Source: Erythrobasidium yunnanense
Taxonomy: Eukaryota; Basidiomycota; Cystobasidiomycetes; Erythrobasidiales; Erythrobasidiaceae
Reading direction: 5' to 3'
NCBI GenBank assembly: GCA_001600175.1
Contig: BCJC01000002.1
Location: forward strand, 3,197,111-3,261,110
DNA length: 64,000 bases
Part shown: positions 1 to 64,000 of the stretch, in pieces
How the letters are laid out: the number at the start of each line of letters is the position of its first letter
Numbering within the stretch: position 1 is the first letter of the stretch
The notes under the pieces: model-generated
Databases searched by the model: none
Seen by the model: the letters and a program-made list of their open reading frames with translations, nothing else
What the model was told of the DNA's origin: nothing
Made by a program: the position numbers and the translations under genes

Positions 1-77
1 ATGTCGATTCAGGTCCCTCAAAATAGGGGTCTGCCAAGATCCATCACATCGACTTCTGCACCTCTTACTCCCTGACC

Positions 78-1142
78 ATGCCTACAACTATGAAACTCGC
101 TGTGTTCAGTGCGAAGAGCTATGACCGCAAATTCCTTGATGCTGCTTTGGAAGCGAGCCCGCACTCCTTTTCCTCTCTGTCCATCATCTATCACGACCTC
201 GCACTTTCAACCGAGACAGTCGCTCTCGTCAAGGATGTGCAAGCAGTCTGCGCGTTCGTCAATGACACGCTCGACGGCCCCGTCCTGGAAGCTCTTCATG
301 ACGCTGGCGTCCGAGCAGTGTTGCTCCGCTGCGCAGGCTACAACAACGTCGACCTGAAGAAGGCAGAAGAACTTGGAATGTTCGTCGCAAATGTCCCTAG
401 ATATTCTCCCCAGGCCATCGCAGAGTTCGCTCTGGCGCTCGTCCAGACCTTGAACAGGAATACACATCGAGCTTACAACCGGACGCGCGAAGGGAACTTC
501 TCATTGGAAGGTCTGCTAGGCAAAACACTGCATGGCAAGACTGTTGGCGTGATAGGAACAGGAGCAATTGGGCTTAGCTTTGCGAGAATCATGAAGGGAA
601 TGGGATGTAGCGTCTATGCCTATGATCCGTATCAGACGGATGCGTTCAAGGAGTATGGACAATATTTGTCTTTGGAAGAACTTCTCCCCAAATGCGACAT
701 CATCTCCCTTCATTGTCCTTTGATGGATTCTACGAAACACATCATCAATCACGATACTCTGAAGCAAATGAAGAAGGGCGCCATCCTCGTCAACACATCT
801 CGGGGCGGTTTGCTCGACACAAAAGCCGTCATTGATTTTCTCAAAAGCAGGCATCTGGGAGGATTAGCGATCGATGTGTATGAGCAGGAGAGCGGACTGT
901 TCTACGACGATCATTCTGGGCATATCATCGATGATGATGTCTTCAGTCGCTTGATGACCTTCCCTAACGTCCTTGTCACTGGCCATCAAGGCTTCTTCAC
1001 CGAAGAAGCACTGCAAGAGATCGCAGAATGTACCCTGAGGAATCTAGCAGATTTTGCAGAGGGTAAGGAATGTAGGAATTCGTTGGTCAAGAGTAAAGAT
1101 AAGGATAAGGAGAACGATGAGCAGCCTGTCCGTAATGTCTGA
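78..1142 (+). CDS. D-2-hydroxyacid dehydrogenase (D-lactate dehydrogenase LdhA-like)
   Basis: Single-exon gene of 354 residues. It should reduce a 2-keto acid such as pyruvate to the D-hydroxy acid with NADH in the cytosol. The N-terminus MKLAVFSAKSYDRKF, starting at the second Met (position 90), matches the start of bacterial LdhA-type enzymes, so translation may begin at 78 or 90. The Rossmann motif GVIGTGAIG lies near residue 155, the conserved NTSRGGLLD segment near 237, the acidic GLAIDVYEQE segment near 260 and the catalytic-histidine region GHQGFF near 303. Length is normal for the family. The tail is Lys/Asp/Glu-rich. The substrate is inferred from family membership only; the family includes several 2-hydroxyacid dehydrogenases. 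Confidence 0.9.
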   Translation: MPTTMKLAVFSAKSYDRKFLDAALEASPHSFSSLSIIYHDLALSTETVALVKDVQAVCAFVNDTLDGPVLEALHDAGVRAVLLRCAGYNNVDLKKAEELGMFVANVPRYSPQAIAEFALALVQTLNRNTHRAYNRTREGNFSLEGLLGKTLHGKTVGVIGTGAIGLSFARIMKGMGCSVYAYDPYQTDAFKEYGQYLSLEELLPKCDIISLHCPLMDSTKHIINHDTLKQMKKGAILVNTSRGGLLDTKAVIDFLKSRHLGGLAIDVYEQESGLFYDDHSGHIIDDDVFSRLMTFPNVLVTGHQGFFTEEALQEIAECTLRNLADFAEGKECRNSLVKSKDKDKENDEQPVRNV

Positions 1143-1567
1143 TAGAGCCGCTGGCACGTGACGCCAGTCGCGCGTCTTCTGTAGGCGTTAAGCCAGGAAG
1201 TAGAGAGTGTCTGTAGCTGTCTTCTGTGAAACGCTAGCTGTCGTAGCCTGCTCCGAGAAAGTTGATGTACTTCCTGCCTCAGTCTGCATCTGACCAAGCT
1301 TTCTCTTCTCCATCTCGCCGATGGTTCGCGAGTGCCAGTTACGATGAGGGTGCAACTTCTTGCATGCTCCTCTGTGTCTACACACCCCTCGGCTCGGTCT
1401 TCCGCTTCCATGACATCGGCTGCCCTCTTCCCCCGCTGGTGCTGGTTGCAAGGGAACGAGCTGACCAGGCTACGCTGGAATCCTCTAGTGACTGAGAAAT
1501 GAAGCAATCCCTATCGGAGCAGCTTGGCTCTTGACCTTCCACTAACCATCTACCTACCTGGCATAAC
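1143..1567. other. Intergenic region upstream of the NADPH oxidase
   Basis: About 425 bases separate the dehydrogenase stop from the oxidase start. The short open frames on both strands here have no recognisable content. It presumably holds the 3' end of the first gene and the promoter and leader of the oxidase; I see no clear regulatory motif. Confidence 0.5.
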
Positions 1568-4093
1568 ATGACCAGACTGCCGTGGTGGAAGAGGGAACTG
1601 ACTGGACGCAGGCTCGTCTACAATGTCCTCTTCTACGGTGGACATGCTGGTATGTTTGCATACGGATGGTGGAAGCAGGTGTGTCGCAAGTATGGCCTGA
1701 TACGTTCATAAACTGACTGCTTGATTCAGGCCGCCGACCCAAAACTGGCGGGTCTGAACACGCTGGGCTATTCGGTGTGGTCTTCGAGAGGTGCATCTTT
1801 CGTCCACGGTCTTTGATAGATGCTAATGCGTTAGAACCCGCAGGAGCTGGACTCTGTCTCGGTATCGATGGCTTCCTGATCCTGCTGCCAGTGCTTCGCA
1901 ATCTGATTATGGTATGTACAATACGGCGATACTATGTCAACAGCATACTTACGGATCTTATCAGGTCATCCGGCCGCAACTTACATGTTTGCCGAAGTCG
2001 TCGGAGTCTAGCGACAATGCTGATGTCTGTCTGCAGGGCTTGCTCCGCTTGACGAGAACCTCTGGTATACAAACACTGTCTCCGTATGTGAGATATGAGG
2101 TTGACCTTTCTGCCAGGTTCCATCGACAAATCGCGTATTCAATCCTTTTCTTCACAATCGTTCATACCACAGCTCATTGTAAGCCATCTCACTTGAAAGA
2201 AAGATACCAAAGCTTACTCAGCTTGGTGCTTGCAGACGTCAATTTCATCAATGTCGAGCTGAGACAGCTTAGGCCGGGCACCGCTCTGGGTATTCATTAG
2301 TATGCTACATCAAGCGATGATTGTAAAACGAGCCTTTGGCTGAGATGTCTTCTTCTTGCAGTACACAACCTGGCGGGTTTACCGGACACATCATGCTCAT
2401 GATCATGGTTGCAATGTAAGCTTTCTTACGGCGCACGACTTTGTATATCGCTGACATGTATCTTGTCCAGGTACACTACAGCGTAAGCAAACTTGTTAGT
2501 CATCGTCGACAGTACGCATTCTGAGCGCTGTTCCTCCTCTAGACACTCCAAGATTCGCCATCAGTGCTTCGAGCTCTTCTGGTATACCCACCATCTCGCC
2601 TTCTTCTGGCTGATTGGACTGTACACACACGCCTCCGGCTGTTTCGTACGCGGTGGTCTGCCCGGCGAGCCCGTCCAATGCCTCGGCTACTTCACCAACC
2701 GCTTCACAATTGTCTCTGGTGTCTTATATTTCCTGGAACGGATCTTGCGAGAAGTGAGAGCTAGACAGGATACGAAGATCGTCGGTGTATTCATGCATCC
2801 GAGCGGAGCTATGGAGATCAGGTTTAGGAAGCCCAGCTTCAGATACAAGGCTGGCCAATGGCTCTTCTTGCAAGTTCCTGAAGTGTCGAAGTTCCAGTGG
2901 TGAGCAACATCCACTTTTCAGGCCGCGATGCAAGCTGAGTCTAGCATTACGACCAGGCATCCATTCACCATCTCTTCAGCACCTTCTGATCCCTATGTTA
3001 GCGTTCATATTCGACAAGCAGGCGACTTTACGAAAGAGCTCGGCGAACGCCTGGGCTGTACGAGCATCCTCGCTTCCCAACTCACGTCCGCTGCCAAGAA
3101 AGGTGTCGACGCAGAGAAACGCAAGACAGCTATTGGACAAGGAGATATTTCAGAAAATGCAGGATTTACCGACGTTACTGCTTTAGGTGGGAGCTTGCCG
3201 AGTCTTAGGATCGATGGACCTTTCGGAGCCCCAGCCGAGGATGTCTTCAATGCTGAAGTCGCGGTACTTATTGGCACTGGTATAGGTGAGCCGCTTTAGG
3301 CTCCAAGCGAAGAGCGTTGCTGAATGCCATATTCGATTATAGGAGTAACACCTTGGGCAAGCGTACTGAAACACATTGGATACATGGCTAGCCAGAACAA
3401 GCTTGGGACACTTCGCAAAGTCGAGTTCATTTGGAGTAAGCGGGACGCAATCCTTCGAAATAGCTTATCAGCTGACTTTGATTCTGCAACCAGTCAATCG
3501 AGACACCGGCGCTTTCGAGTGGTTTACTTCATTGCTGTGGGTCGAGATACCTTTGAACTCGAAGACACCATACTGAGTCGTACTACGTTCTTCATAGTAA
3601 GGAGCTCGAAAACACATTTACAGGCGATCTACTTCGCATCAACACCTACATTACCGCGAAGATGGAAGAAGATCAGATGTACAACATTGCTCTGAATGAT
3701 GTCGGCGCAGCATTCGATCCGCTTACCAAACTACGGTCCCGAACACACTTCGGTCGACCTGACTTCGCCAGCATCTTCAAGAGTATTCGAGAAGGTATCG
3801 AAGAGGGTTCTTATCTCTCTGGCACGGAAAGTAGTCTAAAAACTACAGTGTCTGTCTTCTATTGCGGACCGGGCGTGCTGGCCAAAGATCTCAAAGTCAA
3901 AGCTCTCGAAGCGAGGAGCAAGCAGGTTGACTTCAAGTTCTAGTACGTCGCATTCTCTCTGTTCAACTTGACAGGTTACTGACGATATCTTGCTGATATC
4001 ACAGCAAAGAGCATTGTAAGCTCGTTCTGCACTATGGTGAACGGGGCCGACTGACTGACTATTCCGAATTTTATCGCCTTCACTGTAGTCTAA
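1568..4093 (+). CDS. NADPH oxidase catalytic subunit (NoxA/gp91phox family)
   Basis: Many-exon gene for a superoxide-generating membrane flavocytochrome. Exon 1 (1568-1678) encodes [11 protein letters not shown] followed by the first membrane segment. Later exons carry the haem-binding helices (GHIML near 2390 and [10 protein letters not shown] near 2580), the FAD-binding HPFTISSAP (about 2958), the NADPH-binding [13 protein letters not shown], which spans an intron (about 3275-3375), and the C-terminal cysteine-containing FYCGPG (about 3857). The last codons are split over two short introns and end in KEHF at 4093, the C-terminus expected for NoxA-type enzymes. In fungi these enzymes act in hyphal and fruit-body differentiation and need a NoxR-type activator, which is not seen in this window. 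No break was seen in the frame when spliced. Confidence 0.93.
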
Positions 4094-4184
4094 GCATTGT
4101 CATACCTTCTAAGAACTGCTTGCAATATCGAAATCCTGCTCGAGACGTCTTCTACGTACTTCCGACTCTGTTGCTCCTTGCCTC

Positions 4185-5648
4185 TTGCCCACTCCTCCCT
4201 TGGCAATCGACATGCTTTCTTCGCGGCCGCACAATCTGCTGTTTGCGGACAAGGAGAATGCTCAGAGTCATGGCTATGCGCAGACGACTTCGCGCAAAGG
4301 AGCCAGCACCTACACTTCAGCGCAGGCAGCCGCGTATGCTGGAGCGAAGACGCCAGCAGTCAAGCAGTCAGCAGCGAGCAGTTTTGGCTTGAATGGATGC
4401 AAGACCATCATGAAGACCGGCAAGAAACAGCAGAATGGCGCATTCACGGTCGCGCTGGAGCCAGGAGCTAGGGTGCTGGGGGCGAAAGATGCGAACAACA
4501 GGCAGAAGACGGCCATGAAGGACAAGGGAAAGCAGAAGGAGGAGGATAACAGTGCAGAATGCAGAAAAATCCGTATGTTCAGCCAGATTCGCTCTGTTTT
4601 GAAGATGGCAGCTGACCGACCAGCTTCCAACAAACAGAGCCTACAATCCTGTTCAAAGACGCACTGAGCGGACAGAAGAAGAATGTACAAGCTACGAGTC
4701 CTCGTACCAACCAGTCTGCGCAAAAGATGCCCGCGAAAACACCTGCCAAGTCTGTTCGAAAGACGGTCCTCAAGACACCTGGCCCATCCATTCCCATTCT
4801 CGAAGATGACATGCCTGACATGTCCTTATACAAGACTCCTTCTCCTAATCAACTAAGTAGGCGGAGGAAAGGTATTATGCTTAGTCCTGTCCCATTCGAC
4901 TTTGGCCGGCCCATATCACTGCGAAGCGATTCTGTACCGGAGTCGATCGAGCAGATGGCAGCACCTACTCCTCAAGAGCTGCTTCAGATAGAGCTTGCTA
5001 AGATAGATGAGGATCAGGAGGTGGAATATGCCGGGCCGCGAGTCCTGCCTGAAGGTAAGCCTCGTATTCTATCCGCTGCAAAGGCAAGCTGATAACAGGT
5101 CTGTATCCATAGACATACCTTATGAACCGGACTTCGACATGCCCAACTACAAGGAAATGGATCTGGTCATTGCGTGCTTCTTCCCTGGCCGCTATTTGAA
5201 CATAGAATACGATAGTAAACCCAATCTAGCAGACCAGGCAGATCGCGCAGTCATACCGGAGCATATCGACGAGATTACAATCAGGGACTTCAGCGTACTT
5301 GACAGCGCGCCGCTATTCTCGGTTTCGAAAGCTCCGAAGGCATCATCTCGTTCACGGCCGACCAGCAAGCTTACGTCTGGTACGAGAGGCTCATCATATA
5401 CCCCGACAGCGTCTCTAGCCACATCGAGGACGTCTGCACCGACTTCAAGAATACTGCCGCCATCAAACAGCAGTGCAACTACCATTCCGTCTGGCCGCGG
5501 CAAGCTAGCATCAGGACGTGATACAGCACCAAATTCAGTACGATCATCCAGTACCGCCTCTAGTCGGGCTGCTCGGCCAGCACAGCGACCACAATCCGCT
5601 GAAGAGTTTGGAGACTTCCGCTTGGAGCCGCTGGAGTTCAGTCTGTAG
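4185..5648 (+). CDS. Securin-like KEN-box protein (probable separase inhibitor)
   Basis: Three exons: 4185-4572, about 4638-5054 and 5113-5648. Start may be 4185 or the downstream Met at 4212. The protein is hydrophilic and low in complexity. Near its N-terminus is a KEN box (FADKENAQ) followed by basic runs and ARVLGAKDANN, an imperfect destruction-box-like stretch; both fit an APC/C substrate. The middle has TPSPNQLSRRRKG, and an acidic segment across the second intron reads EVEYAGP then DIPYEPDFDMPNYKEMD, resembling the separase-binding region of fungal securins. The C-terminus is Ser/Thr-rich and ends LEPLEFSL. Known role of the family: binds separase until anaphase. Identity rests on the motif set, because securins diverge quickly; it could be another cell-cycle-regulated protein. 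Confidence 0.5.
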
Positions 5649-5971
5649 CCTGTCTCGTCTCCTTAAGATCTTCTTGTTCGCGCTTGTGTGCATCCGCCTT
5701 GTCTCCCGCATAGCCATGTAGCCTTTTCTGTTCTCCTTTGACGATCAATACGCAGTTTCCTGTTGATACTCTCTCACCTGTTGTTGATAGTCTCAGATAA
5801 TGTACTCGATCACCAGTATGCATCACTTATCATACAGTCGTCGAGCCTACTCTGCTGAGAAGGCAGTGCAGGGGCTTCAAGCCGATTGTCCAACGTGGTA
5901 GCGATTTTGGCAGCGACGTCCGATGCCAGCATATGTTCGCTATGCTGAACCACAACTAGCTTGATGCAGCT
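5649..5971. other. Intergenic region between securin-like and M50B-like genes
   Basis: About 320 bases with no supported gene. Both neighbours read rightward, so it holds the 3' end of one and the promoter of the other. Nothing further was recognised. Confidence 0.45.
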
Positions 5972-7286
5972 ATGGCTCCATCTTCAGGTCTTATATCGGA
6001 ACTTGGAGACTCGAGCTTCCATCGCTTAGCGACTCGAGATGTGGATTGGGAAGCTGTTCGACGGCGCTTAGAGGTATATCCAGAGGAACAGCGATTGACG
6101 ATGTACCTTCTTGGTGCTTTCACTGGGGTCGTAGCTGTACGTGGGTCCGATTCGTTGGTAGGCAAAAGAGCTAAGCATGCTGCAGATCATAAGCTTGTTG
6201 ACTCCGATCGTAAGTCGGCCACGTCCATTATGAAGTCGATGAAGCTCAACTGCGGATCACAGCAAGTACGACTCATGCTGGCGCCGTGGGTTCTGATGGA
6301 GACGCTCTTTGTAGGTCAATCCGCCATTCTTGGAGAGACTCGCTAAACTATCATTTTTAGCACGAGTTTGGGCATGTAAGGATCCTCAGTTGCGCCTACG
6401 AACCAGCTAAGCTTGTCAACAGGCCATAACATACATGCTCAGCGGGAAACGAGCCAAAGTTGCAATCACTGAAGATGGAGCAGGAGTGACATTCGCCTCA
6501 AGGGCGCCAGGAAGGTTTGCCGACTTCTTCATCACGAGCGCTGGGTATCTCACAGCAGGCGTTGCTGGGGCTGGTCTGGTCCTGGCGGGGTTCTCAATCA
6601 TAGCGGTGCGCGGCGGCGGAATCGGGTGATGGACTTGGTGCGTAGCTAATAGTTCAGAGCACAGAGCAAGATCGCGCACTTCGCAATTGTCTTCATTTGC
6701 GTTCTGGTCTTGTTCTTCGCTATGCGTGACAGGGTGCTCATTCCGGTGGTCCTATTCGCTATACTCAGTAGGAGGCCTTTCTACAAGTGCGTAGAAAGAT
6801 ACTTACTGAAGTATTGCAGTTCCCGTGCCGTTCTGGTTTCTCGAGCATGCGCGATACCTGCGGTTCTACATGCTATTTGTCGGTACAGCTGTATCCATCA
6901 GTAATCTCAGCTTTCTAGTGGCTAGTGAGTCACTTGTATCGGCTTAGGGAAGGTTGCTGAAGCTGTCTTGTGCGGTAGCTCAGGTGCTCAGGCCAGGTCC
7001 GAAATCAGATGCCATGGATATGCAGAAAGCTCGTTTCGGACCAGCACGAGTGAGTCGAGCGGCGGAATGAATGTTCTTACAGGTCTGACATGCGGGACAT
7101 AGATGTGGGGCGTCATATGGCTCCTTCTGTGTGCCGTCTTCTTGGCTGGGGGCATTCTGGGTGGAATAGCTTTGGTACGACCTGATCAGCAACTGCCAGT
7201 AGACTGAATGTCACTGACTACTTTGTTAGTTCCACCAGACGAAGGAGCAGCAGATACGAGCAGCCAAGATCTTGCTTCCTACCTAG
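5972..7286 (+). CDS. M50B-like membrane metallopeptidase
   Basis: Intron-dense gene of roughly ten exons. Exon 1 is 5972-6136, exon 2 is 6186-6209 (8 codons), exon 3 is 6263-6310 and exon 4 is 6361-6375. Exon 4 is only 15 nt and encodes HEFGH, the zinc-binding HExxH motif. The next exon begins AITYMLSGKR and continues ITEDGAGVTFASR, the Gly-rich follow-on typical of the M50B-like family. Several hydrophobic helices flank the motif and continue to the last exons (MWGVIWLLLCAVFLAGG). The stop is at 7284-7286. The family is a polytopic zinc protease related to site-2 protease; its substrate in fungi is not known to me. The start at 5972 gives a short soluble N-terminus before the first helix. 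Confidence 0.8.
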
Positions 7287-7402
7287 AATTGCGAATGGAA
7301 CGAGAGGTACAACAAGCACTCCAAGATGTACATATAGTACTTCTATACCTCAGGGAATATTGCGAAGGAGCTGCAAAGAAAGATCAGTAAGTCTTCGTCA
7401 AC

Positions 7403-10225
7403 TCAGTATGTCACGAGACTCACTTCAGCTCTATGTGCAGCAACTTGTCTATCCCAGGCATCCAAATATGCCTTGCCTGTCTGTTGAAACTTATCTACTT
7501 CCCGGTCGCACACCAGCTTCACCCACGCACTCAGCGGCATTTGTGCTTCTTCCGGTGACAATGGGCCTAGCTTCAAGGTGGGATGGAGAGCGAGCAGAGA
7601 TGGTGTGTTATGTGAGGAAGGCTCTGGCGTGGCATTCTCCGACTCAGTAAGAGAGGAGTTTGGCGTTTCATCATCCGCTATCGAAGAAGAAGCACGTTTT
7701 TCTGGGGAATCGAAAGTTGGCATAGGTTCTGCCAGCAAAGCATCGAGAGCTGATTGAGATCGGGAAGGGTGAATTTTGCTCGCTGTTGGACGACCAGAAG
7801 CGTGAACAAGAGGATGTGAAGGCGGTTCTGACGAATGTGTGAATGAATGTGGATTGCTAAAGACAGGTGCAGCGGCAGTTGGTTTGTGGCTGGTGTCTGG
7901 CTGAATGTATGGCGAGGAAGCCCGTTTGGGTAGGCTTTTCACCTTTCGAGCGGGAGGTGAAGGGTCTATAGAATTGCCTACAGGTGCAGCTATTGTACCT
8001 GTGACGTTGGGAGCAGGCTTCGCCAGTCTTTCGGATTCTTCCGTCTCTTGGACATCTTGAAGAGTAGAAAGACCGGTAGTCGCGGCCTCAATAGCGATAG
8101 ACTCGTCAGCCTTCGCTTTGCCATTCCTACTTCCCTTTCCCTTGTCCTGCACTGCTTGAGCAGTCTTTCGCTGCTGACTAGCATCCTCTTCCTCAGCTTC
8201 GACTTCGCTTTCAGGGATGCCGTCGTCACTTGGAGCAGCACTGCTTGCGAAGCTCATCACGCTACTTTGTGAGCCACTCCGCGCCCGAGTACTACGACGA
8301 CTTGGCTGAATGGACGATGTACTGGCCTTCTTGCTCTTCGACCTGCTCGAAGTAGATTGACTCGAAGCCTTCGTAGCTGCGCTAGCTGAAGCTTTGGATG
8401 AATGATAAGAGGTATTCGCCTTTGGAGTGGGTACATTCTCGTTGTCGTTGTCTGTAGCGCTCGCCTGTTCCTCCTCTTCTGTATGGGATTCTGCTACGGA
8501 TGCTGTTTCACTCATCGATACATCTTCGACGGTTGCTATGGAGGCGGTCCGCGAACGTGACCCAGCCTTTGTACCTTTGCGGGTTGCTGTCTTGCGAGCA
8601 GGGGCCTTAGACTTGCTCTTGGTTTTCGGCGGGTTTGCGTCTATAACGTCGGCTGATGCAACCGCCGGTTCTGATATGGCGGCCTTCCCAGTACCAGTCT
8701 TGGTCGCTCTCCTGGCTTTGCTTGGTACAGGAGCTATGTCCGGCTTCTCCTGCGTATCGCTTCCATGCGCCTCACTCTCGGCATCCGCTTCAGACTGGCT
8801 GGCGGTGGTTTGAGCAGCTTCATTCGCTTGCGAAGCTTTCAAACGTGTTTTGGCGGTCCTAGTAGACCGGACGGGCGCTACACCTCCAGTAGCCCGAGAA
8901 GCTCGAGTCGAACGTTTGATAGGAAGCTCTTCTGCTTCGGACTCTTCAGGAATAGGCCGTTGTGAGATACGCTGATCAGGATCTTCTGATTCGCTCTCGA
9001 TTATCGATGTTGTTTTGACAGTTGATGCTTTGCTTTTACGGGTCGCAGCGCCCTTGCCTTTGGCCGAGGTCTTTTGCTTTGAAGGCCCTGCCGCTTCATC
9101 TCCGACTTGCTGGATGACATCTTGAGATTCGGACTCTGCAAGCGATTCCTCCGTTGTAGTGCGCTTGACCCCTCTGCAACGCGCTGGTCAGGTCTAGAAG
9201 TCGTAATATACAGGAATGACAACTCACTTCTTCTTTCCTTTCGTAGCTTTACTAGGCACCTCTACTGATTCTACTGCCTCGGATACGGCCACACTCGCTC
9301 GTATTGCTTGCTTACGGCCTTTACCCTGTGAAACTGTGTAAGTTAGTCAGCGTGCAGGCGCGCAAGCTCGATTACGTGCCTTAGATTTGCTTGTTGTAGC
9401 CTTCGCTTGTGACGTGTAGAAGAAGCAGTCAGGGGCGCGTTTTCGGTGTTCGTAGCTATGTTGACAGTGATAAGCTAGGATCGGAGTGTGCGACAAGAGA
9501 CTCGACAACTTACTCTGGGTCATCTTCTGCTTCCCAACCATCTAACTCGGCAGGACAGTATAGACACGCGCAGATGTCGGCTGCTTCTTGCGTTGGACAG
9601 TTGAAGAAGCCAGCAGCGGCCAGCTGAATCTGCGGTCAGCGACAGTCCGGCATACTGCGTGCTAGGTAAGAAGCCTTACCCTATCACTTGTTGGATTCCA
9701 GCCTGGTATAGAGTCGAAGGTCCACCATCTGCCGAAAGTTCCTTTGCGCGCTTGCAGCATCCGTTCGCTCCCTGGATCTTCGCATGCTTTCTCTCCCAGT
9801 GTCTGATAGTCTCTCATAGCTTTCTTGACTATTGCGTACGGACATCGCGTCCCAGCGCGCGGTCCTTTCGTGATGTCGCGACAGTGCTCGTCCAAGGCAA
9901 CGTCCTCCTCCTCCCAGTCTTGCAGGCCGTTCTCGCAGTAGATACAGTTGACATTGTCAGACGCACTCCCAGATTGTGGATCATAGTAGTAGCCAGCATC
10001 TGCGAGCGTCGCTGGAGTCACGCCGTAAGTCGAAGGGTGCGGCCAGCTCGGGAGGTTCTTTGGCTGATTGCGCTTCCGCGGCGCAGTCTTGAAGCTGTCA
10101 AGACGTGCAGCATGCGTCTGCATCGTCGCTATATAGCGTTGTAGGTCGTTCCAGCTTTTCAGTCGGATGTCGCGAAAAGGGTAAACAAAGTCAAGAGCCG
10201 CGAAAACAGACGTGATCGGACTCAT
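7403..10225 (-). CDS. BIR1: BIR1/survivin-type protein, chromosomal passenger complex
   Basis: Exons read leftward: 10225-9680, 9623-9514, 9455 to about 9380, then a long remainder with an intron near 9220. Two BIR zinc-finger repeats occupy the N-terminal third. The first contains RLDSF, WPHPSTYG, AGYYYDP and CIYCENGLQDWE..DEHCRD. The second contains AAAGFFNCP, CACLYC and LDGWEAEDDP followed by YEHRKRAPDCFF. A very long disordered Ser/Thr/Ala/Lys-rich region follows. The C-terminus is ordered again (LSAWVKLVCDREVDKFQ), like the C-terminal segment of fungal Bir1/Cut17. Known role: scaffold that brings Aurora/INCENP to centromeres. The third intron has two possible layouts, a GC-AG form or a 42-nt form, and I could not decide between them. 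Confidence 0.92.
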
Positions 10226-10481
10226 CGGAGTGCACTTCTGTGAAGAATCGATACTGAATCATGAATGTTGCAGAAGGATGCTATCAAGACAATGTGTCAA
10301 GACTCCTGCCCACGACTGGGGAATACTTAGCCTTGTCTAAGTCCCTTCTTCTTAACCTCAAGCTGCCCAATGCGACTTAGAGCTTCTTGAGCCTTTCCTG
10401 AGGTTGCATCTAATCATTATGGTCGTATGCTACATTGCTGAATACAAGATTACGTAGAACTCTGCGCCTTTGCTATTGCGG

Positions 10482-12012
10482 TTAGCCACTGTCGAGAGCC
10501 CTCCAACGCGGAAGGCAGCTGTACCATCCGTCATTGTCTGCAATACAGGCAACACATATCAGCATTGCTCTTGAAGCGGGAACAGTTGACTTACCTATGT
10601 CGCGTGTCCATTCCTCCCAAGCCGGTGCATTGCACTTACAGCCCAGCGATGGATCCTGCGGTACATGCATGAACCAGTCATGCTTGTAGGCGACGTCCTC
10701 GAAACTAAAGAAGAAAGGTCAACCTCGTCGACGTACAAGCACAGATCGACTCGACTCACTAGTGCACTCTGTCGAACCCAGCAAGCAGACCCAATGCCAG
10801 ACTTCTTATCGGTGCATCACCCCATCGTTCGTAATAGAAACCTCCGCTTGCATCAAGATGGTTGAACAGAGACTGATACTCTGCACTTCGGAAGAACCGC
10901 AGATCACCAAGCTCTCCGTTTGTCCAGAAGTGCTGTAAATCCGCAGAAATCAGTACGTCACGCCTGCATGTGTGCGATGTTCAGAGGTGGCAGCTCACAC
11001 ATAAATCTGCAGCAAGATGCGTAGTAAGCAAGACGCTCAGTAGGACCAGCAGCAAACTCACTATATTCCTCCCTGTTCTTGAAGTGATTCCCTTGCGTAC
11101 GCTCAACATCGGTGACGAAGAAGTCCCACAGTTCTTTTGGCTTCTCCCAGTCTGCAAGCTGGAGCTTCTTGCCAAAGCGATTTGCGGCCGTATTGTTTGC
11201 TACGACTTCACTTCGCCAGTCTAAGAGAGTATTAAAAAGAGTAGGAATAGTATTTGGTGTCTCTACGAGAGTAATAAACCATCCATAGACCTTGTTGTTT
11301 GTGGACATAAAGAGGAAGGGATCGTACTGCATTTCGCAGAAGTAGCGGACTGATGTGGCAGACTTTGAGCAATGCAGTATGCGAAAGATATGGTTCGCTC
11401 ACCTCCCGGCTCCAATCTCCAGTAGAAGTCATACTGCAGCATTAACGGATGTAGAGCGAAGAGGCCGCTGTAATATCGACACATGTGATGATAGCCTTCC
11501 CTGTCGCCGTACTGAATGCCATCCTCCTTCATACGCTTGAAGCCTTCGCGAGCTCGATCCTTGTCAATCCAGTCCGGTATCGACCAATGTTCCTGCGGTA
11601 TCACCCCAAATTCGACGACCGCATCTTTGGGAAGCGTGTCTTTTACGCCGTCTATGAAAGCTTTACTCAAGCCAGCTTCGTTGAGAAAGACATAAGGGTA
11701 GCGAAACCTGGCATTGAAGCTTTGCTCGAAATTCTGAAGAGTTGGGATGAGTTGCTCGAGATCATCGTCGCGCGCAAGTAGAAGTATAGCAGCCTTCTCC
11801 CGCTTCGTTTGTGTGGTGAGCCAGCTGTCTTTGTAACCAGAATCCGCAGGGCAGCCTTGAACAGGTAGATCTCGTCTTTCTGGGACAGTGCTTCTTGCTC
11901 TCTTAAACTGCACGACATCTGACCATCGAGTGAAGAGGAAGAAGATGCTGCATAATGTCGAAACGAACAGCAGTAGACGTCGTGGACTGGCCAGGGCTCG
12001 TATGGACGGCAT
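10482..12012 (-). CDS. KRE2: KRE2/MNT1-family alpha-1,2-mannosyltransferase (GT15)
   Basis: Type II Golgi membrane enzyme that adds alpha-1,2-mannose from GDP-mannose to protein glycans. Residues about 12-28 form the signal anchor (LLLFVSTLCSIFFLF) after a basic start. The luminal domain has AAILLLARDDDLEQL, FRYPYVFLNE, HMCRYYSGLF and YDFYWRLEPG; the Glu in this last motif is the proposed catalytic residue of the family. Later exons carry DPFLFMSTNNKVYGW, the LWDFF and NHFKNREEYSEF segments, GGFYYERWGDAP and the Cys-bearing GCKCNAP. The last intron (about 10545-10600) has no stop and a length divisible by three, so reading through it would add residues; splicing gives a cleaner DNDGWYSCLPRW end. 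Confidence 0.93.
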
Positions 12013-12547
12013 CTTCAGGTCGAGATTCGAGGCTCTTTGGTTTTCTTTGCGGATCCTTCGAGCTTAATCTGAAAGCCGTCAAGCAAAGCCTTTGCTATGT
12101 CAAGGAGAGTGGAGCATGCTGTGCTGTGTAGCCCTCGAATGCATTCGAATGCAAGCTTCGGCCGGAGACAGACCTGTCGAGCTCCCATCCCGCTGTGATA
12201 AGCATGGCTGACGCACACGGACCACATATACGTAACGCTGATGCATACCCCAATCCATAGCAGTTCTGGCTCTGCTGTCTCTACCTACCGCAAGCGTTTC
12301 AATGCAGGAACACATCTCCCGGCCAAACAGCACGAGCGAAGACTGCTTGATTGTCACTTATTTCTGAGTTATCCACAAACACGCAATGACCAAATGGAAA
12401 ACTTTCTCGCCAATGTCCTACAGATGCCCATTCACGCAGAATTTGCTAGGTATCCCGGATGGATGCCTAAGAGGTAAGCAAACTCAAAGACACCCCGTTG
12501 CAAGACTTCAAACTCCGTCCTTATCCTTACGTTCCGACATCGACGGT
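12013..12547. promoter_or_regulatory. Divergent promoter region of KRE2-like and SUR2 genes
   Basis: About 535 bases between two start codons facing away from each other. The right half (from about 12310) has a second, degraded copy near 34.5-34.7 kb, where it still lies upstream of a SUR2 first-exon remnant. An open frame in phase with SUR2 runs back to 12386, so an N-terminal extension is possible but not expected for the family. A GGTAAGC near 12473 could be a leader-intron donor. Confidence 0.45.
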
Positions 12548-13610
12548 ATGAGCAACGCAACCCAATCTGATCACTGTCAGTATGCTCTGCGAGCAGAACT
12601 GCCCTTTTATTACTCGACACGACCTCGACTTTTCAGCTTGCTCGACGATAAGTATCTCTCGCTCTTGGCCCCGATCTGCGTCTACTGGTTGTCTGCCAGC
12701 TTTTTCCACATTCTTGATGTTTCGGGTTTGAAATGCATCGAACGATATCGCATCCACGAGTCTCCCGGCGATAAAAGCCGAAACAAGGTATCTCTCAAGA
12801 GTGTCATCCACTCAATTGTGCTTCAACAACTCCTGCAGACAGTGCTCGGTATAGCTGTCATGTATTGGGAGAACGAAGAATCGATCAGCTTGGCCGAACA
12901 TGCGTACGCAATGCAAACTCTGTCTGCCTCCCTACGAACCTTCGGCTTGAAAGGCACAAGTACGCCTACCTCCGAATTGGCTGCATTCATCTATTGGTGG
13001 GTATGGCCCGCGCTTCAGCTAATGCTGGCTTTGTGAGTCCTGAAAATTCTCCTTCCTTAGCATGCTGGTGCAAGTCCAAGTACTGATGCACTTTGTAATG
13101 CTTCAGGCTGATCTTCGACGCTTGGCAATACTTCGGACATCGACTCTTCCATGCCCTGCCTTTCCTTTATCGCAACTTTCATAGCGTTCACCACCGACTA
13201 AACGTCTCGTACGCTTATGGAGCTTTGTACAATCATCCTGTCGAAGCATTCTTCCTCGATGCAATCGGAACCCTAGTCGCATACACAATTCCAGGTCTGT
13301 CTGTCCGGCGAAACATTCTCTTTTTCTGCTTCATAACCTTAAAATGCGTGGACGATCACTGTGGATGTGAGTTTACCCATGAATACTATCGTCATACCAT
13401 GCTGACATCCGTCCAGTCAATTTCCCTTGGGATCCATTGCAGCGCTTCTGTGGCAGCAATGCTGCCTTTCACGACATACACCACCAGCCATACGGCATCA
13501 AAAGCAACTTTTCTCAAAGCACCCCCTTTGCGTATCTAGACAAGCTATGCGGCACAGTCTACAGCGGAAAACGAGGCAAGCGTCCGCCTTCAGCGAGAAA
13601 GCAAGACTAG
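12548..13610 (+). CDS. SUR2: Sphinganine C4-hydroxylase (SUR2)
   Basis: ER membrane di-iron oxygenase that hydroxylates sphinganine at C4 to phytosphingosine. The N-terminal part reads LPFYYSTRPRLFSLLDDKYLSLLAP, then transmembrane segments. The three histidine clusters of the fatty-acid-hydroxylase superfamily are present: HRLFH (about 13140), HSVHHR (about 13183) and HDIHHQ (about 13476), together with KCVDDHCGF and NPVEAF (HPVEAF here), which are characteristic of SUR2. Two introns are supported: one from 13034 inside the ALQLMLALLIF helix and one of about 50 nt after DDHCG. The protein ends RPPSARKQD. The start at 12548 (MSNATQ) fits the usual short N-terminus. A partial decayed copy of its first exon lies at about 34.0-34.7 kb on the minus strand. 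Confidence 0.94.
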
Positions 13611-13820
13611 GCCCGAGTTTTAAGCTCGGACACTGGACCCGAATCTTTAGCTAAACATGTATTACGAGACTTCACGACACGTGTCGGCCGGGAGTAACGA
13701 AAAATCAGCTGCGACGCTGTTGACGAAAGCTACTGTCCTGGCTGTGCATGCTTGCCTTTTGCTGCCGAAGTTTACTTCTCTTTCCTCTGCTCTCGGCTCC
13801 TGCATCTTTCAAGCGGCGTC

Positions 13821-14480
13821 ATGAGACTCTTGTGCTTTCAGATTCCACGGAAGCCGAAGTCGAGCACCGACAAGCCGGTAGGCCCACCTCGCCCTGGCCA
13901 ACTTCCAAGACGGCCTTCCTTCAGAGAGCGCTACGAAAGTCATCAGTCCCTGCGCCGTAGACGATCGTCCCGCATCCTTGCGACTCGAGAAGCTTGTGAA
14001 CCATCCCTTGCCCCAAAGCGCAAAATGTCCGCTGAAACCATGGCCAGCACTGCCGGAGGAGTTTCAAACACAACAGGTAGTAACCCCTCTGCTTCGACTA
14101 CAGTAGGGGCCGCAAGCACTAGCAAAGGGCCTAACCCGGCTTCTAGGTCAGTCTCTCTCCGTCGTACTGGTAGCAGCGCTGGTCAGCAACTTGTCGAGAC
14201 TTCAATAGCCAAAGCAGATACGCAAGCACTAGCACGCAAGCCCCGTCTGCGTATATCTGCCATAGTAGATCTCGCTCAAGCCAATGATGCCGCGACGATG
14301 AGCTGGGCTTTGTGGGAGATCGGGCGTGAGATGAGAAGTGGTGAAATAAGCGAGTCTGATTGTCTCACTGGATTTGACCAAGTGCTGGAAAAAGCTAGAT
14401 CAGTGAAGCAGCAAAGATTCCTAGAATCACGACAGGAGATTCGTTCGCAGCTCAGAGCTTGCGGTTATGAGATCAGGTAG
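13821..14480 (+). CDS. Hypothetical basic protein
   Basis: Single exon of 219 residues from MRLLCFQIPRKPK; the reading frame is open further upstream (Met at 13752). I do not recognise it. The first half is rich in Arg, Pro and Ser (PPRPGQLPRRPS, RRRRSSRIL), the middle is Ser/Thr/Ala/Gly-rich and probably disordered, and the last 75 residues (ARKPRLRISAIVDLA to the end) look ordered and helical, with a repeated EIGREMRSGE / ESRQEIRSQL feel. The conserved-looking part would be the C-terminus. It lies between SUR2 and a methyltransferase on the same strand with about 200-280 bases on each side. Confidence 0.5.
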   Translation: MRLLCFQIPRKPKSSTDKPVGPPRPGQLPRRPSFRERYESHQSLRRRRSSRILATREACEPSLAPKRKMSAETMASTAGGVSNTTGSNPSASTTVGAASTSKGPNPASRSVSLRRTGSSAGQQLVETSIAKADTQALARKPRLRISAIVDLAQANDAATMSWALWEIGREMRSGEISESDCLTGFDQVLEKARSVKQQRFLESRQEIRSQLRACGYEIR

Positions 14481-14756
14481 GAATGTTCCACGAGCCTTAT
14501 TGAAGGACATTCCAGATTCTTTCATGTAGACTGCTGGCTGGCGACTTTCCCTTTGCTGTAAACCGCATGCCGAGCTCTTGGATGACAACAGCAGACTTAA
14601 AACTGTCACTGATCCGCTACTGCCGTGCCGCTTCAATCCAGTATCAGTCTTCATGTCGGCCGACTGTCTAGCCGAAGCCGGCCGTCTTTGGGTCTTCTCG
14701 ACTTCGATGTAGTCGACCCTTTCGTGGATCTTGAGCTTCTCTCGTTATTGTCCAGT

Positions 14757-15916
14757 ATGACAACCTTCGCCAGGAAGACCTTTGATGCCGCAGCATACTT
14801 GAAATTCCGCCCAAGTCAGAGAGCAGAAGAACACCATCAAACGCCAGGTTTCCGAACTGAATCGCCTCCCTTTCCGTTCTTCCTATACAGCTTATAGCGA
14901 AAGCTTCATACGACACGTCCTTGATTACGCCAAACCACCTTCTTCTGCCGCTGCTCTTGATGTAGGATGCGGGCCTGGGTAAGCTCTCCAAGGCCTTGCG
15001 CCCAATCTAAAGAATGGCTGAACCTCTCATTCATCCTTGTGAAGACAAGCGACCGTCCTCCTGGCCGCTTCAAGCCGATTCGGGAAAGTGATTGCAGTGG
15101 ATCCTTCGGAAAACATGATTACAGCTGCTCGTTCTACTCTCGACAAAGATCCTTCTAGTCTTCTTCAGACGAAAGACAGCACGCTGTGCGACATCGAATA
15201 TCGCAGCGGAAATGCAGAGGATCTCGCCTGGCTGGAGGACAGTAGCGTGGATTTAGTCACAGCGGGTGCGTCTTTGACCAGTAGCAATCCGGCTTGACTT
15301 AGCCTTGCTATCGTACAGGTCAGGCTGCTCATTGGTTTGACCATGAGCGGGCGTACAAGGAGCTCTTGCGCATTCTGAAACCCGGCGGTACGGTCGCCTA
15401 CTGGGGTTACGGCTATCTCTTCCTGCCCATGCACCCTTCCGCTTCTGCCAAAGTAATGGATTTCGGGCTGAAGACTTTAGGTATGCTGCCGTCGATCTCT
15501 GCAGGCGGATATGGCTTAACTTCCGCCAACATGCAGGCAGCTATTGGGAGCCTGGAAGGAAAGGTCCAGACACAATTTACGATACATTACCTTTCCCAGA
15601 TGGACAAGGATGGGATAGGTCCTCCTACATTCGGCATAAGTTCGATCTCACCGACTCGAAGGCCTACAAGCAGTCGTCAGATCTAGACAGCCCTCCCGAA
15701 ACCCTTCACTTTCCAACATCTATGCGCAAGAAGCTCAGTCTTGAAGGACTTCGCAGCCAGCTCAAGACATGGTCTTCCGTTCACACGTACATGCAGAAGC
15801 ATCCGTCAGAGCCGAACATCGTGGATACTTTCGTTGAGACACTCGATCTTCCCAGAAACGAAGTCATGGAAGTTGAATGGCCTATAGGTCTCATGCTCAT
15901 GAAAAAGAGTACGTGA
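14757..15916 (+). CDS. SAM-dependent methyltransferase (TMT1/trans-aconitate methyltransferase-like)
   Basis: Class I methyltransferase with several short introns. Exon 1 (MTTFARKTFDAAAYLKFRP) joins a second exon that starts TYSESFIRHVLDYA and carries SAM motif I (LDVGCGPG), which is split by an intron before QATVLLAA. Then come VIAVDPSENM, the AEDLAWLEDSSVDLV segment (motif II region) and AAHWFDHERAYKELLRILKPGG (motif III region). After a third intron GSYWEPGRKGPD and LPFPDGQGWDRSSYIRHKF match the C-terminal half of fungal TMT1/CRG1-like proteins. The end is WPIGLMLMKKST. Substrate not predictable: the family methylates small carboxylic acids such as trans-aconitate and other small molecules. 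Confidence 0.85.
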
Positions 15917-16295
15917 GGAATCTACAATTCCCGCGAAGGCTCGATGCACACTAGCGATGTAGCCGCTCGAGCCGTGACAAGCACTGTATACTTCAACACG
16001 TACCTCATGATACGCAGGGAAGGTTGGCAGAGAGTTGCGAGAATTCACAAGGTCCTCTAAGCCAATCTGGCGTAATTGACATGCGTCTAAATGCATGAGT
16101 CGGCACAGCAAGCTAGTTTCACCAGTATTGAACGCAATGAGAATTGCAGTTAAGAGCATGGCATGCCTTTGGGAACTTGATTAACGATGAATGTATATTG
16201 TAACGCGCTTTGTATGCAAAGACGACGAGACTATAGTGCTAGCAGCTACACATCATGAACTGACTGTATCGTAACGATAATCTTGAATAGGGATT
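15917..16295. other. Convergent intergenic region
   Basis: About 380 bases between the 3' ends of the methyltransferase (plus) and the His-rich protein (minus). AT-rich around 16170-16220. No gene or repeat recognised; presumably two polyadenylation regions. Confidence 0.5.
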
Positions 16296-17229
16296 TTAAG
16301 CTCTGCGGTCATCAATGACGGCATCACGAGCAGCGTGGGAGCCTCCAACACTGTTGTTGGATCCGGCAAACTCGGACATGCTGATGGGCTTGTTGATGGT
16401 GGTGTCGTGCACACGAGGAGCCTCGGTGAAGTGCTCCTTGATGTGCTGAGTGGTGTGGTGGTGCTCAGTCTGCTGAGTCTGTCTCTCGATTACTGCGAAG
16501 GCGGAAGTCAGCACGAGAAGCTGCCGGATACTCAACTAGGGACTGACCAGGCTGGATCTCCTCTACGATGTGTCTATCAACATGCTCGTGTACCTTGGGG
16601 GCGTTGACCGACGTAGAGTGAGTCTGCTCGCCGCGGGAGAGAGTGTTTTGAGCCTGAGCTTGAGTGTTGTACTTGGCAGCGTGCTCGTCGCTGATATCTG
16701 CACCGCGCTCTCGGTGGACTTCAGGAGCCTGATGCTGGTCTAAATTCGGAAGAGACGTCAGGAGTCTGGCTCAGCAATGGATCATGTTGACTGTTTTACA
16801 TACGGTAGGTGTGCTGTTGCTGCTGATCGTAGACAGGCTGAATCTTCTGGTGAATGTCGACTTCCTCTCTCTGTCGATCTACGACTGGTGTGACCTCGTG
16901 GTGGGCATGCTTTGACACGTTCTCGTGCGTAACGGCATCTTTGACATTGCGAGTGTGTGTGCTAAACAATTTCTCAGTCAGACTCAGACCGACTACGCCA
17001 GATATCAGCTCACCCTCCGATTCTGTCGTCGACGGTGGTCTCGGATGGCTGGCCGTCAGCAAGAGCTTCTGGTCCAGATGAGGATCCAACGTGGTGAGTC
17101 TTGTTGTGCTCCTGTCTATGCTCAGTGGAGCTGAGACCGCCCATGACTTCTACAAATTTGCGGAGAAGAGCTTGGTCAGCTGAAGAGCTACCAATTCGAG
17201 TGAGAGAACGTACTGTCTACGATGCCCAT
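16296..17229 (-). CDS. His-rich hydrophilic repeat protein (fungal allergen-like)
   Basis: Five exons; the first coding exon is tiny (MGIVD, start at 17229). The protein has no hydrophobic segment and is made of imperfect repeats of a unit that pairs a basic/His cluster with Gln/Glu: EHRQEHNKTHH, HAHHEVTPVVDRQREEVDIHQKIQPV, HQHQAPEVHRERG, VHEHVDRHIVEEIQPVIERQ and EHHHTTQHIKEHF. This composition and the HHTTQ...VQP pattern match a family of small hydrophilic fungal proteins often annotated as allergens and thought to be stress-abundant, with an LEA-like character. Function is inferred from composition only. The repeat units seem to be one per exon, consistent with exon duplication. Confidence 0.7.
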
Positions 17230-17605
17230 ATTGTATTAAAGTTGTTGGTTGTTGGAAAGTGTTGAAGAATCTTTTGTGGATGGAAGAAAAGCAAAGAGCG
17301 GACTGCAAGTCTCCTCAAGTAGGAGAAGCTTCTCGCTTTGCATGAAACGTTTGCGTCATTGCTCCAGCCAGCCTAGAAAAAAAAAAGAAGAGGCGCGTCA
17401 CCGGGGTGAGGCAGTTAGCGTCATGACCTCTCATGCTGTTTGCCACCCGCAGATCCTCCGACGCGAGCGAAACTCAATCTTGTGTGACACGCGAATAGTT
17501 TTGAGAATAGAAGTACGCGTTGATTTCGCTTTCATTTCCGACACAGACACTCACACCCCAAAATTCTGCAGCTACAACGGATCTATGCTATCACGAAGAA
17601 CGAGA
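17230..17605. other. Intergenic region with A-run
   Basis: About 375 bases between the start of the His-rich gene and the end of the dehydrogenase, both on the minus strand. It includes a run of ten A (about 17376-17385) on the plus strand. This is presumably the promoter of the His-rich gene, but no specific element was recognised. Confidence 0.45.
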
Positions 17606-19447
17606 TCACTTGTTTGGGTTGATGAGGACCTTGGTGTAGCCCTGAAATAACCTTTGGTCAGTAACGAGAAACAGGAACGTGCGAGGATTTGGGCTGGCTT
17701 ACCTCGACTTTGGCATCTGTGGACCATTACAAGCATCGAGATCAGTACAGTTTCTTGTGTGTTTAGATCGTGATGACCTACCGAACTTCTTGTATGCCTC
17801 AGGAGTCTCATCCAGAGATACGTGGTGAGAGACGACAAAGCTGGGCTTCGCTCGTCCAGAGATGATCAGGTCTCGAAGCTGTCTGTTGTATGACTTGACA
17901 TTGCATTGACCGGTTCCGAGGCTTAAACCCTTCTCGAAGAGCTTGCCGAAAGGCAGAGAAATGATACCTTGTCCGGAAGCAGAGTCTGGCGCACCAGGGT
18001 CGCTGGGTACGTAGAGACCGGGAATACCCAAACCTCCGGTTGGTCCTGTATCCATTGTCTTAGCTTCCAATCTTTGCCGTTAAGCAGGAAAGCCCCACTT
18101 GTAACGCGGATAAGGTTTGACAGAACGATGTTTGGCTGTTCCTTGTCTGAATTTCCTTGTACCGCTTGGTAGCCTACTGCATCGACTGCACGATCTACTA
18201 GACCACCGTTGAGCTTCTCGATTTGTTCAACAGGATCTCCCTTTGAGAAGTCAATGGGGATGGCACCAATCTTCTTGGCTTGAGCGAGTCTTTCGGGTAC
18301 TCTGTCTACGACATAAACAGCCGAAGCACCTCGGAGAATGGCGCTGTAGGCAGCCCTGTTGAGAGGAAGGAAGGAAAATCACACGTCGGGTCAGTAGGGA
18401 TCACTCTGACCTGTTGAGGGCTCAAACGTACATGTTTCCTACTGGACCTGCTCCAAATACAGCTACACTGTCACCAGGCTTGAAGCCAGAGAGTTCTACG
18501 CCGTGCCAGCCCTGTTTAGTAGCCATAGAAGGTCAGACGGCCTTTCTCAGGAGAAGGGCGAAGTGATCGTACAGTAGGGAAGATATCAGCGAGCAAAATG
18601 AAGTCATCTTCGTGCTCAGTTCCCTCGGGGAGCTTGAGACAGTTGAAGTCGGCGAAAGGCACGCGAACGTACTGGGCCTGACCGCCCTGATAACGAGAAA
18701 GGTCAGAATACCCCAACATAAAGTAAACATCGATAACGTACTTGGTATGGGCCCATGGCAACATAACCGTAGGCTCCTCCAGCGAATCCTGGGTTGACCA
18801 CAGTGCAGAAAGCCTAGAAGAAACGTTAGATTTGGCAGTTTTCGGGGAGATAAATAGCGGCGTACTGTCTTTCCGGTTTCACAGTTCTTGCATCGTCCAC
18901 AAGCAACGTTGAAGGGCATGACGACTCTGTCTCCCTTCTTGTATAGGGTTACTCCAGGTCCGACTTCATCGACGATACCCTAAATACAACGTAAGCGAAG
19001 CGCCATAGAGTCAGAAAGACATCACCTACCATGTTCTCATGACCGAAGATGATGCCTGCTTCCGCAGCAGTTCGGCCCTATTGCCGATGTCAGCTTGAAT
19101 AGGTTTCTATCGTGACTCCTTACGCACCTCGTACATATGGCAGTCAGAACCACAGATAGCACTGGTGGTGACTTTGACAACTGTGAGCAGATACGTTCAG
19201 CAGCGCCAAGCATACCAAACGGAAGATCCTCTACTGATGTCGTCCCTGCACTCCCGCGTCAGCTCGGCCAGCAAGCATTAGGTGTAGACACTCACGTGTG
19301 CTGGAGCTTAGGTCTCTCAATCTCCTTGACTTCGACTTTGAAGGCACCGGCATCTGTTTATGCGAGTCTGTAAGCCATGCGAAAGCCTTGATCGAGAGAG
19401 CTCGTACAAGCGATGGCCTTCATGGTTCCGGTAGTAGTAGTAGACAT
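17606..19447 (-). CDS. Zinc alcohol dehydrogenase, glutathione-independent formaldehyde dehydrogenase-like
   Basis: Medium-chain zinc dehydrogenase with many short introns; start [17 protein letters not shown]. The catalytic zinc region is [12 protein letters not shown] with GHENMGIV downstream; the structural-zinc loop is [12 protein letters not shown] (about 18900). The NAD-binding motif is [29 protein letters not shown]. The long insert around [18 protein letters not shown] and the [26 protein letters not shown] stretch are typical of the FdhA/glutathione-independent formaldehyde dehydrogenase group rather than plain ADH. It ends VLINPNK at 17606. Likely role: oxidation of formaldehyde or a similar small aldehyde or alcohol with NAD. 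All ligand residues appear to be present. Confidence 0.88.
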
Positions 19448-20462
19448 GTTTGGTTTCTTTGGCTTTATTCTGTGAAGAAGAGAAGAGAAAGAGCTCCACG
19501 GGGTGTTCTTCGAATCTTTCCAAGAAGTCGAAGGCTCTCCGCAAAAGCCGTCACGTGTCCGCGGGGACAAGCGAGCTCTCGGCAGAAATTCAAGAACTGC
19601 GCTTTCCACATGCAGACGCGACATCTCTTCAGCAGGCGGCTCTTCTTACGTTTACGCGCATTCCGCGATACGCTATCGAGCGTTCTGGACCTTAGCCAGT
19701 ACAGTTACGGCTGAACTGGCAAGGAAAACGATGCTTGCGCGCATACAGCGTCCTGGGATCCCTGCACATTCCAGCATTTGACCTCAGTATCGAAGGATAG
19801 TCCGCGCTACGCGTCTGGGCGGCCTGAGAAGCAGGGTCGCTCGTTCAGGCGTGTCACTTGGTAGCAGAAGCTGCTGAAGCAGGCCTGTGCTGTCAATTCA
19901 TGTGTGAGTGAAGAATTCATAAAGTATGCTTCAGTGTTCTTGGGCTAATGATTGATTTCGTTCATGCTGCCAAAGCTGGCTTTGCCAGACGATAACCCGT
20001 ACCATTTAGCACAACCAGCCAATCCAAGCGATATCGAACAGATGCGCTTCGTGTGGTCTTGGAGGCATGGAACCCTGGCCTATGCTGGATCCGGCTGAGA
20101 CGCTTTGACGGATTGGCGTTTTTTCTGAGATTCTGGCCTGCAATGGCGGCGAAGGCGGGATATTGCAGCCTTCGCCAGTAAAGAGACCATGGATTCATAG
20201 CTGAGGTAGAACAGGCTTCGAGCGTGTCGAGGATCCGCCCAAAACGCAGAGCAGGCCAACCTCGACCGTGACCGCTTTTCGTGTTTTGCGTGTTGTTGTA
20301 TTTCTGTAATCATCAAGCACCTTCTTACCATCCTCCTTCCCCGTCACACCATTCAGTTTTCCCATCCCAAATTTTCATTTGTCAATTTCGCATTTCATCC
20401 TTCTTTCCCTCCCGACGCCTCTTTCTTTCTTTCCAAGTTGTTGCTGTACAGCGCTCCTCAGC
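19448..20462. promoter_or_regulatory. Long divergent intergenic region with CT-rich tract
   Basis: About 1 kb between two start codons that face away. The 140 bases before 20463 are strongly pyrimidine-rich (CCTCCTTCCCC, TTCTTTCCCTCCC, CTTTCTTTCTTTCC), a common feature of basidiomycete promoters and leaders, so the promoter of the right gene is probably here. The rest shows several frames without recognisable content; a small unrecognised gene cannot be excluded. Confidence 0.5.
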
Positions 20463-21773
20463 ATGGCGAAAGTCATACCAGACCAAGACATGCTCGACAA
20501 GATACAAAAACACCAAGCTCAGATCGCAGAAGCTCAGCGCAAGATTAATGATTTGGAAGCTGAAATGGCCTCCAAGAAAGATGTTAGAGGAGCATGGAAG
20601 AAAACTGTACACGACAAGGAAGCCGAGCTAGCAGCATACAAGGAGCGAAAGAGGGCAGTCGACTCGGAACCCAATGCAAACGACAAGAGCCGCAAGAAGG
20701 CCCGAAAGGACAATGATGCTGGTGGTCAGTGCTCGCACCCACATATCTCGTTCTCTTAGTACTCGTCTTAGACCTCAGAGCTCCCTTCCAGCCGTACCGT
20801 TGTGCGAAGATCCCGAAAAAGAACTCCAGCCACTCTCCTTCGAAATGCTACGACGTGAATACACAGCGAAAGCTTCTTCAGGATCTGATTCCGTCATGAA
20901 TGAGCTCAGAAAGTGGAGCACGAGCAACTACGAAAACATCACAGGTAAGAAATATCAGGGAAGCATCGTCTTAACCCCCCATGTCTACTTCCTTCCGCCT
21001 CGTTTACTCCTTCACTTCCTTTAGCATTCTAGTCTATGTCTGTGTCGCGCCTGCTGACGTGTAATGTGCAGGACACACGGAGAATGCCTATTGGAGATTT
21101 CCCTTGACAAAGGAGAAGGTCGACTGGATCGAAGCTCAGGTGACTTCAGAATGGATATTATAGTCAGCATGATTTAACTCTGCACCATTGGCAGAGGCTC
21201 CCCTATAGAGAACCGGCAAAAGGAGGTTTTCAGAGGAACGTCTACAAAGCCGATGAACATGGAGATGCCGCTTTACTGCTTCTAGATGAAGGCGACGATA
21301 ACAACAACCTCAGGCTTTTCGAAACTCTCTATGCTGCCTGCAATTCCTATCTCAACCTGTTCCACTTCGACTTCGAACGTCAGCACATCGAGAATCAAAT
21401 CAAATGCATCCGAGCTCTAGAAACTGCGTTCCCTCATCTACAACTCTGTACATCTCATGGTGAGCACGCTTTCCACATGGCCAGAGGTTTGCTCTCGGAT
21501 TCTTCGAGGTCTACACCGCCAATAGACATTATTCGCAATATGTGCCGGAGTGAGGCGGAGCGCGATATATTAACATCGTCACAAAAATTTCCTTATATCC
21601 AAGCGGTATGTTCAGGCGGTGAACACAGAGCGGTGATAAACAATTTCCAAACGCAGAGCCAGAGCAAGGCGGTGCATCGTGAAGATGATGATATTCCGAA
21701 TGCTTTGAGATTCTGTATAATTAGTGCAAATTCTGCTGCACGCTACTTCAATTCTAGTCGTTTTAGTCTTTAA
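20463..21773 (+). CDS. Hypothetical protein with N-terminal coiled coil
   Basis: Four exons joined by clean introns: phase 1 after NDAG, phase 1 after NITG, phase 0 after WIEAQ. I do not recognise the family. Residues 1-65 form a charged coiled coil (MLDKIQKHQAQIAEAQRKINDLEAEM), followed by a nuclear-localisation-like cluster (KSRKKARKD). The middle and C-terminal parts look folded: LSFEMLRREYTAKASSG, ENAYWRFPLTKEKVDWIEAQ, GDAALLLLDEGDD and LFETLYAACNSYLNLFHFDFERQHI. The frame stays open to 21773. The stop is 111 bases from the convergent TAF5 stop. A nuclear role is only suggested by the basic cluster. Confidence 0.7.
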
Positions 21774-21884
21774 CAACACCTCATTTAATACCAGTGCCCA
21801 CTAGTTTGTACATTGTAAGGCAGTCAAATCTGTCTAGCTGTATCCTTCAAGGTAGAAATTTGGATCGACGCGTCGTTACACTAC

Positions 21885-24374
21885 TCAAAAGATAGGTCCC
21901 GCTGCCAGACACAGGTTTCTCGGAGTGAATTTCGTCTCGAAGACTGGCGTTCTCTTCGTCGGCAACGAAACGAGCATATCCTCCTCCTTCGCGGCTTGCT
22001 TCTTGCTTTCGTTCCCAGCAGCGGTATCCTGGCTCGCCAAAGCCGTCTTGCGCGATGAGAGGACGTCCCAGATCTTGACTGTGCAATCTGAGCTACCCGA
22101 GATGAGGACGCTTGACTCGGCGCTGAATGATAGACTGTGGATGCGCCCCGTATGGCCTGTCATGCTTTTGATCAAGCGGGACGAAGCGAGATCCCATAGA
22201 TTGACAGCTTGGTCGTCGCCTGCGTTCCATCACACAATATGAATCAGCTTCTGCTGATGAAAACAGGGAAGAAGAGGGGACGAGACCCACCGGCACTGGC
22301 GAGATAGCGCCCGTCGGGACTCATGGCTATACAGTTTACAGCAGCTGTGTGGCCCACAAAGACGCGCAGACACATCCCTTTTTGAATATCCCACAGTCTG
22401 CACGTCCTATCACTTGATCCGGTAGCGAGGTACAGCGAGTTGGGGTGGAATTTGACGCACTGCGAGCGAATCCATAGTCAGTATGGTATTCTCTGCACAT
22501 CGAAAAGAAGAGGAAGGAGGACCCACATCCACATCACTCAGATGCCCAGCGAAGATCCTCACTGCAGCGACTCTTTCCGTTGTCCATAGTCTAGCCGTCC
22601 TATCCCTTGAAGCAGTCGCAAAGTATACACCTCTCGGGCCCCATTCCACGTCCCAAACAGGATCTCTATGCCCTCTATACGTGACTATATTGCTATACGT
22701 CTGTAAATTCCATAATCGTACAGATGCATCTTGCGAACTTGAGAGCAAGTAGCGAGGCGGGCCTGAAGGACCTGGTAAGGGGTCGAAAGAGAGTCCGTAC
22801 ACTGGTCCGCTGTGTCCTATTAATTTACGAGTAGTTGGGCCGTCCGTAGATTCGAGAGAGACGAGGTCTGAGGAGGCTTTTATGGAATATGGGTCGAAGT
22901 CGGAACGGACGTCGTTCAGAGGCTGTCCTTTCAGGTTCCATAATCTGATGTACGACTCTGAGAAGCCAGCTGCTAGAAGAGAAGAGTCGTCCGAGAACTG
23001 CGTGGAAACGAGGCTGAAAACAGTCAAGTTAGCCGAAATCCCATAAGAGTGTGAGTAGGCAACCCACGTATCTGCTGCATCGTGCACTGTGAACATGCAT
23101 ACGCTAGGCAGATTCCATTTCGCTTGAGAAGCAGCAGCATTCACGCCCGTCGTTAGTGAAGTATTGACTTTGTCCACCGGACCAAGTCGTATCCTCTTTC
23201 TAGCTTCTCTCACTCTCTCCACTTCTCTCTTGACATCTATTGTTCGGAATGACGGTGGGTACGGAGGGAGGTCTGATGCTTGTACTGGAGTAAGTTTCGC
23301 TGTTTCTTCCGAAGCGGCAGAGGGAGTAGACATCTCTACATCTTCATTGCTGGCAGGTGTCCCATCTGCTTTCAGTACGCGCTGCACTTCTTTATCCAGT
23401 TTGGGATCTCGAGGCATAGGGCCTAGCTTTAGAGGGATTTGGGGGACGGACGAGCTTGATGATTGGATAGGAGGGACGGATGTACCAGGTGGTAGATCAG
23501 GCATGCTTCCAGGTAAAGGGATGATATCGACAGTGAGTTCGCTCTCCAGGCCGCCCGTCTGCTGCCAATTTGTCGAAGAATGTTGCTGCTGCTTGAGGTC
23601 TATGACATCCACCCTGACTCGTTCATTGATGATCCCTAGCATCTTCTCTCTTCCCCTTTCTGTAATCTCGTTGTTTGTAGATGCTACTGCTCCTGATCCA
23701 ATTGCGCCCGACAGTGTCCCTGCTCCCGACATGCCCGACACACCACCTTGCAGCCATCCCAGCAGCAGACTCCATCCTCTCCTTGTCATCTTCACTATAT
23801 ATCTCTCCTTCCTCCATCTGTTTGCCTGTTCATTCTCCACCACCTGTGCTGGTGATTTGAGCATTGCTAGTAGTCCTGCGATGTGTGGTGCTGTTGTCCC
23901 ATAGTCTGTCACAAAGTTGTGGAGGATGAGTTCTGCTTGATCTTTGTAACCCAGTAGCACCAAGTCGAAGTAGGAGTGGACATAGACGGGTAGCAGGATG
24001 GGAAGCAGTTCTGGGCGATGAATGTCGAGTGACCCATAGACAAACTCCCTCAATCCCAGTAGGCCATCCCTCCATGGCATTGGATCCTCCCTCTTCTTCC
24101 CTGCGCTGTTCCTTTTCTCGAATGCATCCTGGGTGACAGTGCTGCTTCCTCCTCCTCCTGCTGTTGTATTCTCCTTGTTGTTGTTATTGGTCGATGATGG
24201 ATCCACCTCCTCCCTCAGTGCTGCTGCTGCTTTGCTGTATCCCCTCTTCACCAGATACTCGAGTACTATGGTAGTGTGATCCTGCGCTGATGCTGGGGCA
24301 TTACCACCGCTCGCACTCCCACTCCCAGTAGCATTGTTGTTGTTACTGCTGTTGCTTGGTCCAGGCTTGCTCAT
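21885..24374 (-). CDS. TAF5: TFIID/SAGA subunit TAF5
   Basis: WD40-repeat TBP-associated factor. After a low-complexity Asn/Ser/Gly start (MSKPGPSNSSNNNN) comes a LisH-like helix pair (TTIVLEYLVKRGYSKAAAALREE), then the conserved TAF5 N-terminal domain (LREFVYGSLDIHRPELLPILLPVYVHSYFDLV, with LILHNFVTDY). A linker rich in Pro/Ser leads to VCMFTVHDAAD and at least six WD40 repeats (for example LIGHSGPVYGLSFDP, YRGHRDPVWDVEWGP, FAGHLSDVDCVKFHP, FVGHTAAVNCIAMSP, MTGHTGRIHSLSFS). Introns lie near 23050, 22460-22520 and 22210-22290. Function: core of TFIID and SAGA for RNA polymerase II initiation. The start at 24374 gives the expected LisH-proximal N-terminus. Confidence 0.92.
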
Positions 24375-24598
24375 GGCAGAGAGGTGATGCAGTAAGATAG
24401 AGGGTGAGCAGAGGAGAGAGGAGAGCCAGCGAGACAGCTTGGATCCAGTCCGACACCTGCAAAAACAGCAAGCAAATACAAGGACAATGCACGCATAGTA
24501 CAGCAATAGCAAACAACATCAACGCAAGATCCAGCTCATTCGAGTTCCCGCACCATCCTGCTCGTCGCGTCTCGACAGCGCCAGCGCTGCCCGATGCA
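24375..24598. promoter_or_regulatory. Shared divergent promoter of TAF5 and PPP1R37-like genes
   Basis: 224 bases between two start codons facing away. An in-frame Met at 24404 would extend the right gene almost to the TAF5 start; the downstream Met at 24599 leaves room for a promoter and was chosen for that reason. Confidence 0.5.
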
Positions 24599-27500
24599 AT
24601 GCAGGCAGAGAGCAGCGAGGATGGGAGCAACAACAAGCTAGACAACGATGTAGCATCATCAGCAACAGGAGAGAACGATAAGGCTGCGAGCGGTGTCAGT
24701 CTAGAGACGAGCGACCAGGGCGGGCCTATAATCTCGAAGTCACAGAATACACCCACAGCCAACGTTCAGAACAGCAAGGGTCACAGTACCAGTACTGTAG
24801 TAAGCAATGCGATCCCCGACGAGCGCATCGTCATAGACCCGCCGTACAGAGATCCAGCAAGCAGGACGAGGAGGCCCAAAGGAATACTCAAGCCAGCAGT
24901 CGCACCAGCACCACGTTTCAACTTTAGTTTCAGAAGGGACGTCCTCAATTATGTCAACGACAGCCTCAGTCCGATTATGCAGGCAGGCTCGTCTGCCTCG
25001 TCGCCGGCTCAGGCGACGCACAGTCTTCAAGCACATCCACCTACAGCGCACCATCATCCCATAGATGCATCCCATTCAGCTTCACCATCGCATACGGCCA
25101 AGGAAGTAGCTCAAATGCAGCCGACTGCATCGTCATCATCCTCCGGCGCTCCCCCTTCGCGGTCTGGCGCATTCTGGAAACGCCTAGGAGGTGCGGTCAC
25201 AGCTGTTGCAGCCAATGTACCTGTTCCACAAGCAGCCGCGAGGACAATACACAGCTTGACTGGATCAGCACCATCGCCCAGCGGGGTTAACGGCGTACAA
25301 AGTAGCAACAGCGAAGCATCACCTCTCTCACAATCTACCTCTTCATCTATCAGCAACCACCCTTCTTCATCATCTACGAACCTCTTGGAGCACCAACAAT
25401 CCTTCGACTCGATCAAGTCTGTGCGCTTTACCATGTCTTCACTAAGCATAGTCTACCCACTCGCATCAGGTCAAGCCCCAGGCTCAGAAGCGACTACCCG
25501 AAAACGGATCAACAAGGAATACAGGCGGAAGAAGGTGGAGCGACGCGAGAAGGGCTGGACGGGAGAAGAGCTCGCAAGGCTGTATGATGAGTGCTCGAGA
25601 ACGAGGGAAGAGCCGGGTATACCGAGCTTGAGGAGATTGCTCGCTGTGCGTCCTCCCTTACAGCCAACACACATGGAAGCTAATCAATCTGTGCAATGCT
25701 GTAGGACTCCGCTCAACCGCCCAAATCGATAGACCTGAAGAACCAGCTACTCACAAAGGGCGCAGTAGAAGTGCTTTCCGACCTGCTCAGCGTCGACTTT
25801 GGCTTGAAAAGCCTGAACCTCGAGAATTGCGGCTTGGACGATGAATCCCTCAAACCTCTCATCCACTCTTTACTCGTATCAGCAACCTTACCCACACTGA
25901 ACCTAGCGAATAACAAGCGTATAAGGAGTAAAGGCTGGAAACTGCTCTGCCTGTTCGTACAGAAATCGAAACACCTGAAATATCTGGATATCTCGGATAA
26001 TCTGATAGATAGGAAGATCGCGGAGATGCTTGTTGCGGCGTTTCAGAATCAGAACCAGCAAGCGACAGCGGTGTCGCAGACCTCTGTGAGCGAGCCAAAC
26101 TCCGCAGGACTTGGACTGGCGAATGGCCATACGCCGCATCCCGCCAACCCGCACAATACTACCTCCGCAGCTTCAAACACTCGTCAATCTGTTGGCAGCG
26201 ACAGTGAAGATCTTCCGCCAACTTGGGCAGCACCTCTTCTTTCCCGCACCTACTCTTCTTCCAGCCAGATCCCCGCTTCTACCTCCCTCTCCTCAATACG
26301 CATGGAAGCTTGCTCCCTCAAGAACCCAACACTCGAAACCCTCGCTCACGGCATCCGCAACTCCGAGATCAAACATGTCTCCCTACGCCGCAATAAAATC
26401 AACAATATGGGCGCTGTAGCTCTGGCTATCATGATCCGCGACTACGAGCTCTCTGGATATACATCTAGTCAGAGCGCGAATATCGTCTCCTCTCCCCTCA
26501 GTACTGTCGGTGATGCGAATCCCCTCTTTCCGGCGAACCAACAATTCGCAGATTTAACAAATGATAGCAGACCCAACTCCCCTGCTGTCGAGCCATTGCA
26601 CCAACCTCAGACACGGCCGGCCAGTAACTCAGTTACAGCTCGCTTGGAAGCGGCAGCGGCAGCTTCAGCGAATTCATATCAATATGCTATACATCGACCC
26701 GCTCCGCCGATACCTCTAAACAGCTCTTCCTCTACTACTTCACGCAATACTCCCATGTACGTGTATGCGTCTCCTACAAGCTCGCCTCGGTCTGCCTCGA
26801 TGGATGACGCCAACGACGACGCCGCCGAATCTGGTCATTTCCCGTTCGGTCCGGATCGCAACCGTGGTCGCGTCGTCTTGACCAGCGAACGAGATGCCCT
26901 CAGGCACGCTGAACTCAAGAACAGGCTTAAGAAACAGATCGAGTCGCTGCCTCGAGTAGGCGCACTCTTAACGCTCGATGTCAGAAGCAATGATATTCGA
27001 GGAGGCGTGTCGTATATCGCTCAAGTCCTCAAGCGGAATCGGACCTTGAAGGTCTTGAATCTAAGCGATAATCGCATAGACTCGCAGGGTCTGCTGAGTA
27101 TAGCAGAAGCACTCGTACGTACAGCACCTGCTACTGACCCCACTTGAGAGCTGACTTGCTTGCCGATTTAACAGAAATACAACTCAACCCTCGAGACTCT
27201 TGACCTGTCAAACAACCCTTGCTGCGGGCCCACGCTGGAAGGCATCAATACCTTACGCACTGCATTTGTCTTCAATACAAGCCTGAAGCGGATCTTCTTA
27301 CACAATACGGAACTGTCCTCCTCTGGTGCAATCGCCTTGGCCGAGTTCTTGCCGGATGTACAGTCTCTGATCCATATTGACTTGACCGACAACCCAGATG
27401 TAAGCTCTGCTGTATCAGTATATGGTGGGCTAGCTAACACAGAACGTCTCCCAGCTCGACATTGCCGGAATCATGGCTCTGGCAGCTTCAGTCAAGCTCA

Positions 27501-28531
27501 GTCGAACCATTCGCTGTCTGGACCTTAGCATCCCGCCCAACGATCCAGAATTTGCTCGTCTATCGCAAGACATTCTACAGTCCTGTATTCGGAATACAGA
27601 GCTGGCCCAAGAGCAGTCACTAGCCAAAGGTGCCAAAGTTCCAATTGCAGCGCCCATCTACAAGTCTGGACTCGCTAGAGGACTCAAGGAGATAGAACAA
27701 GCACACGCGTCTGCTTTGACGCAGCCTCAGGACCCTCCAAGCTGGGACGATGTGATCGCATCAGCCCGCAGTTGCATCGAGGCTCTCACAAACATGCTAG
27801 ATGCCGAGGAAGAGTCTTTGCGGCACGATCCCTCTCACGGAGACAACCAAGCTCGTGCTCGAGTACTCGCGAACGCTCAAACTCTGGAGAAGCAGCTGTT
27901 GGCGGCTCTTTCGAAATTAGATGCTTCCGATCTATCCCAAAGGCCAGCAATCAGACATCTTCAAAGACAACTTGCAGATCTCCTACGTAGAGCAGGAGCC
28001 GCCTCGACGAATGGCGATGAGCACTCCTTGCTCTCTACTGGCGAACAGACGCTACTCTCGCCTCTTACTCCAATCCGGTCACCGGCCTCGCCAAACAACC
28101 AACTACCTTCTCCTTCTTTCTCCATCACTAGCTCCGACGACTCTGATTCGGATTCAGCCGATGAGCGCTCCAGCAAGAAGGGTCTCACTCCGCCAGTATC
28201 GCCACGGAAACCAAGAGGCAGACCAACTTCGCTCGAGCTTCCTCCTCGAACAGCAGTCGCTCTGTCAACGTCACCAAAGTCGCCTGTTGAGAATCAGTCT
28301 CGCACGCTTACGCTCGAAGAAGGCGAAGTTTTCCGAAGAGGAGCTTCGAGGATCGGCGAAGACGGCCGAAAAACTCTTCTTGACGTCCTTGATGATGACG
28401 AAGCTGGAGAAGAACTCAAGCAGGAGATTTTGGAGGTAGAGGTCAAGCGGACAAGGCGGACAACTCTAAGCTTGATCGATACGGATGATCAGTCTCACGG
28501 AGCTGAGCAGTCGGCACAAATTGGTGCATAG
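24599..28531 (+). CDS. Leucine-rich-repeat protein, PPP1R37-like PP1 regulator
   Basis: Large protein of about 1,200 residues with introns near 25648, 27116-27174 and 27400-27455. The N-terminal third is Ser/Ala-rich and disordered, with RRPKGILKPAV near residue 90. The motif KSVRFTMSSL (about 25417) fits the RVxF docking site for protein phosphatase 1 and is placed as in PPP1R37, just before the first leucine-rich repeats. Repeats include KSIDLKNQLLTKGAVEVLSDLL, LKSLNLENCGLDDESL, LKYLDISDNLIDRK, IKHVSLRRNKINNMGAVAL, LKVLNLSDNRIDSQGL, LETLDLSNNPCCGP and IRCLDLSIPPNDPEF. The C-terminal part is acidic/Ser-rich with EEGEVFRRG and LLDVLDDDEAGEE. PP1 binding is inferred from the motif. Its 3' half is duplicated at 42.5-44.2 kb. 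Confidence 0.8.
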
Positions 28532-30508
28532 CGACGGGTACACGTAGACTCCGATTCCTTGTCTTATTTTAGGTCTTCGAAATAGCCTTGTGCGCAAAGG
28601 CCTGCTCGCCGCAAGCCGCGATGGCTTTTGTTTATGAGGATCTCGTGGTAGGCACTTGGCGTGATGCTAGCTGGAAACGGACGCCTCAAGACCTACTCGG
28701 GTATATTTGATATGCATGACCAGCAAACAATGTGCGAAGACTAAATTATTAAGCCTCCGAAATACCAGGAGGCGCATTATTTAGAGCCCCGGATCTGGAG
28801 ACGAAGCACGGCTGATCCGGTGGACAACTCTGCCTGACGAAGCTCAAGTTGAAGGCGTCTGGCTAAATATTCATACATCAGTATAACCCGCCTTGGAAAG
28901 CTGTTGCGGATCGACTTCAAATGGCCCGACCATCCTGTGGTTCTAGCTTAAAAGTACTGAGATTGGCTACCATCAAATATACGGAGGCTCGAGACTGTGC
29001 TGTACATCATCGCTGTATCCTGGATGTGCAAGTGAGCATGCCCGAATGCCAGACCTCTGCCTAATTTCGTAGGCTTACTCAAGTATCTGTAAGGTCATCA
29101 GTAGTATAATGCTACGTTTCCCTCCATACTCCCACGGCCCGTCACGGTGTCATGCCGAAGCGTTCGATCGGCAGCTGGACATCTTCAGGTGTCATTCAGA
29201 CCATATAGGCAATTTTGCAACTTGCTCATCTGGCAATCGTGATGAGGGTCGAACAGACCTACGCAAGAGCGCGATCCGACCTTTGGCCCCTTCTTCGCGG
29301 TAAAGCAAGAAAAGAAGCCAGTTATTTTCTTCCACCCTTTGGCCCGCGCCCAAGCGAACATCTCCACCTCTTAATACAAATTGAGGCCATCAGCGACATA
29401 TCCTTCGAGCTATCCTTACAGAAAAAGGGAAGTCTGCTAATCTTGCGACAGATGAGGCGTGCCAGAATACAAGGACGCTATGGCTTTACGTTGCGCGAAC
29501 AATTATCGCACCGCACAGCATTTTTTTTGTTCTACTGTTCCCTTGGACGAAGCCAAGATTTATAGCTTCGTTGATGCTCTGTTGGTCTTTCCGGGCGTTC
29601 TCCCCTGCTTTCTCTACGCGTTCCGTGAGTGCGGAGACAAGATTTGTGAGTATCCATCGTTACAACTATTTCGAGCGCAGTACGCAGACAATGCAAACTT
29701 TCCACTCCATTTCCACGGCCGCATAGCTGACGGATACCGCTCAAAGCTTGAACCAGAATGGCTTACCTTTGGCTCGGAATGTCGGGGCCTGCTTACGGGG
29801 CTCGTATCGGTTTTAGCAACGGGATGTGTGTCTGCCCATCGACCACATCTTTCTTGCTGTTAAGAAGCATCCCGCTGGCAGACAGGCGATTGGCTAGCAA
29901 GAGTAACCTAGGCTGACCTCACTTAAATCGTCGAATCTTTCCACTATTCAAGATGGCCAACACGTAGCAGTACCATCAGCGGCTCGTACGGTCCTACGTT
30001 TATTTGCATTCACAAAGCAGGCTGTACTATGCTTCTCGCTTTTAGCATATGCATCCTATCAAGCTCAGGCATGCGCTATGTTTGACTAGACGCAGTCTCT
30101 AGAGCATGATGGAATGGCGCGCATGTCATCCGTGCGTAATCGCGAAAAGCAGCAGAAGATTGTTATATAGGGTAGGAAGGCCAGATGGGTCCCTGGATGT
30201 AACGAGCCATAAAGTGTCCCTTCTATCGCATAAAATCTGTTCATAAACTCCCAGGAATCCAAGCATATGCTGTTCTCGCCGCTTGCGCGTTCGTGATATA
30301 CTGTCGGGCTCGCTGCCCCATTCGAGTGCGATCTTTGATCAATTGTAAGCTGGCGAAGCTCTCCTCTCGTCTTACACTACTGAAAGTCATCCCATTTCGA
30401 TTCGCAGTAAGTGTGTGTGCTCATCTGCCCGCCGCCTCTTGCTTTCGCTCAATACAGTCATCTGCCCGAATCAGTCTGTACATCCCCAGACTCGGCACGC
30501 AATAAGCC
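28532..30508. other. Gene-poor 2-kb spacer, duplicated nearly unchanged
   Basis: No gene is supported. Open frames at 29215-29565 and 29459-29863 (plus) overlap, have no recognised domain and no plausible splice junction joining them. They are preserved at 44.9-45.5 kb, but this is expected because the whole spacer is about 99% identical there. It contains the 3' end of the PPP1R37-like gene and the presumed promoter of the HELGH-motif gene. A non-coding transcript is possible but not shown. Confidence 0.5.
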
Positions 30509-31920
30509 ATGAGCACATTCACTCAGTCCCAAGGTCCTTGCGCACCATTACCAGACCTCCCGCTGGCGTCGACTCCTCTTCACGATGCTAAAGGCTTCGT
30601 TCGGAACGTCTCAACTATCCTGCCTGGGCTGGTAGACAAGGTTTTCCAATGGCTAACGTACGCACTGAGATCTTGTGGCTTTCCCTGATACTGCATGCTG
30701 ACGTGCTTGCTTCCGTAGTACCGATGACCCCAATCAGGCCTTATTCGCCAGAGAACTACAATGGGCCTACGTGCAAGTTATGGACCGATATGACAAACCC
30801 GACACTACATACGGTGATATCAAGTCAGATAGAACCGAATATCGTCAATGTCTCGAAATCGTCAGGATCACCTTCGAGGCTCTCCGTCATCGATGCAAAG
30901 TGGTTCTTACCGAAGTAGATCGTGACCTACATCACGCATTCGTCCCTAAGAACCACGATCATGCAAAAAGCCCAGTTCTCTACGTTACAACAAGTTTGCT
31001 AAACATGCTACAACGGGCGCCGACTAAAGAGCAGCAGCACCATCTGCTGCTCTTCCTCTTCATAGCAATTTGTCATGAACTAGGGCATCTTACCGGTCGG
31101 TTCGTAAGTCTTGTTCCAGCCAGCCAACGTACTCGCTGATCTATGTTCTTCAGCTACATGGTCCGACCTTTGTAACCCCGATTACGAAACGAAGCAAGGT
31201 CAACTCCAGAGCGCCATACAAAGGTGCACAGCAAATCGGCGACGGAGGAGAATGCATTGAACTGGCGGTCTTCTATGATGAGCTGTTGCATATCAGCGTN
31301 CCTGAAGACGGTCAGTCTTGGCAATATGAACCAGCGGTATGCAGAAGCTGACGAAGGCTTCCTCTATGATTGTAGNCGCAGATTTGAGCTCAGCTTTCCG
31401 GATTNGACGTGCTTCAGANCTCGCTTATCTTGACGATGCGCATGTTCAGCAAATCAATAGCATNCTTTTTCGGGGCGAACGAGTACGATTTGGACAGCTC
31501 TTTCTATACGTTCACTTCCAAAGCCAGAGTACAGGTTTTCTTCCATNCTTCATCGAGGAGGCGAGACAAAGGCTGGCCCTCGGAGTACCCACATCGCAAC
31601 CCGCACCGTTCAGCAAGTTCTCCTCCTACGTATCATTCTCGCGCGATTCTTCCACAGCAANTGCCGGTGTACCATCTTCTTCAGCTATTCCGTCAAACTC
31701 GGAAAATCCTTCAACCCCTCCCACCCACGGTTCAAGACAAATAGAAGCTCGCAGTACTCGCGACTCGCCTGTACTGCTCGGCGCCTCTGTACGGACCCAG
31801 GAAACCCCCCTACATCGTCATGGGCAACGTAAGGAGCATTCTGAGGACTCGCTTCTAGCCTTTTCGGTAGAGAAGTTGGCTCTCGTCAACGAGTCCTACC
31901 AAGAACACCGCGCAGCCTGA
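30509..31920 (+). CDS. HELGH-motif protein, putative zinc metallopeptidase (copy A)
   Basis: I do not recognise a named family. Exon 1 is 30509-30657 (MSTFTQSQGPC to FQWLT) and exon 2 starts at 30719 (TDDPNQALFARELQWAYVQVMDRYDK). Exon 2 contains LLLFLFIAICHELGHLTGRF; HELGH fits the HExxH zinc-binding consensus, and GDGGECIELAVFYDEL about 45 residues on offers a third-ligand Glu. Further introns lie near 31100-31154 and about 31311-31375. The C-terminal half (DADLSSAFRIGRASDLAYLDDAHVQQIN and on) becomes Ser/Pro-rich. Compared with copy B, a 2-base difference near 31908 changes the C-terminus to EHRAA and stop. Seven N bases fall inside. The protease role is inference from one motif. Confidence 0.5.
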
Positions 31921-31929
31921 CGTTGATGT

Positions 31930-32567
31930 ACCACCCAGCGGGTGTACAATGCGTCAAGTAGAAACTAGGCCGCAGCTAGTGGCGCTGTTGACGACTGATG
32001 GGGCTCATCTGGAGTGTTTACCTCACTTGGAGCAGCAAGTCGCCTATGCTTTCGATCCAGCCTTGCCGGTCAGTCAAGTCTTCAAGTTTTACTTACTAGC
32101 GTAGGCTAAAGAAATTTTGTTCAGGCTGTCAATGTTTGGCAGACTTCAGGCAACGCTTCAGCGCTACGCATTATCCAAACTCTCGCTTTCGGTCAGACAG
32201 GTCTCGATCCACATGATGTACACGGCAAGTCAACATAAAGACTGTTTTAGGCTCCTACGCTGATATGTTGCTACCAGAACTGCTTCTGTCTCCTTCAAAG
32301 GATGTTCTGTTCGCTACAACTCGAGGTGTACAGAATTTGTCTTCTGGCAGCATCTTTGCCTGGCTTTTGGACAACACGGCAACATCACCGCAAGGCGTTG
32401 ATCCAATGCATTACACCTTCGAGACCACTAGGGCTTGGAACTTCTCCATGGCGACTTCGCCGCAAATACTGGATAACGGGCAAGTGACATTCGAGGTCTA
32501 CAATCGGACCGACGACTTCTACCAGACGTTGATTTTCACACCGATGGTCGGCTTTGAGGAGCTCTAA
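31930..32567 (+). pseudogene. Coding fragment, possibly the 3' part of a lactonase/cyclase-like beta-propeller gene
   Basis: A coding-like stretch continues past copy A. Two short introns can be proposed (about 32070-32125, and a GC-AG intron about 32226-32260 with donor GCAAGT), giving HLEQQVAYAFDPALP, VWQTSGNASALRIIQTL, DMLLPELLLSPSKDVLFATTRG and a tail ending TLIFTPMVGFEEL. The LLLSPSKDVLFATTRG segment resembles a blade of fungal carboxy-muconate-cyclase/lactonase propellers. I found no matching 5' part, so it is listed as a fragment. It could instead be an alternative C-terminus for the preceding gene. Family call is weak. Confidence 0.3.
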
Positions 32568-32864
32568 GGAGATCGAGGATTTTCAAGCTTCTCAGAACTT
32601 CTGAGAGGCTGATAGCTGCTTATTTCGTATTGTCCACCTTTCGTCTCATTGACGCCAGGTATCACGTTATGTTCTGATGACAGACTTAAGCTCACTCGCG
32701 CAATATTTGCATTTAGCCACCCTTTTGCCGGCACGTTGTAATCCTCACACAATTGCTTACTAGAATTGCATATATTTACAGCCATCTTTCCTTCCCATTT
32801 CCATTTCAACATTGTCAACATTGTCGAAGATATACTATATACTATATAGGCAGACTAACTTCTG

Positions 32865-33640
32865 ATTGACAGCTTGCAGTTGATCGAGCCAAGTCTTTGC
32901 TGGCACATGCGATACGCAGGCTGTACCACCTCTCCAAACTTGGCATCCGCTGTTCGGTCGAAGGTCGGTTCTTGCTGTATCCGAACACGGTCCCATCGCG
33001 CATAACATTGGATTGATCTACGTGAGATGTCGTCGGGCACGACTTTCTTGGGCAGGTGGTGCAGAGCGTGAAGCATGCACAAATGAAACTGAGAGAATGT
33101 AGTCCAAGGTTTTGGCCAGAGTTTACTCTGGCTGCTATAGTGAGAGTACGAAAAGATATCTAGATCAAGTCCGGTCCTTCTGTAAAACCTCTGTGACAAC
33201 GCCAGGTGGGTGAGGCCTTCAGTAACACAACAATGTCCCGAGGCTGAAGATCGTACGCGTTGGAGAGAGGCTTTGTCGGGAGCGGATCTAGCATCTGCTG
33301 ACTTCCTGGCTGCCTCAAGCCGCACCCCGAGGCTTTTCGAGGCGGTAGATGATGGAATTGTGTCGAGTGTAGCAGCGCTCTCGGTAGGTCTAACACCTCC
33401 AGCAAGTTGGTGCGGCTAAGCCCTTTGAGCAAGTCGGGTCAAGTATGCTTGTTGAGATTGACGCCGAGCAGTCCTGCCTCAAAACCACTGCCTGCATCTT
33501 CCTTCATTAGTTCGACTTGATCGTACGAAGAATCGCACAAATACGAGGGTTGATTCGTCGCCTTCTCGGCGATTCGAGTAATCTGAAGAGATCGTCGAGC
33601 GGGATCCAGTAGCTGGTACACTGCGTAGATGTGCTTATTA
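32865..33640 (-). pseudogene. Decayed 3' part of a phytochelatin synthase gene
   Basis: Read leftward, this matches the C-terminal half of the intact phytochelatin synthase at 49.4-50.2 kb at roughly 75-80% identity. Recognisable pieces are SYWIPLDDLFRLLE (intact gene: SYWVSLEDLFKSLE), the EAGLL..N.NKHT stretch, QQMLDPLPTKPLSNAYDLQ (intact: QHMLDPVPTKLLSNAYDLQ), LLKASPTWR and RIQQEPTF. The frame is interrupted: a stop follows NKHT (about 33440) and there are shifts, for example near 33160-33190 and between the LRTIKS and EAGLL parts. The catalytic region is not found next to it. It is not a working gene. Confidence 0.85.
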
Positions 33641-33979
33641 CACCGTAGAAAATTGATAATGATATTTCAGTAACCACTGATGAAACGGGCATGTTCATCT
33701 GGTTTTGATGATATATAGTAAGCGGTCATGATGGCATAGCAGCTCGTTAGCGAAGTTCTGAGAACTGTCCCCTGGAGCGCGAAAGTCGTTTCGTACGCCG
33801 TGCAAGTGTTGTAGCATACACAAGTGCATTCGCAGCCTTCAGCAAATGCTTTTCAGAAATGCTCGTTGAAGCGCGCTCATGAGCCAAAAACGCCTAAGTC
33901 GAAACTCGACTCTGGGCTTTCTTTCGCCAACTCGCCCATCATCATTATTTGGATTTGCGTCATGTCAAAACGGAAGTAC
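33641..33979. other. Spacer between phytochelatin synthase and SUR2 remnants
   Basis: About 340 bases with no recognised gene. It should correspond to the central (catalytic) part of the phytochelatin synthase if the remnant were colinear, but I could not see the expected TGDGHFSP or DVARFK segments on either strand. No terminal repeats were seen at its edges. Confidence 0.4.
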
Positions 33980-34695
33980 GTAGGTAACTCACATAGCCAA
34001 CACCAGCTGTAGCGTAGGCCACACCCACCAGTAGATGAGCGGAGCCAACTCGGAGGGAGGTGCATACGTGCCTTTCAGGCCAAAAGCACGTAAAGAGGCA
34101 GATAGAGTTTGAACTGCGTATGCATGTTTGGCCAAGCTGGTCGATTATTCGACTTGCCAGTACATGACAGCTATGCCGAGCATTGTTTGCAGGGCTTGCT
34201 GGAGCACAACAGAGCGGATGACACTCTTGAGAGATACCTTGTTTCGGCTCTAATCGGTTGGAGCCTCGTGAATACGATAGCGTTCGATGCATGGAGACCC
34301 GAAATATCAAAAAGATGGAAGAAGCTGGCAGACAGCCGATAGACGCCGATCGGGGCCAAGAGCGAAAGATACTTGTCATCAAGTGAGCTGAAAAGTCGAG
34401 GCCGCGTCGAGTAATAGACAGGCAGTTCTGCTCGCAGAGCATACTGGCAGAGATCAGCTTGGGTAACAGTGCTCATACTGTCGAAGTCGCAACAGAAAGA
34501 TGAGGACGGAGTTGAAAGCCTTGCAACGAAGTGTCTTTGAGTCTGCTTACCTCTTAGGCATCCATCCGGAATACCTGGATCAGTAGGACATTGGTAAGAA
34601 AGTCTGCCATTTGGTCATTGCGTGTTTGCGGACAACTCAGAAGAAGTCACAATCAAGCAGTCTTTGCTTGTGCTGTTTGGTCGGGAGAGGTGTGC
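33980..34695 (-). pseudogene. Decayed copy of SUR2 first exon and its leader
   Basis: Minus-strand sequence matches 12,310-13,040 of the intact SUR2 locus: leader from the CCAAACAGCAC stretch, the start region MSTVTQADLCQYALRAELPVYYSTRPRLF, KYLSLLAPIGVYRLSASFFHLFDISG, and then shifted pieces corresponding to the LAEHAYAMQTLSASLR region. The match stops close to the first exon/intron boundary of SUR2. There is a gap of about 25 bases in the leader relative to the source, an internal gap after FDISG, and the reading frame is lost there, so only an N-terminal stub could be made. The three histidine clusters are absent. Confidence 0.85.
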
Positions 34696-34714
34696 TGGCT
34701 TGATACGCTTCAGC

Positions 34715-35084
34715 GAAATAACACTTTCCCCTCATCTGACTCGAAAGCTATGCATGATGGTGGTCGTGGTCTTTTGTAGAATGAAGGTAATGCTGAGGGA
34801 GGTGTCATGATACCAGTCGCTGCAGACATTGGCGAGATGCCATCTGACAAGAGTGAAGCAGGAGGAGGAGGAGGAGGAAGTGTGCTGGTACTGGCTACAG
34901 GTTCTGCCATCGTAGCTAGACTTCTACTTTGACTCGTCGCCAACGGAGGCATCCGATGAGTTGCTGAAGTGCTGGCCAAGCGTGAACGCGGTCGAACCGG
35001 ACGATGATGGGCTTTGACGGTAGCGGCAGCTTGACAGGATTTGCAGAATGAGCGTGAGATCTGTGAAGCAGTATCCTTGAGCAT
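34715..35084 (-). pseudogene. Truncated 5' part of a phytochelatin synthase gene
   Basis: The minus-strand frame from the Met at 35084 (MLKDTASQISRSFCKSCQAA) is nearly identical to the N-terminus of the intact enzyme at 48307. It runs to AFESDEGKVLFR, where the next codon is a stop at the join with the SUR2 remnant. About 120 codons remain; the catalytic Cys, His and Asp are all missing. DNA from about 34.92 to 35.25 kb is close to 99% identical to 48.15-48.48 kb, far higher than the 3' remnant. It is divergent from, and 108 bases away from, the intact arrestin start. Confidence 0.88.
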
Positions 35085-35192
35085 GTAGGGTGGGATTTTG
35101 GTAGGAAGACAAAGGCCAATTGTTCTGTCAGGTTCTGTCTCAGACCTGATCTTTGGCCACCTCCTATTCCTGCTGATGCACTGATTGCAGTC

Positions 35193-37246
35193 ATGGACCA
35201 GCTCAGCCGGCGGGACACTGTGTACCAGCAGTTGGGGCAGATCACAGATGCGATAAGGCAAGGGAATCAGGAGGGACGGACTACTAGTTCATCTATATCT
35301 GGATCAGCGTCATCCTCGTCCATCCAGCAAGCAAACACCAACATCAACAGATACATAGACCGCGTATCAGGACAGCTGCAGAATGCAATCAATCAACAAG
35401 GGAGTGGAGTCAACAATCAACGAGCACCGGCAGCAGCAACCTCCATATACGCAGCTAGAGGACCAGTCTCAGCAAACGCAAGCTACGAGGGTCTTCCTGC
35501 TTCAGGAGCAGCAGCAGCAGGAGAGACTCTGCCAGACTATGCACCTCCCCAAGCATCACAGCCCATCACCTACCTCCACAGCTTGAAGAGCAACACAGGA
35601 AAGCTAGAGTTGCTCATCGAAAGCGTAGGCTCGAAACAGTATCCAGTATACGTTCAAAACGTCTGTTCCACAGTCGCGGGAAGGGTATGCTTGCGCACAC
35701 AAGGCGATGAAACGATCACAGAGGTCCGGCTACGGGTCAAGGGTGAGCAAATCCCAAGGAACACTGTACAGGGCATGACTGAAGTGTGTCCTGCAGGAGT
35801 TGTTACTACAGCTGTAGTGAGAGGTAATCAGAACGCGCACAATAGGGTTCTAGCAGAAGAAGGTCAGCCGTTCATTCATGGCCCGAAAACTAAGCTTCAC
35901 TGATGCTGATCTCATCACATGCAGAGGAGTTCTGGTATTCAAGCAGTCTGCTATGGTCTTCAAGTCAGCCAGGATCTGCCCTCGATCCTCTCAAAGAATC
36001 CCATGAATTCCCATTCTCAATCAAGATACCCGATGTCGCTCCGCCAACACCGAGAATCCGTAAAGAGTGTACGTGTAAATGTATCGAGGTCAAGCTTGGC
36101 ATCGCTGACATTCTCCTTCCCCGCAGCACCCATGCCGCCCAGCTTCATCTTGCAGCCTGGAGCTACTTATGTCAACGGAGGTATCGAGATAGCTACCATT
36201 AGATAGTAGGTCCCAGCTTCTCTGTCGGGAAGATCGTGCGCTGAGACAGCGATACAGCTACGTCAAGGTCACGTTGGCCCGTAAAGGTCTCCTGAGGCCG
36301 AACGAACGTCTCTTCGCGCCCATTGTCTATCTCACGCGCGAGAAAGATCTATCCTTCCTTTCCATGCCAAGACGGCAAGCCCTGGCACAATCTATACCGC
36401 TACCAGGACCGACCCAGGCTCCGGATGCCTGGCAAGGCAAAGTAGAGGAAAAGACGTACAAGTCAGGCTTCTTCACCTCTAAGAAAGAAAGCTTTAAGGT
36501 CACGCTTCTGCTCCCCACGCCTCTCATATATGGCAGTAGGCATATTCTGTCCACAAAGCATTGCAGTTGGCAGCTCGCTGATGCACTTTCCACTGCAGAG
36601 ATCGAAAGCATACCATATTACATACGTATATCCTCGAGCGATCGAGCGACTATTGACAAACTCGGAGATTCCTCCTTCTTGTCGGTCAATCTGATGCAAA
36701 GGTGCTGTATCGGTAAGTCGTGCTTATATAGATGAATGATCCCAAGAGCTGGATGCTGATTTGGCTCGTTCTTGTAGTCTCGCAAGGATCGTATGGAAGT
36801 CAAGACAACATCATGAGCAAATCACAAGCGGAAGAAGTTACAGCTAGCGAACCCTCCAGCACCTCGGCAGAACCAGCTAGACGTTTCAAGGGTGTTATAG
36901 ACATCAAGATGGCAGTCGGCTCAGCTGTTTCGTTCACGAGCTTGAATCTTGAGATTTCGGTTTGTGCCGGCTACGTTGACAGACGGTACCGGAGGCATGC
37001 TAATGTGAGCTTTCGCAGTTCTGGGTCGTCTGCTATTCCATGGAGAAGGGCCTGGTACGCGATACACTAGCAGCTATACCCGTCAAGATCGTCAGCATAC
37101 CGCCGGCAGCCCGACCTGCACAGAATACAGCCCAAGGTCAGACAGCACCTGCAGTACCGCCACCAGAGATGGAAGATCTACCGCCAGCGTACTTTGATAT
37201 AGTCGAAGCGAGGCAGTCGGGTGGGCAAAGAGCCGAGAAGAGCTAG
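35193..37246 (+). CDS. Arrestin-like protein
   Basis: Spliced gene for an alpha-arrestin-type adaptor. The N-terminal 120 residues are Ser/Ala/Gln-rich with a helical start (MDQLSRRDTVYQQLGQITDAI). The arrestin core begins LHSLKSNTGKLELLIE and includes TQGDETITEVRLRVKG, HEFPFSIKIPDVAPPTPR, PPSFILQPGATYVNGGIEIATIRY and VKVTLARKGLLRPNERLFAPIVYL. The C-terminus has EMEDLPPAYFDIV; PPAY fits a PY motif that would bind a Rsp5-type ubiquitin ligase. Introns lie at about 35743-35923, 36070-36140 and 36207-36260. Likely role: linking membrane transporters to ubiquitination. A decayed copy of its 5' part lies at 47.8-48.2 kb. Confidence 0.85.
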
Positions 37247-37452
37247 CAGGGCGGCCTCCTGTGAACATTCGAGCGTTTGAAGCAGCAGTAGAGACCTGAT
37301 GGCACGTAAGATGGGAAAACGAATGTTGTTTGTACAATGGATAGCCAGCCATTGGCATAGTAGAAGGATCCGCTAATAGTGATGTAGCCTAAGAAATACA
37401 GAGAAAGTGGTATGATCTATGATGAAGGAGCTCTGTATATAATAGCGATTGT

Positions 37453-38949
37453 CTACACTTGAGAGTATGGATGGGTGGGATGAATACTGTCCCCGGAGAT
37501 GGTTGTTGTATCCTTCTCGTTGTCGATCTCTTCCTTCTCCGGAAACTCGTCTACAGTACTGTGCGCTGGCTTCTCGTCTAAGCGGCTTGCAACATGTTGA
37601 CTAGCGGAGCCTTGAGTTGCCGTTACCATTGATACATTTGGATCTTGTCGCTTGAAGGTATTGAGACTGATTCCATGCACAATGTTTGAAGGTAGTGATA
37701 GAGACTTGACGGAGGATGCCGACGCGGCGGTGTGGACGTTCAAGACAATACGGCATACCTGTTCGGAATTGCATGAGACGGTGTAAAAGATAGGCAGGTA
37801 AGAAGGAGTAGCTCACAGATATACCCTGTAAGGCGCACGCAAATGAGCATAGTAGGATACGGTTATCCTCAGGGGGAGTGAGTGCGTAATTGATCTAGTG
37901 TGCAGTCAGTCTTTATGCTTATTGGCAAAAGAACCCAATGGAGACTTACGATGTTCGCGCAATTGGCGACCAGCGCCAAAGCGTAGAAGAGAATGGAGTC
38001 GCGGGCAATGACAGCCATCAATGTGGATCTGGCACCCTTCCTCCAGTTGTTGACGGTCTTGAAGAGAGTAAGGAAGAGTACGACAAGGTCGAAGATCAAG
38101 GGGCAAACGTCTGCGAGAATAGCGATCTCAGCAGGGAATAAAGATCATGTTTGAATCCACTTACAGAAGAGCCAATAGTGCTTTGCACCACCGGCGATGC
38201 ATGCGTGTACTCCGCTCGGTAGCTCGACCCGATGGTTGCTTTGAGGATTCCAGAACTGCACTGCAGCCTATTGATGATCGTCAGCACACGCTCTGGAGAA
38301 GACTGAAAGAATGCATTTATAACTTACTTGAGCAATGATGAGTGCACTAAGGACCAGCAACTAATCAGCGATATATGACAACCTCACTTTGCTTACACTC
38401 ACACCAGACCACCAAGAACGAACTTGTTCTTGCCCCAGATTGCGTAGACACGCATGGAAAGAATGTAAGAACCAGTCCTGTATAACTTGTCAGTGTGGGA
38501 TTTGCAAGCTGATCTCTCGTTTTACTCACAAGTACATAAAAGGAGGATAGAGGAACTCGAATCTGAAGATCTTCCCGCATGCCTCTGGACTCTTCGGCTG
38601 TCATAGTGTTACGAGTGTCAGCTTGCCGCCCCGTGCCAGTACTTCGGACCGCGTACCCAGTATAGAAGGTATTCCACGACTGCTAGCTGCACCATCACGC
38701 CGTAACGAACGACAAAGAAGGCCAAATCCATGATTGTAGGTCTTCGCTTCCAAATGTATCGGTATTCGAGGTTGAAAGTGGTGAGCCAGTCCCAGACAGC
38801 GACGCCCAAGCAGACTGCAAGAGCGCATTAGGCTGAGATAGCTTGACCAGTCGTATCGAGTCAGACACACCAGCTGTCAGTAACCGACTCTTGTTCATCA
38901 TGGTTTCATAGGTTTTGTAGAGCTCGAACTCCGCCAGTTCAGCCGACAT
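37453..38949 (-). CDS. DUF6533-type multi-pass membrane protein
   Basis: Start MSAELAEFELYKTYETMMNK at 38949. Across the first intron the frame reads VCLGVAVWDWLTTFNLEYRYIWKRRPTIMDLAFFVVRY, matching the DUF6533 pattern (D-x-L-T-T..E..YIW....-x-x-FF..RY) found in a large basidiomycete family of membrane proteins. Later exons give further helices, including TGSYILSMRVYAIWGKNKFVLGGL and others near 37.9-38.3 kb. The C-terminal 95 residues are hydrophilic and acidic (DEFPEKEEIDNEKD) and probably cytoplasmic. The family is often described as receptor-like, but no ligand or partner is known to me. Exon borders in 37.8-38.4 kb were not all resolved. Confidence 0.75.
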
Positions 38950-39520
38950 CTTGAGGTTGTCGCTTGCTTGTTTACGAAAGAGGGTAGTATAGACTGGTTG
39001 TTGTCAGAAATAAAATAGTGAAAGGCAGTAGGACAGCAGCAGGAAAGGGAGAAGAGCAGCAGTGCGAGCAGGCCAGTCAGGACTAGGGGTCTGAAAGGTG
39101 AGAAGACAGGAATGGGCAGGTGCTCGAGCGAGCTTCGAGACCGAAAGCCTCTGAGGGCAAGCGTTTCTGTGAGCTAGGTTGGGCTCGTCCGGCTTCCGAA
39201 AAGTGCCTATCATTCGTCAGGATTTCTTCCAGAGACCTCGCACAACTGTCCGGAAGTCAGCCCTAGCAGTCTTTGCCGCGAAAACAAACAGTCTAAGCTG
39301 GCTGAAAGGGTATTACGGGAGTGTTTGCAAGTCGGCCATTTCACGAAGTTATCGGGGCGCTGCCGGCAGCTTTCTTGCCAAGGCCATCGACAAATCAGCT
39401 GTCGGAGAAGAAACCAGAGGCTTTGTTGCGGGACATCCGACACAGGTCATCATGATGACACATTGCTACGAACGTGCCTAGCCGTTGCTTTCGGTCGTAT
39501 CGTATGCGTTCGATTTGTGC
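38950..39520. other. Intergenic region
   Basis: About 570 bases between two minus-strand genes: the promoter of the DUF6533 gene plus the 3' end region of DUS3. Short frames on both strands show no recognisable content. Confidence 0.5.
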
Positions 39521-42080
39521 TTAGGCACAAACTGGAACTCGGGTGCTGTTTATAATCAATAGACATGCATCAGTATCATAATACAGAGCCATGCTTCTCG
39601 ACTGACGCGGCGGTCCCAGGAACATTGAGGAGATCTTGACCCAGTCTGCAGCATTTCCACTTGCCAGCAGAGTCTGCAACGAGAACAATACCTATTAGGT
39701 GGAATGACAGTGAGAGGCATGATGCGATTGGGCATACTTCTAGATCGTCTCTCCCCTTGAACGGATAAGGCCGATCATTCAACCTGGCCGGTAACGTTTC
39801 GAGAAGACCGACTGGCACATAGCGGTATGTGAACGACAAAGCTTCGCAGAGAAAGCGTCTTGTGTTGTTTACTCCCATAGTATCGCTACCCCAGTGCTCG
39901 AGTCCGTATTTAGCGAGGTCGCCAATCATGTCCAACCTTTCACGAGACGAGATATCCCAATCTCGGCGTTCTTTGAGCTCTGTAAAGAGCCAAGGCTTAA
40001 TGAGTGCACCTCGAGCTACCATAATGCCGTCGACTCCGGTCTCTTCCACATTCTGCCAGTACGAGCGATGATCATAGGCGTCCCCGTTTCCGAAGATTGG
40101 AATAGAAGGTACTGCATAATAGTACTGATCAGAGTCGGATTTGGGAGACTATACTGTATCTCACCGTCGATCTCTTCTGCTGCTCGCCTCAGTTCACCAA
40201 CACAGGTGCGGATATAGTCATAGTCTGCTGATTTGGAATACCGCTGCTGCTGCGTACGCCCGTGGATCTGTTCTGTGGGTATAAGCTGACTCGTCTAGGT
40301 CTATAGACATGCTGAATGCGCACCGTTAGTGCTCCGACTCCCCAATCCTTGACAGCTCGAGGCATGAGCTTGTGTGTTGTATTTACACCCGTCTTGATCC
40401 CTGTCCTCATCTTGATAGTGATAGGAACGTCTCCTGCCGCAAAGCTCATTCCCTTGAGGATCTTGCCCAGCTTTCCAGCATGATCCAAGAGTGCTGATCC
40501 TGCTCCCTTTTTCACAACCAGGTCGATTGGGCAGCCTAGATTAACGTCGATAAAGTCCAAGTCTGACACCTCCTTGCAGATTGCCTCGGTAGCTGCGACC
40601 AGAGTTTGAGGACGATTACCGCATAGTTGGATGCCAAACTTGCGTTCGCTAGGATGCCTGCGGATCAATGACCACTCGCTCTTGTTTCCTGTTTGGAACT
40701 CTTGCGCCAGACCCATCTCTCCGCATGTGATATCTGCACCGTACTGGACGCAAAGACGCCTGAATGGGAGGTTGCCAACGGTTGTTAGCGGAGCGAGGTA
40801 TAGACCACCTTCGAAGTGGAGACGCTTCTTCTCAACAGCTCGTAGAGGTACGTCTCGTGTGTCACGATTTGCAGAGGAGACATCGACCGGGTCATGGATA
40901 CCAGGTCGAGAAGAGGTGTCCGCACTATCTTGAGGTGGTTGTGCTGAATAGTCTCCAAGCTCCGCCGGCTTAACATCTCCTAATTGAGCATCTGACTCTG
41001 GCTGATTTGCGTCTCTACCTGCCCACCCTCCATCTCTGCCGCGCTGCTTTCCACCTCGACCTCGTCCGCGGCCACCTCTTCCTCCTCTCCCACCTCTGTC
41101 TTGTCCGCCAACCCTGCTATCTACAGGCTCGCCAATACTGTTTAGATACGCCTTTGTTATGGGAGTCGCATCACTCTTAGCGTTACGGACACGCCTGATC
41201 GCATCGCTTCCAACCACATTCATCTCGCCTCTCAGGTCATACACCCACTTGAGCCGCTCTTCCTCGCTTGTCAGGCTTGCAGGCGCTTTGCTTCGCAGCT
41301 TCTCCAGATCCATCGCTAGCGTTAATCCCGTCCCTTGAAAGCCTTCGCCCTCTGCATGCTTGAGGAGATGTGATGATAGGAAGCGACATTTGAAGCCGAA
41401 GGGGCATAGTCCAAGCTCGGTGAACAGCTGTCAAGAAACGTCAGAGGCGCCAATACGCGATTGTCAGCAAGCTTACGGGGCAAGGGACAGGATGGGAAGG
41501 TGCATCTGGTCTGCTAAGTATGATATCGTCTTGCTTATTGTCCGCAAGATACTGAGCCAGATCATGTGAGAGATTGCAAGGCCGTTCGACATTGGTTTTT
41601 TCAGGATGAGTTGAGCATTCAAGCCCTCGAGTAGTAGCCAAGCATAATCTTTCACCATCGTCGCGTACTCTTGCAAACGTTCGGCCTTTGTTCATGCCGC
41701 CGCCTTTCTGCTTTTTACGAGGAGGTTCTTCGTTGCTTCTGCTCAAGTCGGAGGCTTTTTCGCCTGGCTCTGCTCGACCTTCAGCTGCATCATCGTCGTC
41801 TATTTCCTTTGGCGCTGATAGCTCTCCATCGTTGCCAGTCCTTGCGCTGCTGCTTCCACTAGGGTTCACTCGGTCCCATAGGACGAATCTGCGATGTCCA
41901 GATCAGCTTCAACTCCTTCAGACTATCTGAGCCTCCTCACTCTGATTTGATAGGTGCAACATTGGCTCGTGTCGACCAGTAAGGTGCACCTTCGACCATC
42001 GTACGGAAGCAAGAAGCCAGCAGACCTTTAATTGGAATGACAACAAGCTCACATTGAAAGCAGGGCTGCCTCCTTCCCAT
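39521..42080 (-). CDS. DUS3: tRNA-dihydrouridine(47) synthase DUS3
   Basis: Flavin enzyme that reduces U47 in tRNA. Exons read leftward from a probable start at 42080 (MGRRQPCFQ), then [16 protein letters not shown] joined to FVLWDRV, a disordered basic stretch, and CCCH-type zinc fingers ([27 protein letters not shown]; then [16 protein letters not shown]). The catalytic barrel contains [55 protein letters not shown], the FMN-site region [19 protein letters not shown] and [17 protein letters not shown]. The C-terminal helical part ends [22 protein letters not shown] with a short tail. An RGG-rich insert ([13 protein letters not shown], about 41.07 kb) lies between the zinc fingers and the barrel. 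The first exon and the last intron are my best choices, not certain. Confidence 0.92.
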
Positions 42081-42519
42081 TCTGCATGCCCTGTAGGCAT
42101 CAAATACTCAGTTCGTCGTTGAAATTGGCCAGCTACATATTATACAAGGCACGGAGGCTTAACGCCGCCACAGCATCCTGATTCATAGGTGAGTAGTTTC
42201 ACACCGTACATGGATATAAGAATGTGCTCATCCACCAGGTGATTGAGCGGTCGGTGCGATGACTTCTCACCTACTACAGCCGATTTTAATCGGGGCCGTG
42301 CAGAAGCCTTCATCGACTAGTTAGCTAGCCCCGTATGGTACCCACAAGCAAGTCTGTCCCTCTCCTAAGCTGGCAAGGCATCCATAATGCCAAAGAGAAG
42401 ATGGACGGGAAGGAAGGTCAGTATAACACGATTCACAGGCCTATCGCTAGAGCTGACTGGGAGCAACTTCCCCTCTAGCCTTCGCGAACCTGGAGCGAGT
42501 CGTCAAGAGCGCTGAATCT
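42081..42519. other. Intergenic region up to the left edge of duplication copy B
   Basis: About 440 bases with no supported gene. It contains the DUS3 promoter. Recognisable similarity to copy A begins at about 42.52 kb; I saw no repeat or target-site-like duplication marking the junction. Confidence 0.45.
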
Positions 42520-44203
42520 GATCATGCAGAGCGTATCTGGGGTCGTGTGGCTTTGACGAGCGAGCGAGACGCACTGAGACATGCCGAACCTAAGATTAGG
42601 CTCAAGAGACAGATAGAGTCGCTTTCTCGAGTAGGCGCACCGTCGACACTCGATATCAGGAGCAATGATATTCCACGAGGCGTGTCGTACATAGCTCAAG
42701 TTCTCAAGAAAAATCGACATTGAAGATCTTGAATCTCAGCGATAATCGGATAGACTCGCAGGCTCTGCTGGGTATAGCAGAAGCGCTCGTATGTACTGCA
42801 CATGCTGCTGCTCTCGCTTGAAAGCCAACCTAATCATTCATTTAAAAGAAATACAACTCCACTCTGGAGACTCTAGACCTATCAAACAACCCTTGTTGCG
42901 GACCCCCGCTGGAAGGCATCAATACCCTACGCACCGCATTTGCCATCAATACAAGCCTGAAGCGGATTTTCTAAACAACACGGAACTGTCCTCCTCTGGT
43001 GCCATCGCCTTGGCTGAGTTCTTGCCTGACGTACAGTCCCTGATTCATATAGACATGACCGACAATCCAGACGTGAGCAATGTCACTACAGTCTCCTACC
43101 TGCCAGCTAACATAACTTGTCTCCCAGCTCGACATCGCCGGCATCATGGCTCTGGCCGCTTCAGTTAAGCTCAATCGGACCATTCGCTGTCTGGACCTCA
43201 GTATTCCTCCCAACGATCCAGAATTTGCTCGTCTGTCGCAAGACATCCTTCAGTCCTGCATTCGGAATACAGAGCTAGCTCAAGAGCAGTCACTCGCCAA
43301 AGGTGCTAAAGTTCCAATTGCAGCACCGATCTACAAGTATGGTCTTGCAAGAGACCTCAAGGAGCTCGAGCAAGCACATGCATCTGCTTTGACGCAGTCT
43401 CAGGGCACTCCAGGTTGGGACGATGTGATCGCATCAGCCCGCAGTTGCATCGAGGCTCTCACAAACATGCTAGATGCCGAGGAAGAGTCTTTGCGGCACG
43501 ATCCCTCTCATGGAGACAACCAAGCTCGTGCTCGAGTACTCGCGAACGCTCAAACTCTGGAGAAGCAGCTGTTGGCGGCTCTTTCGAAATTGGATGCATC
43601 CGATCTAACGCAAAGGCCAGCTCTCAGGCATTTGCAAAGACAACTAGCAGATCACCTTCGTAGAGCAGGAGCCGTATCGACCGACGGCGGTGAACAATTT
43701 CGCTACCTACTGGCGAGCAGACGCTGCTCTCGCCTCTGATTCCAATCCGATCGCCGGTCTCGCCAACTCCTCAATTACCCTCTCCGTCTTTCTCCGAGAC
43801 TAGCTCCGACGACTTCGACTCTGATTCAGCGGACGAGCGATCCAGCAAGAAGGGTTCTACTCCGCCAGTATCGCCACGCAAGGCAAGAGGCAGACCAGCT
43901 TCGCTTAAACTCCTTCCTCGGACAGCAGTCGCTCTATGGACGTCACCAAAGTCGCCTGTTGAGAACCAGTCTCGCACGCTTACGCTCGAAGAAGGCGAAG
44001 TTTCCCGAAGAGGAGCTTCGAGGATCGGCGAAGATGGCCGAAAAACTCTTCTTGGCGTTCTTGATGATGACGAAGCTGGAGAAGAAATCAAGCAGGAGAT
44101 TTTGGAGGTAGAGGTCAAGCGGACAAGGCGGACAACTCTAAGCTTGAACGATACGGATGATCAGTCTCACGGAGCTGAGCAGTCGGCACAAATTGGTGCA
44201 TAG
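42520..44203 (+). pseudogene. 5'-truncated copy of the PPP1R37-like leucine-rich-repeat gene
   Basis: Corresponds to 26,860-28,531. It lacks the first two thirds, including the RVxF motif and the first repeats. Damage seen: early lesions around 42.60-42.72 kb (a stop in place of the NRTLKVL segment), a stop after LKRIF near 42.97 kb, and a frameshift near 43.70 kb that ends the longest frame at 43739. Nevertheless 43,146-43,690 keeps a long frame almost identical to the parent (IRCLDLSIPPNDPEF, ASARSCIEALTNMLDAEEES). The identity is patchy, with a fully matching stretch flanked by diverged sequence, which suggests gene conversion after the duplication. Confidence 0.88.
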
Positions 44204-46180
44204 CGACGAGTACACGTAGACTCCGATCCCTTGTCTTATTTTAGGTCTTCGAAATAGCCTTGTGCGCAAAGGCCTGCTCGCCGCAAGCCGCGATGGCTTT
44301 TGTTTATGAGGATCTCGTGGTAGGCACTTGGCGTGATGCTAGCTGGAAACGGACGCCTCAAGACCTACTCGGGTATATTTGATATGCATGACCAGCAAAC
44401 AATGTGCGAAGACTAAATTATTAAGCCTCCGAAATACCAGCAGGCGCATTATTTAGAGCCCCGGATCTGCAGACGAAGCACGGCTGATCCGGTGGACAAC
44501 TCTGCCTGACGAAGCTCAAGTTGAAGGCGTCTGGCTAACTATTCATACATCAGTATAACCCGCCTTGGAAAGCTGTTGCGGATCGACTTCAAATGGCCCG
44601 ACCATCCTGTGGTTCTAGCTTAAAAGTACTGAGATTGGCTACCATCAAATATACGGAGGCTCGAGACTGTGCTGTACATCATCGCTGTATCCTGGGTGTG
44701 CAAGTGAGCATGCCCGAATGCCAGACCCCTGCCTAATTTCGTAGGCTTACTCAATTATCTGTAAGGTCATCAGTAGTATAATGCTACGTTTCCCTCCATA
44801 CTCCCACGGCCCGTCACGGTGTCATGCCGAAGCGTTCGATCGGCAGCTGGACATCTTCAGGTGTCATTCAGACCATATAGGCAATTTTGCAACTTGCTCA
44901 TCTGGCAATCGTGATGAGGGTCGAACAGACCTACGCAAGAGCGCGATCCGACCTTTGGCCCCTTCTTCGCGGTAAAGCAAGAAAAGAAGCCAGTTATTTT
45001 CTTCCACCCTTTGGCCCGCGCCCAAGCGAACATCTCCACCTCTTAATACAAATTGAGGCCATCAGCGACATATCCTTCGAGCTATCCTTACAGAAAAAGG
45101 GAAGTCTGCTAATCTTGCGACAGATGAGGCGTGCCAGAATACAAGGACGCTATGGCTTTACGTTGCGCGAACAATTATCGCACCGCACAGCATTTTTTTT
45201 GTTCTACTGTGCCCTTGGACGAAGCCAAGATTTATAGCTTCGTTGATGCTCTGCTGGTCTTTCCGGGCGTTCTCCCCTGCTTTCTCTACGCGTTCCGTGA
45301 GTGCGGAGACAAGATTTGTGAGTATCCATCGTTACAACTATTTCGAGCGCAGTACGCAGACAATGCAAACTTTCCACTCCATTTCCACGGCCGCATAGCT
45401 GACGGATACCGCTCAAAGCTTGAACCAGAATGGCTTACCTTTGACTCGGAATGTCGGGGCCTGCTTACGGGGCTCGTGTCGGTTTTAGCAACGGGATGTG
45501 TGTCTGCCCATCGACCACATCTTTCTTGCTGTTAAGAAGCATCCCGCTGGCAGACAGGCGATTGGCTAGCAAGAGTAACCTAGGCTGACCTCACTTAAAT
45601 CGTCGAATCTTTCCACTATTCAAGATGGCCAACACGTAGCAGTACCATCAGCGGCTCGTACGGTCCTACGTTTATTTGCATTCACAAAGCAGGCTGTACT
45701 ATGCTTCTCGCTTTTAGCATATGCATCCTATCAAGCTCAGGCATGCGCTATGTTTGACTAGACGCAGTCTCTAGAGCATGATGGAATGGCGCGCATGTCA
45801 TCCGTGCGTAATCGCGGTAAGCAGCAGAAGATTGTTATATAGGGTAGGAAGGCCAGATGGGTCCCTGGATGTAACGAGCCATAAAGTGTCCCTTCTATCG
45901 CATAAAATCTGTTCATAAACTCCCAGGAATCCAAGCATATGCTGTTCTCGCCGCTCGCGCGTTCGTGATATACTGTCGGGCTCGCTGCCCCATTCGAGTG
46001 CGATCTTTGATCAATTGTAAGCTGGCGAAGCTCTCCTCTCGTCTTACACTACTGAAAGTCATCCCATCTCGATTCGCAGTAAGTGTGTGTGCTCATCTGC
46101 CCGCCGCCTCTTGCTTTCGCTCAATACAGTCATCTGCCCGAATCAGTCTGTACATCCCCAGACTCGGCACGCAATAAGCC
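44204..46180. other. Gene-poor spacer of copy B
   Basis: Partner of 28,532-30,508 with about 99% identity by eye: I counted roughly fifteen scattered base differences and no insertions or deletions. No gene is supported in it. The block includes the presumed promoter of the second HELGH-motif gene. Confidence 0.55.
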
Positions 46181-47708
46181 ATGAGCACATTCACTCAGTC
46201 CCAAGGTCCTTGCGCACCATTACCGGACCTCCCGCTGACGTCGACTCCTCTTCACGATGCTAAAGGCTTCGTTCGGAACGTCTCAACTATCCTGCCTGGG
46301 CTGGTAGACAAGGTTTTCCAATGGCTAACGTACGCACTGAGATCTTGTGGCTTTCCCTGATACTGCATGCTGACGTGCTTGCTTCCGTAGTACCGATGAC
46401 CCCAATCAGGCCTTATTCGCCAGAGAACTACAATGGGCCTACGTGCAAGTTATGGACCGATATGACAAACCCGACACTACATACGGTGATATCAAGTCAG
46501 ATAGAACCGAATATCGTCAATGTCTCGAAATCGTCAGGATCACCTTCGAGGCTCTCCGTCATCGATGCAAAGTGGTTCTTACCGAAGTAGATCGTGACCT
46601 ACATCACGCATTCGTCCCTAAGAATCACGATCATGCAAAAGGCCAGTTCTCTACGTTACGACAAATTTGCTAAACATGCTACAACGGGCGCCGACCAAAG
46701 AGCAGCAGCACCATCTGCTGCTCTTCCTCTTCATACCAATTTGTCGTGAACTAGGGCATCTTACCGGTCGGTTCGTAAGTCTTGTTCCAGCCAGCCAACG
46801 TACTCGCTGATCTATGTTCTTCAGCTACATGGTCCGACCTTTGTAACCCCGATTACGAAACGAAGCAAGGTCAACTCCAGAGCGCCATACAAAGGTGCAC
46901 AGCAAATCGGCGACGGAGGAGAATGCATTGAACTGGCGGTCTTCTATGATGAGCTGTTGCATATCAGCGTTCCTGAAGACGGTCAGTCTTGGCAATATGA
47001 ACCAGCGGTATGCAGAAGCTGACGAAGGCTTCCTCTATGATTGTAGACGCAGATTTGAGCTCAGCTTTCCGGATTGGACGTGCTTCAGACCTCGCTTATC
47101 TTGACGATGCGCATGTTCAGCAAATCAATAGCATACTTTTTCGGGGCGAACGAGTACGATTTGGACAGCTCTTTCTATACGTTCACTTCCAAAGCCAGAG
47201 TACAGGTTTTCTTCCATACTTCATCGAGGAGGCGAGACAAAGGCTGGCCCTCGGAGTACCCACATCGCAACCCGCACCGTTCAGCAAGTTCTCCTCCTAC
47301 GTATCATTCTCGCGCGATTCTTCCACAGCAAATGCCGGTGTACCATCTTCTTCAGCTATTCCGTCAAACTCGGAAAATCCTTCAACCCCTCCCACCCACG
47401 GTTCAAGACAAATAGAAGCTCGCAGTACTCGCGACTCGCCTGTACTGCTCGGCGCCTCTGTACGGACCCAGGAAACCCCCCTACATCGTCATGGGCAACG
47501 TAAGGAGCACTCTGAGGACTCGCTTCTAGCCTTTTCGGTAGAGAAGTTGGCTCTCGTCAACGAGTCCTACCAAGAACACGCCGCGCAGCCTGACGTTGAT
47601 GTACCACCCAGCGGGTGTACAATGCGTCAAGTAGAAACTAGGCCGCAGCTAGTGACGCTATTGACGACCAATGGGGGGTATTTACGGCAGTCACAATATA
47701 ATTTTTAG
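46181..47708 (+). pseudogene. HELGH-motif gene copy B, probably inactive
   Basis: Same exon plan as the copy at 30509. One base is missing near 46,640 (within the HAK-SPVLYV region of copy A), which shifts the frame and closes it at 46,673. Downstream, the motif His codon is changed (CAT to CGT at about 46,745), so HELGH becomes RELGH, which would destroy the first zinc ligand. The C-terminal exon is in better shape than in copy A: it has none of the undetermined bases and continues through EHAAQPDVDVPPSG to a stop at 47,708 beyond the duplicated block. Together this suggests that copy B lost enzyme function, while its 3' end keeps the ancestral frame or was newly formed at the junction. Confidence 0.7.
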
Positions 47709-47779
47709 CAACTCTGATCAGCCAACGAACGACTGCTCTGACCATACCTTGCTAATATAAGGACGTCCGAACTTCCGGA

Positions 47780-48198
47780 CGAACATGAAATCGATGTATT
47801 GGCATTATACAAGCATATCACTGCCAAGCAGACGTTTTGGCCGTTATACAGACGGTGTGCACAGTCTGGCAGAGTCTCTTCTCCAGTCGCATTGGTAGAT
47901 ACAGCGAGTATTGAGTTTCCTGAGACCGATCTTCTTGCAGCATATATTGAGGCGGAGGTGCCCGTTGGGCTTGCATTGAGAGTGCCTTGGTGATTAGCGA
48001 GGAGCTGTCCTGATACGCGGTCTATGTGTCTGTTGATGCTGGTACTCGCTTGCTGGATGGAGGTGGATGACGCTGATCCAGATACTGTATAGATGAACTA
48101 GCAGTCCGTCCTTCCTGACCTCCCTGCCTTAAGTTTATTGCATCTGTGATCTGCCCCAACTGCTGGCACACAGTGTCCCGCCGGCTGAGCTGGTCCAT
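47780..48198 (-). pseudogene. Decayed 5' part of an arrestin-like gene
   Basis: Minus-strand sequence from the ATG at 48198 matches 35,193-35,700 of the intact arrestin gene: start region MDQLSRRDTV, the Ser-rich segment, the CATCAACAGACACATAGACC stretch, AGAGACTCTGCCAGACT and CAAAACGTCTG. A small insertion after the GCAATAAA region (about 48,125), a large internal loss between AGACTCTGCCAGACT and CAAAACGTCTG, and truncation before the arrestin core show that it is not functional. It shares a start region with the intact phytochelatin synthase. Confidence 0.85.
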
Positions 48199-48306
48199 GA
48201 CTGCAATCAGTGCATCAGCAGGAATAGGAGGTGGCCAAAGATCAGGTCTGAGACAGAACCTGACAGAACAATTGGCCTTTGTCTTCCTACCAAAATCCCA
48301 CCCTAC

Positions 48307-50204
48307 ATGCTCAAGGATACTGCTTCACAGATCTCACGCTCATTCTGCAAATCCTGTCAAGCTGCCGCTACCGTCAAAGCCCATCATCGTCCGGTTCGAC
48401 CGCGTTCACGCTTGGCCAGCACTTCAGCAACTCATCGGATGCCTCCGTTGGCGACGAGTCAAAGTAGAAGTCTAGCTACGATGGCAGAACCTGTAGCCAG
48501 TACCAGCACACTTCCTCCTGCTCCTCCTGCTTCACTCTTGTCAGATGGCATCTCGCCAATGTCTGCAGCAACTGGTGTCATGACACCTCCTTCAGCACTA
48601 CCTTCGTTCTACAAGAGGCCTTTACCACAATCATGCATAGCTTTCGAGTCGGATGAAGGGAAAGGCCTGTTCCGCAAAGCTATGGCGGAAGGAAACATGG
48701 AGAACTACTTTGCGTTGGCTCAGTCCTTCCTTACCCAGAATGAGGTGTGTTGCTTCTATTGCTGGGCTATCATGTATTCTTGCTGACTGCAGTCGCCTTC
48801 ATGTAGCCGGCATATTGCGGCTTAGCAGTGAGTACCCTGTCTTGCCCAAGGTCGAGCCGAACTCATCCACGTACTCTTCCGTTGACAGACTCTCTGTATG
48901 ATCCTAAATGCGCTAGGGGTCGACCCGCAGAAGCAGTTCAAGGGACCCTGGCGGTATTACAGCCAAGAAATGCTAGAGTGCGTAGCTTATTCCTCTCCTT
49001 CCTCACAGGAACACTCACTGATCTATGCGACTCACAGCTGCTGCCGGACGCTCGAGGATGTAGCTGCCAGCGGCATCACCTTGGCTGAATTCGCATGTCT
49101 GGCAAGGTGTAATGGCCTTCATGAGCATACCCGCTACGGAACAATGGTGACCATTGAAGAGTTTGAGCGCGACATCGAGCGAGTGTGCGGAAGAGATGAC
49201 GGAACTGTCATGGCTATATCGTATTCGCGCAAGTCGCTTGGCCAAACTGGCGATGGGCATTTCTCGTGAGTTTTCGATGCTTAGACCCTGTTATAGTACT
49301 GTATTAAAGCCTTCTTTCGATCTGCAGACCGATCGCTGGGTACTGCAAGGCGGAGAAACGGATACTTGTGCTCGATGTCGCGCGCTTCAAGGTGACTCAT
49401 ACTTTAGATGGGCCGTTACCTATATCATTTCGACTAACAAGTGCACACTCGCAGTATCCTAGCTACTGGGTATCGCTTGAAGATCTCTTCAAATCACTCG
49501 AGCCCGTCGACAAAGCGACAAATCAGCCTCGCGGCTACTCAGTCCTTCGCACCATCAAGTCGACAAAGCTCACATCAGATGCAAGCAACGGTCCTGAGGC
49601 AGGACTGCTCAGCCTGAATTTCAATAAGCATACCTGGCCCGACTTCCTTAAGGGGCTCACGTCCATTCAACCCAGCCAGCCGGCTGAGGTAGTCTCGTCC
49701 ATCGTCAAGCTGCTGCATTCGAAGCAGATCCATCCTCTACAATCTCGTAAAGCTCCGAGAAGCGATCTGGAGCAGGCAGAAAGTCAGCACATGCTAGATC
49801 CTGTGCCGACGAAACTGCTTTCGAATGCGTACGATCTTCAAATTCGAGAACTGGTCACCCTCGTCAAAGCATCACCGACCTGGCGTGTCATTACGGAAAC
49901 TTTACAGCAAAATCCCTCTCCCTTGTTGCATACCTCGTCATACCCTCAAGCTTTGGAATACATTCTCTTCCTTTCTTCACTTCTCACTTCGCGCTCTGCA
50001 CCATCTTCACTGAGGAATGCCTGGCGAGATCTTACTTCGACAGACTCTACGCTGTCTGGGATAGGCAACGGCCGGATACAGCAAGAAACAACGTTCATTC
50101 AGCATCAGATGGCAAGCTTGGAGAAGTGTTGTAGCACAGAGAATGCCTGCGCATGTGCGGGCAAAGGCTTGTCTGGATCAAGCTGTCAAGTCATCGGGAA
50201 TTAG
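48307..50204 (+). CDS. Phytochelatin synthase (glutathione gamma-glutamylcysteinyltransferase)
   Basis: Family C83 papain-like transpeptidase that makes phytochelatins from glutathione for binding Cd and other metals. SFYKRPLPQSCIAFESDEGKGLFRKAMAEGN matches the start of the plant enzyme's domain. Exon 2 (48807-48827) is 21 nt and encodes PAYCGLA with the catalytic Cys. Then TLCMILNALGVDPQKQFKGPWRYY, MLDCC across an intron, GITLAEFACLARCNG, and the His and Asp of the triad in TGDGHFSPIAGY (intron inside) and RILVLDVARFK. YPSYWVSLEDLF completes the domain. The C-terminal part is divergent and ends Cys-rich (CCSTENACACAGKG). N-terminal choice: 48307 adds a Ser/Arg-rich, nearly acid-free leader that could target mitochondria; 48481 (MAEPVAS) is the alternative. 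Confidence 0.93.
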
Positions 50205-50275
50205 ACAGTCTGTCTATCCAGTTTAGATTATCCGTTCTTGATCTTTTAGTCATAAATCATAAAACTCGTTACATG

Positions 50276-51948
50276 TTATTGTAGACTTCGCCCTATTAGC
50301 ACAGGGAATGGCTTGTCCTTGGCTAGTACGACTGTCTGCCGCTCATGCGATATGTAGCCTTTCAGATGACCCTGAAATGTCGAACGGAGAACCACTCAGC
50401 TCAGTGAACGTTTCTACTTAAATGTGCATTCACCTTGAATATCAGGTTCGCCAGGAGACACTCCACTTCATCCGAATCCACATCGACACTCACGTATGCT
50501 AGAGCCTGCTGGACAGTTGCAACCAAAAGCCTCGATCCTTGACCTGAACATAGCCAGCTGAAATAGAAGGGAATAAGCTGCAATAGGCTGGACACGGATC
50601 CGTCGTGACCTACACTTTCTTAAACAGCATCCGCAAGCAGCCCTGCCTCGCTCGCTCGATGACAAGGAATGTACCTCGCCTGACAAGCTCGCCTCTATAC
50701 GCTAAAAGCGCATCATCATAGCCTTTCAGGTCTCCGAGCCGATATGCCTGAACGAAGGGATTGTAGATTGCGGCAAGTCGAGGGAAGTTGGAAAGTAGCT
50801 TGCTTGAAGGCAGTACTCCGCGTAAAAGGCGTAATGGAACGAGGTATGAGAGAATCCTCCTTTGCTTGCGAAGTTAGCCTTTTGCGGCGAAGGAAGCAGA
50901 CGTCTGGCAGCTTACCCTTGATTCTTGTACGCTTTCTTGTGACAATGCTCGAATGCGAAAAGAAGGTGCTTCTCGGCGTCCTCGTACCGCTCATTCAGAA
51001 AGTCGAAGATCCCGAGATAGTAGCGGTATGTCACTTGATGAGCTTTTGGGAACGTCTCCAAAGGCGGAAGATCTGCTGTATTTTGGATGCCTCTGACGAT
51101 GTTCTTACATAGACCCAGAGTTTCAAGCTGGAAAGAGCGGTTAGAGGAGCTGAGCGCCGTGTCTATGGCGAAGGCTCACCTTGAAGTAGATTTTGAAGAG
51201 CAAGGTCGCCATATAGTATGTACCAAGTTTCCTTCTCTGTGTGGGTGCTCCACCGAAATACACAACATTTCGGTCGACGCGGTCGTTGAGGCAAGCTGTC
51301 CATCCCTTCGTGATCAGACGACTGGCTTCTTCAAGCTTGTTTGCACGTTCTCTCGTCCGCGTAAGCTCCTTGTCGGCCTGTACTCAAACGTCAGCTACTG
51401 TCTTTGGGTGTCTAGAATTGCTATAGCGCACCTCAATCGCCAACGCTTTCAGGTCTCTGCACAAGGTATACAGAACGGGAAGAGCCCAACCAGTTGTTCC
51501 ATCTTGAAACCAAGGAATGAATGATCTGAGAAAGCAGTTCAGCTTTACGGACGAGAGATCTTCAGGTTGCTTTGACACACTTAACGGCTTCCAGTTGAGC
51601 AGCGAAGGCTTTCTCCCATGCTGGCTGTTCCTCTTCTACATTTCCATCTGCATTGCTATCTGTTCTTCCGATATGCGCAATCACGCTTAAATGTCGGCTT
51701 GCTATACCTGGCCAAGGTGAGCTCGTTGCTTGCTCGTAGTCGACATTGCGCAGGGCAGAGATGAAGTCTGAATAGTGAGGTGCGTCGTTGTACGAATTCA
51801 GAACGCTGTACGAAAGGCTAGCGTAGATGGCATCGACCAATTCGCGGTTCTGAAGGTCCAGAAGAGCAGCCAATGAAGGTCCATCGCGTGCTGCTAGTGA
51901 TGATGCGACGTCCTTTGCGTAAGTCGCTATGCTTGTTCCGCTTGACAT
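50276..51948 (-). CDS. PCI-domain protein of the PCID2/CSN12 (Thp1) family
   Basis: Start MSSGTSIATYAKDVASSLAARDG at 51948. Central exons give WALPVLYTLCRDLKALAIEADKEL, RERANKLEEASRLITKGWTACLNDR, YYMATLLFKIYFK and LCKNIVRGIQ. The PCI part contains VTYRYYLGIFDFLNERYEDAEKHLLFAFEHCHK, LSYLVPLRLLRGVLPSSKLL, the YDDALLAY..ELVRRGTFLVIERARQGCLRMLFKKV helices and the winged-helix end [38 protein letters not shown]. This matches PCID2/CSN12 proteins, which bind Sac3 and Sem1 in the TREX-2 mRNA-export complex; fungal orthologs are often called CSN12. The stop at 50276 is 71 bases from the convergent phytochelatin synthase stop. Confidence 0.9.
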
Positions 51949-52444
51949 GTCGGCTTCGCGAAGAGTTGCAGCAAGGTGAAAGGGGAAGCGTGCGAGAATC
52001 TTGAATATACGTGATATTGTACAAAATGCCGAGCATTCGACAGTCTATTTCTACACCAATGTACCCAAATCTTCCCTGTCTAGGCTAGAAAATGAAGGGC
52101 ACGATCAAATAGAACATGGTTGTATTGAAGACTAATTATTTACGTTATTTGGAAGGTCGTGAATCGTTTGAAGTAGACTAGAGCTTGAAGTATTGTACGA
52201 AGGATATCTTGCAGACTGTATCGGCGCCTTTGAAATGAGGTTCCTCCGCTGAGTGTACGGAAACCGGAGGAAAGCTGATCGACGAATAGTTCACTGATTG
52301 TACAACAGAATCTGTAGGATAAGGTATGATTAGCTCGAAGTGATAAGAGCCTTCGAAAAAAATCACTCACGCAACGCGGCGAATAGAGGAAGCCCTATAT
52401 CAGGTTACCGGCACTGGATACCGAGACACATGTCACCATCGTCT
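51949..52444. other. Intergenic region
   Basis: About 500 bases between two minus-strand genes, AT-rich around 52.0-52.2 kb. Short frames only; no gene or repeat recognised. It holds the PCID2-like promoter and the 3' region of the next gene. Confidence 0.5.
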
Positions 52445-54968
52445 TCACTGAGCAGTTGCCTCTGTAGCAGCTGTGTGGAACTCGCTCAGAGGTCTAATTG
52501 GTCCATGATAACTTTGCATCATCGGCTGATGCTGAGGTGGAAAGACCAGACCAGTTTCGTCGGTCATGAGACCAGTCTCGGGATCGTATGTATATCCGGA
52601 TCCTTGCGAAGGATAAGGATAGATGGGTGAAGGCATCTGAGGTGGTAGCGAGAGAGGATGAGGTTGCTGGGACGAATGTTGCTGATGCTGAGATGCTACT
52701 GCAGACGACGAAGAGGACGATGAAGTAGCTGGATAGAAGCCTTGCGCGGGATATGAAGCTGCATTGTGGACGACCTTGCCCAGAGAAGCGGAATGCGAAA
52801 AACTTGCAGAATGACCAGTATGCTGATGCTGAATAGGCGAGAACGAGTCGTGCGGAGAGTAAGGAGGAGAGTCGTAAGGCTGAGCACCTCTGCCTTCGGA
52901 CAGGTGTTGGACAGCAGGATTGCCATGCGGCAGGATGTAGTGGGGTTGAGGCTGCTGATGGAAGTATGCTTGCTGTACAGCTGGTCCGTACATAGCTGCT
53001 GATGAATAGCCATAGAAAGGTACAGCATGACCATAGGCATTGAGCTGCCAGTAGGTGCCGTCCATGGCCTGGAAAGGCTGACTCTGACCGGGACCATAGT
53101 ATGACGGCTGTTCGTAGCCATAAGACTGCACTGGCCTATACATCTGATGATGCTGTGCAGGATATGCAGCGCGCGGGACGAGTGCAGCACCAGCTTGATG
53201 GTAGTCCAGCGTTTCTTCGACAGCCTCAGCGAGTCGAGCGTGCAATGAATCGGTTTGCTGCTGCTGTGCGGAAGGAAGTGTAGGAGCGGCGGAAGTAGAG
53301 ATGACTGCTGTAGAGGCCGGAAGAAAGGAAGGCTTCTCCTCAGCTTCCAGGCGTCTACCCAGATTGATGATTGCCGAATCTTGGGCTTCCAGAGCTGGAG
53401 AGGAGGTGTAGAAAGTTGTTTCTTCTGCTTTCGAAGGAAGAGGTGGAGTTGGAATCGATGTACTGGCGACACTCGAGCCTGACAGGGACAATGAGCCTGC
53501 CAGATGGTCGGAAAGGGAAACAACCGAGGAGGGGACAGGAGGAGCTGAAGACGGTCTGACGATGGAGGGAGCTGCATTCTGCATGACGATTGTCTCCAAA
53601 TCTGGTTGCAGTCGTTCCTTTTGAATGGCAGAATCTGCCGTCTTCGCCTGATATCCTACTCTGACTGGCTCCTTGTTCTGGCTGTAGACTTGCGGCGTTC
53701 TGACATTGGAAGCGAGATCTCTGTTCTTGCGAGACTGGACTACCAGATCTAGCTCGACGACACCCATTTTCTTCTTATAATGCTGTCTTTCTGTTCCACC
53801 TACCGGCAGCTTTGGTAGCGGTCGAAGGGAGACACGTAGATGCATCTGCGTCTTGTGATTGCCGTCGTTTGAGTACTTGGTGATGGCTCGGGAGTCAGGC
53901 TCGTTGTAGCATTCGAGCAGATCGCTAGGAGGAGGTGCTGTTGCTGCGAATGCAGGCGGCACAAACATCTTCTGTGTCTTGACGGCTGGAGGATTCTGAC
54001 GCTTTGCAGGTTTGTTGGAAAGAGGTAAGGGAGAGGGTACGACAGAAGCTGGCTTCATTTCAGACGTTGCAGCTGGAAGTTTGGCCTTTGACGCAGCAGA
54101 CTTGTCCGTCTTCGAGGTGGCCTTGGATGGTTGCTGTACTGGCTGAGTAGACGCTTGAGTTGAAGACTGATCCTTCAACTCCTGCTTCTTCTGCTTCTGC
54201 TTCTGTTTCTTGAACTGACTCTTTGTTAAGTTTTGTTCCTGCTGCTTGTCAGATTTGACGGCTGACAAGACTGGTCTGCTGTCATCACCGTCCTCTCCTG
54301 CTGTCCACGTCTCGCTCTCGTTGTCTGACTCGGCGGCTACTGTCTGTTTCGCCTTGTCCTTGCTAGCTGAAGCAGATGTGCTGGGGACACGCGTGCTTGC
54401 TGAACCTGACCCTTTGCTGGACTGAGCATCTTTGGCGACGGGAAGCTGGACGTTGACTACATCTGGCTGCTTCTCGACCGTGTTCTCAACCAGCTTGAGC
54501 TTTGCCTTGTCTGCCTTCATTTTCTGTTTCTGTGCCAGTCTCTTGAGCCTGAGTCTCTCCTTCTTCTGTCGTGCAGCCTGTTTGTGTTGGTAGGAGGAGA
54601 AGAGATGAGAGAGTCAGCTTGTGATAAGATCATAACACGAGCGCATGCTCTGCCTGGGCGAGGAATCGCTGCCAATCCTCTCCCAGCCGGCGATGCCTGA
54701 CTCTGGTGGCGAGCCTTCCCCAAAGCATTCACGAAGTACCAGAGAGATAGCTCACCTCATCCTTGCTGTTGTTGTCATTGCTTGTACTTGCTACTCCATC
54801 CTGCTGTGACTGATCCTTTCCTCCCTCTGGTGTTACTGCTGTTCCTCCTGGCTTGACCTTGGTGCTGCTATTCCTGGTGGGCAATTCACTCTTCTTGCTA
54901 TTGCTATTACTATTGCTTGCTGTCTTGATGTCTTGTGATGGTGAATTCTGTGTTTCTACGCTGCTCAT
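52445..54968 (-). CDS. Large low-complexity protein, unknown function
   Basis: Exon 1 starts MSSVETQNSPSQDIKTASNS (54968) and joins, across an intron ending near 54575, to AARQKKERLRLKRLAQKQKMK and a 691-residue open exon. I do not recognise it. The first part is Ser/Lys/Gln-rich with a highly basic coiled stretch (KSQFKKQKQKQKKQELK). A more ordered segment with conserved character follows: QMHLRVSLRPLPKLPVGG, HYKKKMGVVELDLVVQSRKNRDLASNVRTPQVYSQNKEPVRVGYQ. The C-terminal third is Gln/Tyr/Pro/His-rich and prion-like (YPAQHHQMYRPVQSYGYEQP, SPIYPYPSQGSGYTYDP). An RNA-related or condensate-type role is a guess from composition only. Confidence 0.75.
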
Positions 54969-55178
54969 CGATGTATGTGTCGGGTAGGCGTAAAGCTGAC
55001 TCAAAATCTCAAATTCGAGCCGACGACAAATCGCCTTCGTCAAGCTGCAAACAGCAGCATCGCTAGCACGTCCTACAACGCCTGACACTACATGGCCATT
55101 CAACACCTCTCCTAACCCTATCTGTATGACCTGACTCTACCAAACCTACGCGCTGGCTCGACCGGCTATTGTGACAAC

Positions 55179-56225
55179 ATGGCGGCCGAGTTTACGTTGT
55201 TGGATCAGGTCAAACCCTGCATACATATCCTATGCTGGCCATGTCTAGGTCTACAAAGGAAGACCCGGCGGCGGTCTCTAGCTCAAACCGACGATCAACG
55301 CGATGACCGAGAGTACGACGCTTTGGAACGGCAAGGCTTGCTCGACCACGAAGAGGAGACTACTGTGGCTCGCAGCAGCAGAACTAGAGAACTCGCAGAT
55401 GACGAGGACGCCATGTCTTTGCATAGCAACATCGGACACCCTAAGTCGCACAGACCCGAACTCCCTTCTCCTCATTCTCCTTTACATAAGCTCAGCCGTT
55501 GGCAGCTTTTCACATCATGGCTAGATGTACTTCGAGCTGCGCCACGCCAGCCAGTCTCTCTGTCTATGCATAAGAACCACGGAGGAGCAGCACCAAGTCC
55601 CCTTCCGGCAGATATCGGAAGTGTATTCGAACAGGATGGAATGGCAGCTGACGATGAGCGCGCCGAAGTTCAAAGGCTGAAGGAAGCCGTCGCAAAGGCT
55701 AAATCGTCAGCGCGAAAGAAGCGGATTAGACAGGCAAGAGCAGAAGCAGCGCTAGTAGAGCAAAGCGCAATACAGGAGGATATCGATTGGGGACCTATGC
55801 AGAATGCGAGCTTATCCCAAAGGGCGACCACCTCGGATACAAGTACAGGTACCTCTGAACAAGCGGAAACCGCACGCCATTTCGGTTTCCAAGGACAGGA
55901 TACCGACACGGAAGAGCAAGAAGGGGTGCCAGACATGGCTGCAGAAGGTGGCCTGTTCTCTTCGTCGACAGCGAAGGCCAAGCGAATGGGTCATTCTTCC
56001 TCGGGCCTCTCTTCCAATTCTCTGTCGAGTTCCGGAAGTTCAGCATATGGGAGGAGGAATAATAGAGAGAGGAGCAGAAGAGCGCTGTCCGATACGGTCA
56101 GCAACGTTACATGGGATAGTAACTTGGCTCAAGTCGACAAGTCGTCGGTATGTTCCTTCACTTTGGCAGCCAGGTTAACATCACTGACAGGGCCCAATAT
56201 GCATTGCAGCCGCAATCTTGAATAA
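55179..56225 (+). CDS. Hypothetical protein with Cys-rich N-terminus
   Basis: A 348-residue frame if unspliced. The first 26 residues (MAAEFTLLDQVKPCIHILCWPCLG) have three Cys in a hydrophobic setting and could be palmitoylated or membrane-associated. A charged linker, an ELPSPHSPLHKL motif, an Ala/Lys/Arg helix (VQRLKEAVAKAKSSARKKRIRQARAEAAL) and a Ser/Gly-rich tail follow. An intron near 56149 (GTATGT) to about 56190 is possible and would alter the last residues. Function unknown. The gene is divergent from the preceding low-complexity gene, with about 210 bases between start codons. Confidence 0.55.
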   Translation: MAAEFTLLDQVKPCIHILCWPCLGLQRKTRRRSLAQTDDQRDDREYDALERQGLLDHEEETTVARSSRTRELADDEDAMSLHSNIGHPKSHRPELPSPHSPLHKLSRWQLFTSWLDVLRAAPRQPVSLSMHKNHGGAAPSPLPADIGSVFEQDGMAADDERAEVQRLKEAVAKAKSSARKKRIRQARAEAALVEQSAIQEDIDWGPMQNASLSQRATTSDTSTGTSEQAETARHFGFQGQDTDTEEQEGVPDMAAEGGLFSSSTAKAKRMGHSSSGLSSNSLSSSGSSAYGRRNNRERSRRALSDTVSNVTWDSNLAQVDKSSVCSFTLAARLTSLTGPNMHCSRNLE

Positions 56226-56559
56226 TCGATTCATACATCTGCACCTCGTTTCTGCGAGTTTATTGTTGGGCCAGCCAACGAGAGCCTGGCCGAATGTATT
56301 ATCAGATCATGAGGGCTAATTGGGAGTTAAGGTTGATGCCGTTATACATATTCTGCTTATCGTTTGTCGCAAATGTTCATTCCGGTTATGAGCCATACAT
56401 ATCACAGCTTGGCTCGTGCTCGTCCTTTCTGGACTCCGGCCAACACCTGATCCAAAGAAGCCGGACAAACGAGCTTTCCTTTCATCAATTGCAAGCTTCA
56501 CAGGATTTGCTCCAGCACCTACATCTCTCTATCTTTCAATCTCTCCGCACTCTCAACAA
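56226..56559. other. Intergenic region upstream of ornithine aminotransferase
   Basis: About 330 bases. An open frame in phase with the next gene runs back to a Met at 56416 ([15 protein letters not shown]), so a longer N-terminus is possible. The CT-rich stretch just before 56560 fits a leader, so the downstream start was preferred. Confidence 0.45.
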
Positions 56560-58255
56560 ATGGTGCAGACCAACGGAAGCGCTCAGCACTCCACCATGAA
56601 CGGGACTCAGAATGGAGGCAGCAAGCCAGGCCATCAGGGTACGAACGGCACAAATGGTCACACTAAGCATCATGGAGGCCTGTCCTCCCAAGCCTGCATT
56701 GACCTTGAACACGACTACTCCGCCCACAATTATCACCCTATGCCGGTCGTCTTCTCCAAGGCGAAAGGCGCGCGTGTCTGGAATCCTGAAGGAAAGGAAT
56801 ACATTGATTGTCTATCTGCATACTCTGCGGTGAATCAGGTGAGCAAGTCCGGAATCGTCAACTTGGTGCGCTGTGGCTGATGCTTGGATTGATTGTGTAG
56901 GGACACTGTCACCCCAAGATCGTTGATGCGTTGGTACAGCAAGCGCAGAAGCTCACTCTGTCGAGCCGTGCGTTCCACAGCGACAACATGGGACCGTATG
57001 CCAAGAAGGTAACAAAATTGACAGGGTAAGCGTACTCTTGCTACTTCTGACCTACTTGCTCGTTCTGATAAATGCTATGTCGTAGATTTGATATGGTCCT
57101 GCCTATGAACACCGGCGCGGAAGCTGTTGAAACAGCCCTCAAGCTGGCTCGCAAGTGGGCATACAAGGTCAAAGGGGTAGAGGCGAACAAGGCAATCATC
57201 CTCAGCGTGACGGAGAACTTCCACGGACGAACCTTGGCAGTAGTCTCGATGTCGACCGATAACACCGCTACGAACCAATTCGGTCCTTTCTTCGATACAA
57301 TCGGTCCTTCCTGCCCTGTCAAAAGTCAAGAGCGTCAAATCAGATACAACAATATTGGAGACCTCGAAAGAGCCCTTGAAGCGCATGGCAAGGATGTAGC
57401 TGCATTCCTGGTTGAGCCTATTCAAGGTGAAGCCGGTATTATCATTCCCGATCACGACTATCTGGAGAGGGCTCAAGAGCTATGTCGCAAGCACAATGTC
57501 CTCTTGATCTGTGACGAGATCCAGACAGGTCTCGGCCGGACAGGAAAACTGTAAGTGGCACACTCCAGCGATAGGCGCACTTTGGCTAACCTGATCGGCT
57601 GGACAGACTCTGCTTCCAGCACAATCCCAAAGTACAACCTGATATCTGCACACTCGGCAAAGCTTTGTCCGGAGGCGTATACCCGGTAGCAGCAGTTCTC
57701 GCGCGCAAGGATGTTATGCTCACGATACAACCTGGAGAGCACGGGTCAACATACGGCGGCAACCCTCTAGGATGTGCTGTCGCCATGGCTGCTCTGGATG
57801 TCCTAGTGGAGGAGAAGCTATCGGAGAGGGCAGCAGACTTGGGAGCCAAATTCAGCAAACAATTGAATGGCTTGAAGCGCATTGGTGCAGGTTCGGATGG
57901 TAAAGGTGGCTGGGTGACAGAAGTGAGGGCGCTTGGCCTGATGTGCGCGTTCGTCGTCGACAACAAGAAGAGTAAGAAGGGTCGTGGTGCTTGGGAGCTG
58001 TGCCTGCTCATGGCAGATAAGGGCGTTCTGGCGAAGCCGACACACGAGAACACGTAAGACCTGATACATTTCGGTAGCTTCCCTCGGCTGACCTCGCTTT
58101 ACAGTATCCGATTGGCTCCACCTCTTGTCATCTCAGAGGAAGACTTGAATACCGTCATTAAGGTCATCGAAGAAAGCTTGAACGAGCTGGATACGGTCGA
58201 GACGATCCCCGGTGAGGAGCCAGCAGATCAGAAGCAGCCTTTTGCCGCATTATAA
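56560..58255 (+). CDS. CAR2: Ornithine aminotransferase
   Basis: PLP-dependent class III aminotransferase converting ornithine and 2-oxoglutarate to glutamate semialdehyde and glutamate in arginine catabolism. After a Gly/Asn/Thr-rich start come [112 protein letters not shown] and [15 protein letters not shown], which holds the PLP-binding Lys. [19 protein letters not shown], the C-terminal substrate-binding region and [14 protein letters not shown] complete the fold. Introns lie at about 56838-56900, 57027-57085, 57551-57606 and 58056-58104. Length and motifs are normal. Confidence 0.96.
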
Positions 58256-58356
58256 GGCGTTTCGGATGTAGGTGACTCTGGCTACGCCTCCAGCATGCTC
58301 TCGATGCTCTCGTTATGTACATTACTGCATGACAGCGTGTCGTATAGAATGTCGAA

Positions 58357-59468
58357 CTACGACTGCATAGCCTCTTCTTCCTCTTCGCCCTCTTCTTTTG
58401 CTGAAGCACTCCGATCCCGACTCCTGCTCCGACTTCTCTCACGCTTCTTCGTCGTATTGTCCAGCTCGCTCAACTGAAGCTCGCCATCCTCGTCGACTTC
58501 CATGGATGGTGCTGCTTCCGACACCACGTCCGGTGCACCTGCCTTGTTCCCGTCACTTTCGCCAGATGAAGGAAGAGGTGAAGCATTGTTCAGGACAGAC
58601 AGACCCAAAGGTGATGGCTCGAAGCTTTTGGCACTCGGATCTAGACTACGCTTGAGGGCATTCGAGACTTCGGCTCCCTCTGCATCGCTTTCCTCCCCAC
58701 TTCTGGCACCATTCGCTGTTGCACCATCTTCAGGAACATCGTCATCGTTGAGGGCATCACGCCTTTCCTGCTCTGACTTCTCCTCCCGAACACGTTCGCC
58801 TAGATCTTCCAGACTCTTTACGATTGCATCGAATGCCGTTCGGCGATCTGCCCATGTCTCTGTATACCGTGTCTGCTCAGCTTCCAGCTCCTTGAGTTCT
58901 GCTGTAAGGCGTGCGATATTCCTGTAAGTCCTGCATCAGCTCGTCTCGATATTCGGAAAGTAGGGTCCGGACTCTGCAGAATGGGCTCTAGACGGTATTC
59001 TTAGGGCTTCTTTTGTGATACTGTCGTATACTATCTTGTTCTTCCGCGTCTGCTGAGCTTGCAGTAGCTGTTGCTTCAGATCCAAGATGGCCTGTTCTGC
59101 TTCTTTGGTCTCTTGCTCTATCCGGGCTATCTCTTGCTCATAGATTGCAATCTCTTCATCTGCGACCTTCGTTGTTCGCTGTTTGGCCTGAGAGTGCACC
59201 TCTTGTGAATCCAGTTCGAGAGCGAATTGGGCATAGTTATTATCTCTGCGGTAGAGCGTCAGACTCGTTCAAGTCGTAGTCACTTCGCATGCCTACAGAT
59301 CTTCGATAGGACAGGATGACAGAGTATAGAAGCGCTTGATGAGCCGTTTTAGAGGTCGCTCGTCCACGAGTAAGCGTGCCCGAATGATCTCTGTAGAGCG
59401 AGCAGATCAGCTAGTGCTACATCTGGTAGTCAACGTCATGTGCATGTACCTTCGTCAGTCATAGCCAT
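58357..59468 (-). CDS. THOC7: THO complex subunit 7 (THOC7/Tho7) homolog
   Basis: The start MAMTDE at 59468 joins IIRARLLVDERPLKRLIKRFYTL, typical of the family N-terminus. After short introns come FALELDSQEVHSQAKQRT, a long coiled coil (EEIAIYEQEIARIEQETKEAEQAILDLKQQLLQAQQ) and the signature RKNKIVYDSITKEALRIPSR. A second coiled part (LKELEAEQTRYTETWADRRTAFDAIVKSLEDL) and an acidic tail follow. The end is Ser/Arg-rich (KKRERSRSRSRDRSAS), an RS-like tract not usual in the family, then EEGEEEEEAMQS. Known role: co-transcriptional mRNP assembly and export. It overlaps nothing and is divergent from the CENP-X gene at 82 bases. Confidence 0.85.
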
Positions 59469-59550
59469 CTTCGCGTGTCAAAGTGAAATATCCGAGTGAG
59501 AGAAACGTCAAGCTCGTCCTTCGCCGGACTCGCGAAAGCGAAAGTGCAAC
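59469..59550. promoter_or_regulatory. 82-bp divergent promoter between THOC7 and CENP-X/MHF2
   Basis: Only 82 bases lie between the two start codons, so both promoters and leaders must share or overlap. No TATA box is evident. Confidence 0.55.
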
Positions 59551-59988
59551 ATGGACAACAACGATGGTCAATATCCCAAGTTTAAGCTTGTACGGTTTAT
59601 ATATGAGACTTGCATACGACGCTGGCTTACTATCTTTGCACAGTCGACTGTCGAAGCGTTGTTCAAAACCGCGTATCAAGGCGAGACCGAGCCCAAGAGT
59701 AAGGCTCTAAAGCTTGCATGGGACAGTCACTGATGTACAACTCATCACAGTCTCCGCGCCAGCACTAAGTCTGGCTGCAGAATACCTTCGTCTCTTCACG
59801 ATGGAAGCGTGAGTTGTTACGCGACTTTCGACGAAAGCCCCTCATTCGGATACCTTACCAGGATACACCGTTCAGCAGAAACAGCTAAGAAAGAACAGAG
59901 CAAGCGAAAGCCTGGAGAAAGTGCTCAAGTCGATGTAGAGCATCTTCAAGCGAATGCAGCAGCTTTGACACTGGATTTCGGGGCATGA
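59551..59988 (+). CDS. CENPX: CENP-X/MHF2 histone-fold protein
   Basis: Small gene. After MDNNDGQYPKFKL an intron (about 59592-59642) can be removed to give STVEALFKTAYQGETEPK; then an intron from 59699 (GTAAGG) leads to ISAPALSLAAEYLRLFTMEA, and a last intron leads to IHRSAETAKKEQ, QVDVEHLQANAAALTLDF and stop. The pattern (K-I-S..AL.L...YLRLF..EA..RSAE.A..E, then V.VEHL and a LDF ending) is that of CENP-X/MHF2. Known role: partner of MHF1/CENP-S at kinetochores and with the FANCM helicase in fork repair. The size is normal after splicing. The first intron is optional; reading through it inserts a Trp/Ile-rich stretch not expected in the family. Confidence 0.85.
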
Positions 59989-60066
59989 AGGAATGCAGAA
60001 GGGTACTAAGAAGTATTGGTGTCGTTATAATCATATTCGTTTCACTGCACATCGTTTAAACTTCGC

Positions 60067-61127
60067 CTATCTAAAATACAAGCCCAGCGCGACTTTCGCT
60101 ACATTGAATCCGAGCAAACTGATTATCCAACCTATGAAGAGTATCACGACTGGAAAGAGGATGAGCTCGCTTCGTATCAGGAAAGGAAGCGCGTTATAAC
60201 CAAGATATGTCACGTAGAGGTATTGCGAGAAAGCCACTGCGGAACCAGACTGGATGAGCGTTGTATACATCTCGTATAAGTGTAAGAGCTTACCAAGGTA
60301 AAGGGTATTCCCGAACAGCAGGCATACCCAGTTCGTCCGCGTGATTACCGGACTGAGGACTAGCTGTGCTACGTAAAGATTGAGGAAGAAAGGTAGGAAG
60401 GAGTTGACATGGATGTCGAAGGAGTACGCCCATTCTACTGATTGATCCGTTGCGTGCGTATGGCTAGCATGCGTGAAGAAGCGATTCGTCGCTGCCCACA
60501 GAAAAGTCGCGATGATAACGCCGACGAGAAAGAAGTCGATGAAGATCATGTGCAACATCGTTTGCAAGACCTTGAGTGGAGGATAGCGCGCATAGATGAC
60601 TCCCCATAGCAGGCCGGCGACTGGAGAAGAGGTCAGCTATGATATCGCTTTATGCTGATCAGACCAGCTTACCTGCTAGGCATGCACATTGTAGCAGAAC
60701 CAGTGCTGGATCGTCTCTAGCCCATGTATTCTTCGTTTGCTTGTGATAGTACACGTTACGGTATCTGCGACGAGTGAACAAGTTGGCTTGGGCATGCGAT
60801 GAGCTAGCTGCTTGAACACCTACACGCGCCGCGGTGCAAAGAAGAGGTAAGTCATCTGCCATGCTGCCAGCTCAAAGTCCTGTTACAATGGCATCAGCAC
60901 TTTGCGACTCCGCGTTCATGCTTCGAGCTCACCATTTGCTTGAACTGCGTACTCCGCCTTAGCAGCACACGAAGCTTTGCCAGAGCACTCTTGCCTCTTG
61001 CGAGACCCGTATGTCGAAGGCTGCCGCTACTGCCATCGTGCATGGACGAGCTGCCTGGATTCGGCGAGGTTGCTCTGAAACTGGAACCTATAGAGTGCGA
61101 AGAACTTGTCGTTGGTAGCAATGACAT
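60067..61127 (-). CDS. GMH1: UNC-50/GMH1 family Golgi membrane protein
   Basis: Start MSLLPTTSSSHSIGSSFRATSP, then LRVLLRRSTQFKQM joined across an intron to DFELAAWQMTYLFFAPRRV. A second intron with donor GTAGGT (exon ending ...CGCGT) joins to YRNVYYHKQTKNTWARDDPAL, the family hallmark. Five hydrophobic helices follow, including MLHMIFIDFFLVGVIIATF, VEWAYSFDIHVNSFLPFFLNLYVAQLVLSPV and FSQYLYVTYLGYNALPF, ending LLGFNVAKVALGLYFR. Known role: Golgi-localised, linked to Arf-GEF recruitment and receptor trafficking. Using the wrong frame for the second exon gives an odd insert; the splice used here restores the standard sequence. Confidence 0.9.
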
Positions 61128-61287
61128 GTCGTTCTGCTTGCGGAAGCGAATGCGTTGAGCCAGCTTGTCCTTTGTGTTGACGAAAGTCGAGAACAGCTTT
61201 CTGCGTTTGACCTACCGAAACTTGATTTGGGATCGATAGCAGGAGGGTAGAGACGTATACCAGAGGAGAGGAGACTATATCAACGCA
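61128..61287. promoter_or_regulatory. Divergent promoter of UNC-50 and SmB genes
   Basis: 160 bases between two start codons facing away. No specific element recognised. Confidence 0.45.
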
Positions 61288-61929
61288 ATGGTACGAACAG
61301 CTCTCGTTGAATTGCTGGCAAAGCTGACCTTTGGCGGTCCTTCGCAGGCGTCGACAAAGAAGGGCTCCCGCATGATGGGACTTATCAACTACCGCCTGCG
61401 CATCACTCTCAACGATACAAGACAATTCGTCGGACAAATGCTGGCCTTCGACAAGCATATGAACCTCGTTCTCGCCGACACTGAAGAGTTCAGAGTGCTG
61501 AAAAAGAAAAAGTCGAGGTGCGCCAGGAGAGCTGTGTGGGTTGTGGATGTTGCTGACTGTATCTCTGTATACAGTGAAGAGACAGACGATGAGCAAATGC
61601 TGAAACGAGTACTCGGGCTGGTCATTCTTCGAGGAGAGACTATCGTCAGTTTGAGCGTAGAAGGACCTCCACCGGCAGAAACGCAGCAGACAGGACCTGG
61701 AGTGGGTGCCATACTCTTGTTTGAGGGTTTTGCTAACTGTTTCTGCTAGTTACAACCTGGATTCGGACGAGCTGCTCCTGCTGGACGAGGCATGGGACAG
61801 ATGCCAGCTATGAGAGGTGGACCAGTCAATTTCGCACCCCCTCCAGGCTTTGCACCACCTGGTGCTTTCCCTCCTGGTATGGCTCCTCCCGGCTTTGCTC
61901 CTCCTCCTGGTTTCGGGCGTGGTATGTAG
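61288..61929 (+). CDS. SNRPB: Small nuclear ribonucleoprotein SmB
   Basis: Core spliceosomal Sm protein. The first coding exon is just the start codon (61288-61290); the intron 61291-61347 (GTACGA...TCGCAG) is followed by [48 protein letters not shown] (Sm motif 1). A second intron (GTGCGC...ATACAG) joins KKKSS to [33 protein letters not shown] (Sm motif 2). The third exon is Pro/Gly-rich with repeated [16 protein letters not shown] units and ends GFGRGM, the usual SmB tail. Without the first splice the protein would carry an extra leader not found in SmB, which supports the intron. Confidence 0.94.
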
Positions 61930-62799
61930 AAGTGTTGTATTGAATGGTCAAATGGAATGTGCGAGGTTTGCAATATGGAAATCGTCAAGCTGACAGAACG
62001 GCCTGGCATACCTTCAGACAATCGCGGCCGACGGTCACTGACGAATGAGATTCGGCTACAACCTGGCAGAATGAGATGCGGCTGCAACCTGGCAGACTAC
62101 GACACAACCTTACCACAGCGTTACCTGGTCGAAAACTATTAAGCTCTCATCTGCATTGGATTGACACCTCCATCCGCATCACTGTCAGCCGGCGCGCTTT
62201 CAACTCTGAAGCCCTTCTGCGCACGTTGGTCATGCCAAATATACCGGTATCATGCACAATGCCGTCACGTAGCGTCAATGGCAAGATGAACCGGCGTTAA
62301 GCATTTGGAGTATGCCAACGCAAGCGCGAGAGCTTACTGTTGTGCAAAGTCTGATCGGCTCTACTAACGCTTTCCGTCCTACGTCGGCTTGTCTTTCTTA
62401 TGCTCTTAGGGAATGCTTCGTTTCTTTCTTTGATGGGTCGCAGTATGTTAATGTTCGATTCGAGGGCGCTGGCAGTCGGGCACGCGATATTTTGAGGTTT
62501 CGTCAGGTTCGTTGCTGTCTATCGGGAGCTGCCTGTTGCGCAGAGTGGAAGCATCTCATGGTGCCACCGCATCGTAGCAAAGGTTGAAGCTGATGTCGAG
62601 AGTCAGTAGAAAGGCAAGATCAGCGTTGAATGCACTGCTTTGTTTCTGTTCAACCTATTCGCAACATCATCTCTCGCTATCCTCTCCATCATGTCAGATC
62701 CACCACGTCATTTCCGCGACAGCAGCCTCTTTCAAGATCCCAAGTTTCTCGCGTCATCCGAAGGGGACAAACGATACGCGCTAGATCTGGGCTCTCGAT
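61930..62799. other. Gene-poor region
   Basis: About 870 bases with no supported gene. A plus-strand frame at 62312-62587 (MPTQARELTVVQSL) is unrecognised. A frame from the ATG at 62691 (MSDPPRHFRDSSLF) stops after 45 codons and does not connect to the next gene without an unseen intron. A short tandem repeat lies at 62044-62095. Confidence 0.45.
62044..62095 (+). repeat. Two-unit 26-bp tandem repeat
   Basis: The 26-base unit at 62044-62069 recurs immediately at 62070-62095 with two differences. Each unit ends CAACCTGGCAG. A similar CAACCTGG also starts the last SmB exon (about 61753), so the unit may derive from there. Confidence 0.75.
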
Positions 62800-63347
62800 A
62801 TGGACGAGCAGTTTCAGAGGAGTTATGACAAGGAAAAGACGTTAGCCGAAGTTGCCAGGCAGGCGTTTGAGAATTCCGAAGAGGACATCCAGCAGCAACA
62901 AGCTCGAGAACTCAAGGAAGCAGAGTACGCGCAGAAGGTGCAGGGTACCTCTGAGAAGCTTGATAACCCAAAGGTGAGCGTACAAGTCGGCTTTCGCAGA
63001 GTGGGCTAACATGCTTTCAGCCGGATATCTTGCTGCGAGATCCAGAATTGCACGAGCCTATTGGAACAGGCATCTATGAGAACGCAACTGGACATTGGCT
63101 GTTCTATCCGCTTGAAGAGGAGCGCGGAAAATCGGAGGAAAGGCAGGAAGTCGTAGATGGGATGGGCATGGAGGAGGATGTAGCAGCGCAAGGACAGGAA
63201 ACTGCACAAGGTGCAAATGGACAAATTGCAGAAGAGGAAGCGGCTAGGCTAGCTGCTGAAGCTCTAGCAGCTGCAGAAGATGCAGAGAGGTTAGCCATCG
63301 AGGCAGAGGCGGCAGAGAATTATCCTCTGGCGGGGTTGTTGGGTTAG
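62800..63347 (+). CDS. Hypothetical acidic helical protein
   Basis: Two exons (62800-62973, 63021-63347) with a clean GTGAGC...TTTCAG intron. I do not recognise it. The N-terminal part is a charged helix (MDEQFQRSYDKEKTLAEVARQAFENSEEDIQQQQ). A short conserved-looking core sits over the splice junction (KPDILLRDPELHEPIGTGIYENATGHWLFYPLEEE), and the end is a long Ala/Glu helix (EEEAARLAAEALAAAEDAERLA). The start is the first ATG in frame after an upstream stop at 62782; an additional upstream exon is possible. Confidence 0.6.
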
Positions 63348-64000
63348 TAGTGTGCATCTGGATTGAAAAGGGATGCATGTCATTGTATTCGTACTGGCTT
63401 TTGTCTGAAGAAGACCGCTAATCAGCAGCTTTTTGAAAGATTCTGAGTGACCGACATGATCGTATTGCTCGGCCTTGATGGTTCAATGATTGATAGTGAT
63501 GCAAAGGACTATACTGACGCGTATTGAAGCTTGCCTTGCGATATGAGCTGTTGGCAGAATGCATGCGCTTTGCAGAACAAGGGATGCAGGATCGTGTGAG
63601 GCATGTCTGGCAGGCTGATTTATGAGCGATGTATGGTAGGGTTTATCAGTAAATCATGCTCAGCTCGCATTGACGGTCTCCGCGAATGACCAGTGCGCGA
63701 AAAGATCGGGATATACGATGCTGTTTGCTGGCATTGACTGATCTGGCTTTTTCGTTGTAATATGTTGGATCAGACGGATAGAAGGTCGTGAAGGTGAAGC
63801 TTGATCAGCATAGTTTGGGGAACTTCATGCTGGAATGGCCAAGGCGGTCATTATCGAGAACGGATGCTTCTCGCGCGATTCTTGCCCGTTTAAAGTATAG
63901 TACGGTCTTATATAGATCTACGAAGTGTGTATCAGTATGCGAAATGTATCGAGGTGCATTATTTCGGCTTACCTAAATGAAATTTGTCACAATTTAGTGA
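63348..64000. other. Window-end region without supported gene
   Basis: About 650 bases with only short frames, such as one at 63788-63976, and no recognised content. It may contain the promoter or 3' end of a gene beyond the window. Confidence 0.45.

Follow-up and report, generated by a model that had tools for sequence, protein, structure and literature searches.

The 64-kb window analysed here, a stretch of 64,000 nt from Erythrobasidium yunnanense, holds an arrestin-like gene and a phytochelatin synthase (PCS) gene twice, at locus A around 35.2 kb and at locus B around 48.2 kb (Table 1). The sequence-only reading took this for one divergent pair that was duplicated and then lost reciprocally, and its description of the four gene copies is borne out: the pair lies head-to-head at both loci, at A the arrestin looks intact and the PCS gene is broken by foreign DNA and by frameshifting gaps, and at B the PCS gene looks intact and only the first codons of the adjoining arrestin are present, in frameshifted form.

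Gene content of the two loci

The splice model of arrestin A has five GT..AG introns of 52-65 nt, and an alternative donor makes one of them 67 nt long and the product 582 aa. The protein contains an Arrestin_N domain (PF00339; E=6.2e-07, 30 bits against a Pfam cut-off of 24.9) and, as read from its sequence, a PPxY motif close to the C terminus (PPAY, in LPPAYFDIV), which is presumably a motif for Rsp5-type ligases. Pfam gave no Arrestin_C match in it, only FANCL_d1 below its own cut-off, and there was no match in NCBIfam or, at E up to 1, among PDB structures; a single-sequence AlphaFold model of exon 4 was too poor for use (pLDDT 41.8). Judged by its sequence, PCS B is a phytochelatin synthase (PF05023), with a full catalytic domain (profile positions 1-210 of 210, E=1.2e-85) whose AYCG, GH-SP and DV-R-KYP motifs align with Alr0975 and provide the residues that we take to be the Cys-His-Asp catalytic triad. 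Its start codon is our choice, the frame being open further upstream, and 108 bases separate the chosen ATGs of arrestin and PCS at locus B. The sequence-only reading placed the end of the region at 48744, which is the end of PCS B exon 1; the gene continues to 50204. We infer that both intact-looking genes, PCS B and arrestin A, are functional.

The foreign DNA in PCS A comprises upstream DNA, exon 1, predicted intron 1 and exon 2 of a hydroxylase-like gene, presumably SUR2-like, whose kin elsewhere in the window encodes an FA_hydroxylase domain (E=1.2e-12, exons 1-3 joined). In the decayed last exon of PCS A, differences by codon position amount to 0.26/0.23/0.46. Pfam had no match for individual open frames taken from the broken pieces or from R1', the second copy of the direct repeat R1. 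A retrocopy origin of the remnants is disfavoured; they are DNA copies, because the DNA between the start codons is included and the hydroxylase-like insert keeps its predicted intron. The introns of PCS and arrestin are uninformative on this question, as none lies within the shared stretches.

Table 1. Features of the window (positions counted from its first nucleotide)
Feature	Position	Strand	Basis
Presumed SUR2-like (fatty acid hydroxylase) gene, kin of the PCS A insert	12386..13607	+	approximate model
R1: 3' part of LRR gene and part of HELGH-motif gene	26866..32003	+	LRR by Pfam; open frames
PCS A last exon, decayed	32866..33625	-	68% identity, 11 frameshifting gaps
Stretch joining hydroxylase-like fragment to PCS A last exon	33626..33986		unmatched in window, E up to 0.5
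5' half of presumed SUR2-like hydroxylase gene, inside PCS A	33987..34710	-	81% to 12292-13038; exon matches
PCS A, codons 1-123, open, broken beyond	34713..35084	-	95% identical to PCS B over 124 columns (tblastn)
Core k at A: promoter region common to the pair, with the two 5' coding ends	34860..35256		99% complementary to 48135-48531
Arrestin-like gene, intact-looking, locus A	35193..37246	+	spliced model: six exons, 585 aa, one terminal stop
Dus3-like gene between the loci, approximate	39576..41902	-	Dus E=3.8e-28; single occurrence in window
R1', direct copy of R1	42541..47676	+	repeat match
Filler, R1' end to arrestin fragment B, ~180 bp	47677..47857		unmatched in window, E up to 0.5
Arrestin fragment B, codons 1-117, frameshifted	47858..48198	-	sharp end at ~47857
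Core k' at B, inverted	48135..48531		near-identical to core k
PCS gene, intact-looking, locus B	48307..50204	+	six exons, 529 aa; C terminus rich in Cys

The contents of R1 were read from open frames and Pfam, not from a gene model; between its LRR and HELGH parts there are no open frames of at least 150 aa, and its HELGH frame has no Pfam match. In R1', the LRR part is cut on its 5' side and frameshifted, and the HELGH gene contains a 1-nt gap and is cut on its 3' side. Differences in the R1' LRR part fall mostly on third positions (0.05/0.06/0.20 and 0.10/0.13/0.32 by codon position), a bias that resembles constrained sequence more than a copy dead from birth and that speaks against the single duplication proposed below. 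The match between the two copies stops abruptly, its final 99 nt being 95% identical. The arrestin match ends just as sharply: over its final 26 nt (35519-35544 vs 47882-47857) the identity is 92%, and nothing clear follows; the fragment at B carries a 5-nt frameshifting insertion. The PCS copy extends to about its stop codon.

Near-identity of the inverted promoter cores

Around the promoters the two loci match in inverted orientation (34724-35377 / 48664-48003), and with 93.5% identity over 665 columns and an E printed as 0.0 the match is not due to chance. Within it, cores k and k' share an exact run of 345 bp, a length reached in 0 of 2000 shuffles, and the flanks of this identical promoter and 5'-end run diverge by ~10-40%. 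The dead PCS codons of A show 0/206 differences against 19/163 in the adjoining exon stretch (Fisher p=1e-7), arrestin codons dead in B show 1/58, and the R1 pair is likewise uneven (0.9% vs 14.2% divergence). Selection is disfavoured as the cause of the core identity, since this identity extends to codons that have died in one of the copies; a known structured RNA is disfavoured too, Rfam giving 0 matches at gathering score in 26000-52000. Since 345 bp are identical, including codons dead in one copy, while the flanks differ, this sharp-edged tract, which constraint does not explain, points to recent gene conversion that homogenised the promoter cores, an assembly artefact being a possible other source. 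The assembly itself could be at fault here, as the cores diverge by 0-1% and R1 contains seven single Ns. It is conceivable, and in our estimate highly improbable, that the intact pair truly lies together on the chromosome and was separated by a misjoin at the core; the core and the R1 pair contain exact runs (345 and 455 bp, respectively) that are longer than short reads, and the Ns are found within copy A of R1, but that is outside the core.

In the assembly, the cores lie inverted on one sequence, 12,878 nt from each other, and they could flip the 12.9 kb lying between them; the gene order is therefore silent on which halves decayed together. In another possible history, both genes of one pair decayed and the other pair remained whole, until a crossover at the cores flipped the 12.9 kb and split the partners. 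A flip on paper places the intact-looking arrestin next to the intact-looking PCS and brings PCS A together with the arrestin fragment, the filler and R1' in a single island, and the orientation, spacing, exact run and apparently recent exchange of the cores would all suit such an event. Against this, the one genome gives no sign that a flip occurred, and a trans arrangement would be expected half of the time in any case; we consider this history quite unlikely.

Origin of the split pair

Second copies at E up to 1e-3 within the window were found for none of the six stretches tested (32004-32830, the arrestin 3' part, 37247-39175, Dus3, the DNA upstream of Dus3, and 50250-52050), and a looser search with eight stretches at E up to 0.5 returned, beyond the repeat ends, just three matches of 21-32 nt. 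These searches cover the 64-kb window, and further copies may lie elsewhere in the genome. No tRNA genes were found in the whole window (ARAGORN, bacterial code) and no tandem repeats in 26000-52000.

The idea of reciprocal loss stands in part: the pair is present twice and a different intact-looking gene was kept at each locus. The complete arrestin B that it presupposes finds no support in the window, as the copy halts at ~codon 117 and the remainder and its neighbours are unduplicated in the window; the ends of the PCS copy fit a whole gene, and PCS is probably the sole gene that ever had two complete copies. In a true reciprocal loss the whole pair would have been duplicated, after which B would have lost the 3' part of its arrestin by deletion and A its PCS by mutation or insertion. 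The head-to-head layout with one intact-looking gene per locus would be the expected outcome, and one deletion at B could account for the missing 3' parts of the arrestin and of the HELGH gene, whose cut ends both face the filler. However, extra steps are required, and second copies of the arrestin remainder, the next region, Dus3 and 32004-32830 could not be traced in the window, and we judge this course unlikely. Plain tandem duplication followed by inversion of the first copy is disfavoured by reasoning, as a breakpoint of the inversion would have to coincide with the junction of the duplication.

We hypothesize, with a probability of about 0.6, that one multi-junction duplication produced a whole PCS and an arrestin B truncated at birth, and that loss of PCS A and conversion of the cores came later. 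Template switching or inversion-associated repair would have created locus B by joining three pieces, namely 26866-32003 copied in direct orientation, filler of ~180 bp, and the DNA from arrestin codon 117 across the shared promoter to the PCS end, copied in inverted orientation, so that PCS would have been copied whole together with its promoter. PCS A would later have decayed and taken in, or been broken by, the 5' half of the hydroxylase-like gene, PCS being supplied at present from B and arrestin from A, and gene conversion would afterwards have homogenised the promoter cores. What is seen directly is the layout, the abrupt ends, the state of the reading frames and the unequal divergence; the single event, its mechanism and the order of the steps are what we infer. 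An arrestin B that was born truncated is preferred because it takes fewer steps than one that was complete and then lost; truncation by a later deletion is possible. As to polarity, two options remain, either A is the source and B was inserted between Dus3 and the gene that follows, or the arrestin-Dus3 block was inverted and its breakpoint region duplicated, and junction counts favour neither.

Comparison with known systems and implications

Inversions 2h and 2q of Drosophila mojavensis are described as having inverted duplications of originally single-copy DNA at their breakpoints, with partial gene copies, and in 2h one copy remained intact and the other eroded (PMC3355041). Here too, inverted copies flank a segment and partial gene copies are present, the original single-copy state being assumed; unlike in D. 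mojavensis, the segment is ~7 kb, one of the junctions carries a direct copy (R1') and the cores look homogenised, and the comparison uses one genome. Double-strand breaks in budding yeast are reported to produce local inverted duplications and secondary rearrangements, with template switching as a possible route (PMC10622511). Local inverted copying of DNA is common to both, but the yeast duplications were newly induced in the laboratory and centre on short inverted repeats, whereas the joins here are only read at their boundaries. A paper on Sporobolomyces describes a fungal PCS with a Cys-rich C terminus and mentions a tandem PCS duplication in Puccinia graminis (PMC4410428). PCS B has such a C terminus; the head-to-head arrestin-like neighbour and the split pair set it apart, and words beginning with "arrestin" are absent from the main text of that paper (PMC4410428). 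Among the papers listed (10 of 16) that mention both PCS and arrestin, none concerns a gene pair, judged by title or abstract opening, which leaves its absence from print unproven.

The sequence-only reading also expected that such a split could cause hybrid incompatibility, which is weakly motivated because the loci are linked (12.9 kb apart on one sequence) and come from one genome. For Mimulus pTAC14, divergent resolution between species is described, with two-locus combinations segregating in F2 hybrids (PMC5896889). The duplicated PCS gene likewise has a single, presumably working copy, probably in a new place; unlike pTAC14, it is seen in one genome, its loci are linked, with cores too close (12,878 nt) for the independent segregation of divergent resolution, and probably only PCS was ever redundant.

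The rearrangement is local and of an ordinary kind; what is unusual is the persisting identity of the two promoter regions. A bolder idea, to which we give low odds, is that the cores act as a standing switch, in which conversion would keep the two metal-response promoters alike and the split pair co-regulated, and crossovers would repeatedly flip the 12.9-kb segment in either direction, so that the pairing of the halves would vary among strains. If the single duplication is right, the window offers a compact example of a divergent pair split without loss of either gene, in which duplication of the promoter along with one complete gene and a stub of its partner made the complete gene droppable at its old site. 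It also carries a warning that gene order is a poor guide to reciprocal loss where near-identical cores in inverted orientation make a flip possible. In yeast, cadmium triggers endocytosis of Smf1, a metal transporter, and the arrestin-like adaptors Art2 and Art8 are listed for this process (PMC8050425); for that reason a link between PCS and arrestin, as the layout here may suggest, would be of interest to the metal tolerance field.

Gene content of the two loci

Self-comparison of the window (GC about 51%) revealed three duplicated blocks, and the gene models require short introns of about 60 nt, which marks the sequence as eukaryotic, in all likelihood fungal. Gene models and profile matches confirmed the sequence-only reading of two head-to-head pairs, an intact arrestin beside a broken phytochelatin synthase (PCS) at locus A (about 35.2 kb) and an intact PCS beside a broken arrestin at locus B (about 48.2 kb); the duplication is real, as assembled.

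Features and repeated stretches in the window
Feature	Positions	Identity or difference	Basis
TAF5-like gene	22410-24518
Direct repeat R1/R1'	26866-32003 and 42541-47676	94.9%	self-comparison
Inverted repeat across the head-to-head pair	34724-35377 and 48003-48664	93.5%	self-comparison
Its weaker extensions	33194-33625 and 32880-33112		self-comparison
Inverted match, hydroxylase-like fragment	33987-34710 to 12292-13038	81%	self-comparison
LRR comparison, R1 vs R1'	27434-28531 vs 43107-44200	by codon position 0.05, 0.06, 0.20
HELGH open frame	30702-31139
Isolated Ns	31300-31661
Arrestin-like gene A (+)	35193-37246		splice model
PCS B (+)	48307-50204

The arrestin-like gene at locus A has six exons and encodes 585 aa (582 aa with an alternative splice donor) with a single, terminal stop; Pfam detects an arrestin N domain (E=6.2e-07) and no Arrestin C domain in the protein. 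On the opposite strand, PCS A retains codons 1-123, with 95% protein identity to PCS B, and then gives way to the duplicated 5' half of a SUR2-like gene of the fatty acid hydroxylase family (Pfam), copied together with DNA upstream of it and one predicted intron. The 361 nt between this insert and the last exon match nothing in the window. The foreign insert and the decayed last exon (68% identity, 11 frameshifting gaps) mark PCS A, as judged from its sequence, as dead. Between the hydroxylase-like fragment and the 12.4-kb gene, most differences fall at first and third codon positions and few at the second (0.21/0.05/0.27, 452 bases), which suggests that the fragment derived from, or for long was, a working paralogue.

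PCS B (six exons, 529 aa) covers the PF05023 profile entirely (E=1.2e-85) and aligns with cyanobacterial Alr0975 across residues 106-309, catalytic motifs and presumed triad residues included. Upstream of the chosen start the frame is still open, and the C terminus is Cys-rich, as described for fungal PCS (PMC4410428). On the opposite strand, arrestin B comprises codons 1-117 only, with a frameshifting 5-nt insertion.

Probable recent exchange between the copies

An exact 345-bp run, covering the promoter region together with the 5' ends of the two genes, is common to the loci and was reached in none of 2000 shuffles; this test is blind to varying constraint along the alignment, and the contrast in dead codons is independent of such variation. 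None of the 108 bases between the two chosen start codons differ, arrestin codons dead in B differ at 1 of 58 bases, and PCS codons dead in A at 0 of 206, followed by 19 differences in the next 163 bases of the exon. Because selection on protein cannot preserve dead codons, yet these are near-identical, gene conversion or other recent exchange is the natural reading of the likeness of these cores.

The same contrast is seen in R1, the direct repeat holding parts of an LRR gene and a HELGH-motif gene, where divergence from R1' is 14.2% across 26866-28400 (about 1.5 kb) and just 0.9% across the adjoining 28401-32003 (about 3.6 kb). Beyond 28531, the first 2.2 kb of the latter contain no open frame of at least 150 aa. 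In the truncated, frameshifted LRR part of R1', differences from R1 concentrate at third codon positions (0.10/0.13/0.32, besides the tabulated values), more constraint than expected of a copy that was never functional; this pattern and that of the hydroxylase-like fragment could reflect conversion, or further working donors at other sites of the genome. The HELGH open frame, whose motif we take to be metallopeptidase-like, has no Pfam match, and its R1' copy has a 1-nt gap. A further gene, presumably TAF5-like, combines a TFIID NTD2 domain, WD40 repeats and a LisH motif.

Origin of the split

The arrestin match stops abruptly at 35544/47857, its final 26 nt being 92% identical, and R1' ends equally abruptly at 47676; the intervening stretch of about 180 bp has no match within the window. 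No second copy in the window was found for any of six tested stretches (32004-32830, the arrestin 3' part, 37247-39175, the Dus3-like gene, its upstream region and 50250-52050; E up to 1e-3). The simplest history is a single event that created three or four new junctions and brought the LRR/HELGH piece beside a piece made of arrestin start, promoter and PCS; in that case arrestin B would never have been whole. Of the proposed reciprocal loss, the duplication stands, while loss from a whole pair is unproven and, given the abrupt arrestin end and the absent second copies, not the simplest reading. A longer history may also apply, in which the whole pair was duplicated and a single deletion then trimmed locus B.

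Two polarities of the single event fit about equally. Locus B may stem from A as an inserted copy; alternatively, the arrestin-Dus3 block may have been inverted with duplication of its breakpoint region, resembling inversions 2h and 2q of Drosophila mojavensis (PMC3355041). Inverted duplications following double-strand breaks are also known in budding yeast (PMC10622511). No PCS-arrestin gene pair was seen in the titles and abstract openings of the literature matches listed, and the suggested hybrid incompatibility from the split pair finds no support here.

Orientation of the intervening segment

The seven isolated Ns all lie in R1, copy A of a near-identical repeat, and may be places where reads of both copies mixed. 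A misassembly at the core would produce the same picture as a flip of the segment; these Ns in R1 leave room for one, though the core holds none. The near-identical cores are inverted, 12.9 kb apart, and can recombine, flipping the intervening segment; the present order is therefore silent on which halves decayed together. On paper, such a flip would bring the intact arrestin and intact PCS together and would likewise pair the broken halves.
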